64,000 bases of DNA from Isoperla grammatica. Taxonomy: Eukaryota; Arthropoda; Insecta; Plecoptera; Perlodidae. Under the pieces are notes generated by a model. The model worked only from the letters and a program-made list of their open reading frames with translations. It was not told where the DNA came from and ran no database searches. The translations under genes and the position numbers were made by a program. The stretch's first letter is position 1. The number at the start of each line of letters is the position of its first letter. Where the stretch lies: the NCBI GenBank assembly GCA_945910005.1, contig OX246745.1, positions 41,238,564 to 41,302,563 of the forward strand, read 5' to 3'. Positions 1 to 64,000 of this stretch are shown piece by piece.

Positions 1-1115
1 GAGGATTTCTTATATATATAAGCAGGGGAGGGTAAGAATAATGGTCTACACGTGGCTCTAAACCCAGTGCCCCCCAGTATTCGGATGGCTCGTTTCTGCA
101 TTTTATTAAATATTTGACTGGAGTGGGGACAGTTGCCCCAGAGTGATATGCCATATTTAATGTGCGACTCCATATAGGCATGGTAAGCTATTTTTGCATT
201 GACTGAGCCTAAAATGTCTTTAATACCCCTTATGGCATAATAAGCAGAGCTGAGTTTGGGGATTAGACATTGTATAATATGTTCTTTCCAGTTTAACGTT
301 TCATCAACTACCATTCCCAAGAATTTAGAATGATCTGTTTGTTCGATTTGGCTATTATTTATATGTATTAGAGGAAAATTTTCTATTTTTTTCTGGTGAA
401 GGTGGAACTGTATGTAATTGGTCTTGCGATATTATTTAAGGCAAGTTTATTTGCTTTGAGCCAGTTGTGAATTATAAGCGCAATTGTATTAGCAATTCTT
501 TCCAGACATTCGATGGCCTCATCTGAGATGAGTACAGTAATGTCGTCAGCATAAAAAATGACTTTTATAAATTTTATTAATGTACCAATAAATTTATTTT
601 CTACGTTTTCGAAAATATCATTGATGTACAGTAAGAAAAACAGAGGTCCCAGAATTTAGCCTTGTGGGACACCTGCTTCAGCCTCTGTCCATTCAGAGTA
701 GCAGACATCATTTTTACCATAGTCATTTACATAATTTACTTTAATCCTTTGTTTTTTACCTTTTAGATAGGAGGCCATCAATTTCAGAGGTATATTTTTG
801 ATGCCATATAGGTCTAATTTATCTAGCAGGATATTATTGTCAACACAGTCGAAGGCTTTACTTAGATCGCAGAAAATACCCAGTAAATATTTTCTATCGT
901 CTAATGCTTCTAATATGAAGTTTTCAAATGAGGTTAGGGCAGATGTGGTACTTTTGTTTTTCTGAAACCCATGTTGACCCTTGTTAAGTATACTGTGTTT
1001 GTCAAGGAAATTTACTAGTCTGGTGTGGGTTGATTTTTCCAGTATTTTGGAGATAACAGGTTATAACGAAATCGGCCTATAGTTTGTCACAGTACTTTTG
1101 CTACCTTTTTTAAAT
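1..1115 (-). mobile_element. Decayed non-LTR retrotransposon (LINE) fragment, RT domain to C-terminus
   Basis: Translated on the minus strand, this stretch reads as a LINE reverse transcriptase with several breaks. In order from about 1115 downward: KKGSKSTVTNYRPIS (the start of the RT fold), a frameshift, GQHGFQKNKSTTSAL, the catalytic aspartate motif GIFCDLSKAFDCVD near 850-900, GVPQG followed by an in-frame TAA and then ILGPLFFLLYIND near 620-670, and the catalytic FYADD box near 550. The C-terminal domain follows, with KFLGMVVDETLNW and ending in MQKRAIRILGG near 60-100. The layout fits the Jockey/CR1 group. The endonuclease and ORF1 are missing, because the reading ends abruptly near 1115. 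At least one frameshift and one stop show that the copy is dead. The 3' end lies outside the window. Confidence 0.85.
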
Positions 1116-1690
1116 ATAGTACGGCGGACAGTGGACGGGCAGACCTGAGTAAGGAGAGATATTGTTGGATTATGGTCTCGGAGCGCCCGATAGACCCCCA
1201 GCACCTATTGTACCGGGCTCATTTAACGCTTTGCATAAATGAACGCATAAATAATTCATCACGAGGAAAATAGCATTTACTTATTTTATTAATTTAAGTA
1301 GTATGTTATTGTTTTTAGTATTTTTTGTACATTACATTTTTTGTTATTTTTGTTTGTTAACGGCAGACACTCTCTCAGTGTTTACCCCGACGCTTTGCCG
1401 TGCACTGCCAGGTACAATAGCAGAGGGGATGGAGGACTGATGTAGGGGAGGCCTGTGGTGGAGTGTAGTGAACTCTCGAAGAAACAGGTATGGGGAAGGA
1501 ATTACACACTAGTGTGTATGTTAACAGTTTGTAGATGGGAAAGGCCTGGGCTGAAGTTTGGTCAGCTTGGGTTTGTCGGCGGTCCCTCTGGCCAAAGGAA
1601 CGCCATGGTGATAGAAGGCATGGGCACTGTGTATGCAATCAATGAAATTTACCTTCATTATTCACCCTTTTGCGCTTCTGGTAGTAATGG
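1116..1690. other. No gene recognised
   Basis: This stretch runs from AT-rich to mixed composition between the LINE fragment and a tRNA-like sequence. Short open frames on both strands near 1375-1784 have no recognisable motifs and overlap each other, so I do not call them genes. Confidence 0.5.
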
Positions 1691-1691
1691 T

Positions 1692-1761
1692 GGCTTGTTG
1701 GTCCAGTGGTTAGCCCTGCTTCCAATGCAGAAGGTCCCGAGTTCAAATCCCGGTTCAGGCA
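1692..1761 (+). tRNA. tRNA-like sequence (CCA anticodon position), probably a pseudogene or SINE head
   Basis: An A-box-like stretch (ggtccagtggttagcc) is followed by a possible anticodon arm (stem ctgc/gcag around the loop ttccaat, with CCA in the anticodon position) and a B-box-like gagttcaaatccc, then a run of T typical of Pol III termination. The acceptor stem pairs poorly (about five of seven positions) and the T stem has one A-C mismatch. A decayed tRNA gene or a tRNA-derived SINE head is more likely than a working tRNA-Trp. Confidence 0.35.
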
Positions 1762-2180
1762 GAAGTTTTTTTAACTTCTATTAACGATTCAGTTCCATTA
1801 CTTCTTGTCTTAGGAATAAGTAAACGGTGAATTTGCAGCCATCCTAGCAACGAAGCACTCAATAAATTCAAAGTGGTTCTGAATCGGCCTTGTTGATTCT
1901 GGCATTTGTCCGCAGGTGTTCGCAGTGTCCAATCCCTGATTCATATGTTTTGTATTTGAAATATCGATCTGTGATTGGTTATCGCTCACTTGTCGATGGT
2001 GTTCGGATCCTACAGGGTTGGTTTAGTCGCTTTAATTAAAGTCCCCCACTGCAAATCAGTTTAGTTACTGAGTGGGTAGACTCTAAATGTGAATTTGTTT
2101 ATTTTATTTTTTTATTTAATGTATCAATCTTCCATTTGGAATTACTTAACGACCAAATAAGTTGACCGTCTGGGTAAATC
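1762..2180. other. No gene recognised
   Basis: This is AT-rich single-copy-looking sequence up to the first unit of the large minisatellite. I see no motifs, inverted repeats or splice-flanked coding stretches in it. Confidence 0.5.
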
Positions 2181-5100
2181 CCTCCGCTAGTACAAGCGCT
2201 CATCCGCGAGCAGGTGGACTCAGCCAGTCACTGCTTCAGGGGTGCACTGATGCACTCCCTCCGCTAGTACAAGCGCTCATCCGCGAGCAGGTGGACTCAG
2301 CCAGTCACTGCTTCAGGGGTGCACTGATGCACTCCCTCCGCTAGTACAAGCGCGCTCACCCGCGAGCAGGTGGACTCAGCCAGTCACTGCTTCAGGGGTG
2401 CACTGATGCACTCCCTCCGCTAGTACAAGCGCTCATCCGCGAGCAGGTGGACTCAGCCAGTCACTGCTTCAGGGGTGCACTGATGCACTCCCTCCGCTAG
2501 TACAAGCGCGCTCATCCGCGAGCAGGTGGACTCAGCCAGTCACTGCTTCAGGGGTGCACTGATGCACTCCCTCCGCTAGTACAAGCGCTCATCCGCGAGC
2601 AGGTGGACTCAGCCAGTCACTGCTTCAGGGGTGCACTGATGCACTCCCTCCGCTAGTACAAGCGCTCATCCGCGAGCAGGTGGACTCAGCCAGTCACTGC
2701 TTCAGGGGTGCACTGATGCACTCCCTCCGCTAGTACAAGCGCTCATCCGCGAGCAGGTGGACTCAGCCAGTCACTGCTTCAGGGGTGCACTGATGCACTC
2801 CCTCCGCTAGTACAAGCGCGCTCATCCGCGAGCAGGTTGACTCAGCCAGTCACTGCTTCAGGGGTGCACTGATGCACTCCCTCCGCTAGTACAAGCGCTC
2901 ATCCGCGAGCAGGTGGACTCAGCCAGTCACTGCTTCAGGGGTGCACTGATGCACTCCCTCCGCTAGTACAAGCGCGCTCATCCGCGAGCAGGTTGACTCA
3001 GCCAGTCACTGCTTCAGGGGTGCACTGATGCACTCCCTCCGCTAGTACAAGCGCTCACCCGCGAGCAGGTTGACTCAGCCAGTCACTGCTTCAGGGGTGC
3101 ACTGATGCACTCCCTCCGCTAGTACAAGCGCGCTCATCCGCGAGCAGGTGGACTCAGCCAGTCACTGCTTCAGGGGTGCACTGATGCACTCCCTCCGCTA
3201 GTACAAGCGCGCTCATCCGCGAGCAGGTGGACTCAGCCAGTCACTGCTTCAGGGGTGCACTGATGCACTCCCTCCGCTAGTACAAGCGCTCACCCGCGAG
3301 CAGGTTGACTCAGCCAGTCACTGCTTCAGGGGTGCACTGATGCACTCCCTCCGCTAGTACAAGCGCGCTCACCCGCGAGCAGGTGGACTCAGCCAGTCAC
3401 TGCTTCAGGGGTGCACTGATGCACTCCCTCCGCTAGTACAAGCGCGCTCATCCGCGAGCAGGTGGACTCAGCCAGTCACTGCTTCAGGGGTGCACTGATG
3501 CACTCCCTCCGCTAGTACAAGCGCGCTCATCCGCGAGCAGGTGGACTCAGCCAGTCACTGCTTCAGGGGTGCACTGATGCACTCCCTCCGCTAGTACAAG
3601 CGCGCTCATCCGCGAGCAGGTGGACTCAGCCAGTCACTGCTTCAGGGGTGCACTGATGCACTCCCTCCGCTAGTACAAGCGCGCTCATCCGCGAGCAGGT
3701 GGACTCAGCCAGTCACTGCTTTAGGGGTGCACTGATGCACTCCCTCCGCTAGTACAAGCGCGCTCACCCGCGAGCAGGTGGACTCAGCCAGTCACTGCTT
3801 CAGGGGTGCACTGATGCACTCCCTCCGCTAGTACAAGCGCGCTCATCCGCGAGCAGGTGGACTCAGCCAGTCACTGCTTCAGGGGTGCACTGATGCACTC
3901 CCTCCGCTAGTACAAGCGCGCTCATCCGCGAGCAGGTTGACTCAGCCAGTCACTGCTTCAGGGGTGCACTGATGCACTCCCTCCGCTAGTACAAGCGCGC
4001 TCACCCGCGAGCAGGTGGACTCAGCCAGTCACTGCTTCAGGGGTGCACTGATGCACTCCCTCCGCTAGTACAAGCGCGCTCATCCGCGAGCAGGTGGACT
4101 CAGCCAGTCACTGCTTCAGGGGTGCACTGATGCACTCCCTCCGCTAGTACAAGCGCGCTCATCCGCGAGCAGGTGGACTCAGCCAGTCACTGCTTCAGGG
4201 GTGCACTGATGCACTCCCTCCGCTAGTACAAGCGCGCTCATCCGCGAGCAGGTGGACTCAGCCAGTCACTGCTTCAGGGGTGCACTGATGCACTCCCTCC
4301 GCTAGTACAAGCGCGCTCATCCGCGAGCAGGTGGACTCAGCCAGTCACTGCTTCAGGGGTGCACTGATGCACTCCCTCCGCTAGTACAAGCGCGCTCATC
4401 CGCGAGCAGGTGGACTCAGCCAGTCACTGCTTCAGGGGTGAACTGATGCACTCCCTCCGCTAGTACAAGCGCGCTCATCCGCGAGCAGGTGGACTCAGCC
4501 AGTCACTGCTTTAGGGGTGCACTGATGCACTCCCTCCGCTAGTACAAGCGCGCTCACCCGCGAGCAGGTGGACTCAGCCAGTCACTGCTTCAGGGGTGCA
4601 CTGATGCACTCCCTCCGCTAGTACAAGCGCGCTCATCCGCGAGCAGGTTGACTCAGCCAGTCACTGCTTCAGGGGTGCACTGATGCACTCCCTCCGCTAG
4701 TACAAGCGCGCTCATCCGCGAGCAGGTGGACTCAGCCAGTCACTGCTTCAGGGGTGCACTGATGCACTCCCTCCGCTAGTACAAGCGCGCTCATCCGCGA
4801 GCAGGTTGACTCAGCCAGTCACTGCTTCAGGGGTGCACTGATGCACTCCCTCCGCTAGTACAAGCGCGCTCACCCGCGAGCAGGTGGACTCAGCCAGTCA
4901 CTGCTTCAGGGGTGCACTGATGCACTCCCTCCGCTAGTACAAGCGCGCTCATCCGCGAGCAGGTGGACTCAGCCAGTCACTGCTTTAGGGGTGCACTGAT
5001 GCACTCCCTCCGCTAGTACAAGCGCGCTCATCCGCGAGCAGGTGGACTCAGCCAGTCACTGCTTCAGGGGTGCACTGATGCACTCCCTCCGCTAGTACAA

Positions 5101-7002
5101 GCGCTCATCCGCGAGCAGGTGGACTCAGCCAGTCACTGCTTCAGGGGTGCACTGATGCACTTCCTCCGCTAGTACAAGCGCTCACCCGCGAGCAGGTTGA
5201 CTCAGCCAGTCACTGCTTCAGGGGTGCACTGATGCACTCCCTCCGCTAGTACAAGCGCGCTCATCCGCGAGCAGGTGGACTCAGCCAGTCACTGCTTCAG
5301 GGGTGCACTGATGCACTCCCTCCGCTAGTACAAGCGCGCTCATCCGCGAGCAGGTGGACTCAGCCAGTCACTGCTTTAGGGGTGCACTGATGCACTCCCT
5401 CCGCTAGTACAAGCGCTCATCCGCGAGCAGGTGGACTCAGCCAGTCACTGCTTCAGGGGTGCACTGATGCACTCCCTCCGCTAGTACAAGCGCGCTCATC
5501 CGCGAGCAGGTGGACTCAGCCAGTCACTGCTTTAGGGGTGCACTGATGCACTCCCTCCGCTAGTACAAGCGCGCTCATCCGCGAGCAGGTGGACTCAGCC
5601 AGTCACTGCTTCAGGGGTGCACTGATGCACTCCCTCCGCTAGTACAAGCGCGCTCATCCGCGAGCAGGTGGACTCAGCCAGTCACTGCTTTAGGGGTGCA
5701 CTGATGCACTCCCTCCGCTAGTACAAGCGCGCTCATCCGCGAGCAGGTGGACTCAGCCAGTCACTGCTTCAGGGGTGCACTGATGCACTCCCTCCGCTAG
5801 TACAAGCGCTCATCCGCGAGCAGGTGGACTCAGCCAGTCACTGCTTCAGGGGTGCACTGATGCACTTCCTCCGCTAGTACAAGCGCTCACCCGCGAGCAG
5901 GTTGACTCAGCCAGTCACTGCTTCAGGGGTGCACTGATGCACTCCCTCCGCTAGTACAAGCGCGCTCATCCGCGAGCAGGTGGACTCAGCCAGTCACTGC
6001 TTCAGGGGTGCACTGATGCACTCCCTCCGCTAGTACAAGCGCGCTCATCCGCGAGCAGGTGGACTCAGCCAGTCACTGCTTTAGGGGTGCACTGATGCAC
6101 TCCCTCCGCTAGTACAAGCGCTCATCCGCGAGCAGGTGGACTCAGCCAGTCACTGCTTCAGGGGTGCACTGATGCACTCCCTCCGCTAGTACAAGCGCGC
6201 TCATCCGCGAGCAGGTGGACTCAGCCAGTCACTGCTTCAGGGGTGCACTGATGCACTCCCTCCGCTAGTACAAGCGCGCTCACCCGCGAGCAGGTTGACT
6301 CAGCCAGTCACTGCTTCAGGGGTGCACTGATGCACTCCCTCCGCTAGTACAAGCGCGCTCATCCGCGAGCAGGTTGACTCAGCCAGTCACTGCTTCAGGG
6401 GTGCACTGATGCACTCCCTCCGCTAGTACAAGCGCGCTCACCCGCGAGCAGGTGGACTCAGCCAGTCACTGCTTCAGGGGTGCACTGATGCACTCCCTCC
6501 GCTAGTACAAGCGCGCTCATCCGCGAGCAGGTGGACTCAGCCAGTCACTGCTTTAGGGGTGCACTGATGCACTCCCTCCGCTAGTACAAGCGCGCTCATC
6601 CGCGAGCAGGTGGACTCAGCCAGTCACTGCTTCAGGGGTGCACTGATGCACTCCCTCCGCTAGTACAAGCGCTCATCCGCGAGCAGGTGGACTCAGCCAG
6701 TCACTGCTTCAGGGGTGCACTGATGCACTTCCTCCGCTAGTACAAGCGCTCACCCGCGAGCAGGTTGACTCAGCCAGTCACTGCTTCAGGGGTGCACTGA
6801 TGCACTCCCTCCGCTAGTACAAGCGCGCTCATCCGCGAGCAGGTGGACTCAGCCAGTCACTGCTTCAGGGGTGCACTGATGCACTCCCTCCGCTAGTACA
6901 AGCGCGCTCATCCGCGAGCAGGTGGACTCAGCCAGTCACTGCTTCAGGGGTGCACTGATGCACTCCCTCCGCTAGTACAAGCGCGCTCACCCGCGAGCAA
7001 GT
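2181..7002. repeat. Minisatellite, 77/79-bp unit, about 61 copies
   Basis: This is a head-to-tail array whose unit begins ccgctagtacaagcgc. Units come in two lengths, 77 bp (gcgctc) and 79 bp (gcgcgctc), and differ by a few recurring variants: atccgcg or acccgcg, caggtgg or caggttg, and cttcagg or ctttagg. Copies are otherwise nearly identical, which implies recent expansion or homogenisation. A rare variant, cacttcctcc instead of cactccctcc, recurs at 5161, 5866 and 6729 inside similar strings of neighbours, so blocks of about 9-11 units have been copied as groups. The array encodes nothing recognisable. The last unit ends in the variant gagcaagtgg near 7002. Confidence 0.97.
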
Positions 7003-8769
7003 GGTCTGGCATGAACTTCGCAGTGAACTTGCGAATAACCGTAAAGGACCGTTTTATGTTCAATTGTGTCTAAATCGACAAGAATTAACATTGACCAGGT
7101 GATCAAAATATATGCAAAATAACGTGCAAATAACCGTGAAGGACAGTATTTATGATTAATAAGTATATTTAAAGGGCGGTGAATAACCTCGAACAATCAA
7201 TCAACGACTACATGCAGCAGCCCCAGTCAACGTGGACATTTACCTTGTAACATAATAGCCCTCCTGATGCTCATTCACTATATTCAAACTGGCTAGTTAC
7301 TGATGTTTAGTAATTCGTAAATTTACTTTATTAAATTTTACTTGGATTAATATTTCTTAATGAACTTGTTAATTAATAATCAATAAATTGATGCATAATA
7401 CATTAATGAACATTTTCAATTTTCAAAAAAAAGACTGCACCTGTGCTCTCTAGGAGCAATTATCATCATCATCTTCAAGATCGGTAACTATGTCATCTAC
7501 TTTACAAGTTGTCGTCCCAACACCTGGCACCATCTAGCGGACAAAACCAAAAGTCTTCCAAGGCCACCAGAGTGGGGCGATATTTTTTAGTTCCAAGTGG
7601 GTGTACGTGATGGCCCGAGGCTTGGAATCTTCTGGAGATTTCGATGCGCGGTTGAGAGACTGCGAAGCGGACCGAGCAAGAGAGCTAGCTAGCTTCACGT
7701 CGCCATAAGGGTCGGACCTGTACTACTCCGGCGCAGCCATAACAATGGAATCGTTGTGGTAATCTTCAAACAGGAAGCCTACGGTAGATCACTACACCTA
7801 CAAGAAGTACATTCTACCTGTAGAACAAATTTTTTTATTTAAATGAAGTTAAAATTGCCAACTTATTCGACTACGTCCGCGGACTAGGGTCCCATCTTCG
7901 CCGCCCAAGCTTCGGTGGACTTCGACGAAGTTCCTTGACCTCCAAGACCTTCAAGAACATCATCACGTAAATATTCAGTAACATTCAAACAATAAATCAA
8001 ATTCAATAACAACAAATGAACCATGTGCAGTGAATTAAAGTTTTAAAGGCCTTTTTGCGGAATATTTGGTACCAATAATTGCATAACCTACAACATGAAC
8101 TATCAATGAACAGATAATAATTGGATCCATTAACAATATAATTGCAAACATTCAAATTTTCATTATAACTTGTAAAATGCCATAAATTAATAAATTCACC
8201 TTGATTTTTCAATTTGTTTGTTGATGTTACCCTGATTCCCTAAACTGCCTGACATTCCACAGTTCTTAATTTAAAGTAAGTAAAATTAATTATAAAATTT
8301 AATTATTAATTATTATAAAAGATAAGAGTTCCTTGTGCTCTACTTTTGACCTAGTGTCTGGCGCCCAATTCAAATATTCATATTTTTATTTCTGCATTTG
8401 CCGATAGCGTCACAACCCTCGCCCCAACGTCATCGCCCTCCCCTCAACATCTACGAGCGACTCCCATCACCAGAGCCGAAGAGACCGTCGCAAAGGCAAA
8501 TGACAAAACTACGGGTGAGCGTGTCACAGCCCTAACAATAAATTAAAAGTGACAAGCTGGACGCTGTGTTAGTGTACGTTCACGTCGTAAATTGTTGTAG
8601 TGTTATTCATGTTTATGTATGTTGTGTGTACGGTATCTTATATCTTATCTTAATCTTATATCTGAATGCATTTTGTTGTGGGTTTGAAAATCGATACTTT
8701 GCCAATTATATTTAATCCTGGACCTAATTTTTATTTAGCCTCACAAATAAAGAGGAATATTGTTAATTA
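7003..8769. other. Intergenic sequence, nothing recognised
   Basis: Sequence between the minisatellite and the R1-like LINE. It is AT-rich apart from a patch of mixed composition at about 7500-7950. There is a short cat/atc run near 7465 and a tggcgcccaa near 8363 that faintly resembles a retroviral-type primer site, but no LTRs or gag/pol frames support an element here. Confidence 0.5.
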
Positions 8770-8782
8770 TTTATACTTGTTT
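8770..8782. repeat. Target-site duplication, left copy
   Basis: The 13-base string tttatacttgttt lies here at the 3' (tail) end of the minus-strand LINE and recurs exactly at 15545-15557 beyond its 5' end. This is what target-primed integration leaves. Confidence 0.8.
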
Positions 8783-8816
8783 TTTCTTTTTTTTTAATTT
8801 TTTTATTCAATAGATC
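8783..8816 (-). terminator. LINE A-rich tail with AATAAA signal
   Basis: On the minus strand this reads ttgaataaaaaaattaaaa and continues A-rich up to the target-site duplication. It marks the 3' terminus of the element and its polyadenylation signal. Confidence 0.7.
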
Positions 8817-8838
8817 TTTGTAAATTGCCACGCCACCC

Positions 8839-8850
8839 GCGCTTTCGCGC
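8839..8850 (-). other. Hairpin near LINE 3' end, GAAA tetraloop
   Basis: The element's RNA would read GCGCGAAAGCGC, a four-pair GC stem closing a GNRA-type GAAA loop. It lies about 25-40 nt before the A-rich tail. Stem-loops near the 3' end serve as RT recognition sites in several LINE families. That role is inference here. Confidence 0.45.
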
Positions 8851-9009
8851 ATATGCGTGCCTATCCTTATTACATTTTTGACATGACTCATACTAATTTC
8901 TTAGTTTACAATACAATTACTTGAGTTAATTTCAATCTACATATAATATTTATGTTAGTACAATTATCAAACATACATCATTTAGTTACATTTACTACTA
9001 ATTTGAGCA

Positions 9010-10250
9010 AGGATGCCCACAAATTTGGACTACTTTCCTAGCTCTTGTTTCCTGGCTTCTTACACCGGCTTACATCTTCTTCAAAAGTCGTGTGTCCTCT
9101 TCTGTTGTTCTGCTCTTCTGTATTTTCTTTTTCATTGCTCACTTGACCTTGTTTGCTTGATCTTCCTGACATTGTTGTCATACCTTCAACTCCGTTTCAA
9201 GCTTCTTCTTCTTCATCTTCATCTTCCTCTTTGGATGATGACGACTCTTATGTTGGCTTGCCTCTTCTTCTATAGTTGGATATCCTCTTCTTTAGATCTT
9301 CTTTTCGGTTTTGTTTCCGTAGCGTTGTTTCTCGATGTTGTTAACTTTGTCTCTGTCGCGTTGTAGTCATCTATCCACCGTAGTGTCGAACTTCTTCATT
9401 CTTTTCTTTTTGAGTAGTAACGACTCTTGCATCGGCTGACATCTTCTTCTATTGTTGTGTTATTTGCTTATTTTCTTGACGTGATTTGCTTGATCTTCTG
9501 GGCGTAGTTGTCGTCCATCCATTTTCTGTTCCATGCGTTGTTTCTTCTTCGTCTACTTCTTCGTAGGGTGGCAACTCATCTTACATCAGTTTTTCTTCTT
9601 CTATTGTTGTTGAGTTTCTTCTTCTTTGGTTCTACTCGTTAGTTTAAGTTCTTTGTTGTAGATGCTTTCTTGACGTAGAGTACTTGGTCTCGTTGGCGTA
9701 GTTGTCGTCCATCCATTTTCCCGTCTTGCTTTCTCTTTATCTTCTTCTTCTTTGGGTACCAGCTCTTCTTGCACCAGTTAACTTCTTCTTATATTGTTGT
9801 GTTCCTTCTTCTTCGGTTCTTCTCTTCTGTATTTGGTTCCTTATCGTAATTGGTTTCTTGATATTGTTTACTTGGGCTCCTTAACGTTGTTGTCCTGTAT
9901 CCGAATCTGTTACCGACATCCTCTTCTTCATCTTCTTCCTCTTGTATAGTGACGACTCTTGCAAACTCTTGCGACCCCTGTATAGTTGTATTCCTCGATT
10001 TCCAGATCTTCTTTTCTGCTTGGTTTCCGTAACGTAGCTACTAAACGCTGATTGCTTGGTCTCCTTGACGTTGTAGTCCTCCATCCATCTTCGTGTCTAG
10101 CTTCTTCTTCATCTTCATCTTCTATGAGTATTATCAACTCTTACGTCGGCTTAACATCTTCTTCAATATTTGTGTTTCCTTATCTTCAAGTTCAAGTCCA
10201 AGGGTTGACCCCTAAGCTCTTTATACTTTTGAGGCACCTTGCCTATAAGC
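9010..10250 (-). repeat. Diverged ~188-bp tandem repeats in LINE 3' UTR
   Basis: The plus strand is strongly pyrimidine-rich (cttcttcttcatcttc). A landmark of the form gtagttgtcgtccatccatt recurs, diverged, near 9362, 9510, 9697, 9885 and 10073, at a spacing of about 188 bp over the last four. Each interval also repeats a cgactcttg...cggcttaacatcttc block. The repeats lie between the end of ORF2 and the A-rich tail, so they belong to the LINE's 3' UTR. Open frames of 60-117 codons here have biased Leu/Ser/Phe content and are products of composition, not genes. Confidence 0.65.
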
Positions 10251-10514
10251 ATTATAGGCATGGTTTTCTTGTTTATCTCTTCATTCTCCTAAACGTTGAC
10301 TTCTCCTTAATGTTTGATAACAATGTCCTTAAACAACTTCAATCCAGTTTCTTTCGTTGTGCTTGATCTTTTCTTGAGCTCCCATCTCTCACTGGACTTC
10401 CTCCAACCATCCTAAGTTTCGTCCACTCCGCCTTTTCCATGACATATCCATGTATCCTCCAACCTCATCTTCTGCCTCCAGTATATCCATCTGCCTCTCT
10501 TCCTCCCTGCGGTT

Positions 10515-13500
10515 CTATAATTCCTTGGAAAAGTTTTCTAACTTATGATAGACCTCCTCGTTTTCCACCAAGTACCTCAGATCAATATCTTCTTCTATTT
10601 TAGCCAGTTCTTCCGCTAAGTATTTATTTCGTAAATCCGAGTATCCCTCATATATTATTAAAATGTGCCATATGCTCTCAGTTTCCCCACATCTACATTT
10701 GTCTTCCATCTCTAGGCCCAACCTAGCAAGATTTTCCCTAATCGGCCCATGTCCAGTCAAACTGTACGTGGTGACCAACCCAGGGCTAAACCAAGTCCAA
10801 TACAGTCTTTCTCTGACGTCCGAAATAAAATTGTAAGTTTTTCTGCAATTTGTCGCCATCCCCATTCCCCCTGCCACTTGTCCCAGCAATCCTCTGTTAT
10901 CCTTCTTAGCTCGCTTCTGATAAATACCTTCCTCTCTCGGCCCATCAACAAGGTAACGTTGTTCCTTATCTGGAGAACCTCTCGTGTTTTATTCTTCTTT
11001 ATCCAATATCTCATACCCGCAATAAGGACTTCATATTCCATGGGTAGTTTGTTAGATATCACCATAAGGGCCTCGGTTAAGACCGTTCTGCATGCTCTGT
11101 TCGTCAGCAACAAAAGCCCTCTTTGCAATGAGCGCAAGGTCCTCTTGAATCGAACTTGTTCTATTTTCGGTAACCAGGCTTAGACCCCATAGGTTATAAT
11201 GGGTATGGCAGCCGCGTCGTACAATCTACTCCAATCCTTCCTCGCGATTCGTTTAATTGTTGCGAAAACATTTGTTATCTTTTTCCTAGTCTGAGTCAGG
11301 TGAGGTATGAATGAAAGATTTTAATCCGATATCAGTCCGAGGTATTTGTATGTCGATACTTGTTGAATTTGCCTCCATTTATCCGTATGCTAGGCCTTCT
11401 AGTCTTGGAGAACTTGCCCTTGAGCATCATAAATTTTGTCTTGTCTTCTGAGATTTTCATCTTGTGTACTGTATTCCACTCTTCAGCTTCTCTTAGTGCC
11501 GCATTCCCTCTAGCTTCCAATTCCGCTCTACTATCTCCTTTCACCTAGATGACCATATCGTCAGCATATGCTATCGTAGTCGTGCCTGTTGTTTCCCTGA
11601 TGGTATCCTCGTCAAAAACCATATTCCATGCTATTGGTCCGAGGACTGACCCTTGTGGGCATCCTCTTTCAACATACCTTTCCACGCTGGTATAGGTAGT
11701 TTTAACCTCAATTTGTATATCACAAAAATAACTCTTGATTAGTTTGTATAGTTCTTCTGTTACCCCAAGTTGACGGAACCTTCTAATGAAGCTTGGCCAC
11801 AAGACATTGTCAAACGCTCCACTTATGTCAATAAATATTGCCATGACATATTTACAATTTGCTGACTTGACTTCCGTTAACAACCTATTAATAGCGTCCT
11901 CCGTTGACTTGCCTTTTCTGAAGCCAAACTGTAAGTCGGCATACATTCCCGAGTATGGATATATCTTGTTTATTCTTCCGACAATGATTCTCTCGAACAC
12001 TTTTCCCAACATCGGAAGTAATGTTATCGGTCTATAACTTTCGACCCGATTGTTCGGCTTATCTTCTGCCTTCTTTAAAATCTTTATATTGCCAAGCTTC
12101 CACTCAGCAGGGAACACCCCCTCATTTAAGCATTTGTTGAAAAGACGTCTTATCAATCCCGGATATTTTCTCCAGGTCTTTTCCAGCATCTCTTTTTCAA
12201 GTCCGTTACATCCGGGAGCCTTCCCTGCCTTCATCTTGTATATTGCTTCTCCTGTTACCTCGAGTGTGATTTCGTCTTCGTGGCCATTCCCTTTGTATTC
12301 ATCATTTTCTCCTCTAATTATCCGTTGCTCTTCACTTTCTGTAGTCATATCATCTTTGGGAAGCATTTTGTCTAAGAGGACATTTACCGACTCCTCCCAA
12401 TCCCCGGTTTCAACTCCAAAATGGTCTAGTACCGAGTTATAAACTTCATCTCCTCGCAGCTTGCCTCTCGTAATTTTATAAACTATCCCCCATGGGTCTT
12501 CATTGCCAGCTTCCTCCACCAGTTTTTCCCAAGATAGCTTCTTCTCTAATTTGATTTGTTTTTTATATAGTCTACGCACTCTTGTTACTTCTGATTTCGC
12601 TGTCTTCAGACCCTGAATTTGCGACTGGCTTTCAGCCTTAAATTTCCTCAGTCGTTGATACTTTTTTCTGGCTTCATTGAGCATCTTTCTGAGCTCTTTT
12701 AGCTCCTGGTTCCACCAGGGTACTGTTCGTGGATATCTCTTGCGTACCTTCATAGCTTTATCGGATGCAGCTTGTATAGCCGCTGTTACCTTCCGAGCCA
12801 TATCAGTGGCGCCTCCAGAAAGTGTATTGTTCCAGCATTCAATACCCTTTGATAGTTCAGCTTCAAATAACTCCCAATTTGCTGTCCGAATGTTGTACCT
12901 CTTCATTTCCATTTTGCTATTTGAGATCGCCTCATCCAGGGCATATTCATATCTTATAATCCTGTGGTCGCTCACACAGCCATCCGGTATGACTTTCCAC
13001 TTGATTACTTGCCCATTCTTGAATCTGTTTGTCAATGTTATATCTATATTAGATTCGCCATTGGCTGTGCTAAAGGTATATAAATCGCATTGTTCGTTGA
13101 TGACTATCAGCCTGTTACTGTGAATTGCCTCTTCTAACAATTCTCCTCTCTTATCTATCCTTTTTCCGTACCATAGAAAGGAATGTGCATTCGCGTCTAA
13201 TCCCATAATTAGGTTTTTACCATTTAACCTGTTTACCACCTTTTCCATTTGCCAAATATATTCCTCTATTGGATTTCCATCCTGGAAATAAATTGAGGCA
13301 ATTGCCACCTCCCCAAATCCTGCTTGTATCAAGGCGCATGCCACGTGCGACGTGCAGAGCTCGTTTAGTCTTGTTACCACAACTTGCCTATTCCTTACTA
13401 CTATTGCGGCAGCAGTCACCTCATCTGTATTTTCCTTGGCAATCACCCTACACGCCATCCCATAACCCTTTACCTTTTTCTTGTAGGTATAGGGTTCTTG

Positions 13501-13629
13501 TACCAATATTATGTCCGTTTCATTCTCATCCGCATATTGTTTAATTTGGCTGGCCACAGCCATGGATCTCTGTCCATTTATTTGCACTAGACGCAATTTG
13601 GTATCAGTTTTCTTCTTATCCATATTCAA
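10515..13629 (-). pseudogene. R1-like LINE ORF2: endonuclease-reverse transcriptase, disrupted
   Basis: The natural start is probably the ATG at 13623, which overlaps the end of ORF1. An endonuclease domain lies at roughly residues 10-230 (ILVQEPY, LIMGLDANAHS, then CVSDHRIIRYE as the SDH motif). A reverse transcriptase follows at about residues 460-690, with ESYRPITLLPMLGKVFER, LQFGFRKGKSTEDAI, AIFIDISGAFD, RGCPQGSVLGP and AYADD. Directly after YADDMVI there is an in-frame TAG. Beyond it the protein continues in pieces: a frameshift near 11350, stops near 11325 and 11180, another shift near 10800, then a C-terminal TGHGPIRENL and a CRCG...ETESIWH zinc-like motif. The end may be 10515, or 10389 if that stop is also a mutation. 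As it stands it cannot make a full protein. Confidence 0.9.
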
Positions 13630-15022
13630 ATCTGTTTTTAACGATTTCTCGAGCTCTTATATGCTCCGGGCAGTTTGGGTCCTTGTGACTATGTTTGTCA
13701 TTCTTCTTGGCGACATTACAATTTATACACCTCGCCTGTTTATCCTTCTTGTCGCAATCCTTAATTTCATGGCCCATTCTTCCACAATGCCCACAGATAT
13801 TCTCCGATCATTGCAATACTTGGCAATGTGGCCATACCCAAGGCACTTGTAGCATTTGGTTGCCACCAGATACTCTACCACCTTGTGGGAGCGATATCCC
13901 AAGTATACTCTACCTTGATTCATAACCGTCTTATACAGGTTTGCAGTAAGTTCTAAGACGACATTTTTTTCTTTATCGTTATTTCTGCTTCTTTGTGTGA
14001 AGGTAATTGATGCACAACCCTTAAAATCCTCAAGAGATGAAATACTATCGAAGTTCCGTTCATACAGTTCTTTGATGATTTCTTCATTCTCAGCTTTAAC
14101 TGGAACATCGTATATTAATATTTTAGGGCGCTTCTTTTGCGGCATCTCAATTTTTAGCCCATTTTCTTCCAGCTTTTGGCTTCCCATTAGTGATTCCAGA
14201 TCCTGATCAGGGTCTAGTTCTATGACAATCCCATTGTCTCGAATCTCACGTAGGTTTCTTATTCTCATCCTTTTGAATTCATTCTTGACAGATGAAAGTG
14301 CCACCTTTCTAATCTCTTCACTGCTTCTTTTATTCTTCTCTTCCTCCTTTCCTTTGATAAATATGACTTTATTTCTTCGTCTCTTACTTTCAACTCCGCC
14401 AATCCCCCTCTCTTGACCATCCACATTTTCCATGTTTGGCAGCAACATCTGCATATGTCATGCTAGATTTCTCCACCGCCTTTACTGTTATATCCATTTC
14501 TCTGGTAATCTCAACGAGTTTCTCATTTAGCTTCTCAATGCTATTTGTAATGCTTTGCACTCCGTCTTGCATAGTTTCTGTTCTTTTGATATGAACTTCC
14601 TGACTATTGCAAAGCTCTTTTATCCTATTGGATGCTTTAGCCAACTCAAAAGTCTCTGCCTTATAGTCTTCTTTGACCTTGTTCAATGTTTCTACAGCCA
14701 TATCGACTTCTTTACTATTTCTTCCATATTCTGCTTTAAGCTGCACATTCTCTAGGATTAACTCCTGTACCGTCTCATCGTACTTCTTGATTAACTCACA
14801 ACACGTGGCTTTATTTACTTGGACCATGCGATTGTCTGAGGTGATCGTGGCAATTATCTCATTTTTAAGCCTTTTAATTTCCTCCATTATTCCTTGCCCT
14901 CTTTCCTCTTGTACTGACCTCTTTACTTTCTTTCTTGCTCCCTTGCTCTCTTTCTGAGGCGTTCTACTTGTAACGAAACTTCTTTTAAATGGGTCACCAA
15001 TCGAAGTCTCACTATCAATCAC
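13616..15022 (-). pseudogene. R1-like LINE ORF1: coiled-coil and CCHC knuckle protein, disrupted
   Basis: The first part (15022 to about 14400) is rich in Glu and Lys with heptad-like spacing, as expected of the coiled coil through which LINE ORF1 proteins assemble on their RNA. The frame then shifts near 14390-14454 and continues with VIFIKGKEEEKNKRSSEE and an RNA-binding-like region. A first zinc knuckle follows, CYKCLGYGHIAKYC. A second frameshift near 13800 restores the frame for CGHCGRMGHEIKDC and a third, longer cysteine-rich motif, CINC...HSHKDPNC. Three knuckles are usual for R1-like ORF1. The stop codon overlaps the ORF2 start as ATGGATAA, which suggests coupled translation in the live ancestor. 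Confidence 0.85.
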
Positions 15023-15544
15023 ATGAATTCCGAGGTCACGCTTTTGTCGTCATATTTCTTATCAGCCTTGGTTTGTTTGTGTTCCTTGTTCATTTTTATT
15101 TCCCACGAGTATTGATGAAATTCCATGTCGACTTAGACAGAGCATCATATCCAAGCAAGGCTATTTAACCCCCGGGTGCGCCTGGTTCCCGGGGGGTGGC
15201 TCCTCATGACCTGCACTGTACCCCGGCCGGCCGGCAAGACCCATCTGCGGAGATCCCCACATAAGGTCCGGGGGGTATTTGTCCAGTTTTCCTTCTGCAA
15301 GGGACGGCCAATTAAGGCAAGCCCCCACCCGGTTCTTAGTTCGGTCGACGTAAGGATTTGGGGGCTCATATGCTCTAGCCAACAATCACCCCCTCCTCCC
15401 TCGCTGTCAACCTTAACACCCACACCACGAGAAGGTGAACCATGGGCTAGGAGGTCAAAAGCACCGTTAAGGCAAGGACCCCCGGAGACATCCTTAACCC
15501 CCGCAGCTTCTCCTCCTGACCGAGAGCTAGCTCAGTCGTGGCCC
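15023..15544 (-). promoter_or_regulatory. Presumed 5' leader of the R1-like LINE
   Basis: A GC-rich stretch lies between the ORF1 start and the right-hand target-site duplication, so it must be the element's 5' UTR. In such elements this region carries an internal promoter. I see no specific promoter motif. Open frames here on both strands are shadows of composition. Confidence 0.6.
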
Positions 15545-15557
15545 TTTATACTTGTTT
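15545..15557. repeat. Target-site duplication, right copy
   Basis: An exact match of 13 bases, tttatacttgttt, to the left copy at 8770-8782. It flanks the 5' end of the R1-like LINE. Confidence 0.8.
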
Positions 15558-15637
15558 ATTGGCCCGAATCCCCAATCAAATTGGATTTCCTCCTCCAGTA
15601 AGCGATACCAAGTAAGTAATTTACAATGGGGATGATC

Positions 15638-16267
15638 ATAAAGCCGCGTACACACTTGCGCATTTCCGTGCAACTGCGCCGCGCGCCGCGCCGCGATCCA
15701 AGTGGCCCGTGGGGCCTGCAGTCTTCATCTGGTACTTGGACTAACTACATGTCTAAGGAACTGATAGTTGGTTCCTTTTCACAATCCCCCTTCTCCTGCC
15801 GCAAAGAAGAGATCAAAGATTTATTTTTCTGTTGACACTCGTCAACAAAAAATCCCAGTTGAACATAAACGTCCTCCCACGAATCATTGTTTATCAACCG
15901 TTAAAAATGGCACTTGTGCTTCGATTTCCACAGAACTTCTTTACTTCAGTAATAAGTCTTAAGTCTACTCCATGTTCTACAATTGACAACTCAAAGGTGA
16001 AAGTGGATGCTAAAGTGGATGCTACTGTGCTATATACTGGATGAAACTATAGTGGATCCCGCACGGTGCGCGACCGAATGCGCGCGCGCCCGTCCACACT
16101 GGCTGCAACAAGCGCGCGCGGATCCCTTTGAGGTTCGTCGAAATACCGACTCTGGGTGGTTCGCCGAAATGTTGCACGGCGCAGCTCGCGGCACACTTCT
16201 AGGCGTGCGGCGCAGCTCGCGGCGCGGTTCGCGGCGCGCGGACACACGCAAGTGTGCACGCGGTTTA
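15638..16267. mobile_element. GC-rich inverted-repeat element (MITE-like)
   Basis: The left end reads aagccgcgtacacacttgcg and the reverse complement of the right end reads aaaccgcgtgcacacttgcg, which is 18 of 20 matching. Both are followed inward by gcgccgcg-rich stretches. The interior has no coding capacity. An internal block (16050-16130) repeats the cgcgcg/gtccacact theme, so the element may be composite. No clear target-site duplication is visible. I infer a non-autonomous DNA transposon. Confidence 0.5.
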
Positions 16268-16385
16268 AGAGCCTGTATAAACTAAGTGACATCTGGTACC
16301 CTGTGATTAAATTACATAACAGCAAACATCCACCCAGTCATAATTCACGTCATTACACAAATCATCAAAAAGAAATAGAACCACG

Positions 16386-16476
16386 TGGGCAACCTCGACA
16401 ACGACAACGACAACGACAACAACAACAACAACAACAACAACGACGACAACGACGACAACAACAACAACACCAACAT
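16386..16476 (+). repeat. CAA/CGA trinucleotide-like tract
   Basis: A low-complexity run of caacgacaacgacaac passes into (caa)n and merges directly into the 33-bp array downstream. In one frame it would encode poly-Gln/Arg. Nothing suggests it is translated. Confidence 0.85.
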
Positions 16477-16859
16477 TCCACCATTCATGTGACTAGACTA
16501 CCCGGCGCCTCCACCATTCATGTGACTAAACTACCCGGCGCCTCCACCATTCATGTGACTAGACTACCCGGCGCCTCCACCATTCATGTGACTAAACTAC
16601 CCGGAGCCTCCACCATTCATGTGACTAAACTACCCGGCGCCTCCACCATTCATGTGACTAAACTACCCGGCGCCTCCACCATTCATGTGACTAAACTACC
16701 CGGCGCCTCCACCATTCATGTGACTAAACTACCCGGCGCCTCCACCATTCATGTGATTAAACTACCTGGCGCCTCCACCATTCATGTGACTAAACTACCC
16801 GGCGCCTCCACCATTCATGTGACTAAACTACCCGGCGCCTGCACCATTCATGTGATGTA
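16477..16859. repeat. Minisatellite, 33-bp unit, 11-12 copies
   Basis: The unit contains ccaccattcatgtgac and ctacccggcgcc. The copies differ at only a few positions (for example actaga or actaaa). Because 33 is a multiple of three, one frame stays open and reads as an 11-residue repeat, STIHVTKLPGA. I regard that as coincidence: the frame has no homology and ends right after the array. Confidence 0.95.
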
Positions 16860-17460
16860 ACTAGAATCTACCGTGACTCTTATCCAATTAGTTTGTTTTG
16901 CAATGATTAGTTGAGCGACGATTAACTGTTAATTCTGTAAAGTTTAGTATTCTGAAAATAATTTGTAATTTTCTTAGAAATTATTCACTCATGAAATGAA
17001 TGTATTTTCGTCAGTGACCCCGTCAAACACTGTTATTTCGTTGAAATGAATTATAAAAAGCAACTTCCATAAAAATTCGAGCTTTTTCATGAAATGGATA
17101 AATTAGGTTGAAATTACCTTTTCACTACGTGAGTTGTTTTGATGTACACAATAGATATCTTAGTACAATAATGACTACCTTACTTAGCCTGGAGTCGCGG
17201 TCGGGCTGGCGCGGGGGTGGGAGGAGGGTTAAGGTCTCTCCCACCAACAAGTAAGATAGTGTCTGGGGAGTCAGGACCGCCCACAATTAGTTTCCAACTT
17301 AACAAGTGTGAACCACTAACGTTTTTCCCGATTATCTAGTACAATTTGGTTGTGTTAAGTTTTTTGACTGAAACCTGCTTGCAGGTTTTCTTGTGCGTTA
17401 CTGTGTTATGTCTAGGGGATATGTCAGTGTCCGGGACCGGGACGAATAATAATAACACCA

Positions 17461-17601
17461 ACTGTTTGCCCATATATAGTTATAATTGAACTATTTAAAA
17501 GGTATTACACCGTATAACCATTAACCACTCAGAGTGGTTAATGGTTATACGGTGTAATACCTTTTAAATAGTTCAATTATAACTATATATGGGCAAACAG
17601 T
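17461..17601. repeat. Perfect palindrome, 69-bp arms, 3-nt spacer
   Basis: The arms 17461-17529 and 17533-17601 are exact reverse complements around cag. The arms begin actgtttgcccatatatag and end ttaaccact at the centre. The structure lies just inside the left inverted repeat of the larger element. Such a perfect hairpin must be young or actively maintained. Confidence 0.95.
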
Positions 17602-17699
17602 GACACTATATGGGCAGACAGTGTGGTCCACACTGTCACAAACACACTTATTTACTATTAAGTCACCCCGGTTATAATACATCCGTCCGGGCAAACCGC

Positions 17700-20600
17700 G
17701 TCCCTCGCACTGGCTTGTCTCTCCTTGAGAGCCACCCGTACCGCGTCCACTCCCCCCACCCCCAGACCGGCACTGGCTTGTCTCTCTCCTTGAGAGCCAC
17801 CCGTACCGCGTCCACTCCCCCCACCCCCAGACCGGCACTGGCTTGTCTCTCTCCTTGAGAGCCACCCGTACCGCGTCCACTCCCCCCACCCCCAGACCGG
17901 CACTGGCTTGTCTCTCTCCTTGAGAGCCACCCGTACCGCGTCCACTCCCCCCACCCCCAGACCAGCACTGGCTTGTCTCTCTCCTTGAGAGCCACCCGTA
18001 CCGCGTCCACTCCCCCCACCCGCAGACCGGCACTGGCTTGTCTCTCTCCTTGAGAGCCACCCGTACCGCGTCCACTCCCCCCACCCCCAGACCAGCACTG
18101 GCTTGTCTCTCTCCTTGAGAGCCACCCGTACCGCGTCCACTCCCCCCACCCCCAGACCAGCACTGGCTTGTCTCTCTCCTTGAGAGCCACCCGTACCGCG
18201 TCCACTCCCCCCACCCCCAGACCAGCACTGGCTTGTCTCTCTCCTTGAGAGCCACCCGTACCGCGTCCACTCCCCCCACCCCCAGACCAGCACTGGCTTG
18301 TCTCTCTCCTTGAGAGCCACCCGTACCGCGTCCACTCCCCCCACCCCCAGACCAGCACTGGCTTGTCTCTCTCCTTGAGAGCCACCCGTACCGCGTCCAC
18401 TCCCCCCACCCCCCGAACGGCACTGGCTTGTCTCTCTCCTTGAGAGCCACCCGTACCGCGTCCACTCCCCCCACCCCCAGACCAGCACTGGCTTGTCTCT
18501 CTCCTTGAGAGCCACCCGTACCGCGTCCACTCCCCCCACCCCCAGACCGGTACTGGCTTGTCTCTCTCCTTGAGAGCCACCCGTACCGCGTCCACTCCCC
18601 CCACCCCCAGACCGGCACTGGCTTGTCTCTCTCCTTGAGAGCCACCCGTACCGCGTCCACTCCCCCCACCCCCAGACCAGCACTGGCTTGTCTCTCTCCT
18701 TGAGAGCCACCCGTACCGCGTCCACTCCCCCCACCCCCAGACCAGCACTGGCTTGTCTCTCTCCTTGAGAGCCACCCGTACACGGTCCACTCCCCCCACC
18801 CCCAGACCGGTACTGGCTTGTCTCTCTCCTTGAGAGCCACCCGTACCGCGTCCACTCCCCCCACCCCCAGACCAGCACTGGCTTGTCTCTCTCCTTGAGA
18901 GCCACCCGTACCGCGTCCACTCCCCCCACCCCCAGACCAGCACTGGCTTGTCTCTCTCCTTGAGAGCCACCCGTACCGCGTCCACTCCCCCCACCCCCAG
19001 ACCGGCACTGGCTTGTCTCTCTCCTTGAGAGCCACCCGTACCGCGTCCACTCCCCCCACCCCCAGACCGGTACTGGCTTGTCTCTCTCCTTGAGAGCCAC
19101 CCGTACCGCGTCCACTCCCCCCACCCCCAGACCGGCACTGGCTTGTCTCTCTCCTTGAGAGCCACCCGTACCGCGTCCACTCCCCCCACCCCCAGACCAG
19201 CACTGGCTTGTCTCTCTCCTTGAGAGCCACCCGTACCGCGTCCACTCCCCCCACCCCCAGACCGGCACTGGCTTGTCTCTCTCCTTGAGAGCCACCCGTA
19301 CCGCGTCCACTCCCCCCACCCCCAGACCAGCACTGGCTTGTCTCTCTCCTTGAGAGCCACCCGTACCGCGTCCACTCCCCCCACCCCCAGACCAGCACTG
19401 GCTTGTCTCTCTCCTTGAGAGCCACCCGTACCGCGTCCACTCCCCCCACCCCCAGACCGGCACTGGCTTGTCTCTCTCCTTGAGAGCAACCCGTACCGCG
19501 TCCACTCCCCCCACCCCCAGACCAGCACTGGCTTGTCTCTCTCCTTGAGAGCCACCCGTACCGCGTCCACTCCCCCCACCCCCAGACCAGCACTGGCTTG
19601 TCTCTCTCCTTGAGAGCCACCCGTACCGCGTCCACTCCCCCCACCCCCAGACCAGCACTGGCTTGTCTCTCTCCTTGAGAGCCACCCGTACCGCGTCCAC
19701 TCCCCCCACCCCCAGACCAGCACTGGCTTGTCTCTCTCCTTGAGAGCCACCCGTACCGCGTCCACTCCCCCCACCCCCAGACCAGCACTGGCTTGTCTCT
19801 CTCCTTGAGAGCCACCCGTACCGCGTCCACTCCCCCCACCCCCAGACCGGTACTGGCTTGTCTCTCTCCTTGAGAGCCACCCGTACCGCGTCCACTCCCC
19901 CCACCCCCAGACCGGCACTGGCTTGTCTCTCTCCTTGAGAGCCACCCGTACCGCGTCCACTCCCCCCACCCCCAGACCGGCACTGGCTTGTCTCTCTCCT
20001 TGAGAGCCACCCGTACCGCGTCCACTCCCTCCACCCCCAGACCGGCACTGGCTTGTCTCTCTCCTTGAGAGCAACCCGTACCGCGTCCACTCCCCCCACC
20101 CCCAGACCAGCACTGGCTTGTCTCTCTCCTTGAGAGCCACCCGTACCGCGTCCACTCCCCCCACCCCCAGACCAGCACTGGCTTGTCTCTCTCCTTGAGA
20201 GCCACCCGTACCGCGTCCACTCCCCCCACCCCCAGACCAGCACTGGCTTGTCTCTCTCCTTGAGAGCCACCCGTACCGCGTCCACTCCCCCCACCCCCAG
20301 ACCAGCACTGGCTTGTCTCTCTCCTTGAGAGCCACCCGTACCGCGTCCACTCCCCCCACCCCCAGACCAGCACTGGCTTGTCTCTCTCCTTGAGAGCCAC
20401 CCGTACCGCGTCCACTCCCCTCACCCCCAGACCGGCACTGGCTTGTCTCTCTCCTTGAGAGCCACCCGTACCGCGTCCACTCCCCCCACCCCCAGACCGG
20501 CACTGGCTTGTCTCTCTCCTTGAGAGCCACCCGTACCGCGTCCACTCCCCCCACCCCCAGACCGGCACTGGCTTGTCTCTCTCCTTGAGAGCCACCCGTA

Positions 20601-21092
20601 CCGCGTCCACTCCCCCCACCCCCAGACCAGCACTGGCTTGTCTCTCTCCTTGAGAGCCACCCGTACCGCGTCCACTCCCCCCACCCCCAGACCAGCACTG
20701 GCTTGTCTCTCTCCTTGAGAGCCACCCGTACCACGTCCACTCCCCCCACCCCCAGACCGGCACTGGCTTGTCTCTCTCCTTGAGAGCCACCCGTACCGCG
20801 TCCACTCCCCCCACCCCCAGACCAGCACTGGCTTGTCTCTCTCCTTGAGAGCCACCCGTACCGCGTCCACTCCCCCCACCCCCAGACCGGCACTGGCTTG
20901 TCTCTCTCCTTGAGAGCCACCCGTACCGCGTCCACTCCCCCCACCCCCAGACCAGCACTGGCTTGTCTCTCTCCTTGAGAGCCACCCGTACCGCGTCCAC
21001 TCCCCCCACCCCCAGACCAGCACTGGCTTGTCTCTCTCCTTGAGAGCCACCCGTACCGCGTCCACTCCCCCCACCCCCAGACCGGCACTGGC
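17700..21092. repeat. Minisatellite, 65-bp unit, about 52 copies
   Basis: The units read gccacccgtaccgcgtccac, then tccccccacccccagacc, then a recurring a/g variant, then cactggcttgtctctctcct. The copies are almost identical. The minus strand is G-rich, with two close runs of five or more G in each unit. The unit has no stop codon in any minus-strand frame. That produces three overlapping frames of 878-1209 codons that are not genes. Confidence 0.97.
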
Positions 21093-21269
21093 TGCCATCC
21101 TGGCGTCCCCCTCCTCCCCAGAGGAATGTAGGCCTCAGGTTCTCCAGTGTTGGTTGCTGGGGGCAACCTAACAACTGTCAAAAAACTAACCGCAACCAAA
21201 TTGCACTAGATAATCGGGAAAAACGTCAGTGATTGGCGCGTTAAGTTGTAAACTAAATGTGGACGGCCC

Positions 21270-22121
21270 TGCAGGGCGATTCTCTAAGGTCCATGGTAAA
21301 TTTATCGCCCGTTTTGGACGTTACGAGCCTTACCGCATTGAGTTAGCGATTCTCTACCGAGTTTTATTGACAAAGATCGTTACCACCTACGTTAAGAGAA
21401 GCGCGCGTCTAAAGGCAGGGGAATCCCTGCCTTTAGACGTGCGATAAGAAAACATGGCGGACTTTTCAAGCCGTTTCATGTTCACTTCAGCTTTTGAACT
21501 AATTGATTATAGAAATTTGTAGTGTGTATCGATACAAATATACGATATTTATATTTAAAAATATGTGTGTAAGTAAGAAAATATAATTTGTAGTTATGTA
21601 ACAAAAGTCTAGAAGTAATTTTTTTCATAACCCTACTTTCCTAGTTTGGCCGTGCTGTCACGGCAAGTAGGGTAGGCCTAGAACCCTAGGCCTAGTTTTA
21701 AGTTCAAACACTAGGTTCGTTTGATTTGGCTACACCTTTTATACTCTTTGCACTCACTCCATGTTATTTCATGGGATACATGGCATAAAGTACAAAAGGT
21801 GACGGTAAATCAAACTAACCCTAATGCTGCAAAAAGTGCAAACAGTGCAGAAGGTGTCCGGAAATCGAACGCACCCAATGGCAAACGTTCCATTTATTCA
21901 CGTGTTGTCATTGGTTAACTTTCTATAGTGTACACAGCCATCTCAAAAACATCCACAAACTAATATATAACAGGCGCTGCTCTGCTGCAACGGCTACGTC
22001 CTTTCGATACGGTTATCGAACGTTATGGAATGGTAGTTGGGAATCGCGCGGTAGCTTATCGTGTGGTAGGTTTAACACAAGTGTCGTTAAAGTTAAATTT
22101 ACCGCGCGAGAATTGCCCTGC
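21270..22121. mobile_element. Nested inverted-repeat insertion in the right arm of the host element
   Basis: It starts cagggcgattctc and ends gagaattgccctg, whose reverse complement cagggcaattctc matches the start at 12 of 13 positions. It interrupts the host element's terminal repeat between ggccctg and ctgatactatc, where the related copy near 56550 reads on with only a short spacer. An internal hairpin, gtctaaaggcaggg/ccctgcctttagac, lies at 21404-21440. The interior has no recognisable coding sequence. The ends resemble hAT termini, but an 8-bp duplication is not evident. Confidence 0.6.
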
Positions 22122-22165
22122 TGATACTATCTTACTTGTTGCTGTGAGACCTTTAGTCGCACAGC

Positions 22166-25100
22166 TTGGACCTTAGAAGCCCTGTTACCGGGTCCGCTCT
22201 GTATTGGTTCATGAGAGAAGTTTACATCAGAATAACTGCACTACTATTAACTATGTTATTAGCTTAAAGTCGATCGATGAAGTGAACTACCCATTCAATA
22301 CAACAACTAAACTATTCAAATTAAATGGACATGAAAAAATACTTTTTTTTATTCTAAATTATGAATTTCAGGAATTATTACATGTGAGTAGCATTTAATA
22401 CTGAACTTCTTGAAATTATATATTTTTTTTTATTAATAAAGTGTATTTATAGTTTCTAATTTGAGTAGATTTGACGTAAAATTGACACACCAACGCGAAT
22501 ATCTCGAAAACGGATCGCGTTCGATCGTCTTTTTCAAACGTATTCATGTTAGTCATGAAGTTATCTACATTTAGGACGAAAATTTGTTACAATATATTAC
22601 TTTTTGAATTTGCTACGCAAAGTTATACGATTGAAAGTGTAGGTTTTTGTTCAGTTACAATGTATAACATAGCGAATTCCAACGCATTTCAACACTCAAT
22701 AAATAAAAAACTAATAGCGGTAGGTGCGTATTTTTTTTTACAATATTCACAAGCTTAATCCCAACTTGCAATACATACAATTTGAATGATTTATATTACG
22801 TGTGCAGTTATCATCGATCGACTTTAAACAACGATACTGATGAAAGGAAAATGTAGACAAAATTAATGTAGACGATTCTCAGTCATAAAGTGTCATTTTA
22901 TTCAAGTGTTTTTTTGCAACTACAAATACAGCTCTTGCACAAGACTGTTGTATAATTATGTTTAGTGCCAACAAGGTTTTGATACCATAACAATAGAATA
23001 AACACATTTTAAATTATTTCACAACAATTTGAGCCTTTTACATACATTGCTATTTACGTACAATTTATTTATTATTACCATCCATACAAAAGTTCCAAAA
23101 CTGCTTAAGAAATTTACTTCTGAATTATTATTAAACAATTTAAATTTGTGATATTTCAAATGTGAAAAATATTTTTGCTATATATAAAACTAGCCAAGCC
23201 GCCCAGTATTATGCACACACTTATTATACCCATCAAGAGTTTTGTTCTTTATTTTAGCGGTGTTTATTGGGATACATTTTTATAGCGAAACAATACTTCA
23301 TATTTTGGCCGATATATTGCGTGAGTAGCTTCTGTGGCAAAGCTGTTGTACCTTAATACAGGTATGGGAAATTTCGTTTAAAATGTTAAACGTTTAACCT
23401 CGTTTTAAAAGGACGTTTAAGTGTTTAAACGTGTATATGCTCTCTCCACCACACGCACAAAAAAAGTGTTTATTTTTTTTTTTTATATTATTAAAATTTT
23501 TTTTAAATATATTTCGTAATTAGTTTAGAAGGATGCGCTTTTAGCATGTGCAAAGTTGTTTCAACGTGTTCCTATCAGCTCAGTTGTACAACACAATTAA
23601 TATAATAGTTTACCGCCTCCGGGGCATTGAAACGTGACAATAACGAGCCGCCAATGCTCCAGCCCCACTTCACCCAACCTAACTCTTACAGCGCTGCCAA
23701 CCTTCAACAGATGCCAGTGATAGATCAAGCGAACATAGCTCAGGATTACTATTAAATGGAATATTTGTTTAGTCTTAATGAAAGATATGGTGGGAGAAAT
23801 CTCCGTCTAAGACATTTTGCTCTGACATCAGCGAACTACGGAGTTTATGCCACACCAACTAATACACAAAATGTATACAACTATTTTTGCAAACAAAAAA
23901 ATGTATTTCCATCTATCAAAATATCTGATGATAATAATATCGAGGTAGCCATATTATAATATGCATTGACAAAATATTTCTTAAAGCAGAAAATTTTCAA
24001 ATTTACATTAAATATTTTGAAATTAATCATAGACTTTTGTAAAATGTTTGCTAGATGCTTAAGAAATGAAATACTCATCTCTATGGTATAATATGTTTAG
24101 CATAATATATAATTTCACCTTAATGTGAATCACTGTAAGTTTTTTCTCCACACAGAAATGTTAGAACACAATTTGTCTTGAGTAAACTAAAAAGTAAACA
24201 AGCAAATATTTTTCCATGATACTAATATTTTGCAAAAAACAAACATAACACATAAAACATAAAAACAATATATTATGGTTCGAATACTCTTTTAATTGCT
24301 AAACAAAATCAAAATTGTATTTGCATACATGCCGTTTAGAAATATGGATATGGCTACCAAGGTTTGAGGAGGGTTAAACCTCATTGTACATGTGCTAACT
24401 TAGTACTGAGAGGTGATAGGCTGCGCAGGTGTGATATAGGCAATGAACACACTGTATGTCTTCATAATAAGCGAAGCATGATACGTGTATTTGTTGGGTT
24501 TCAAACAATTCAATTCTTTTATCTATTCAGGTCAGAAAATGAAAATGTACGTGTGAAGCAACTGAGTTTTTTTCTAACACGCTGGGCATATTCCATCCAT
24601 CTGTAGTATCTAATAAAAGTACTTTGTTGGTAGCAATACGAGTCCATATCCAAAATATGAAGACCTTGTGTTTAAATCTGCACACAAGGTATTTTTAAAC
24701 TGGCAGTCAAAACATGAAACATAGAAAATATTTTCAACGAGTATTGTATGAATTTTTAACAAATCGGAATATCCTTCATTGGGTTTGGAAATGTTTCAGC
24801 TTGAATCTATCTGCTTGACAATGGCAATAATAAAACACATTGATAGCCAGTCGGGGTTTCGGGACACAACAACGAGTTGTGAATGATATTCGGGCTGCAA
24901 ATCACTCAACAATAAAACACAATTTTGTTCAACAAACTTATAATTTAGCAGAGAAACACAGATATGCGAATATTCGGCGTCTTTGCTTGAAATTGAACGC
25001 CGTGTTTTATATTCACAGCATTTTATATTGTTTCCATTTTAAATTTATATGGCTGCCTAGAGCTAATAATATTTGCATGTTGGCAAGTTTGAAACCTATC

Positions 25101-25839
25101 TTCCATGAGATAACTTGGACAAGTGATTATTTAAAGAAGTGATCTGTTCGACATTCATCTGATAACAAACACCATTTATTTAGTAAAACCTATCTTATCA
25201 TAACGAGGGCCAAAATAAGCAAGCCATGATAAATGATATACTTTGCTTGGTTTATGTTAAGGATATGCTGGGATAAATATCGTTCTACAACATTAATTTC
25301 AACATACTTACACTAAAATAACTAAATTTATGCAGTAAACCATTCAAGCTACTGTAATTAAACAGAAAACATACACTTCAATGCTAATGTTTCTAAAATG
25401 AAGATGATCTTATATTTAAGTCTATTTTGGCTAAATAAACCTGTTTTTCAATATGTTTCTATGAGTAAACCAATCGTTTCATTAAAAAATGTCTTGTTTT
25501 TAAAATATTTTTTACATTTTATTTTATACTCTAGAAGTGATGGAGGTGTAAAAGTAGTCATAGGAATATGTACGATTTAGAGTTATATTTAACAAGTAAT
25601 TCCTATTGAAATTTAAAAATAATTATAAGCATCACTGAGCCACACTTTAACAAAGAAACGGAAAATTGTGCTATAAAAAATCACAGCTTACTTTTTTGCA
25701 ATTGAACGTTACATATCATCAATGTCCAGCCAATGTTCCCATCTATTCAAACTGGCCCGGATATTATAACACATGAGCAAGCTTATAAAACAATCGAGTG
25801 CAGTTAACACTTAAAAGTAAACATGTTGTGTGCATCTTA
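22166..25839. other. AT-rich sequence, no gene recognised
   Basis: Several open frames of 60-100 codons occur on both strands, without conserved motifs, coding bias or convincing splice sites. A patch near 23340-23470 with repeated cgttt/aaacg strings may be a remnant of a small repeat. Nothing else stands out. Confidence 0.5.
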
Positions 25840-26809
25840 GGGCTGTGTTTCTATATAGACTACCAATCTTTCTTACATGGACTACAGTCTACACTAATTG
25901 CGCAGTGCATAATGCATATCCCCCTGCTGCTCAGTAGCTTCCCCACCCCCGCCCGGCTGCAACATGGCCTAGCCAATAGCAGTGCCCGCCTAGACCTGAG
26001 GCTGTCCCCCTGCTGCTCAGTAGCTTCCCCACCCCCGCCCGGCTGCAACATGGCCTAGCCAATAGCAGTGCCCGCCTAGACCTGAGGCTGTCCCCCTGCT
26101 GCTCAGTAGCTTCCCCACCCCCGCCCGGCTGCAACATGGCCTAGCCAATAGCAGTGCCCGCCTAGACCTGAGGCTGTCCCCCTGCTGCTCAGTAGCTTCC
26201 CCACCCCCGCCCGGCTGCAACATGGCCTAGCCAATAGCAGTGCCCGCCTAGACCTGAGGCTGTCCCCCCGCCGCTCAGTAGCTTCCCCACCCCCGCCCGG
26301 CTGCAACATGGCCTAGCCAATAGCAGTGCCCGCCTAGACCTGAGGCTGTCCCCCTGCTGCTCAGTAGCTTCCCCACCCCCGCCCGGCTGCAACATGGCCT
26401 AGCCAATAGCAGTGCCCGCCTAGACCTGAGGCTGTCCCCCCGCCGCTCAGTAGCTTCCCCACCCCCGCCCGGCTGCAACATGGCCTAGCCAATAGCAGTG
26501 CCCGCCTAGACCTGAGGCTGTCCCCCCGCCGCTCAGTAGCTTCCCCAACCCCGCCCGGCTGCAACATGGCCTAGCCAATAGCAGTGCCCGCCTAGACCTG
26601 AGGCTGTCCCCCTGCTGCTCAGTAGCTTCCCCACCCCCGCCCGGCTGCAACATGGCCTAGCCAATAGCAGTGCCCGCCTAGACCTGAGGCTGTCCCCCTG
26701 CTGCTCAGTAGCGAGGGGATATGCACTATGCACTGGCCAATTAGTGTGGTCCATATAGGAAGATTATTGGTAGTCTGTATACGAATAGTCTATAATAAAC
26801 ACAGCCCAT
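25840..26809. mobile_element. Inverted-repeat element with an internal minisatellite and 6-bp duplication
   Basis: The left end, gggctgtgtttctatatagac, continues with taccaatctttc and gtgcataatgcatatcccc. The right end is its reverse complement: ggggatatgcactatgcac, then attggtagtctgta, then aaacacagccc. The flanks atctta | gggctg and cagccc | atctta give a 6-bp direct repeat. Between the arms is only the 86-bp array. No transposase is present. It is a non-autonomous DNA element that has captured, or given birth to, a tandem repeat. Confidence 0.75.
25918..26711. repeat. Minisatellite, 86-bp unit, about 9 copies
   Basis: The units read ctgctgctcagtagcttccc, then cacccccgcccggctgcaac, then atggcctagccaatagcagt, and so on. 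The only common variant is ctgctg or cgccgc. The array ends on both sides at the element's inverted arms. Regularly spaced 68-codon minus-strand frames, offset by 86 bp, are repeat artefacts. Confidence 0.96.
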
Positions 26810-26811
26810 CT

Positions 26812-27356
26812 TAGCACTCAGCTTTACATCAGTAGGCCTAACTACATAATTGAGCAATTACTAATTCTTATATGACCAGCTCACTTCATGTCTATCTGAC
26901 AACGACCTTGACGGCAAATCTCACACTTCTTAGGCCCTAGTCGTAGTTTTAAATCGATTTTACTCTAAAATAAATCGCGTTTACACTTTAATCGGGTTTC
27001 TAATTAAAAACCTTGCAGCACACGATTTTTGTTTAAAAATATTTGTGTTATTACACTTATTCATAATCTGTGCGGCCAAACACAACAAAACAAGCATTTT
27101 AAAACCGATTAATGCATCAGTTTGTACCCTAAATATGGACCATCCTTCTACCAGGGATGCGATTCTATAAGATTTACTGACAAGATACAATGTTATTCCC
27201 CTCCCCGAGAATAGGCATTCAATTCACAGCTCTTCTAATTAGGGGGCTGCGGAACTGCTCCCACACAGAATAACTCCCACACGGGACTACTTCCCACACA
27301 GAATAACTCCCACATAGAAAAACCCTCACACGGAACAACTCCCAAATTTTGCAGTC
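26812..27356. other. No gene recognised; short cccacac-type repeats at 27250-27340
   Basis: The region from 27250 has several diverged copies of actcccacacagaataactc. Their approximate reverse complement, with ttgttccg and gagtggggg, lies at 27515-27560. The inverted-repeat element listed next may therefore be the core of a slightly larger one. Confidence 0.4.
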
Positions 27357-27503
27357 CCGAAGATAGCCAAGCAGTGCTGTCTTACCAAATATTTAATAAT
27401 GATTTCGATATTCGTTATACACCCCTAAGCTAACCTAACCCATGTATGCTAATACGGTGTGTATAACAGCTTGCAATGCATCATTGCTTGGCTACCTTTG
27501 GGG
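27357..27503. mobile_element. Small inverted-repeat element (copy 1)
   Basis: The left end has gatagccaagcagtgctg and the reverse complement of the right end has ggtagccaagcaatgatg. The interior has an approximate inverted symmetry around ttatacacccctaagctaac. A related but interrupted copy lies at 30586-31082. It has no coding capacity. Confidence 0.5.
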
Positions 27504-29031
27504 CTGCTCTGTGGCAGTTGTTCCGTGAGGACGTTGTTCCGAGTGGGGGCATTTCCGTAACCGCTAACTGGGGTCGATTTTAGTGTGAATACTTACATTG
27601 AGATAGTAAAGAATAGCATTGTGAGTGTGTGAGCCAAGTGTCTTTGTACACAAAGGGCTGTGTTACACATGGTGTAGCGTGAACAGCATTTGATTCAATG
27701 ATAATAACGAGGGGTATTTTGTTAACGTAGATCCCTTTCAAGACATTAACTCATAATAGAGCGATTCGGAAACTTTGATGTGGGGGAGAAAAATTACTAA
27801 ACTGTAGAAATAACAAAGATGTGTTTGATTAAGTTATTAGTGATCGAATTCATGTAATGTATCATTTAATTATGTTTCAAAGTTAATAACTTAAGCTACC
27901 TATATAGGAAAGGCTAATAAAGTGCATATACACTTTTGCATCGAGTTTCAGTTCATTTTATCTGCCTCAACACTACTACATCGCCTTATTCTGTTACACT
28001 ACATAATTTTATATAATTACAAACTATTTGTTCCCACAAAATTTAAATTGACCTCCAGTTATATATTATATTTACATTGTTTGAAGCTGTCACTATTTTT
28101 ACCAGTACCGTTCTCGCTATCAATGAATGAATTTTGGAGCTTTTAGGGCAACAAATAATAATTACATAATCGCACCCCATGTAGTATTAAAATAGTTTAA
28201 AGCTGGGAGTACAAATCGAAAATCACCAACAATGATTTGAAATGTTTAGGCCACCAGACTCCAAAGTCCGTTGCTAACCATCTTGACTAGATGAACCGAC
28301 ATTCGTCTCGGTGAGTTAAAATGCACAATAGTTTACAACTCTGAATAGTTACTTAGATTTCTGCCACGTTCGAAGCTTCTTTTAGGCGAATTGACAATCA
28401 TCGTTTTGAAATGCTACTATTTAAGGGCTTTCGGTAGTAACAGAGGTATTGGTCAGCCACTAAGAATAATAGAAGAATTATTATGAACGTTTACTTACTT
28501 GTACACTGTACAGGATGTCAAATCCATGTATGGATCTTACATTTGTGTCCAACCTGATCAAAAATAATATAAACATTTTTTTCAAGTTTCGACGAAATTA
28601 ATTTATTTGCATAATTTGAAAACGTGTATATTTCTTTTTAACAGATTTGTCATAAATATACTTGAAGCCATATTATGTAGATGTGACATTCTTGTAAATA
28701 TTTATAATAATTATACTATTAGTTTACGAGTTATAGTGAACGACCAACATATTTAAACTAGTGCCGACCGCTCTTAGAGCTTTCAACTGTTTCTGTATAC
28801 AGTATATGCATGTCTTTACATAGGTATCCCTCACTAGAGTTTCATGCTGACGAGGTCTAGTAGTGACTTGTTGTCTGTCTATTGGTATTGTAATAACAAA
28901 ACACACTTCACAGTAGTGCGCTCTACTAAGCAAAGACCAAACAGCGCAACGAATCTGTGGATTTTGGTTGAAATAGCGAGAGTGAAAGAGGCACATTCAG
29001 TGGTTACATTCCAGTGCGATGTCAGCATGAA
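27504..29031. other. No gene recognised
   Basis: AT-rich sequence with open frames of fewer than 95 codons and no motifs. I see no tandem or inverted repeats of note. Confidence 0.5.
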
Positions 29032-29035
29032 AATA

Positions 29036-29316
29036 GTTAAGAGGGGGCACCTTTACCCAAGAGTGATCCAGTTAAGAGGGGGCACCTGTACCCAAGAGTG
29101 ATCCAGTTAAGAGGGGGCACCTTTACCCAAGAGTGATCCAGTTAAGAGGGGGCACCTTTACCCAAGAGTGATCCAGTTAAGAGGGGGCACCTTTACCCAA
29201 GAGTGATCCAGTTAAGAGGGGGCACCTTTACCCAAGAGTGATCCAGTTAAGAGGGGGCACCTTTACCCAAGAGTGATCCAGTTAAGAGGGGGAACCTTTA
29301 CCCAAGAGTGATCCAG
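29036..29316. repeat. Minisatellite, 35-bp unit, 8 copies
   Basis: The unit gttaagagggggcaccttta is followed by cccaagagtgatcca. Copies are identical except for one cctgta and one ggaacc variant. It is bordered by single-copy AT-rich DNA. Confidence 0.95.
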
Positions 29317-30585
29317 TCTAGATATATCTGGAAAACATCCATAGATGATTTACTATTTTAAATAAGAAAATTTGTTAAAAGTAATTTTCTGTTGAACAAT
29401 TCGCCTGTCAGTAATTGTGGGAATTTTCACACAATAAACTGTACAGCACAACTATTGTGAAAGCAGCAATCTAAATAACGCACCCATAGGGACTTAAGTA
29501 TGCTGTTAGTAAAATTATACAACCTCACTTCAACATAATCTATAAAGAGGTAATAATAAGAAAACAACAAATGTTTAATGCATCAAGTATAAATTTTGAA
29601 TTGCCTTTAAGCGTGAACGAAAGATTTGACTTAGTTTTGCCGTTACTCATATAATGCGATATTGCACAACCCTACTTGGCCTAATGAATACATCATCAGC
29701 TGAAGGTCCCACCAGTTGAAAAAGTGAATAGTTTAAGTACGGACGGGACAGAATATTGAACACGGAACATTTTTTAAAAAGCTTTAAAGAAACTTTCTAA
29801 CCGTGTTTGATTTAAAAAAATGATGCCGCCGAAGTTCAGACGTCAGAAGATTTTGACTTTGCAGATTCTAAACCAGCGGCTCTGGATTCCTTTAACAGAC
29901 ACGAGAGATATCATTAACACCAGTCGCTCATTTTTAAAGTTGAACACAAAACAGAAACAAACAATTAATCTTAGTTGGCATTCATTAATTTTAAATTATA
30001 ATTTTTGATAAGAAACAACTTTATATTTTATATAGTATGTCATTCATGTACAATAGGGCAACAATAGGATAACAATAGGATATGTACAAATATCTTTCTG
30101 CATCTACAACCATCAAATATAGACCTGACTTCCCACTTCCATGTTGATAATATTATGTAAGTTTTAAACCATTCCCTCTACGTTTTATCAGTAGATTCCA
30201 GAGCAAGGAACCAACTAAAACGGATTGTCGTTTTAACTACAAGTAAGTAACAATCTGGAACTGTTTGTATAATATACCGCGTAGCCTGATTAAGATTGTT
30301 TTAACTTTTCATGAATTAGTATCTTATTGAGATTATCAAGTCTTCATAATAGACTGATCGATTGATTGATACTTGGGCTTAATGTAAAGCTTGAACATTC
30401 GATGTTTTTTTACATTGTTCCAAAAAAACGCAAATTAAATACAAATTTCGGAAAGAAATACGGATAGCTGGGAAAAACTAAGAGCTTAAGATTTTAGTTA
30501 AGGTATAATTAAATCTTGGAACCGTATTGAAATTAGATTGCTCTGTGAGTGAACGGAATAACAACTACTGAATACCTCCCACAAG
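29317..30585. other. No gene recognised
   Basis: AT-rich sequence. A 62-codon open frame at 29820-30008 has no recognisable motif, and nothing around it suggests a gene. Confidence 0.5.
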
Positions 30586-31082
30586 GGAGCCGAGCAGGGC
30601 TGCGTTACCAAACATTTAATATTGCTTTCAATATTCTTTATACACAGTAAGCCTTACCTAGCCCATGTGAATGTGTTAAGAGTGCCTAACGGCTTTGGAT
30701 ATATTTTAGCAATGGGGGTGGATGGGAAGGAAACCACAGCTTACCTTGTAGCTGAGACGTATAAAGACTAAACAATGACGTCGATACTGTTTCGGCCTAC
30801 GTGGCCTTGTTCACCCGACGAAGGTGGAGAGGAGGGTCAGGAGGGTCTTCTCTCCACCTTCGTCGGGTGAACAAGGCCACGTAGGCCGAAACAGTATCGA
30901 CGTTATTGTTTAGTCTTTATACGTCTCTACCAACTCCGAAGGTCGTCAGCAACCAGGTAAGCTGTGGTTTCCTTCCCATCCACCCCCATTGCTAAATATC
31001 TAACCAAGCCCATGTTATACACATTTTGTGTGTGTAACGACCATCCAAGTCAATAGCAATGCAGCGTTGCTCCGCTACCTTC
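30586..31082. mobile_element. Small inverted-repeat element (copy 2), interrupted
   Basis: The ends gggagccgagcagggctgcg and gcagcgttgctccgctacct, together with inner landmarks (ttaccaaa-atttaatatt, cccatg, tataca), match the element at 27357-27503 with divergence. Its middle is split by the fold-back element at 30699-31001. Confidence 0.45.
30699..31001. mobile_element. Fold-back element, ~130-150-bp arms
   Basis: The left arm runs from gatatattttagcaatg through ggtggatgggaaggaaacca and ctgtttcggcctacgtgg to aaggtggagag. The right arm is its reverse complement, ending cattgctaaatatct. The right arm has about 25 extra bases (near 30930-30955). The spacer is about 20 bp, with gagggtcaggagggtc. 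It is non-coding and is inserted in the small element described above. Confidence 0.75.
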
Positions 31083-31309
31083 GCCACTGCAACATGTTGT
31101 GGATGTGCAATGTGCAAGCAGTCATACCCTGTTGTCCAGCTCATCGAGAGAATCAAGCCGAGCGATTGGAGCCTCCTGATACTTCCACAATGAGGCGTCT
31201 TCATTCTGCACTGACATCACGTCTGGCCTTGAGTTGTGGATCGACCATGCAGACTGACAGTCGCCTTTCGGAGGTGAGTCTTGGTCCCAGTTGAACGAGT
31301 AGCGAGCCT

Positions 31310-32565
31310 GCAGCAAAGCACAACACTCTTATAGTCTTCTCAAGCCAGTCCAATCTACCGGTTGACACAAAGCACAACACTCTTAGTCTTCTCAAGCCAG
31401 TCCAATCAACCGGTTGACACAAAGCACAACACTCTTATAGTCTTCTCAAGCCAGTCCAATCAACCGGTTGACACAAAGCACAACACTCTTATAGTCTTCT
31501 CAAGCCAGTCCAATCAACCGGTTGACACAAAGCACAACACTCTTATAGTCTTCTCAAGCCAGTCCAATCAACCGGTTGACACAAAGCACAACACTCTTAT
31601 TCTCAAGCCAGTCCAATCAACCGGTTGACACAAAGCACAACACTCTTATAGTCTTCTCAAGCCAGTCCAATCAACCGGTTGACACAAAGCACAACACTCC
31701 TATAGTCTTCTCAAGCCAGTCCAATCAACCGGTTGACACAAAGCACAACACTCTTATAGTCTTCTCAAGCCAGTCCAATCAACCGGTTGAAACAAAGCAC
31801 AACACTCTTATAGTCTTCTCAAGCCAGTCCAATCAACCGGTTGACACAAAGCACAACACTCTTATAGTCTTCTCAAGCCAGTCCAATCAACCGGTTGACA
31901 CAAAGCACAACACTCTTATAGTCTTCTCAATCCAGTTCAATCAACCGGTTGACACAAAGCACAACACTCTTATAGTCTTCTCAAGCCAGTCCAATCAACC
32001 GGTTGACACAAAGCACAACACTCTTATAGTCTTCTCAAGCCAGTCCAATCAACCGGTTGACACAAAGCACAACACTCTTATAGTCTTCTCAAGCCAGTCC
32101 AATCAACCGGTTGACACAAAGCACAACACTCTTATAGTCTTCGCAAGCCAGTCCAATCAACCGGTTGACACAAAGCACAACACTCTTATAGTCTTCTCAA
32201 GCCAGTCCAATCAACCGGTTGACACAAAGCACAACACTCTTATAGTCTTCTCAAGCCAGTCCAATCAACCGGTTGACACAAAGCACAACACTCTTATAGT
32301 CTTCTCAAGCCAGTCCAATCAACCGGTTGACACAAAGCACAACACTCTTATAGTCTTCTCAATCCAGTTCAATCAACCGGTTGACACAAAGCACAACACT
32401 CTTATAGTCTTCTCAAGCCAGTCCAATCAACCGGTTGACACAAAGCACAACACTCTTATAGTCTTCTCAAGCCAGTCCAATCAACCGTTTGACACAAAGC
32501 ACAACACTCTTATAGTCTTCTCAAGCCAGTCCAATCAACCGGTTGACACAAAATACAACACTGAA
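31310..32565. repeat. Minisatellite, 54-bp unit, about 23 copies
   Basis: The unit runs cttatagtcttctcaagcca, then gtccaatcaaccggttgaca, then caaagcacaacact. A few units carry variants (gttgaaac; aatccagttcaat, twice; one loss of atagtctt). A unit of 54 bp keeps one plus-strand frame open for hundreds of codons, which is an artefact. The array lies roughly 300 bp beyond the predicted poly(A) signal of the channel gene. Confidence 0.96.
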
Positions 32566-32880
32566 TGGAAAGGACGTGATAGGGACTCGTGATCATGCTA
32601 GATGCAATTCTGGCGAAACGTCGAGCAATGGGTGACAGACTTAGGTCTGCACCAGTATACTCACACAAGCGGAAGTCAACACATCCATATAGATGTATTG
32701 ATATTGTATGAGGAGGAGATCACTAATCGTTGATTTGTTAAAACCATCAATGGTGCAGATAAGGAGGTAGCTTTGCAGCGCTATCTATTGTTAGCTTGTG
32801 TTTGAAATATTTTTTCTCTCGTTGCAATTTGTCAGCATGAAATAAGCTCAGATCAGATTACGCATTTTTTTGTTTAAAAA
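32566..32880. other. Spacer between the 54-bp array and the channel gene
   Basis: Unremarkable sequence with no repeat or gene signal. Confidence 0.5.
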
Positions 32881-32886
32881 TTTATT
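32881..32886 (-). terminator. sei: Candidate poly(A) signal of the channel gene
   Basis: The minus strand reads AATAAA about 410 bases past the stop codon of the last exon, in AT-rich sequence. It is the nearest canonical signal I found downstream of the gene. The 3' UTR would then be about 430 nt. Confidence 0.45.
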
Positions 32887-33292
32887 GAAGTTTAGCCTGT
32901 TCAGTAAAAAGGAGGACAAAAAATTAAAACTATACAAATTCGACGAAACTATAGCAAAGACACGAATGAAATATAATAGCAAACGATAATACAACAAAAC
33001 GACAAACTGCTTTTGGTAGGGAAGATAAACATTAAAGAAATCTTGAATGAAGTAACAGGTTATATACATTTGAAATTTTACGATTACAATGCCCTATAAA
33101 AAGAAAAAATGAAATATTAATTTGACAAATAACAGCAATACAAGCTTGGAAGTGAAAGTTAGAACAGAACGCACTAATTCGAAGCGAGAAACATGAATAT
33201 AAAGAATTCGGTAAATGAAAAGTTTTAATAAAAAGGGAAAAATAAGGAAGGAATTGTAGAAAGACGAGAAAATAATACACTAACACATTGCA

Positions 33293-33497
33293 CTAACTAT
33301 AAAAGTAGTGTTTTGTTACCCGTGCGAGATCAACTGGTTGTGATTGGCTTCGCTGTGGAATGCTTGGTATGTGTTGCGCACACTTAAGTTCAGGTGTGAC
33401 AGTGTGAAGAGTTGAGTCCGGATATCTCCTGCGGTGCTGGCGAGAGTCGCAACTGCTGGCGATATCTGTAGACTGGTGATCGTCCAGCTTGGGATGT
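33293..33497 (-). CDS. sei: sei last coding exon: C-terminal tail and stop
   Basis: The acceptor ttgctttgcag precedes ACATCCC, whose first base completes the AG left by the previous exon. The frame reads HPKLDDHQST ... IPQRSQSQPVDLARVTKHY and ends in TAG. It is polar and probably disordered. It may instead splice out at CACGG|gtaaca, in which case another exon follows. I prefer the stop because a poly(A) signal lies about 400 bp on. Homology is not recognisable in this tail. The call rests on acceptor, phase and position. Confidence 0.65.
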
Positions 33498-35078
33498 CTG
33501 CAAAGCAATACCTCTTATTACAGTGGGTCCGTGGCTTAGTTGAGGACAAGAAAATCAGTCGATCTTTCGTCGATCTAGGCATTTCAAAAAAGATGTACAC
33601 CCCACTTCCTGGCTAGCACAAACATGAGACGAGATCCCCGAATTTTTATTACCAGAAGCATAACAGAAGTTCAACCATGCGAACATTTCTTGGAAACACA
33701 ACATCTAGTCAAATAATAGGCGTGCACACAACAAACAAACGATTACATTTGACTACTTTTTGACAGTTCGGACCCAACAAATTCAATGAATCTGCGGTCG
33801 CAATCGGGCTGTACAAACAACTTATTACAAATGCAGTGAAACAAATGCCCTGCGGCGTTCTCAGCTTTGCCTCGGACAAAGTTTAGTTACTCTTTCCACG
33901 TGTCCCAGCTCCTCTGCACCGGCAAAGGCAAAGGTGTCTGCATGGTACCATTTCTTTACCCTACTTTGCAGCTTGGACAACGCATTGCACATTGTTGTCC
34001 CACTGATAAAAGTGTGCACACTCCTCAACTTTTGAAATCCACATGTCCATGGTCTGATTTGATCCTAATTTGGATTAATGCTGTGCGGGTACGGTTTTTT
34101 TAGTTTTCTAAAATATGCACTTTGAAATTGAAACCATGACTTCCGAAAGTTATAAAATTATTTTTTTCGTAATTTTGATTGTACCGGTACCGTAGATATT
34201 GCTTGATACGCCGCTTCTTTCAAAACATAACTTCTCCTGTGTAGCATAGCAAATTAACACTGCATCTTTTGATACAAGGATGAAATTCTTCACAGCGCTG
34301 TAGGTCCACCTAAGATTTGCATTTAGAGATTTGGAGGCCAAAAAAACTCCTCCGCGGACAAGAGTTATGACGTCATCACCGCATTGAAATGCTGTAATCA
34401 GTATTTCTCGAGAACCACCGGCTCGATTCTTGCTTTTTTTTTTTAATTAACCGTCATTAAAATGTAGCTTAAAATTATGTACAGAAATACTGATTTGTTG
34501 ATAATAGCTTATGTTATTGAAAAAAAAACATGATAGTGACCAGTGGTTGTCTATTTCCGAAGCGTTTGTAGTATTCACTGTCGACTTAAATATCGGTGTT
34601 CTTTATCAGATATTAACCTCACTAGTTTTTAAATAAAAAGTCACTTTAATCTCCCTTGTGTTTTAAGCGTCACATTATCCATGTGACGAAATCCGTGAAA
34701 AATAGCATACTCCATTGTATTGTTTTATTAAGACATTCTAAGTTTTCGTATTTTTTTCTGTCCAGGGGTGAAAAGCTTGTGCTTGCTAATTCCCATAAGA
34801 AAATAATATTGTTGAGAATGTAGCGCCACATATAAGATTTCCTTCTTTCTCTTTGGGGGTAAGACTTTGTTACGGATAAGTTTAATTATTTGTTATGGAA
34901 AGGAATACATATACTTTCTTCAGTTTTTTGCCTGAAAATACCTCTTAAGTGAGCCATAGATTGGATTGAAGGCATATGCACAGTAAACGTTCATGTTAAC
35001 TGTCTGTCCTTTAACACAAATTTCTATAAATATATATGTTTGTGGATTGTTGTAGATTGCCATTGAATGGATATTTAC
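33498..35078 (-). other. sei intron (last), no other feature
   Basis: AT-rich intron between the last two coding exons. Short open frames on both strands carry no motifs. Confidence 0.6.
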
Positions 35079-35176
35079 CTGAACGGGGCTGAGTGGCTGT
35101 CTTGTGATACACTGTAGCTGCGCTGGGGCCTCGGAGGTCTATCTCTAGTAGATCTACCGCAGTAATCAGAAGATGA
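35079..35176 (-). CDS. sei: sei exon 7 of those visible: tail segment
   Basis: A 98-bp exon lies between the acceptor cttgtttcag and the donor ccgttcag|gtaaat. In the phase set by its neighbours it reads SSSDYCGRSTRDRPPRPQRS and then YSVSQDSHSAPFR with no stop; another frame is open too. It is Ser/Arg/Pro-rich and follows the coiled coil, so it is part of the flexible C-terminal tail. Support comes from two strong splice sites and perfect phase. Confidence 0.75.
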
Positions 35177-36093
35177 CTGAAACAAGAGACACACCAAGAT
35201 TGTCCACTAAACAGCCTCACATTTTTGCCAACACAAGAGCGAACTATCGGATTCAAAAAGGTGTTCCTCGACTTTGAAGCATCACAAACAAATAAGTACT
35301 CCACATAGAGAAAAACCAAAACTACCTTAAATCAAAGCGTTCTTTTGAAAATCATAACTACCTTTATAGTGTTTTATGTTGTATGTTTGATAATACAGTA
35401 CTTTATATAAAATAAAGTGCTTCAAAATAGCGCTTTTTTGCAATTCCCGATTTTTCAATTTTTTCTACCACTAGGAAAACGCTCTGTTTGACGCGTTGAT
35501 AAGCGTTGATATTACTCTTCTGTGAACGAGGGTCCGAGTATTACGTACTACTAACGGCACCCAAGAAAAATGAACCCTTGTGAGGCAGGGGCTGTTTCGG
35601 CCGTCTTGACACTTGTCAGTCAGTGGTCAGCGGTACACGCGCCTTATTTCAACAACTGTTTCTGCAGTTTAATTCAGAACAACTCCACGTGTCGCAGAGC
35701 TCATCATAAAAACTTTGAAATTAATGCACATATAGCTATAAAATACATTTTTATCGCGAGTGGTACTTATACGGTGTGTTTTGAATTCCAAGTTAAGAGT
35801 TACTAGATTTCGAGTGTAAATAGAAACAATATTTTTGAAATTATTTTTTCTATCTGCTGAGTTGCTGAATAATGCTGTTACGTGATAAAATATAAGTACT
35901 ATTGCATTACTTTCAAATTTAAAAATATAATTTACCTTTTTTTAGTGAACGGTTATAAAAGCGTAAGCAAATAATGTACTCCATACGGCCCGCATAATAT
36001 TTTAAACTGTTAATGCGGCCCAATGTCAAAAATGTTTGGACACCACTGTCTTAGGTAGTATCGTATGGTTGAAGGGATAGTGAAGATACTCAC
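35177..36093 (-). other. sei intron; carries one copy of a dispersed 36-bp motif
   Basis: The string actaggaaaacgctctgttt and the next 16 bases (35470-35505) recur exactly at 41315-41350. Nothing else is recognised here. Confidence 0.6.
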
Positions 36094-36214
36094 CTCTCTA
36101 TAGTCAGGTATAATTGAAGACCCAGAAGACTCAGAAGTTCTCTTCTGCTGCTGAAGTAATGTCAGTATCAGCCTGACATCACTAGTCACAGAGTGTTCCA
36201 AAGATTGGAGCTGT
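36094..36214 (-). CDS. sei: sei exon 6 of those visible: tetramerising coiled coil
   Basis: Acceptor tttctcctttcag, donor AGAGAG|gtgagt, 121 bp. It reads QLQSLEHSVTSDVRLILTLL and then QQQKRTSESSGSSIIPDYRE. This aligns with the C-terminal coiled coil of human ERG ([20 protein letters not shown], quoted from memory), which helps assemble the tetramer. The first base completes the Arg codon begun in the previous exon. The paired motif across the junction (SRIDELTR-QLQSLEH) is strong evidence that the two exons belong together. Confidence 0.9.
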
Positions 36215-37393
36215 CTGAAAGGAGAAATTTGCATGTCTTCTTACTTACTGTCTTGTTACAATCTCCAAACTATATAATGATAAATTATAAATAGATGAGT
36301 GACCACACTTTTGAGGGAATATTAATCATCAATGAATGCAATCTAGTTTATTAATTAAACAATACTGAAGTCGTGTTTCTTGTTTCAAGATAACATGATT
36401 TTAAAGGTCCACTAAACCCAAACATACATGTCGACTGTCGAGTCATTAGACGCTGACGCTTTTGCTTAAAAGTCAACTGAAAAGTCTCACCGCTCAACGA
36501 GGCTTTGTTTGGCCGACAGCGCAGGTTTCGTTTTGTTTGTGAAGTCGACCGATACGGGTTCGATCGTGTGGCTGAAATACCCACTAAAATTAAACACGAG
36601 AAACAACGTCTCACTTCCACGTCTCGTAACTCACTCAATATAGCCCGATTTACAAATGAGTGACAACGACGTAATCTGTGAATCATTGTGATTTTTTCGA
36701 TAAGTTGTTTCTGCGATTCTAATAAATGCAAGGTTTTTGTGACGATGGAAACAAAAGCCCGTCCGCTAACAGCATGTGCGATACCGTGACTACGCATAAG
36801 GCTTCAAACGACCGAATTATTCTAAAATTAGGGTTGAGCTTGGTACCAAATTCTGTATCAAATTGTCTGCTTTCATATAGACACAGATTTTAGCTGTACC
36901 TACAAACAAATTACTTAGTAACTTACGACCTGTTATTTGAAAACATGTTGGTGAAAGTACCGAATGTCGCTAATCGCGATCGCAAAACTTCGATACGCCC
37001 CTAGCGGACAAAATTATTTTTAAGCTAACGGGTCTAGCGCTCTCACTGTCTGCGAATTCTCGCACAAACCACGCGGTACTTATCTCGTTCTAGCTGTTAT
37101 ACTGTTCATTTTGAAGGAAACATTCATAGGAAAGCGTATTTAGTTTAATGCCAATTTAGCCAATTTCTAAACTTCAATTGTTGAAAAACTAATGATCGGA
37201 TTTTGTCGAGAGTTCCTTAGGAACATGTACCAACAATGTGAGAAAATAAACAAATAAACTTTCATGAATTAATGTAACACAACACCGTTAGGCAAAGAGG
37301 CTGCCCAAGAAGTAAGAGGAAAACTAGGCTGTTCCTAAGGGGATTTGAAAAAGGCAAGCATAGCACACGTACACGCTCGTTCAATATTCTTAC
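36215..37393 (-). other. sei intron, nothing else recognised
   Basis: The intron between the linker exon and the coiled-coil exon. A 148-codon minus-strand open frame at 36351-36797 has no recognisable domain and no splice signals that fit the gene, so I leave it out. Confidence 0.6.
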
Positions 37394-37751
37394 CTTGTAA
37401 GTTCATCGATTCTGGAATATACATCAAAATCTTTCTTGGAACTATTTTGAGAACCAAATACTGTTATCTCTTCTCCCTGACTAAGTGCTATAGCTTGTTG
37501 TGGGAAAGTTCTGGCGCATTCCACACTTCTAGGATACTGATGCAAGTGGTCACTGTTGTGTGCATCATTGGAATGTATTGGAGGAGACGGTGTAGTGTAA
37601 ATGCTTGACTCCGTGGCTTGACTAAGAGAAGAGATTGTCGGCAAGGTCGCCTGCGGTGGCGTTCGGACGGAGAAGTCTTGAACCACGGAGATCGGCTGGC
37701 TGGACATGCGTTGGAGAGCCGTGTGTGGTGAGGAGTTGCCCACAACAGAAA
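37394..37751 (-). CDS. sei: sei exon 5 of those visible: linker and start of coiled coil
   Basis: A 358-bp exon with acceptor ctgttgtag and donor CTTACAAG|gtaaga. It reads SVVGNSSPHTALQRMSSQPI and then a Ser/Thr/Pro-rich, probably disordered linker (PPQATLPTISSLSQATESS, TTPSPPIHSNDAHNS). It ends FDVYSRIDELT(R), which matches the DVESRLDALQRQ that begins the human ERG coiled coil (from memory). It lacks hydrophobic segments, as expected for the cytoplasmic tail. Many Ser/Thr-Pro sites could be phosphorylated, but that is inference. Confidence 0.88.
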
Positions 37752-38391
37752 CTACAACAGAACAGTTCGAGCGTTCACATCAACTAACATTTGCCGGAGT
37801 ATTCACCCACCGCCACCGAATTGAAATATGTGAAATGAATTGGGTCAAAAATAGCTATACAGTTTACTCGGCTTCTAACCTGTCATCTAATTTTGCAAGT
37901 ACTAAGGAAAAAATATTTCAGGGGAATGATTTGATCGGTAATGCTGTGGTCATTTATAAAACGAGTATTAATTTGAAGTGTGTCATATACTACTCTCAAC
38001 AATGAAACAATTCAAGTGGCAATAATAGAATGTGCAAGGTAAATAGTGTTCTGCTCCCAGAAAGAATTTGACGTATTTTAAATGTTATTTAGTTGTAACT
38101 GAAATGTAAACAAAGGTTTCGTAAGTGTACATTTTGAATAATTAGTTCGAAAATAATTTTAAAATAATGGAAGTCGTGTCTTTGGGTATTTACAAATTTG
38201 TAAAACGTAACAACCGCGATTATTTTTTCTATTTGGTGTGTTTTTATTATTGTTTAGATGCTCAAGCATCCATTAGTGCCTTTAATTGGCCATTCTAAGA
38301 AGTGTGTTAAAACAGATGACGACATGAAACATCAAAATGCTAAAACTGACCGTTGTAAAGAGGTTCAAAGATCCATTCAGTTACCAGTTAC

Positions 38392-38513
38392 CTGCTTTTG
38401 AGTGCAAGCTTGCGGATCGTTGCCTGTTTTCCTCGTCCGGCATGTCAACAGCATAGGACCTGTTTGCCTTGTCTGGCGCAAGTTCTACAGTGCCACGTGC
38501 CGCCACTTTACCA
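38392..38513 (-). CDS. sei: sei exon 4 of those visible: linker segment
   Basis: A 122-bp exon with acceptor tattgtttcag and donor AAAAGCAG|gtaact. Its phase (one base, forty codons, one base) fits exactly between its neighbours and gives YGKVAARGTVELAPDKANRS, YAVDMPDEENRQRSASLHSK, then Ala-Val. The RQRSAS string is a plausible basophilic kinase site. Sequence similarity to known channels is weak here. The call depends on splice sites and phase, which agree at both ends. Confidence 0.8.
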
Positions 38514-38714
38514 CTGAAACAATACATACTGTATATTACCACTGTATCGACTCATTTCATTGGCCTAAACGACTCAAGGCAGGTGAGCTAAAGTTCGTCT
38601 CTATCCAAGATACACGCCGGTAAAGTGAACTCCTCAGAGGAAGGCTTATTTCCCGTTCGCTGTGCAAGGTTATAAACGTCAAGCTTGTCACCAGAAAAGA
38701 TGCACAGCTTTAAA

Positions 38715-39012
38715 AATATTACATGAAAAAAATATATTTTTTTAAAAACAACGCTTATATTTAAATGCACTAAAAAGTAAAAAATAAATTTTCGCCCAAC
38801 AAATTTTTGCCTCACTCGGAAAATAAAAGCGTTGGGCGCTTTTGGTATTGACATAGATTGCAGTATTCTGCTGTTTATGCAGGGAAAGCGCCCAACGCTT
38901 TTATTTTCCGAGTGAGGCAAAAATTTGTTGGTCGAAAATTTATTTTTTACTTTTTAGTGCATTTAAATATAAGCGTTGTTTTTAAAAAAATATATTTTTT
39001 TCATGTAATATT
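38715..39012. mobile_element. Fold-back element, 128-bp arms, in a sei intron
   Basis: The arms 38715-38842 and 38885-39012 are near-perfect reverse complements. They begin aatattacatgaaaaaaata and end at the centre with aaagcgttgggcgctt; a mismatch lies near ttcgcccaac/gttggtcgaa. The 42-bp loop has ggtattgacatagattgcag. It is non-coding and is inserted 200 bp upstream (in gene order) of the 38392-38513 exon. Confidence 0.9.
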
Positions 39013-39099
39013 ATTTTATACTTTTTAGTCTTAAAGAATCTTGCAATCGAATATATATCGAATATCGATTGATTAATTAATTATGATGGTTTAATTGAT

Positions 39100-40560
39100 T
39101 ATTTAATAAATATGACAATTGATTCGTGTATTGTCATTAAGAATACGTCTGTGTGCAAACTTTCAGCTCAATTTGACGTTCGAAAGTCAGTGTTTTATCG
39201 ATCACCATATAAAACATCAATTAATTAATTATTATGGCTTAATTGATTATTTAGTAAATCTGACAATTGATTCATGTACTGTCATTAAGAATACGTCTGT
39301 GTGCAAACTTTCAGCTCAATTCGACGTTCGAAAGTGAGTGTTTTATCGATCCCCATATAAAACATCAATTAATTAATTATGATGGCTTAATTGATTATTT
39401 AGTAAATATGACAATTGATTCATGTATTGTCATTAGAATACGTCTGTGTGAAAACTTTCAACTCGATTCGACGTTGGGAAGTGGGTGAAATATCGATTCC
39501 CATATAAAACATTAATTAATTATGATGAATTAACTGACTATTTTTAGTAAATATGACAATTGATACGTGTATTGTCATTAAGAATACGTCTGTGTGAAAA
39601 CTTTCAGCTCAATTCGACGTTCGGAAGTGGGTTAAACATCGATTCCCATATAAAACATTAATTAATTATGATGAATTAATTGAATATTTAGTAAATGTGA
39701 CAATTGATTCGTGTATTGTCATTAAAAATATGTCTGTGTGAAAACGTTCAGCTCAGTTCAACGTTGGAAAGTGGGTGAAATATCGACTTCCGTATAAAAC
39801 ATCAATTAATTAATTCATTATGATGAATTAATTGATTATTTAGTAAATATGACAATTGATTCGTGTATTGTCATTAAGAACACGTCTGTGTGAAACCTTT
39901 TAACTCGATTTGACGTTGGTAAGTGGGTTAAACTTCAATTCTCATATAAAACATCAATTAATCAATTATTTATGATAAATTAATTGACGATTTAGTAAAA
40001 ATGACAATTGATTCGTGTGAAGTCATTAAGAATACGTCTGTGTAAAAACATTCAAATCGATTTGACGTTAGGAAGTGGACTGTACATCGATTTCCTTATA
40101 AAACATTAATTAATTAATTATGATGAATTAATCGACGATTTAGTAAATATGACAATTGATTCGTGTATTGTCGTTAAGAATACGTCTGTGTGAAAACTTT
40201 CAATTCGATTTGACGTTAGAAAGTGGGTTAAACATCGGTTTCCATATAAAACATGAATTAATTAATTATGATGAATTAATTGACAATTTATTAAATATGA
40301 CAATTGATTCATGTATTGTCATAAGAAATACGTCTGTGTACAAAGTTTCAGATTGATCGGACATTTAAAAGTAGGTGAAATATAGATTCAAAAATTCATC
40401 GATTTCCATGTAAAACATTAATTAATTAATTATGATGAATCATTTGACAATTTAGTAAATATGACAGTTGATTCATGTATTGTCATCAAGAATACGTCTG
40501 TGTTAAAAATTTCAGCTTGATCGGACATCTAGAAGTAGGTGGAATATCGATTCAAAGATT
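39100..40560. repeat. Diverged tandem repeat, ~145-152-bp unit, about 10 copies
   Basis: The landmark tgacaattgattcgtgtatt followed by gtcattaagaatacgtctgt occurs near 39113, 39261, 39409, 39554, 39699, 39850, 40002, 40150, 40299 and 40462. Each copy also has a gacgtt...aagtgggt block and an attaattaattatgatgaat block. Copies are clearly diverged, so this array is older than the minisatellites. It lies in a sei intron. Confidence 0.9.
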
Positions 40561-40676
40561 TCGTCCAGACAAACAAGGCAAGTTAATATAAGCGTTGTAA
40601 AAAAGTGGCCATCGGCCAACGGATATCCAAGGGTCCAAGTCACTCACTTAACAATAGCAAAGAGGTTCGCTATTAT

Positions 40677-40714
<38 letters not shown>

Positions 40715-40720
40715 TATATA
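40677..40720. repeat. (TA)n microsatellite
   Basis: About 17 TA dinucleotides followed by an imperfect AT tract. Confidence 0.95.
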
Positions 40721-40740
40721 CCTGAGACGATTCTCTATTT

Positions 40741-40748
40741 GTTCTAGG
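40741..40748. repeat. 8-bp target-site duplication, left copy
   Basis: gttctagg directly precedes the hAT-like terminus and recurs at 42927-42934. Confidence 0.85.
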
Positions 40749-42926
40749 CAGGGGCGTTGGAAGTACATTTTGCTAGGAGGGGCAAGCACTTATGGGTTAC
40801 AGAATATAAATAATATAAATAAATGTAGAAATGGCTTTTTCGAGAAATTTCGGAAGTTGTTCCAACTACCATCAAGTCCCACCGATGAAATTGTTCTGGT
40901 CGTATTAAGGTGGTCTATTTTTATATTGCGGCAACATTTGTATTCTTAATTTTGTTTAGTTTATATATAAATTGTAATTTGTCTCGATTTTCGTTTTAAT
41001 ATAAGTTATTGTATGTTATTCTGTGTCTTACGGCTACAGCTTTTGCTGCAGAGACCGAATAAAGGTTGTTATTATATTTATACGTTCTTATAAAAATGTT
41101 CACCTTTTCTTGCAAAAAACACATGTGTACACATGGAATAGCTATGTTTTCACCATCGATAAACAGCATTGCTCTTGGTGATAAGAAATTCGTGCCGGAT
41201 CAAACATCAGTTTTTTTTTCGGTCAATCCCACTTCAATCTTATGCAAAGTTTTCATGTATTAGTTTCTACGGCCTTCACTAATACCAACGATAACTTCAT
41301 CGTATTACAGTAAAACTAGGAAAACGCTCTGTTTGACGCGTTGATAAGCGAGCGCGTCCATATCTACGAACGTTCTGGTGAAAAGATCTCAAAGCTAATA
41401 AAAACAACAATTAACAACAATTCAAGAATGTGCATTTCAAAATTGTTTCTAATTTCCATAGCTATTATATTTCCCGACATTGTTGTATGCAGTGCAATGT
41501 GCGTTGCTAAGAATTTTCGCTGTCATGTTTTCGCCGCGGTCCGCCACCGTTACTAACAGTTATTGACAGCAATAGAAATGTAATTTTTGCCTCTAATATG
41601 TATCAAATAGCGTTTACATTAGTATATTCGTGACCGGACAAAAATTAACTACAAGATAGCCACCTCACATTTTGCCGTTACTGCGTTTTAGAAAAATATT
41701 TTCGAGTAACTTTTGTGTAATTTTGCCAATAAATATCAGATCACCATTACATGAACATATTCGTGATTGGAAAAAGCTTTTAAAAAATATGGCTATCTCA
41801 CATTTTGCCGACATTTTGTTTCAGAAAAATATTTTGCAGTAACTATGGTGTAACTTTGTAACTTTTCGAACGATTTTGCCTCAAAACTATACACCTTCAA
41901 TCCACATCGAGGCTTGTGGATGGTCAAAATTTCAAGTTGATCGGACTTTCTGTTCGACCGCTATCGACGGACATAAAAACAATAAAAAAACAAACAAACA
42001 AACAAAAAAACAGAACGAAGTGCCATAAGAGTCAAGTGGAAACGCTCGCTTCGCTCGCTTAATAATACACACACATACGTCTATATACACATATGCACAA
42101 CACAAGCAACAACGAACGAACAAGCGGTAAATTTTGGAGATTTAATAATGTTTTAAATGTAATTGAATTAAGCGCAAACGCTCAGCATTCAGCACGTCCC
42201 AAATACCTCAGCACGTTTGGGTGTTTTCTTTGCAAATTCATTGCAAATTTCTTTTATGTTCAAGCTCATGAGACGATCGTTATGAATGTGCAGTACCCCG
42301 TCTGGGCCCGGGAAAGAATAGGCCCAGGGTGACTCTGCCAGTCGTAAGAGGCGACGAAAGGAGATCCTGTCCCTTCCCCCCCACTGTCCCACTGAAGATT
42401 TCTCCTTCCACATGGCCCTGCCCTCCCTTGCTGGACTCCCCTTATGACGACTCCCGTTCACGACTCAGTGTTCCGTGAAATCATTTCACTAATGCCCACC
42501 GTAATGTAAAACCTTTTTTGTTACAATTAAAACTAGTGTCCGGTCATAGGAAATACCTGCTTATCTCGCCGAATAATCGTAGACGTAGGGACACACAGGC
42601 CTGCGCTTTGTTGTGCAGACTCTGCTGTGATGTCTTTCAAAAGCAAAATCTTTCATTCAATTTCCAGGAATCAATAAGAAAACTATGAACAGTTGAAACA
42701 GACTGACTTTAAATCCCCAAAAAACTATTTGAAAGTTGGGAAATATAAAACTTTCAAATTTGATATCTTGTTATGTCAAGGGCGTAATATGTGTTTCAAA
42801 GACTATTAAATCAGTGCATCGCATTTCACAGTTTGGGGATGGGGGGGCAAAAATATACTATTGCCCCCCCTGAAGTTTCTAGGGGGGGCAAGCGCCCCCT
42901 CTGCCCCCCCGGTTCCAACGCCACTG
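40749..42926. mobile_element. Non-autonomous hAT-like DNA transposon, 2.18 kb
   Basis: It starts caggggcgttggaa and ends ttccaacgccactg, short terminal inverted repeats that differ at one position. The flanking 8-bp repeat gttctagg is the duplication size of hAT transposons, and cag...ctg ends are also typical. Subterminal blocks are rich in G on the left (aggaggggcaagc) and right (gggggggcaagcgcccc). No transposase frame is present. The body contains a copy of the 36-bp motif shared with 35470-35505 and, near 42290-42400, a GC-rich block with cagtcgtaagaggcgacga that reminds me of a common arthropod repeat (recollection only). It lies in a sei intron. Confidence 0.82.
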
Positions 42927-42934
42927 GTTCTAGG
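42927..42934. repeat. 8-bp target-site duplication, right copy
   Basis: gttctagg directly follows the terminal ccactg of the hAT-like element. Confidence 0.85.
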
Positions 42935-43160
42935 AAGAGGTCCAGGTCTGTGTAGTTTGGAGTTGTATTTACTATGTTGGAAGGTAAGTGATTTGCAAAA
43001 TGAAGGGGAACATCTCCAATAATACGAACCATGCAATCTCTTTTACGTCGCATTCTGCCAGCGTGAATGTTGGTTTGAGACAAACAAACATCCTTCACAC
43101 CTGGAGCAACCTTGGAAACCCAACATCAGAGCTCACAATATTAAACCATGGAAAATCAAG

Positions 43161-43515
43161 GGTACCTCTACGTCAAAGACCGCAGAAAATTTTCATTTTT
43201 TAATTATATCTCAAGGTTGCAACACAAAATCGAAAACCTTAAGCCACAGCACACTGTGTTTGGTAAGCCCTACAGACTAAATGAACTATTATAACCATTA
43301 GGGTAGTTATTTTAATTATTAAATCGATAAGTAATAAAATTCATTAGAAATAAAAACCGTACTGATTATAATGTAAGACACAAAGTAGAGCATTCAGTGT
43401 GTAGGGCTTACCAAACCACAGTGCGCTGTTGATTCGGGTTTACGATTTCGAAGTCTATTCTTGAGATATAATTTAAAAGTGAAAATTTTGTGCGGTTTTT
43501 GACGTAGAGGTATCC
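43161..43515. mobile_element. Inverted-repeat element, ~115-bp arms, in a sei intron
   Basis: The left arm begins ggtacctctacgtcaaagac and includes tttggtaagccctacagact. The right arm is its approximate reverse complement, ending gacgtagaggtatcc. The arms match at roughly 80-85 per cent, so this copy is older than the fold-back at 38715. The spacer of about 120 bp is AT-rich and non-coding. Confidence 0.8.
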
Positions 43516-43762
43516 TTCTCTGTTAACAGTGTTTTACTGATATCTTGACAATGCTTCAAAATTATGAAGAAGTTACCCCTAGGCTTAATCGGACTGTCCG
43601 TTCGACCGCTATTGCTATCGCTATTTTATATAGTTCAGTTGTTTGTTTTGTTTTTGTTGTTATTGTTATTTATGATTTCATTACTATTCATTGTTTGCAT
43701 AGCTTAGTTTTATTTAAGGTCCTCCTTTGTAAATCAGTTTTTATAACTGAATAGGATAGACA

Positions 43763-43794
<32 letters not shown>

Positions 43795-44864
43795 AAACAA
43801 AAACTAATAAAAATAAACGGAACGAGTGCCATAGAAGAAGAATGGAAACGACCACTTAAAAATGTTACATTTTGTGATTCATTTATATCGTTCTGTGTGG
43901 TAATAAATGTTTATAATGGAATGTTTCTTATAAACTTTTCTTCTAGGGCCTTAGATAAATTGTTAAATAGCCTTGAAAACTTACCAGCCGCTGACGGCGA
44001 TGTGCGCTACATGTAATATATATACAAGTTCCAACTTTTAATCCTTCGAGGGGGTCCGATGTATTGGAGGCAAAAAACCCACGTAATGGCAGGTCCACAT
44101 TTATTAACGCTAGAAACCCTTCACCTCTCAATACGCATTTGACCTCCTTTTGACTATTTTTATCTTTCTCAATTAGAGAATGCGATTTTGTTTGTAGAAG
44201 TAGGAAAGCGCTCTGTGTGAAGCGTTGATAATTGAGGGCGTATACGTCTACGTCCATTCTGTCCATATGTTGAAAGTTGCAGCCGTTGTTCAATCCGTGC
44301 TAACTATTTAGTAACTAATAGCACATTTAATTTATTGAACCAGTAAACTAAAAACAAACTACATATTATGGAACAAATACAACTTAGACTACCTACTGGA
44401 GTGGCCAGTATTGCTTTCTATTCGATATCATTATTACATCATTCATAAGGAATATTAATGATTTAATAGTGATACTGCATTGCCAGTCCGCACCTGCCCC
44501 TAGGCAGAATTTTGTCTTGTGTCAGCTAAACAACCAACTTAAGAACTTACGAATAATGTAAATTATACGATTTTCATTTCCGTACTTTAATTCAATAATT
44601 TGGAATGTATTCATACTGAAATGACAATCGTTACAATAACAATATTGGACAGTTATTAATTCATTCTTTAGCTTATACAAACCCAAATTTCCGAGTAGAT
44701 CACTTTTTAAAAATCTTGAAGCGTTTTCAAGATATTAATAAAGAAAAACTGTTCACTCTAGAGAGTTAGGTTTCCTTTACTCTTAATTTTCAATTTCAAC
44801 ACTTCTTCAACTTCAACTTCAACTTTAGTAGCCTAGTTGAAACTTCAACACTATTGAAACTCAC
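43516..44864 (-). other. sei intron remainder; (AAAT)n run at 43763-43797
   Basis: AT-rich intron with one tetranucleotide run and, near 44200-44235, a diverged copy of the taggaaaacgctctg motif seen at 35470 and 41315. No other gene or element is recognised. Confidence 0.6.
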
Positions 44865-45082
44865 TATTCCGATCCATCTTCACTCGACTCGTGGCTGTTC
44901 GACATATCATTCCCAGCCCCGTTCTGAGACCCACGGCTAATCTTCTTCCTCGCTGACGGCTTTCTTCTAGTAGGCTTCAAAATCAACCTTCGTATGTCTG
45001 CTTCCCGTTCTTGCGATGACGACCACGACCCATGCGCAGTGCGAGTACGAGCGGTCCTGGGATCCACGCCGGCCAAGTCTTC
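44865..45082 (-). CDS. sei: sei exon 3 of those visible: basic/acidic linker after the binding-homology domain
   Basis: A 218-bp exon between the acceptor gagtgtttgcag and the donor GGAATA|gtgagt. It reads EDLAGVDPRTARTRTAHGSW, then SSSQEREADIRRLILKPTRR, then KPSARKKISRGSQ and an acidic SNSHESSEDGSE. It joins the preceding exon in phase 0 after TFNMRD and leaves two bases that the next exon completes to Tyr. Vertebrate ERG has a comparable Arg/Lys-rich then Ser/acidic stretch after the domain. Here too the evidence is mainly splice sites and phase. The 53-bp array begins only about 20 bp upstream of its acceptor. Confidence 0.82.
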
Positions 45083-45101
45083 CTGCAAACACTCTGGTCA
45101 G

Positions 45102-46994
45102 TTTAGTGCTAATGCTAAAGGGCAACATTATACTACCAATATGTTCAGTGCTAATGCTAAAGGGCAACATTATACTACCAATATGTTCAGTGCTAATGCT
45201 AAAGGGCAACATTATACTACCAATCTCTTACCAACATGTTCAGTGCTAATGCTAAAGGGCAACATTATACTACCAATCTCTTACCAACATGTTCAGTGCT
45301 AATGCTAAAGGCGCAACATTATACTACCAATCTCTTACCAACAAGTTCAGTGCTAATGCTAAAGGGCCACATTATACTACCAATCTCTTACCAACATGTT
45401 CAGTGCTAATGCTAAAGGGCAACATTAGACTACCAATCTCTTACCAACATGTTCAGTGCTAATGCTAAAGGGCAACATTATACTACCAATATGTTCAGTG
45501 CTAATGCTAAAGGGCAACATTATACTAGCAATCTCTTACCAACATGTTCAGTGCTAATGCTAAAGGGCAACATTAGACTACCAATCTCTTACCAACATGT
45601 TCAGTGCTAATGCTAAAGGGCAACATTATACTACCAATATGTTCAGTGCTAATGCTAAAGGGCAACATTATACTACCAATCTCTTACCAACATGTTCAGT
45701 GCTTATGCTAAAGGGCAACATTATACTACCAATATGTTCAGTGCTAATGCTAAAGGGCAACATTATACTACCAATCTCTTACCAACATGTTCAGTGCTAA
45801 TGCTAAAGGGCAACATTAGACTACCAATCTCTTACCAATATGTTCAGTGCTAATGCTAAAAGGCAACATTATACTACCAATCTCTTACCAACATGTTCAG
45901 TGCTAATGCTAAAGGGCAACATTAGACTACCAATCTCTTACCAACATGTTCAGTGCTAATGCTAAAGGGCAACATCATACTACCAATCACTTACCAACAT
46001 GTTCAGTGCTAATGCTAAAGGGCAACATTATACTACCAATATGTTCAGTGCTAATGCTAAAGGGCAACATTATACTACCAATCTCTTACCAACATGTTCA
46101 GTGCTAATGCTAAAGGGCAACATTAGACTACCAATCTCTTACCAACATGTTCAGTGCTAATGCTAAAGGGCAACATTAGACTACCAATCTCTTACCAACA
46201 TGTTCAGTGCTAATGCTAAAGGGCAACATTATACTACCAATATGTTCAGTGCAATGCTAAAGGGCAACATTATACTACCAATCTCTTACCAACATGTTCA
46301 GTGCTAATGCTAAAGGGCCACATTATACTACCAATCTCTTACCAACATGCTCAGTGCTAATGCTAAAGGGCAACATTATACTACCAATCTCTTACCAACA
46401 TGCTCAGTGCTAATGCTAAAGGGCAACATTAGACTACCAATCTCTTACCAACATGTTCAGTGCTAATGCTAAAGGGCAACATTATACTACCAATCTCTTA
46501 CCAACATGTTCAGTGCTAATGCTAAAAGGCAACATTATACTACCAATCTCTTACCAACATGTTCAGTGCTAATGCTAAAGGGCCACATTATACTACCAAT
46601 CTCTTACCAACATGTTCAGTGCTAATGCTAAAGGGCAACATTATACTACCAATCTCTTACCAACATGCTCAGTGCTAATGCTAAAGGGCAACATTATACT
46701 ACCAATATGTTCAGTGCTAATGCTAAAGGGCAACATTATACTACCAATCTCTTACCAACATGTTCAGTGCTAATGCTAAAGGGCAACATTAGACTACCAA
46801 TCTCTTACCAACATGTTCAGTGCTAATGCTAAAGGGCAACATTAGACTACCAATCTCTTACCAACATGTTCAGTGCTAATGCTAAAGGGCAACATTATAC
46901 TACCAATATGTTCAGTGCAATGCTAAAGGGCAACATTATACTACCAATCTCTTACCAACATGTTCAGTGCTAATGCTAAAGGGCCACATTATAC
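45102..46994. repeat. Minisatellite, 53/42-bp units, about 38 copies (first block)
   Basis: The units contain cagtgctaatgctaaagggc, then aacattatactaccaatctc and ttaccaacatgtt. A shorter 42-bp unit lacks ctcttaccaac and is scattered among the long ones in repeated groupings. The array lies in the sei intron directly before the 44865-45082 exon and is interrupted at 46994 by a LINE. It resumes at about 51455. Confidence 0.96.
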
Positions 46995-47334
46995 AATACA
47001 ATACAATACAATACAAAGGTCTTTATTTGCAATAAGCAATACAAAAAGGCGAGGTTCGAACAGAGTTCGCTCTTCCACCTAACCTATGTTTACAGTCTTA
47101 GTCTATAATTATATTAATGCAGTAAGAGATGTTCCACTGTATGAAGATATTAGCTGCAACGCATATACCTAGACATGTTATATGGCTTACAGACGTTAAC
47201 AACTTTACACATTAAATATATACACAATACAAAAAAAAAAATGCAATATATGCATTGATACGCCTAATTAACTATAAAAACTAATGCTTATTAAAGTAAC
47301 TCTAAAATAGAAATATGCATAAAATGTAACTAAA

Positions 47335-50184
47335 CTAGGTATTGAGAATCCACTTATAACACTTTTGTTTGAATACGTACGAACTATTGGTTGCTTGCTT
47401 AATTGAATGGGGCAACATGTTCCATAGCTTAGGGGCGAGAACTGAGAAAGAAGCACTGCCTGCCACAGAGTGATGTAAGGGGATTTCATACGTACTATTC
47501 CTTGTATTATAACTGTGATACGAGCCCGTATGTTTTAGTTTATTATATAAATAACCCGGTCTTTTATTTCTTATGATTCTCGCGATATTGCAATAATAAT
47601 GTAAGGTTCTACGTTGGTGCATTTTTAGAATTTTGTGTGTATCATATATGTGGCTAATGTGGTCAAACTTTCTAATATTACACGCAAAGCGAATTGATGC
47701 ATTCTGTAATTTTTGAATTTGTTTTAATACATTTTCATTTATACCCATGTACACTGTATCCGCATAATCAAACAATGGGTTTATTAAGGAATTTATGAGA
47801 TTTAATTTGACATTTTCACTAAGCTCCAGTTTCCATTTATAGAGGGATCTAAGTACACCATAGGCTTTTGAACACTGTTTCTGGATGTGTTTATCGAAGG
47901 ATAAGTTACTGTCAAACAATACTCCAAGGTTTTTCCCTTCGTCTGACAAAGGCAGAGTTGTACCGCACATTTTTATAGCAGAAATCTTATTCCCATTTAG
48001 TAAATTTCGGACTACTTGTTCATTGTGTTTGCTACCTATAAGGATAACTGTCGACTTACTAGGATTAAAGTTCAAACCATTTTTTATCGACCATTCCGCG
48101 AGTAGTTGAAGATCAGTGTTAAAGTTATGAAAACTCTCTTCTATTGTTTCTATTGTTTCTAGATTTACTTCCAAAATACCTTGCACATCATCTGCATACT
48201 GATATATATTAATACGTCTAGTCACTGCTGGCAGACTTTGGGCAAATATATTAAAGAATAATGGTCCAAGGATTGATCCTTGTGGCACTCCGCAATGCAC
48301 TGTTAGCGGTTGTGATATTAATACTTCATTATTCTTAACAACTTTAACTTTTTGAGTTCTTTCAGATAAATAACTTTTAACTAACTTTTCGGCTGATTTA
48401 GAAAATCCCATGTTGTAGAGTTTTGCCAGAAGCATGTCATGGTCAATTGTGTCAAAGGCCTTACTATAATCTAGGAGTAAGAGTAAACTAGTATTACCAT
48501 TGTCAATGTTGTTCCTCAGTTCATCTACTACAGAAATAAGCGCGGTGGTAGTACTGTGATCTCTTCTAAATCCCGATTGATTTTTAAAGAAGTCACATAG
48601 ATTGTTGGATATATGCTCATTAATTTGCTCTGCCATTATCTTCTCTAAAAGTTTTGATGTAGTAGGAAGAATACTTATTGGCCTAAGGTCATTCAGTGAT
48701 TTTACTGTGTTCGTTTTCGGTATAGGTGTAATTATAGCCTCTTTCCAGCTGTTTGGGAAGGTTGAAGTCGTCAAAGCTGTATTAATAATATCGGTGATTA
48801 TATTTATTAAATAAGGCGATAGTAATTGTAGTATGTTTATATTAATATTGTCGGCACCTGTGGCCGTTGTTGTTATCGTCGAAAGGTGCTTTAACACGTC
48901 ATCGCAAACCACGTTTCTAAAAGAGAATGGAATATGTGTTAGGGTGTCTACTGTCCTTAAACGATTTATTTCTTCAATTAATTCAGGAGTTTTGATTTGA
49001 TTTTTTGTAACGTGATTGAAGAAGGCGTTAATCTCATCAGGAACTAACATGTTACTGGGGATAGGATTTGTGTGTTTGTGTTTTGTAACCGAGTGCTTTT
49101 TAAGACTTTTCCAAAGTAATTTTGAATTATTAATGTTACTATTTATGGTTTCATTAAAATAATTTATTTTTAACGATCGCACCCTCGTGTTGATTTTATT
49201 TCTTAAGTGTACATAATTATCCCAGTCTCTGGAATCACTAGTGAGTTTGAACTTTAATCTAGCCTTTTCTCGTGCTTTCATTTCTCCACGTAATTCGTCC
49301 GTAAGCCATGGAGCAGGGCCCCTAGTAACTCGAATGTTTTTGGTTGGGACATGTGTGTCCAGTAGTGTTGTTATAATGGAGTTAACTGTCTCCACTTTCT
49401 TGTTAATGTCAATAATGTCCCTAACAGAATACCAAGGTGTATGCATCGCACTTTCATTAAGTGCCGATATGTTACTGGTTGTAAGAGGTCGTATTTTTTT
49501 ATTCACTATTGTCTTTTTGGGTAACGTGATATTATAATCGATAAAGGTAAGATTGTGATCTGAGTTGCCGATAGGATGAAGTTGCCCAGTTTGCTTTACA
49601 ATAGAAGCATTACTCACATTTATTACGTCTAATAAAGTGCGGGATGTTTGTGTGATACGGGTACATTCTTGCACTACCTGAGTAAAGCTGTAAGTTCTAA
49701 GCAGTTTGTGCAACACACGATTATCTTGACACTCAGGTTTGGCCATGTCGATATTCAGGTCACCTACCCATATAGCATGATCCTCGGGAATACAAAATCT
49801 CTGTATGTTTTCTTCTAATTCATCTAAGCTTAAGTTCCCAGATGGCGGTCTATATATAGTCCCTAATACTACATTTATAGATTTTATTTTAAACTTGATC
49901 CACAATTGCTCTATGTTTGCTTGTGCGGATTCCAGAATTGTCACATTTATGTCATCACGAACAAATATCGCAACTCCGCCCCCCCTCCTATCATTGGCTC
50001 TGTCAGCTCTATACAAATTATAGCCGTTAATATTTAAGTATGGCGGATTCACAGATGGTTTAAGCCATGTTTCGGTTAGGGCAAGTATATCAAATCTGTT
50101 GAGTAATAGCGCTTCTGAAAGTTCATCACTGTTTTTGATGATAGACCTAATATTTGTATCACCAATACGTAATAATTTATTCAC
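47335..50184 (-). CDS. LINE ORF2: endonuclease-reverse transcriptase, intact
   Basis: About 949 residues without a break. An apurinic-like endonuclease occupies residues 1-220 (ALTETWLKPS, RGGGVAIFVRDDI, GTIYRPPSG, WVGDLNIDM, and NSDHNLTF near the end). The reverse transcriptase spans about 450-730, with LRPISILPTTSKLLEK, SGFRRDHSTTTALI, LLLLDYSKAFDTIDHDML, HCGVPQGSILGP and QYADD. A C-terminal domain follows, with LFDYADTVYMG and LHYYCNIARI. It nicks DNA and copies the element's RNA at the nick. There is no ATG between the ORF1 stop and the endonuclease; the coordinate given starts at a GTG. ORF2 is in the same frame as ORF1, separated by one TAG and 14 codons. Confidence 0.93.
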   Translation of the reverse strand: MNKLLRIGDTNIRSIIKNSDELSEALLLNRFDILALTETWLKPSVNPPYLNINGYNLYRADRANDRRGGGVAIFVRDDINVTILESAQANIEQLWIKFKIKSINVVLGTIYRPPSGNLSLDELEENIQRFCIPEDHAIWVGDLNIDMAKPECQDNRVLHKLLRTYSFTQVVQECTRITQTSRTLLDVINVSNASIVKQTGQLHPIGNSDHNLTFIDYNITLPKKTIVNKKIRPLTTSNISALNESAMHTPWYSVRDIIDINKKVETVNSIITTLLDTHVPTKNIRVTRGPAPWLTDELRGEMKAREKARLKFKLTSDSRDWDNYVHLRNKINTRVRSLKINYFNETINSNINNSKLLWKSLKKHSVTKHKHTNPIPSNMLVPDEINAFFNHVTKNQIKTPELIEEINRLRTVDTLTHIPFSFRNVVCDDVLKHLSTITTTATGADNININILQLLSPYLINIITDIINTALTTSTFPNSWKEAIITPIPKTNTVKSLNDLRPISILPTTSKLLEKIMAEQINEHISNNLCDFFKNQSGFRRDHSTTTALISVVDELRNNIDNGNTSLLLLLDYSKAFDTIDHDMLLAKLYNMGFSKSAEKLVKSYLSERTQKVKVVKNNEVLISQPLTVHCGVPQGSILGPLFFNIFAQSLPAVTRRINIYQYADDVQGILEVNLETIETIEESFHNFNTDLQLLAEWSIKNGLNFNPSKSTVILIGSKHNEQVVRNLLNGNKISAIKMCGTTLPLSDEGKNLGVLFDSNLSFDKHIQKQCSKAYGVLRSLYKWKLELSENVKLNLINSLINPLFDYADTVYMGINENVLKQIQKLQNASIRFACNIRKFDHISHIYDTHKILKMHQRRTLHYYCNIARIIRNKRPGYLYNKLKHTGSYHSYNTRNSTYEIPLHHSVAGSASFSVLAPKLWNMLPHSIKQATNSSYVFKQKCYKWILNT

Positions 50185-50226
50185 AGCTACCTTATTATTC
50201 TCCTCAATCTCTCCACTCCCAGTTCC

Positions 50227-51345
50227 CTAGCTAACCTGGCTTGCTCTTGTCAGCCGGCTAGAGTAGCGCGTAGGCGGTTTACCAGAGACAGGGGGTCGCT
50301 TGTGTGGCGAGGACAACTTGAGTACGGGTGTTGACCCTCCATGGCGGGTCGGCGTTCTCTGCTGTACAGGATTGCAATCTGCGTCACGTTTAGCTGCAGT
50401 GTGAGTGGGCCAGGCGGTGGTGGTAGAAACATTCGGTCTCCCTGCCTGGGCAGCCCCTTCCTCCCGACTCGGCTCAGCGGTGACGTCATCATGAGCGCTC
50501 TCAGCAAGTGGCAACTCGGATTCCTGCCTCTCGGTGTGAATAGCGGTCGGGGGTGGACCTGTTCCACTCTTCACCCCCCCTTCCGCGGTGGCAATGGCCG
50601 GGGACAAAGAAGCAGGTGTCTCGAAGGTCGCGTTGCTGGTGGTCTCCACTGCGCTTCGCAAGTCTTTTTGGCTGGCTATCATGCGGTCGTACTCAACGCA
50701 GCGTTGTACATTCCACATTTCTCCGTTGATTATTAGCTTGTCAAACCGTAGGAACGCATGGCAGCCTTCATTCTTCGCAGCTATCAAGTGTCGCTTAAGG
50801 AACTCACGTGATCGCTTTACACTGTCGGAGAAGTCCTCGGATATAGCTAAACCACTACCGCGTAACTTTGGCAATTCTTGCAATATTCTGACTTTTGTTT
50901 TAAAGCTTAGAAGCTTGAAAACGATAGGTCGTTTGCCCGGTCTGCCACCAACACGATGTGCGCGCTCTATCTCCCAGTCGGCAAGTTCAATGCCTAGCTG
51001 TTCGCGTAACACGTCCAACACGTATTTTTCAGATATTGCCCAAGTTTCATGTTCAACCTCATCGCATCCATACATGACGAGATTGTTGCGACGTGACTGA
51101 TTCTCAAGATAGTCAACCTTCTTATACAACTCATCCGATTGACGGCGCAAGGTAACATTTGCAGTTTGTAAGTCACTGTTAACGGAATTAATTCTTTTAA
51201 TTTCATTTTCTAGCGCAGTTAATCTCGAATCCACACTGACTTTTAGCTCACACAGATCGGTATTAGTGCTTGCAAGCTGGGAACACAGTAACTTCACCGA
51301 CTTGTTGGTATCAGTTACGACACTTAGTATGTCTCCACTTGCCAT
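50227..51345 (-). CDS. LINE ORF1: coiled-coil RNA-binding protein, intact
   Basis: 372 residues starting at ATG (51345). Residues about 15-85 form a coiled coil. After that, NQSRRNNLVMYGCDEVEHET and the following region (YVLDVLREQLGIELADWEIE, RAHRVGGRPGKRPIVFKLLS) match the RNA-recognition and C-terminal domains of L1-ORF1-like (transposase_22) proteins. The last 130 residues are Ser/Pro/Thr-rich and probably disordered. It likely binds the element RNA as a trimer. It ends in TAG, and the downstream frame remains open into ORF2. Confidence 0.88.
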   Translation of the reverse strand: MASGDILSVVTDTNKSVKLLCSQLASTNTDLCELKVSVDSRLTALENEIKRINSVNSDLQTANVTLRRQSDELYKKVDYLENQSRRNNLVMYGCDEVEHETWAISEKYVLDVLREQLGIELADWEIERAHRVGGRPGKRPIVFKLLSFKTKVRILQELPKLRGSGLAISEDFSDSVKRSREFLKRHLIAAKNEGCHAFLRFDKLIINGEMWNVQRCVEYDRMIASQKDLRSAVETTSNATFETPASLSPAIATAEGGVKSGTGPPPTAIHTERQESELPLAESAHDDVTAEPSREEGAAQAGRPNVSTTTAWPTHTAAKRDADCNPVQQRTPTRHGGSTPVLKLSSPHKRPPVSGKPPTRYSSRLTRASQVS

Positions 51346-51454
51346 GATCTAAGTCGCACTACACTCGGAATTTGAACACTACACTAACACTGCTAACCCA
51401 CTCGACGGGAGCTCTCCAAAAACACGTCCGCTCTGCTCGACCGCGCGGCCGTGT

Positions 51455-51896
51455 ACTCTACCAATCTCTTACCAACATGCTCAGTGCTAATGCTAAAGGG
51501 CAACATTATACTACCAATCTCTTACCAACATGCTCAGTGCTAATGCTAAAGGGCAACATTAGACTACCAATCTCTTACCAACATGTTCAGTGCTAATGAC
51601 ATTATACTACCAATCTCTTACCAACATGTTCAGTGCTAATGCTAAAAGGCAACATTATACTACCAATCTCTTACCAACATGTTCAGTGCTAATGCTAAAG
51701 GGCCACATTATACTACCAATCTCTTACCAACATGTTCAGTGCTAATGCTAAAGGGCAACATTATACTACCAATCTCTTACCAACATGCTCAGTGCTAATG
51801 CTAAAGGGCAACATTATACTACCAATCTCTTACCAACATGCTCAGTGCTAATGCTAAAGGGCAACATTATACTACCAATCTCTTACCAACATGTTT
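51455..51896. repeat. Minisatellite, 53-bp units, about 8 copies (second block)
   Basis: A continuation of the array at 45102-46994 beyond the inserted LINE, with the same unit and variants (catgctcag or catgttcag, gggcaac or gggccac). One unit has a 12-bp internal loss near 51598. It ends at catgtttatgaag. Confidence 0.95.
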
Positions 51897-52878
51897 ATGA
51901 AGATGCAGTTCATTCTCAGACGATATTAATCCCCATAATCTATCTCATTGTATTGGTGTTTCATGTTATTGTAATACCACTTCATTCTATGTTACAATGT
52001 AGGAGCTGGCCTACAACTTATGTCAGTTCCATTCCACTTGTAGACACCAACTTCATCTTCAAGTGGACACTGATTCTTAACCACCCCATTCATGCTCCAC
52101 TCATGACAAAAATGTGTGTTGTTTCTATGGTTCGTGATTGGCGCCTGTGAAACATCTGTCTTGAACGTTCTATGACATTGCTTGAACATCTAACATCATG
52201 CTCCAATAAATTGGGCAGCAATTTGAAATATGTGTGTTGAGAGATCTGTGCAAGAAACTTATTTGATACAAAACAACTATCACTACATTGGAACTAGTTT
52301 AGAACTTAAAGAAAGATTGAATAACTTCACTTAGTACAGAAGAGCTGATATAACAATTACAATATCCACATTAAAAACAGTCAGTTTCTTAGAGAGTGCA
52401 AACGTGTGTAAACTAAACCGACCTGCAGCAATGCGCGTGGGTGGGGCGCTTTACGGTAGTCCTAGTCAACTCGTCTAGTCAAACTGAAATGAGCTGTTTC
52501 TGACCAACATCTTGTCTCAAAAATGCAGATGACTAAGTTGTATAGTATTACGACAACTCTAAAACCTTACATAATTTATAATGTATAAACAGGAAATACA
52601 ACGAAAAATTTAATAAGCTGCAGCAAAACAATGCTAGGGAAACATTTTTGCCAGAATTCTGGGCAAGCTGTTTAGGGGCCAATCCTATTCCTACTGGAGG
52701 AAATGAGCAGCATAGAGCATCCCCCGAAACAACCCGAGTTTACCCAGTTATATCGTCTAAGGAAGGACTGAAATAAGTCCCTGAAAATGCATCATATATT
52801 TAAGTAAGTGACCTTAGTAAAGTTTTAACACGTGATGTTTTACGAGATATTTTGTTGGACACTAAAACGGCTACTTAC
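51897..52878 (-). other. sei intron, nothing else recognised
   Basis: The intron portion nearest the donor of the 52879-53072 exon. There are no repeats or coding signals. Confidence 0.6.
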
Positions 52879-53072
52879 ATCCCTCATGTTGAAGGTCAGT
52901 TCCAGATTATTGGCGAACGAATGGTAAAACTCTGGATAAAGTGTCAACACATCAAGAAGATCATCCCTGTAGATCTGATGGAGGTCGCAATAGGTCAGAG
53001 CGCGGACGTTGCATGAAGACTTGCCCAAGGAGCGGTGGAGACAAGGGTTCTCTCCGAAGATGTCATCCTTCC
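52879..53072 (-). CDS. sei: sei exon 2 of those visible: second half of the cyclic-nucleotide-binding homology domain
   Basis: A 194-bp exon with acceptor ccattccag and donor AGGGAT|gtaagt. It begins by completing a Gly codon and reads [52 protein letters not shown] and [12 protein letters not shown]. These match human ERG closely ([28 protein letters not shown], from memory). KCNH domains do not bind cyclic nucleotides. A short intrinsic ligand at the end, FNL in human ERG, fills the pocket. Here the corresponding residues are FNM. Closeness to ERG over EAG or ELK identifies the subfamily. Confidence 0.96.
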
Positions 53073-54189
53073 CTGGAATGGAACGTTGCTTACTATCCAC
53101 TTATATTACCATAGTGATTCAGGAACGAGTCCTAATTCTCTCAAGTCCAAATTCTCAAAAGTCAAAATCTCTTAAGTCCCAACTTTTAAATTTGCCTCAA
53201 AAGTCCAAATTCCCATAAGTCTTGAGTTTACAAACATATTTGTCGCAAAGCCCGAATTCCATAAGCTCGACATTTATATAATTATACGTCGCAATACTCC
53301 GAGTTTCCTCTAGTGCCATTTCCCACAAGTCCAAATACCCTCAAGTCTGGCTTTTGTAAAATTATACATCGCAAATCTCCGAAACACCAAAAAACGATTT
53401 TACATCTGTCTCATGAGTTAAAATTCCCAAAGCTCAGATATAAATAAGAGTTCGGACTTATGAGATGAAAGTTTGAACTTGTTGTAATTCGGGAATTCGG
53501 GCTTTTGAGACTTAATAGATTCTTGTTGCTTGACGCATCGATTATTGTTATAATGCTAGAACAACGTCAGGATGAGAAATAAAAATAGTTTGGGGGAAAT
53601 ATTCTTACAAAAATTTTAAAGATGCTTTCCTCAACTCAACAACAACTTAAGTAAATACAAACTTCTTGGAACATGGGAATATAATTGTCTAGGGTAAACT
53701 GAAAGTGTCTATTTTGGTTAAATAAACACTTAACTATAAGAGTTATATACATATAACATAAAAACAATATAACATTTAAACAATAAACTATATAAATAAA
53801 CAATAAACAATACATTTACTAAAACATACTACAGAAAATATAACGAGATTTACATTAAATGAATAACGGTAGCAAGAGCTAAAGGTTTCACTTAGCAAAT
53901 CGAAAGTAGAAACGAAGACAAAACTAAAAAGATATGGCAAATAATAAAAAACCAAATCTAAAACAACAATGAAAAGAAATAGTATAAATTAACAATTCTT
54001 AATACACAAATCAAACACAGATATCCAACCTATTCAACAATGAATTTGCCGCAGTAGCAAATAAACTTGTATAAACAAATAACCAACCAAAGGATGGAAA
54101 TGATTACCTGAAATACCATCAAGCCATGAACATAACACCTCAAGACCAATGCTAATGCAACCCACGTACAGACCACATAGAATCACTAT

Positions 54190-54800
54190 ACACATTCATA
54201 CGGGCTTGACAAAACTTCAACTTTGTTAATAAAAAATGCAGCACACAAATAATAACTCCACGTGGTCACACATTCAACGAATGTCTAGCAAGAAGAGTTG
54301 TTTCGAATTAGATCAAAATAGATACAATAATACCACGACACAAAAAAGGCAACACAGATGAAATAATTATCGCCCAATTTCATTCCTTCAAGCTTTCTCT
54401 AAAATCTTTCAGAAATTGATACATAGAACATTGTTCATAGAAAAGCATAACCTCCTAACAGATAGAAAGAATGTGTTACGGAAAAGCATGTCAACCCTAG
54501 AGACTATTAAACGTGTTCATCAAAACATAATAGAAGTGAAAACAAATAATGAACTTGTAATAACAGTATTTTGTGATCTATACAATTAAAAGCTTTTGAT
54601 AGATCACAAATTACTTCTGGATAAACTCAAATTCTATGGTATAGCTCTAGATATGTATCATATCTAACAAATAGAGGACAACATGTGGAGCTAACTGCCA
54701 TGGACTCAAACCACATAATGACCTCAGGAGTGCCACAAGGATCCGTATTAGTGCCACTTCGTTTTATTAATGCTACAGCATATGCATATGTGCCCATTCA
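54190..54800 (+). mobile_element. Decayed LINE reverse-transcriptase fragment (plus strand)
   Basis: Reading the plus strand with frame changes gives SLLQAFSKIFQKLIHRTLF-like RT motif text near 54385, LIDHKLLLDKLKFYG near 54600, and SGVPQGSVLVPLRFIN near 54725, the RT PQG box with VP in place of GP. Stops and shifts are frequent and the YADD box is gone. It is an old 5'- and 3'-truncated copy. Confidence 0.75.
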
Positions 54801-56329
54801 TTTACATAATTGTGTTACTTACACTTGCCATATCAAGATTTTTAAATCAGGAATGAAACAAAGTCAAATTAAATAAAAACCTAATTGAATTACCATGAGA
54901 CTTGAAATTCCACTTTTCAGTTTGTACGTATTATGTTAAAAACATTCACATACCTTATTTATTATATCAAGAACAATTCAAACTTTGATGTGGCTTTTAT
55001 ATATATATATATAGTTCACGGCTACGAAGCTCGAGATGCACTTCGTCGAGTGAGGGCCTCGAAGGATGGGAGATGTGACTCCCCCGAAACATCAGGAAGG
55101 GAAGGGTAAGTCAGTGCCTCCTTCTTTAGTACATTATTCGCGGCAACAAGCCCCAGATAATTGCAATATTTACACATATGTGCACGAAAAATCGAGGATA
55201 AAAATATATATATATTTCAAATGCCAAATGTATTTCTACCTGTTATTTGAACTAAATATGGATTAAAAACGGTTTCAGTTTTGTACCCGGCGCCCCCACC
55301 AATTTGTCTGGTTTACTACACAATGAGATCTGTAACTGTCGAACTCTCTAGTCGGGTCGTCGCAAGTTACAAACCACATGTCATTGAAATAACACTTCTA
55401 CTTAGTAAAATAAAATATGAATTGATCTGTCGAAACAAATTCTCGACCAAAACGGTAAATATAGGCCTAACAAACTGAACTACTCTAACTATTATCTCAA
55501 TCCATTTCAATTTGTGGTTATACTGTTTGGGTCAAAATATTACTGTACTTTATTAAATTGTATATTTCACTAATAAAGTTGTTCTTGTAAGTGGGAAAGA
55601 AAATCAAATGATTACGTAGGTAATTTCTTATATTATGGTAAGTTTCAGTAATATTTCTTGTCAGAATAGATCTTTCAATGGATAGTGAATGGCTGTCTAA
55701 GGAAGTAAGCAAATCTTTTGACACAAGCGCATGAGCACCACACTAATATTAAAATATTCTCTTTTCAGAGTAAGGACTTAAGTTTTTATTAACTAAATAG
55801 ATTCTGATAGCTGTTTTTGTAAAGGGGATCATTTTAAAATATCCATGTATATAAAAACATTATATTTTACTCATCTCACTATCCCAAATTTCTCTTTTCG
55901 TTTTTCTATGATCGTTCGTTAGATTTTATACAAAAAGAGAAAGATAAAGACTCATTAAAAGACGGATGGAAAGTTTTTCTGTTCATTATAGTAAAGATAC
56001 TTCTTTAGAAGCTAGAAAATATCTAAAGAACATAAAAAGTAACGAATGTAATAATGTCTTTAATGAAAATAATAACTTGCTAGAGAGGACATGCTTCAAC
56101 TAGTGCAATACTTTGTACAGATAAATGTTCTCGAAGTGGTACGTTCACAATCATAGTGTGATTATAATAACCATAACGCAAACATATTGACAACTGGATC
56201 CCATGGTGCAGGCGTGTCATTGGAAGAAAGGGACAAGTAGGAGGACTTATGTTCATAGAAGCTAAAAGAGGAAATAATTTAGTCGCCTACAGTCACCCTG
56301 GGCAAAGCTTGTAGGTAAAGTCGCGATAC

Positions 56330-56625
56330 CCAAAAAAGTCAGATAGTTTCTTTTTCGTTCTCAACTTCACGAACACGAATCACTAACGTTTTTCCCGATT
56401 ATCTGGTGCAATTTGGTTGCGGTAAGTTTTTTGACGGTAACGTACAAGAAAACGTGCAAGCAGGTTTCCGTAAAAAAACTTAACGCAACGTAATTGTACT
56501 AGATAATCTGGAAAAACGTTAGTGATTCGCACTTGTTAGGTTAGAAACTAATTCTGGAAGGTCCTGACTCCCCTGACACTATCTTACTTCTTGGTGTGAG
56601 AGACCTTTAGCAGACAGAACCCATT
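56330..56625. mobile_element. Short copy of the inverted-repeat family seen at 17230-22165
   Basis: cactaacgtttttcccgatt near 56380 and its reverse complement near 56500-56530 (agataatctggaaaaacgtt) form the core inverted repeat around about 45 bp. The outer right part (actaattctggaaggtcctg, ctgacactatcttacttctt) matches the outer repeat of the large element. It contains no minisatellite and may show the basic form of the family. Confidence 0.7.
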
Positions 56626-56778
56626 AATTCCAACGGGGCAACCAGAGCGTTATTGGCATGAGGACTACATAACAGGTATAATCAATGATCAAAGGTTTTT
56701 AAACACTTTCACGAAGCATTGAAAGAAAAAGCAAGCGTGCCACGAAAGTTGCCATGCACAACATAATCAAGATCTCAC

Positions 56779-57070
56779 CCAATATGGCCATGACGATATC
56801 GTCGCGTAGTATCTCGATGGAGCCCCGAGAGATGAAGTAGAGGGAGGAGAGGACGTCCCCGCGATGCACCAGGGTGTCGCCGGGCGGTGCATGTGTGGTC
56901 TTGAACTTGAGGGAGAGCGCTCTGAGACAGCCAGGCGGAGCGTCGTCGAACACAGGACAGTTGGTCAGCAGGTTCCGGTTCAGATGGAGACAGATATCAG
57001 CTTGGAGACACTCGGGGAACCCCTTGAGTACGCTGTTCATGTCGATGCCGTTTGTGTAGGTCCACGCGTG
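56779..57070 (-). CDS. sei: sei exon 1 of those visible: C-linker end and first half of the binding-homology domain
   Basis: A 292-bp exon with acceptor tatgtctag and donor ATATTGG|gtgaga. It begins [20 protein letters not shown] and continues [17 protein letters not shown], then [16 protein letters not shown] and [16 protein letters not shown], ending MAILG. Human ERG reads [20 protein letters not shown] (from memory), so the phase and acceptor are secure. The C-linker couples the cytoplasmic gating ring to the pore. The first 44 bases of this exon are the source of the neighbouring 45-bp array. Confidence 0.97.
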
Positions 57071-60000
57071 CTAGACATAGAGATGCGTCATGTAACGTGT
57101 CAGTACGCTGTTCATGTCGATATAGAGATGCGTCATGTAACGTGTCAGTACGCTGTTCATGTCGATATAGAGATGCGTCATGTAACGTGTCAGTACGCTG
57201 TTCATGTCGATATAGAGATGCGTCATGTAACGTGTCAGTACGCTGTTCATGTCGATATAGAGATGCGTCATGTAACGTGTCAGTACGCTGTTCATGTCGA
57301 TATAGAGATGCGTCATGTAACGTGTCAGTACGCTGTTCATGTCGATATAGAGATGCGTCATGTAACGTGTCAGTACGCTGTTCATGTCGATATAGAGATG
57401 CGTCATGCAACGTGTCAGTACGCTGTTCATGTCGATATAGAGATGCGTCATGTAACGTGTCAGTACGCTGTTCATGTCAATATAGAGATGCGTCATGTAA
57501 CGTGTCAGTACGCTGTTCATGTCGACATAGAGATGCGTCATGTAACGTGTCAGTACGCTGTTCATGTCGATATAGAGATGCGTCATGTAACGTGTCAGTA
57601 CGCTGTTCATGTCGATATAGAGATGCGTCATGTAACGTGTCAGTACGCTGTTCATGTCGATATAGAGATGCGTCATGTAACGTGTCAGTACGCTGTTCAT
57701 GTCAATATAGAGATGCGTCATGTAACGTGTCAGTACGCTGTTCATGTCGATATAGAGATGCGTCATGTAACGTGTCAGTACGCTGTTCATGTCGATATAG
57801 AGATGCGTCATGTAACGTGTCAGTACGCTGTTCATGTCGATATAGCGATGCGTCATGTAACGTGTCAGTACGCTGTTCATGTCGATATAGAGATGCGTCA
57901 TGTATCGTGTCAGTACGCTGTTCATGTCGATATAGAGATGCGTCATGTAACGTGTCAGTACGCTGTTCATGTCGATATAGAGATGCGTCATGTATCGTGT
58001 CAGTACGCTGTTCATGTCGATATAGAGATGCGTCATGTAACGTGTCAGTACGCTGTTCATGTCGATATAGCGATGCGTCATGTAACGTGTCAGTACGCTG
58101 TTCATGTCAATATAGAGATGCGTCATGTAACGTGTCAGTACGCTGTTCATGTCGATATAGAGATGCGTCATGTAACGTGTCAGTACGCTGTTCATGTCAA
58201 TATAGAGATGCGTCATGTAATGTGTCAGTACGCTGTTCATGTCGATATAGAGATGCGTCATGTAACGTGTCAGTACGCTGTTCATGTCGATATAGAGATG
58301 CGTCATGTAACGTGTCAGTACGCTGTTCATGTCGATATAGAGATGCGTCATGTAACGTGTCAGTACGCTGTTCATGTCGATATAGAGATGCGTCATGTAA
58401 CGTGTCAGTACGCTGTTCATGTCGATATAGAGATGCGTCATGTATCGTGTCAGTACGCTGTTCATGTCGACATAGAGATGCGTCATGTAACGTGTCAGTA
58501 CGCTGTTGATGTCGACATAGAGATGCGTCATGTAACGTGTCAGTACGCTGTTCATGTCGATATAGAGATGCGTCATGTAACGTGTCAGTACGCTGTTCAT
58601 GTCGATATAGAGATGCGTCATGTAACGTGTCAGTACGCTGTTCATGTCGATATGGAGATGCGTCATGTAACGTGTCAGTACGCTGTTCATGTCGACATAG
58701 AGATGCGTCATGTAACGTGTCAGTACGCTGTTCATGTCGATATAGAGATGCGTCATGTAACGTGTCAGTACGCTGTTCATGTCAATATAGAGATGCGTCA
58801 TGTAACGTGTCAGTACGCTGTTCATGTCGATATAGAGATGCGTCATGTAACGTGTCAGTACGCTGTTCATGTCGATATAGAGATGCGTCATGTAACGTGT
58901 CAGTACGCTGTTCATGTCGATATAGAGATGCGTCATGTAACGTGTCAGTACGCTGTTCATGTCGATATAGAGATGCGTCATGTAACGTGTCAGTACGCTG
59001 TTTATGTCGATATAGAGATGCGTCATGTAACGTGTCAGTACGCTGTTCATGTCGATATAGAGATGCGTCATGTAACGTGTCAGTACGCTGTTCATGTCGA
59101 TATAGAGATGCGTCATGTAACGTGTCAGTACGCTGTTCATGTCGATATAGAGATGCGTCATGTAACGTGTCAGTACGCTGTTTATGTCGATATAGAGATG
59201 CGTCATGTAACGTGTCAGTACGCTGTTCATGTCAACATAGAGATGCGTCATGTAACGTGTCAGTACGCTGTTCATGTCGATATAGAGATGCGTCATGTAA
59301 CGTGTCAGTACGCTGTTCATGTCGACATAGAGATGCGTCATGTAACGTGTCAGTACGCTGTTCATGTTGACATAGAGATGCGTCATGTAACGTGTCAGTA
59401 CGCTGTTCATGTCGTCATAGAGATGCGTCATGTAACGTGTCAGTACGCTGTTCATGTCGTCATAGAGATGCGTCATGTAACGTGTCAGTACGCTGTTCAT
59501 GTCGACATAGAGATGCGTCATGTAACGTGTCAGTACGCTGTTCATGTCGACATAGAGATGCGTCATGTAACGTGTCAGTACGCTGTTATGTCGATATAGA
59601 GATGCGTCATGTAACGTGTCAGTACGCTGTTCATGTCGATATAGAGATGCGTCATGTAACGTGTCAGTACGCTGTTCATGTCGATATAGAGATGCGTCAT
59701 GTAACGTGTCAGTACGCTGTTCATGTCGACATAGAGATGCGTCATGTAACGTGTCAGTACGCTGTTCATGTCGACATAGAGATGCGTCATGTAACGTGTC
59801 AGTACGCTGTTCATGTCGACATAGAGATGCGTCATGTAACGTGTCAGTACGCTGCTCATGTCGACATAGAGATGCGTCATGTAACGTGTCAGTACGCTGT
59901 TCATGTCAATATAGAGATGCGTCATGTAACGTGTCAGTACGCTGTTCATGTCGACATAGAGATGCGTCATGTAACGTGTCAGTACGCTGTTCATGTCGAT

Positions 60001-63000
60001 ATAGAGATGCGTCATGTAACGTGTCAGTACGCTGTTCATGTCGATATAGAGATGCGTCATGTAACGTGTCAGTACGCTGTTCATGTCGATATAGAGATGC
60101 GTCATGTAACGTGTCAGTACGCTGTTCATGTCAATATAGAGATGCGTCATGAAACGTGTCAGTACGCTGTTCATGTCGATATAGAGATGCGTCATGTAAC
60201 GTGTCAGTACGCTGTTCATGTCGATATAGAGATGCGTCATGTAACGTGTCAGTACGCTGTTCATGTCGATATAGAGATGCGTCATGTAACGTGTCAGTAC
60301 GCTGTTCATGTCGATATAGAGATGCGTCATGTAACGTGTCAGTACGCTGTTCATGTCGATGCCGTTTGTGTAGGTCCACGCGTGCTAGACAGAGATGCGT
60401 CATGTAACGTGTCAGTACGCTGTTCATGTCGATATAGCGATGCGTCATGTAACGTGTCAGTACGCTGTTCATGTCAATATAGAGATGCGTCATGTAACGT
60501 GTCAGTACGCTGTTCATGTCGATATAGAGATGCGTCATGTAACGTGTCAGTACGCTGTTCATGTCAATATAGAGATGCGTCATGTAACGTGTCAGTACGC
60601 TGTTCATGTCGATGCCGTTTGTGTAGGTCCACGCGTGCTAGACAGAGATGCGTCATGTAACGTGTCAGTACGCTGTTCATGTCGATATAGAGATGCGTCA
60701 TGTAACGTGTCAGTACGCTGTTCATGTCGATATAGAGATGCGTCATGTAACGTGTCAGTACGCTGTTCATGTAGATATAGAGATGCGTCATGTAACGTGT
60801 CAGTACGCTGTTCATGTCAATATAGAGATGCGTCATGTAACGTGTCAGTACGCTGTTCATGTCGATATAGAGATGCGTCATGTAACGTGTCAGTACGCTG
60901 TTCATGTCGATATAGAGATGCGTCATGTAACGTGTCAGTACGCTGTTCATGTCGATATAGAGATGCGTCATGTAACGTGTCAGTACGCTGTTCATGTCGA
61001 TATAGAGATGCGTCATGTAACGTGTCAGTACGCTGTTCATGTCGACATAGAGATGCGTCATGTAACGTGTCAGTACGCTGTTCATGTCGACATAGAGATG
61101 CGTCATGTAACGTGTCAGTACGCTGTTCATGTCGATATAGAGATGCGTCATGTAACGTGTCAGTACGCTGTTCATGTCGATATAGAGATGCGTCATGTAA
61201 TGTGTCAGTACGCTGTTCATGTCGATATAGAGATGCGTTATGTATCGTGTCAGTACGCTGTTCATGTCGATATAGAGATGCGTCATGTAACGTGTCAGTA
61301 CGCTGTTCATGTCGATGCCGTTTGTGTAGGTCCACGCGTGCTAGACAGAGATGCGTCATGTAACGTGTCAGTACGCTGTTCATGTCGATATAGCGATGCG
61401 TCATGTAACGTGTCAGTACGCTGTTCATGTCGATATAGAGATGCGTCATGTAACGTGTCAGTACGCTGTTCATGTCGATATAGAGATGCGTCATGTAACG
61501 TGTCAGTACGCTGTTCATGTCGATATAGAGATGCGTCATGTAACGTGTCAGTACGCTGTTCATGTCGATATAGCGATGCGTCATGTAACGTGTCAGTACG
61601 CTGTTCATGTCGATATAGAGATGCGTCATGTAACGTGTCAGTACGCTGTTCATGTCGATATAGAGATGCGTCATGTAACGTGTCAGTACGCTGTTCATGT
61701 CGATATAGAGATGCGTCATGTAATGTGTCAGTACGCTGTTCATGTCGATATAGAGATGCGTCATGTATCGTGTCAGTACGCTGTTCATGTCGATATAGAG
61801 ATGCGTCATGTAATGTGTCAGTACGCTGTTCATGTCGATATAGAGATGCGTCATGTATCGTGTCAGTACGCTGTTCATGTCGATATAGAGATGCGTCATG
61901 TAACGTGTCAGTACGCTGTTCATGTCGATGCCGTTTGTGTAGGTCCACGCGTGCTAGACAGAGATGCGTCATGTAACGTGTCAGTACGCTGTTCATGTCG
62001 ATATAGAGATGCGTCATGTAACGTGTCAGTACGCTGTTCATGTCGATATAGAGATGCGTTATGTAACGTGTCAGTACGCTGTTCATGTCAATATAGAGAT
62101 GCGTCATGTAACGTGTCAGTACGCTGTTCATGTCGATATAGAGATGCGTCATGTAACGTGTCAATACGCTGTTCATGTCAATATAGAGATGCGTCATGTA
62201 ATGTGTCAGTACGCTGTTCATGTCGATATAGAGATGCGTCATGTAACGTGTCAGTACGCTGTTCATGTCAATATAGAGATGCGTCATGTAACGTGTCAGT
62301 ACGCTGTTCATGTCGATATAGAGATGCGTCATGTATCGTGTCAGTACGCTGTTCATGTCGATATAGAGATGCGTCATGTAACGTGTCAGTACGCTGTTCA
62401 TGTCGATATAGAGATGCGTCATGTAACGTGTCAGTACGCTGTTCATGTCGATATAGAGATGCGTCATGTAACGTGTCAGTGTCTGTTCATGTCGATATAG
62501 AGATGCGTCATGTAACGTGTCAGTACGCTGTTCATGTCGATATAGAGATGCGTCATGTAACGTGTCAATACGCTGTTTATGTCGATATAGAGATGCGTCA
62601 TGTAACGTGTCAGTACGCTGTTCATGTCGATGCCGTTTGTGTAGGTCCCCGCGTGCTAGACAGAGATGCGTCATGTAACGTGTCAGTACGCTGTTCATGT
62701 CGATATAGAGATGCGTCATGTAACGTGTCAGTACGCTGTTCATGTCGATATAGAGATGCGTCATGTAACGTGTCAGTACGCTGTTCATGTCAATATAGAG
62801 ATGCGTCATGTAACGTGTCAGTACGCTGTTCATGTCGATATAGAGATGCGTCATGTAACGTGTCAGTACGCTGTTCATGTCGATATAGAGATGCGTCATG
62901 TAACGTGTCAGTACGCTGTTCATGTCGATATAGAGATGCGTCATGTAACGTGTCAGTACGCTGTTCATGTCGATATAGAGATGCGTCATGTAACGTGTCA

Positions 63001-64000
63001 GTACGCTGTTCATGTCAATATAGAGATGCGTCATGTAACGTGTCAGTACGCTGTTCATGTCGATATAGAGATGCGTCATGTAACGTGTCAGTACGCTGTT
63101 CATGTCAATATAGAGTTGCGTCATGTAATGTGTCAGTACGCTGTTCATGTCGATATAGAGATGCGTCATGCAACGTGTCAGTACGCTGTTCATGTCAATA
63201 TAGAGATGCTTCATGTAACGTGTCAGTACGCTGTTCATGTCGATATAGAGATGCGTCATGTAACGTGTCAGTACGCTGTTCATGTCGATATAGCGATGCG
63301 TCATGTAACGTGTCAGTACGCTGTTCATGTCGACATAGAGATGCGTCATGTAACGTGTCAGTACGCTGTTCATGTCGATATAGAGATGCGTCATGTAACG
63401 TGTCAGTACGCTGTTCATGTCGATATAGAGATGCGTCATGTAACGTGTCAGTACGCTATTCATGTCGATATAGAGATGCGTCATGTAACGTGTCAGTACG
63501 CTGTTCATGTCGATGCCGTTTGTGTAGGTCCCCGCGTGCTAGACAGAGATGCGTCATGTAACGTGTCAGTACGCTGTTCATGTCGATATAGAGATGCGTC
63601 ATGTAACGTGTCAGTACGCTGTTCATGTCGATATAGAGATGCGTCATGTAACGTGTCAGTACGCTGTTCATGTCGATATAGAGATGCGTCATGTAACGTG
63701 TCAGTACGCTGTTCATGTCGATATAGAGATGCGTCATGTAACGTGTCAGTACGCTGTTCATGTCAATATAGAGATGCGTCATGTAACGTGTCAGTACGCT
63801 GTTCATGTCGATATAGAGATGCGTCATGTAACGTGTCAGTACGCTGTTCATGTCAATATAGAGTTGCGTCATGTAATGTGTCAGTACGCTGTTCATGTCG
63901 ATATAGAGATGCGTCATGCAACGTGTCAGTACGCTGTTCATGTCAATATAGAGATGCTTCATGTAACGTGTCAGTACGCTGTTCATGTCGATATAGAGAT
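57071..64000. repeat. Exon-derived minisatellite, 45-bp unit (about 144) plus six 73-bp units
   Basis: The array begins at the 3' splice site of the 56779-57070 exon and runs off the window. The common unit is agtacgctgttcatgtcgat followed by atagagatgcgtcatgtaac and gtgtc. The first 20 bases equal exon bases 57027-57046 and the other 25 equal intron bases 57077-57101. The six longer units (gccgtttgtgtagg starting at 60361, 60614, 61317, 61930, 62632 and 63515) also hold the first 24 exon bases and the acceptor. Because 45 is a multiple of three, several frames stay open for hundreds of codons, including one on the minus strand repeating IDMNSVL. None is a gene. Confidence 0.97.

Follow-up and report, generated by a model that had tools for sequence, protein, structure and literature searches.

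Duplications that carry the edge of an exon have been proposed as one origin of introns and new splice sites, and the published cases compared here are small. The closest described systems are the 'mirages' of amphioxus, reported in Adh3, in the globin genes BflGb6 and BflGb9, in troponin C and in PGBD5 (PMC3087553, PMC3902484). Internal tandem repeats at exon-intron boundaries in human segmental duplications average 30 bp x 4 (PMC2812944); intron gain by tandem genomic duplication has been described (PMC3443670) and is known also in Drosophila (PMC2891723); and in mouse and human cells small tandem duplications arise from fill-in and end-joining of staggered breaks (PMC8355091). In the literature searched, no insect exon-edge minisatellite was recognised.

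The DNA considered here is a stretch of 64,000 nucleotides from the insect Isoperla grammatica (the window; G000:C2:41238564-41302563 of an 874-Mb assembly in 603 contigs), together with the next 50 kb, which is numbered on from the window. It houses exons of a gene for an ERG channel, which were located using a human ERG sequence as the query. The exon at 56779-57070 matches Anopheles AGAP007709 (4l11) over 97 aa (1.6e-55), and the ERG protein is nearest, among the proteins scored, to those of termite (93%) and cockroach (95% over 84% of the query). On the upstream side of the gene, that is towards higher window coordinates, this exon is adjoined by a long tandem array. The features needed to describe the junction are as follows.

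52879..53072, minus strand: the next ERG exon (KDDIFGENP...FNMRD), its edges without an array; from exon location and protein alignment.
56779..57070, minus strand: ERG exon at the start of the cyclic-nucleotide-binding homology region (HAWTYTNG...MAILG); from the protein match and the splice edges as read.
57071..57072, minus strand: true AG acceptor of that exon; read from the sequence, with protein continuity EYFQ/HAW.
57027..57101, minus strand: founder copy of 75 bp, made up of 44 exon bases (57027-57070), 25 intron bases (57071-57095) and a 6-bp filler (57096-57101).
57102..64000, no strand assigned: the array, mainly of 45-bp units, extending past the window to 77598 in the continued numbering (G000:C2:41316161); 149 whole units in the window and 444 overall.

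The first-pass annotation had placed a 75-bp founder at 57027-57101 with an exact copy offset from 57027 to 57102, and had derived the common 45-bp unit from it by removal of 57047-57076, namely 24 exon bases and six intron bases including the AG. Reading of the sequence bears out both statements: the copy after the founder begins at 57102, and the deletion is as described. No microhomology was seen by inspection flanking the 30-bp loss that made the 45-bp unit. The same annotation divided the founder into 44 bp of exon and 31 bp of intron; the exon part stands, but the remainder is better taken as 25 intron bases and a 6-bp filler. On the gene strand, unique intron (...GGGGACC) at the array's far end passes directly into TTACATGACGCA, which is also the opening of the 25 intron bases that precede the true acceptor, and past the 25th base the ancestral intron there diverges. 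Because the far-end flank starts like those 25 bases, the first duplication can be reconstructed as having taken 25 intron bases together with 44 exon bases, the six bases GACACG being added where the copies meet. The proposal that the array was born from the edge of a coding exon and its splice site is thereby supported, and since the exon protein is conserved across animals, the direction of copying was from exon to array. The opposite arrangement, with the array as founder and the exon as its copy, was rejected, the exon protein being conserved from insects to human.

The array had been given a length of 7 kb, which reflects the end of the window cutting through it: the true end lies at 77598, and with the 50 kb beyond the window included the array measures about 20.6 kb and 444 units. 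About 144 units had been said to follow the founder; the part of the array inside the window has 149 whole units after it (141 of 45 bp, six of 73 bp and two of 44 bp). The full census comprises 425 units of 45 bp, 14 of 73 bp, the 75-bp founder, one of 44 bp and three of 89 bp, each of the last being one 45-bp and one 44-bp unit read together. The 45-bp unit is the common one; the 73-bp units had gone unmentioned. Just over half of the 45-bp units (217/425) are identical to the consensus, and 46 distinct 45-mers are distributed throughout the array. Nor does every unit carry 20 bases identical to the exon, as had been claimed; these bases are unchanged in 312 of the 444 units. TRF also detects the tandem array, which is minisatellite-like. 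Across the 874-Mb assembly a 30-base exon-edge probe (up to 2 mismatches) matched 15 times, always at this locus: once at the exon copy and 14 times besides. The reversed control gave no match; a dispersed element as the source of the array is not supported.

The AG acceptor and all 44 exon bases are retained in each of the fourteen 73-bp units. Six of them lie inside the window, as listed here from the unit census, with no strand assigned.

60341..60413: 73-bp unit with acceptor, its 44 exon bases identical to the exon.
60594..60666: 73-bp unit with acceptor, its 44 exon bases identical to the exon.
61297..61369: 73-bp unit with acceptor, its 44 exon bases identical to the exon.
61910..61982: 73-bp unit with acceptor, its 44 exon bases identical to the exon.
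62612..62684: 73-bp unit in which one exon base differs, turning a Trp codon into Gly (translation HAGTYTNG).
63495..63567: 73-bp unit with the same Trp-to-Gly base change as the 62612 unit, also seen on translation.

Over the whole array the exon part is identical to the exon in seven long units, while in the other seven the Trp codon is changed to Gly, one of these bearing a second change. All 14 have the same 2-bp loss relative to the founder, which indicates that they descend from one long unit and spread inside the array; repeated copying of long units from the exon was rejected on the same ground. The suggestion that the array raises the chance of conversion or slippage into the coding exon found no counterpart on the one haplotype available: neither the 2-bp loss nor the changed exon bases appear in exon 56779-57070, so that no conversion into the exon is visible there.

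The ERG array is not a unique case: two other edges in the same gene are repeated, both at donors.

79802-80255 (continued numbering): pore-exon donor array, 36 bp x 12.6.
90613-90811 (continued numbering): S5-exon donor duplication, 102 bp x 2.

The pore exon ends in ...ATGCTCGTTGGAT, followed by the donor GTAAGT, and 22 bp of this edge with a 14-bp filler make the 36-bp unit; in the 2 kb around the array, outside the array itself, no stretch of the filler 8 bases or longer could be located. The S5 exon ends in ...GCATTTG, again followed by GTAAGT, and 97 bp of edge with a 5-bp filler make the 102-bp unit. These two edges, of the same plan with 22+14 bp and 97+5 bp, support the reconstruction of a 69-bp duplication with a 6-bp filler at the acceptor. 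As read from the sequence, use of the second S5 donor would lead to an in-frame TAA, and use of the third or any later pore donor to an in-frame TAG, while with the second pore donor (GTTAGT) the frame would be kept and 12 residues gained.

Joining of the exons at their exon-proximal sites gives 490 residues, and in alignment with human ERG there is no insertion or deletion at any of the three affected junctions, LACIW/YAIG, MLVG/SLMY and EYFQ/HAW; the same is true against the termite, cockroach, mosquito and shrimp proteins. Two alignment gaps against human ERG both lie away from these junctions. One of them is at an array-free exon junction; there the protein has three residues more than human ERG, and these are present also in the insect and shrimp proteins. 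The donor of the array-bearing intron is at the end of the upstream exon, at 79329/79328, outside the array. Since exon-proximal joining yields an ERG protein without insertions or deletions at the affected junctions, the arrays are presumably spliced out whole.

The origin that we favour, with a probability of roughly 0.8, is that the array is an exon-edge minisatellite of the amphioxus 'mirage' kind, arising by a break-repair duplication, losing the acceptor from its unit, growing, being spliced out with the intron and most likely having no function. A 69-bp segment, consisting of the last 25 intron bases with the acceptor and the first 44 exon bases, would first have been duplicated in tandem and a 6-bp filler added where the copies meet, an outcome to be expected when a staggered break is filled in and its ends are joined. 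A loss of 30 bp from one copy, the acceptor included, would then have given the 45-bp unit. Through unequal exchange or replication slippage this unit, together with a few acceptor-bearing 73-bp units, would have expanded to about 20.6 kb. All of the array would be intron in the transcript, the exon-proximal acceptor being used and the protein left unchanged; exon definition may be the reason, in that only this acceptor adjoins an exon with a working donor. The array would then be one product of a minisatellite-rich genome that has caught other exon edges in the same way.

Two other accounts of the array bear on its reality and on its function. An assembly error, by which an array belonging to another place, or a much shorter one, came to be joined or inflated at this locus, has in its favour that 20.6 kb may exceed the length of many reads and that two blocks within the array recur exactly.

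57412..60151, no strand assigned: exact internal duplicate of 2,740 bp, its twin being at 71116-73855, 13,704 bp away and outside the window.

The second exact block, of 1,026 bp, recurs 2,773 bp away. When the units are written as a code, one short repeated motif is seen within the window, the larger blocks becoming apparent only with the full array. Exact blocks of this kind fit either exchange in multi-kb steps or assembly duplication, and assembly may have had some part in shaping this largest array and its 2,740-bp duplicate. Large exchanges do approach the exon closely, the 2,740-bp block starting 342 bp from it. But the junction of two separate loci, which had been named among the findings that would overturn the first-pass reading, is unlikely: the ERG exons on either side of the array, ending ...EYFQ upstream and beginning HAW... 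downstream, are consistent in order, orientation and phase. The exon-edge probe, moreover, matches nowhere else in the assembly, and the distinct 45-mers are scattered through the array, although its length may be inflated. Assembly error is on this evidence highly improbable. Scarcely more credible is that the array has been kept for a role in splicing, either as a source of branch-point-like motifs and spare acceptors or because it slows the transcript or makes it pair. Each join fuses exon TACT with filler GAC to form TACTGAC, which we take to be a branch-point-like motif, and its complement GTCAGTA occurs 443 times in the 444-unit array; so uniform a motif would fit such a role, as would the persistence of fourteen acceptor copies. 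A C. elegans minisatellite is reported to be over-represented near alternative splicing (PMC4039745). Against this, homogenisation by itself accounts for a uniform motif, the acceptor is gone from the common unit, and read-through from a decoy acceptor would either shift the frame or run in frame into the TAG at the true acceptor, and so give broken products.

Minisatellite cover was counted at a period of at least 12 and a TRF score of at least 100. On this basis minisatellites make up 44% of the 174 kb around the ERG locus, and about 15% on average of 12 scattered 10-kb stretches, one of which is covered to 97% and three at 0; a fourth stretch (L027) was absent from the TRF output and was taken as 0 in that average. 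Exon edges of other genes were sampled through an Ion_trans search, which gave at least 101 exon matches with 150 of 197 candidates scored. Around some of these matches 20 windows were taken. One, L034, was picked for its four tandem S4 hits; the other 19, reaching about 300 bp past the matches, comprise 20 matched exons not selected for repeats. Two tandem-looking Ion_trans matches (C7:25941257-25942239 and C7:32368150-32368534) had poor scores and stops, and were left uncounted. TRF arrays with units of at least 20 bp were found in L034 (141 bp x 5.3), L050 (43 bp x 4.1) and L051 (85 bp x 3.0), each including a splice site and the end of an exon. In L044, self-comparison showed the exon end and donor repeated once at 74% identity with indels, which is a decayed duplication. 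By TRF and self-comparison, then, an exon-edge repeat is present in three of the 20 unselected exons, one of them decayed. A kinase search gave at least 139 matches with 126 of 678 candidates scored; among the matches listed there was one close tandem pair, and L054, picked for that pair, holds two 166-bp stretches 162 bp apart and 93% alike that span an exon end and its donor. Comparison with solved structures assigned L050 and L051 to a sodium channel, L034 to a T-type calcium channel, L044 to a sodium-channel-like gene and L054 to a cGMP-dependent kinase (PKG). The repeated edges are acceptors in ERG, L034 and L050, and donors at the ERG pore and S5 exons and in L051, L044 and L054.

Other repeats in these regions may be recorded here. 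The window contains further large minisatellites at 2179-7004 (79 bp x 61.5), 17707-21093 (65 bp x 52.1), 25919-26712 (86 bp x 9.2) and 31314-32562 (54 bp x 23.3). Two arrays of one 53-bp unit flank a non-LTR-type open reading frame with reverse transcriptase and endonuclease domains (window 45134-46994, 47335-50226 and 51458-51893), as if the element had inserted into the 53-bp array or carries it. A repeat with a period of about 148-164 bp, at 39072-40560 and at 127277-128517 and 132577-132954 in the continued numbering, has the look of one that a dispersed element carries. About 182 copies of an 89-bp unit occupy 101512-118200 in the continued numbering (L014-L017), and an apparent lone copy of this unit lies just upstream of the ERG S1 exon, at about 97350-97420. 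A tRNA-like or SINE-like stretch was noted by reading near the start of L034, in the intron and close to the calcium-channel array.

It is tempting to suggest, as an addition to the favoured explanation, that exon-intron junctions are preferred birthplaces of minisatellites in this genome, through contrast in base composition, R-loops or transcription-linked breaks, and are not struck at random. Three of the eight arrays in the ERG core straddle one of its 14 splice sites, for which uniform placement gives P = 0.0018 for three or more, a figure that used approximate, typed splice-site positions and TRF periods as unit lengths; the gene, however, was picked on account of one of the three cases, and the other five arrays lie away from splice sites. 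TRF gave two arrays with units of at least 20 bp in the 19 unselected windows, each at an exon edge, and a decayed duplication marks another edge, but these windows extend little beyond the matched exons, the two arrays (L050 and L051, about 13 kb apart on one contig) look like parts of one gene, and 17 of the 20 exons are without a repeat. GC content is 37.9% in unique ERG-core sequence and 45-57% in its eight arrays. A preference for exon edges is thus suggestive, not shown, and we regard it as rather doubtful. Equally tentative is a wider picture of this insect lineage, in which junctions would be preferred for minisatellite birth, splice-site duplications all over the genome, at perhaps a tenth of exons, would arise, grow to tens of kb and decay, and hundreds of copies and many intact decoys beside strongly constrained exons would be tolerated in splicing.

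The exon-edge minisatellites include cases of two, about 13 and 444 copies in one gene, and young and decayed ones in other genes, so that a single genome could allow their history to be traced from birth through growth and loss of the copied splice site to decay. They also offer ready-made constructs for the study of splice-site choice, with near-identical donors 36 bases apart and acceptor copies over 20 kb, beside strongly constrained exons.

First-step duplications like the one proposed here are known: those from staggered breaks are likewise of tens of bases, although there the breaks were induced and the passages compared mention no growth into arrays (PMC8355091). Intron gain by tandem duplication similarly involves local copying of splice signals in coding genes (PMC3443670, PMC2891723), but in that process a duplicated exonic AGGT supplies both splice sites of a new intron (PMC3443670); here the edge of an existing intron was duplicated and that intron grew, its donor at 79329/79328 lying outside the array, which ends at 77598. 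The human internal tandem repeats share minisatellite growth over exon-intron boundaries, but in recently duplicated genes with novel introns and alternative transcripts, whereas the genes here encode conserved channels with a protein that appears intact from the predicted joins (PMC2812944). The amphioxus mirages are the nearest of all. They share minisatellite-like tandem duplication of the intron-exon boundary, at donors or acceptors, in several genes and with the splice signals copied; and in this genome, too, the unit spans the boundary, at five further loci and two more ERG edges as well as in the ERG array, in minisatellite-like tandem form, in several genes and at both donors and acceptors. 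Regular splicing is apparently undisturbed in amphioxus, and here the predicted protein is continuous at the three ERG junctions. Instability of length between alleles, also somatic, is a further mark of mirages, of which the exact blocks inside the ERG array would be at most an indirect sign. The differences are that the derived unit here is without a splice site, that the genome is not that of amphioxus, and that the scale is another: the amphioxus globins have 2-6 units of 150-160 bp and Adh3 has units of 10-72 bp, while here there are up to 444 units over 20.6 kb (PMC3087553, PMC3902484). The ERG array is an extreme case of the amphioxus-type mirage, a kind already known.
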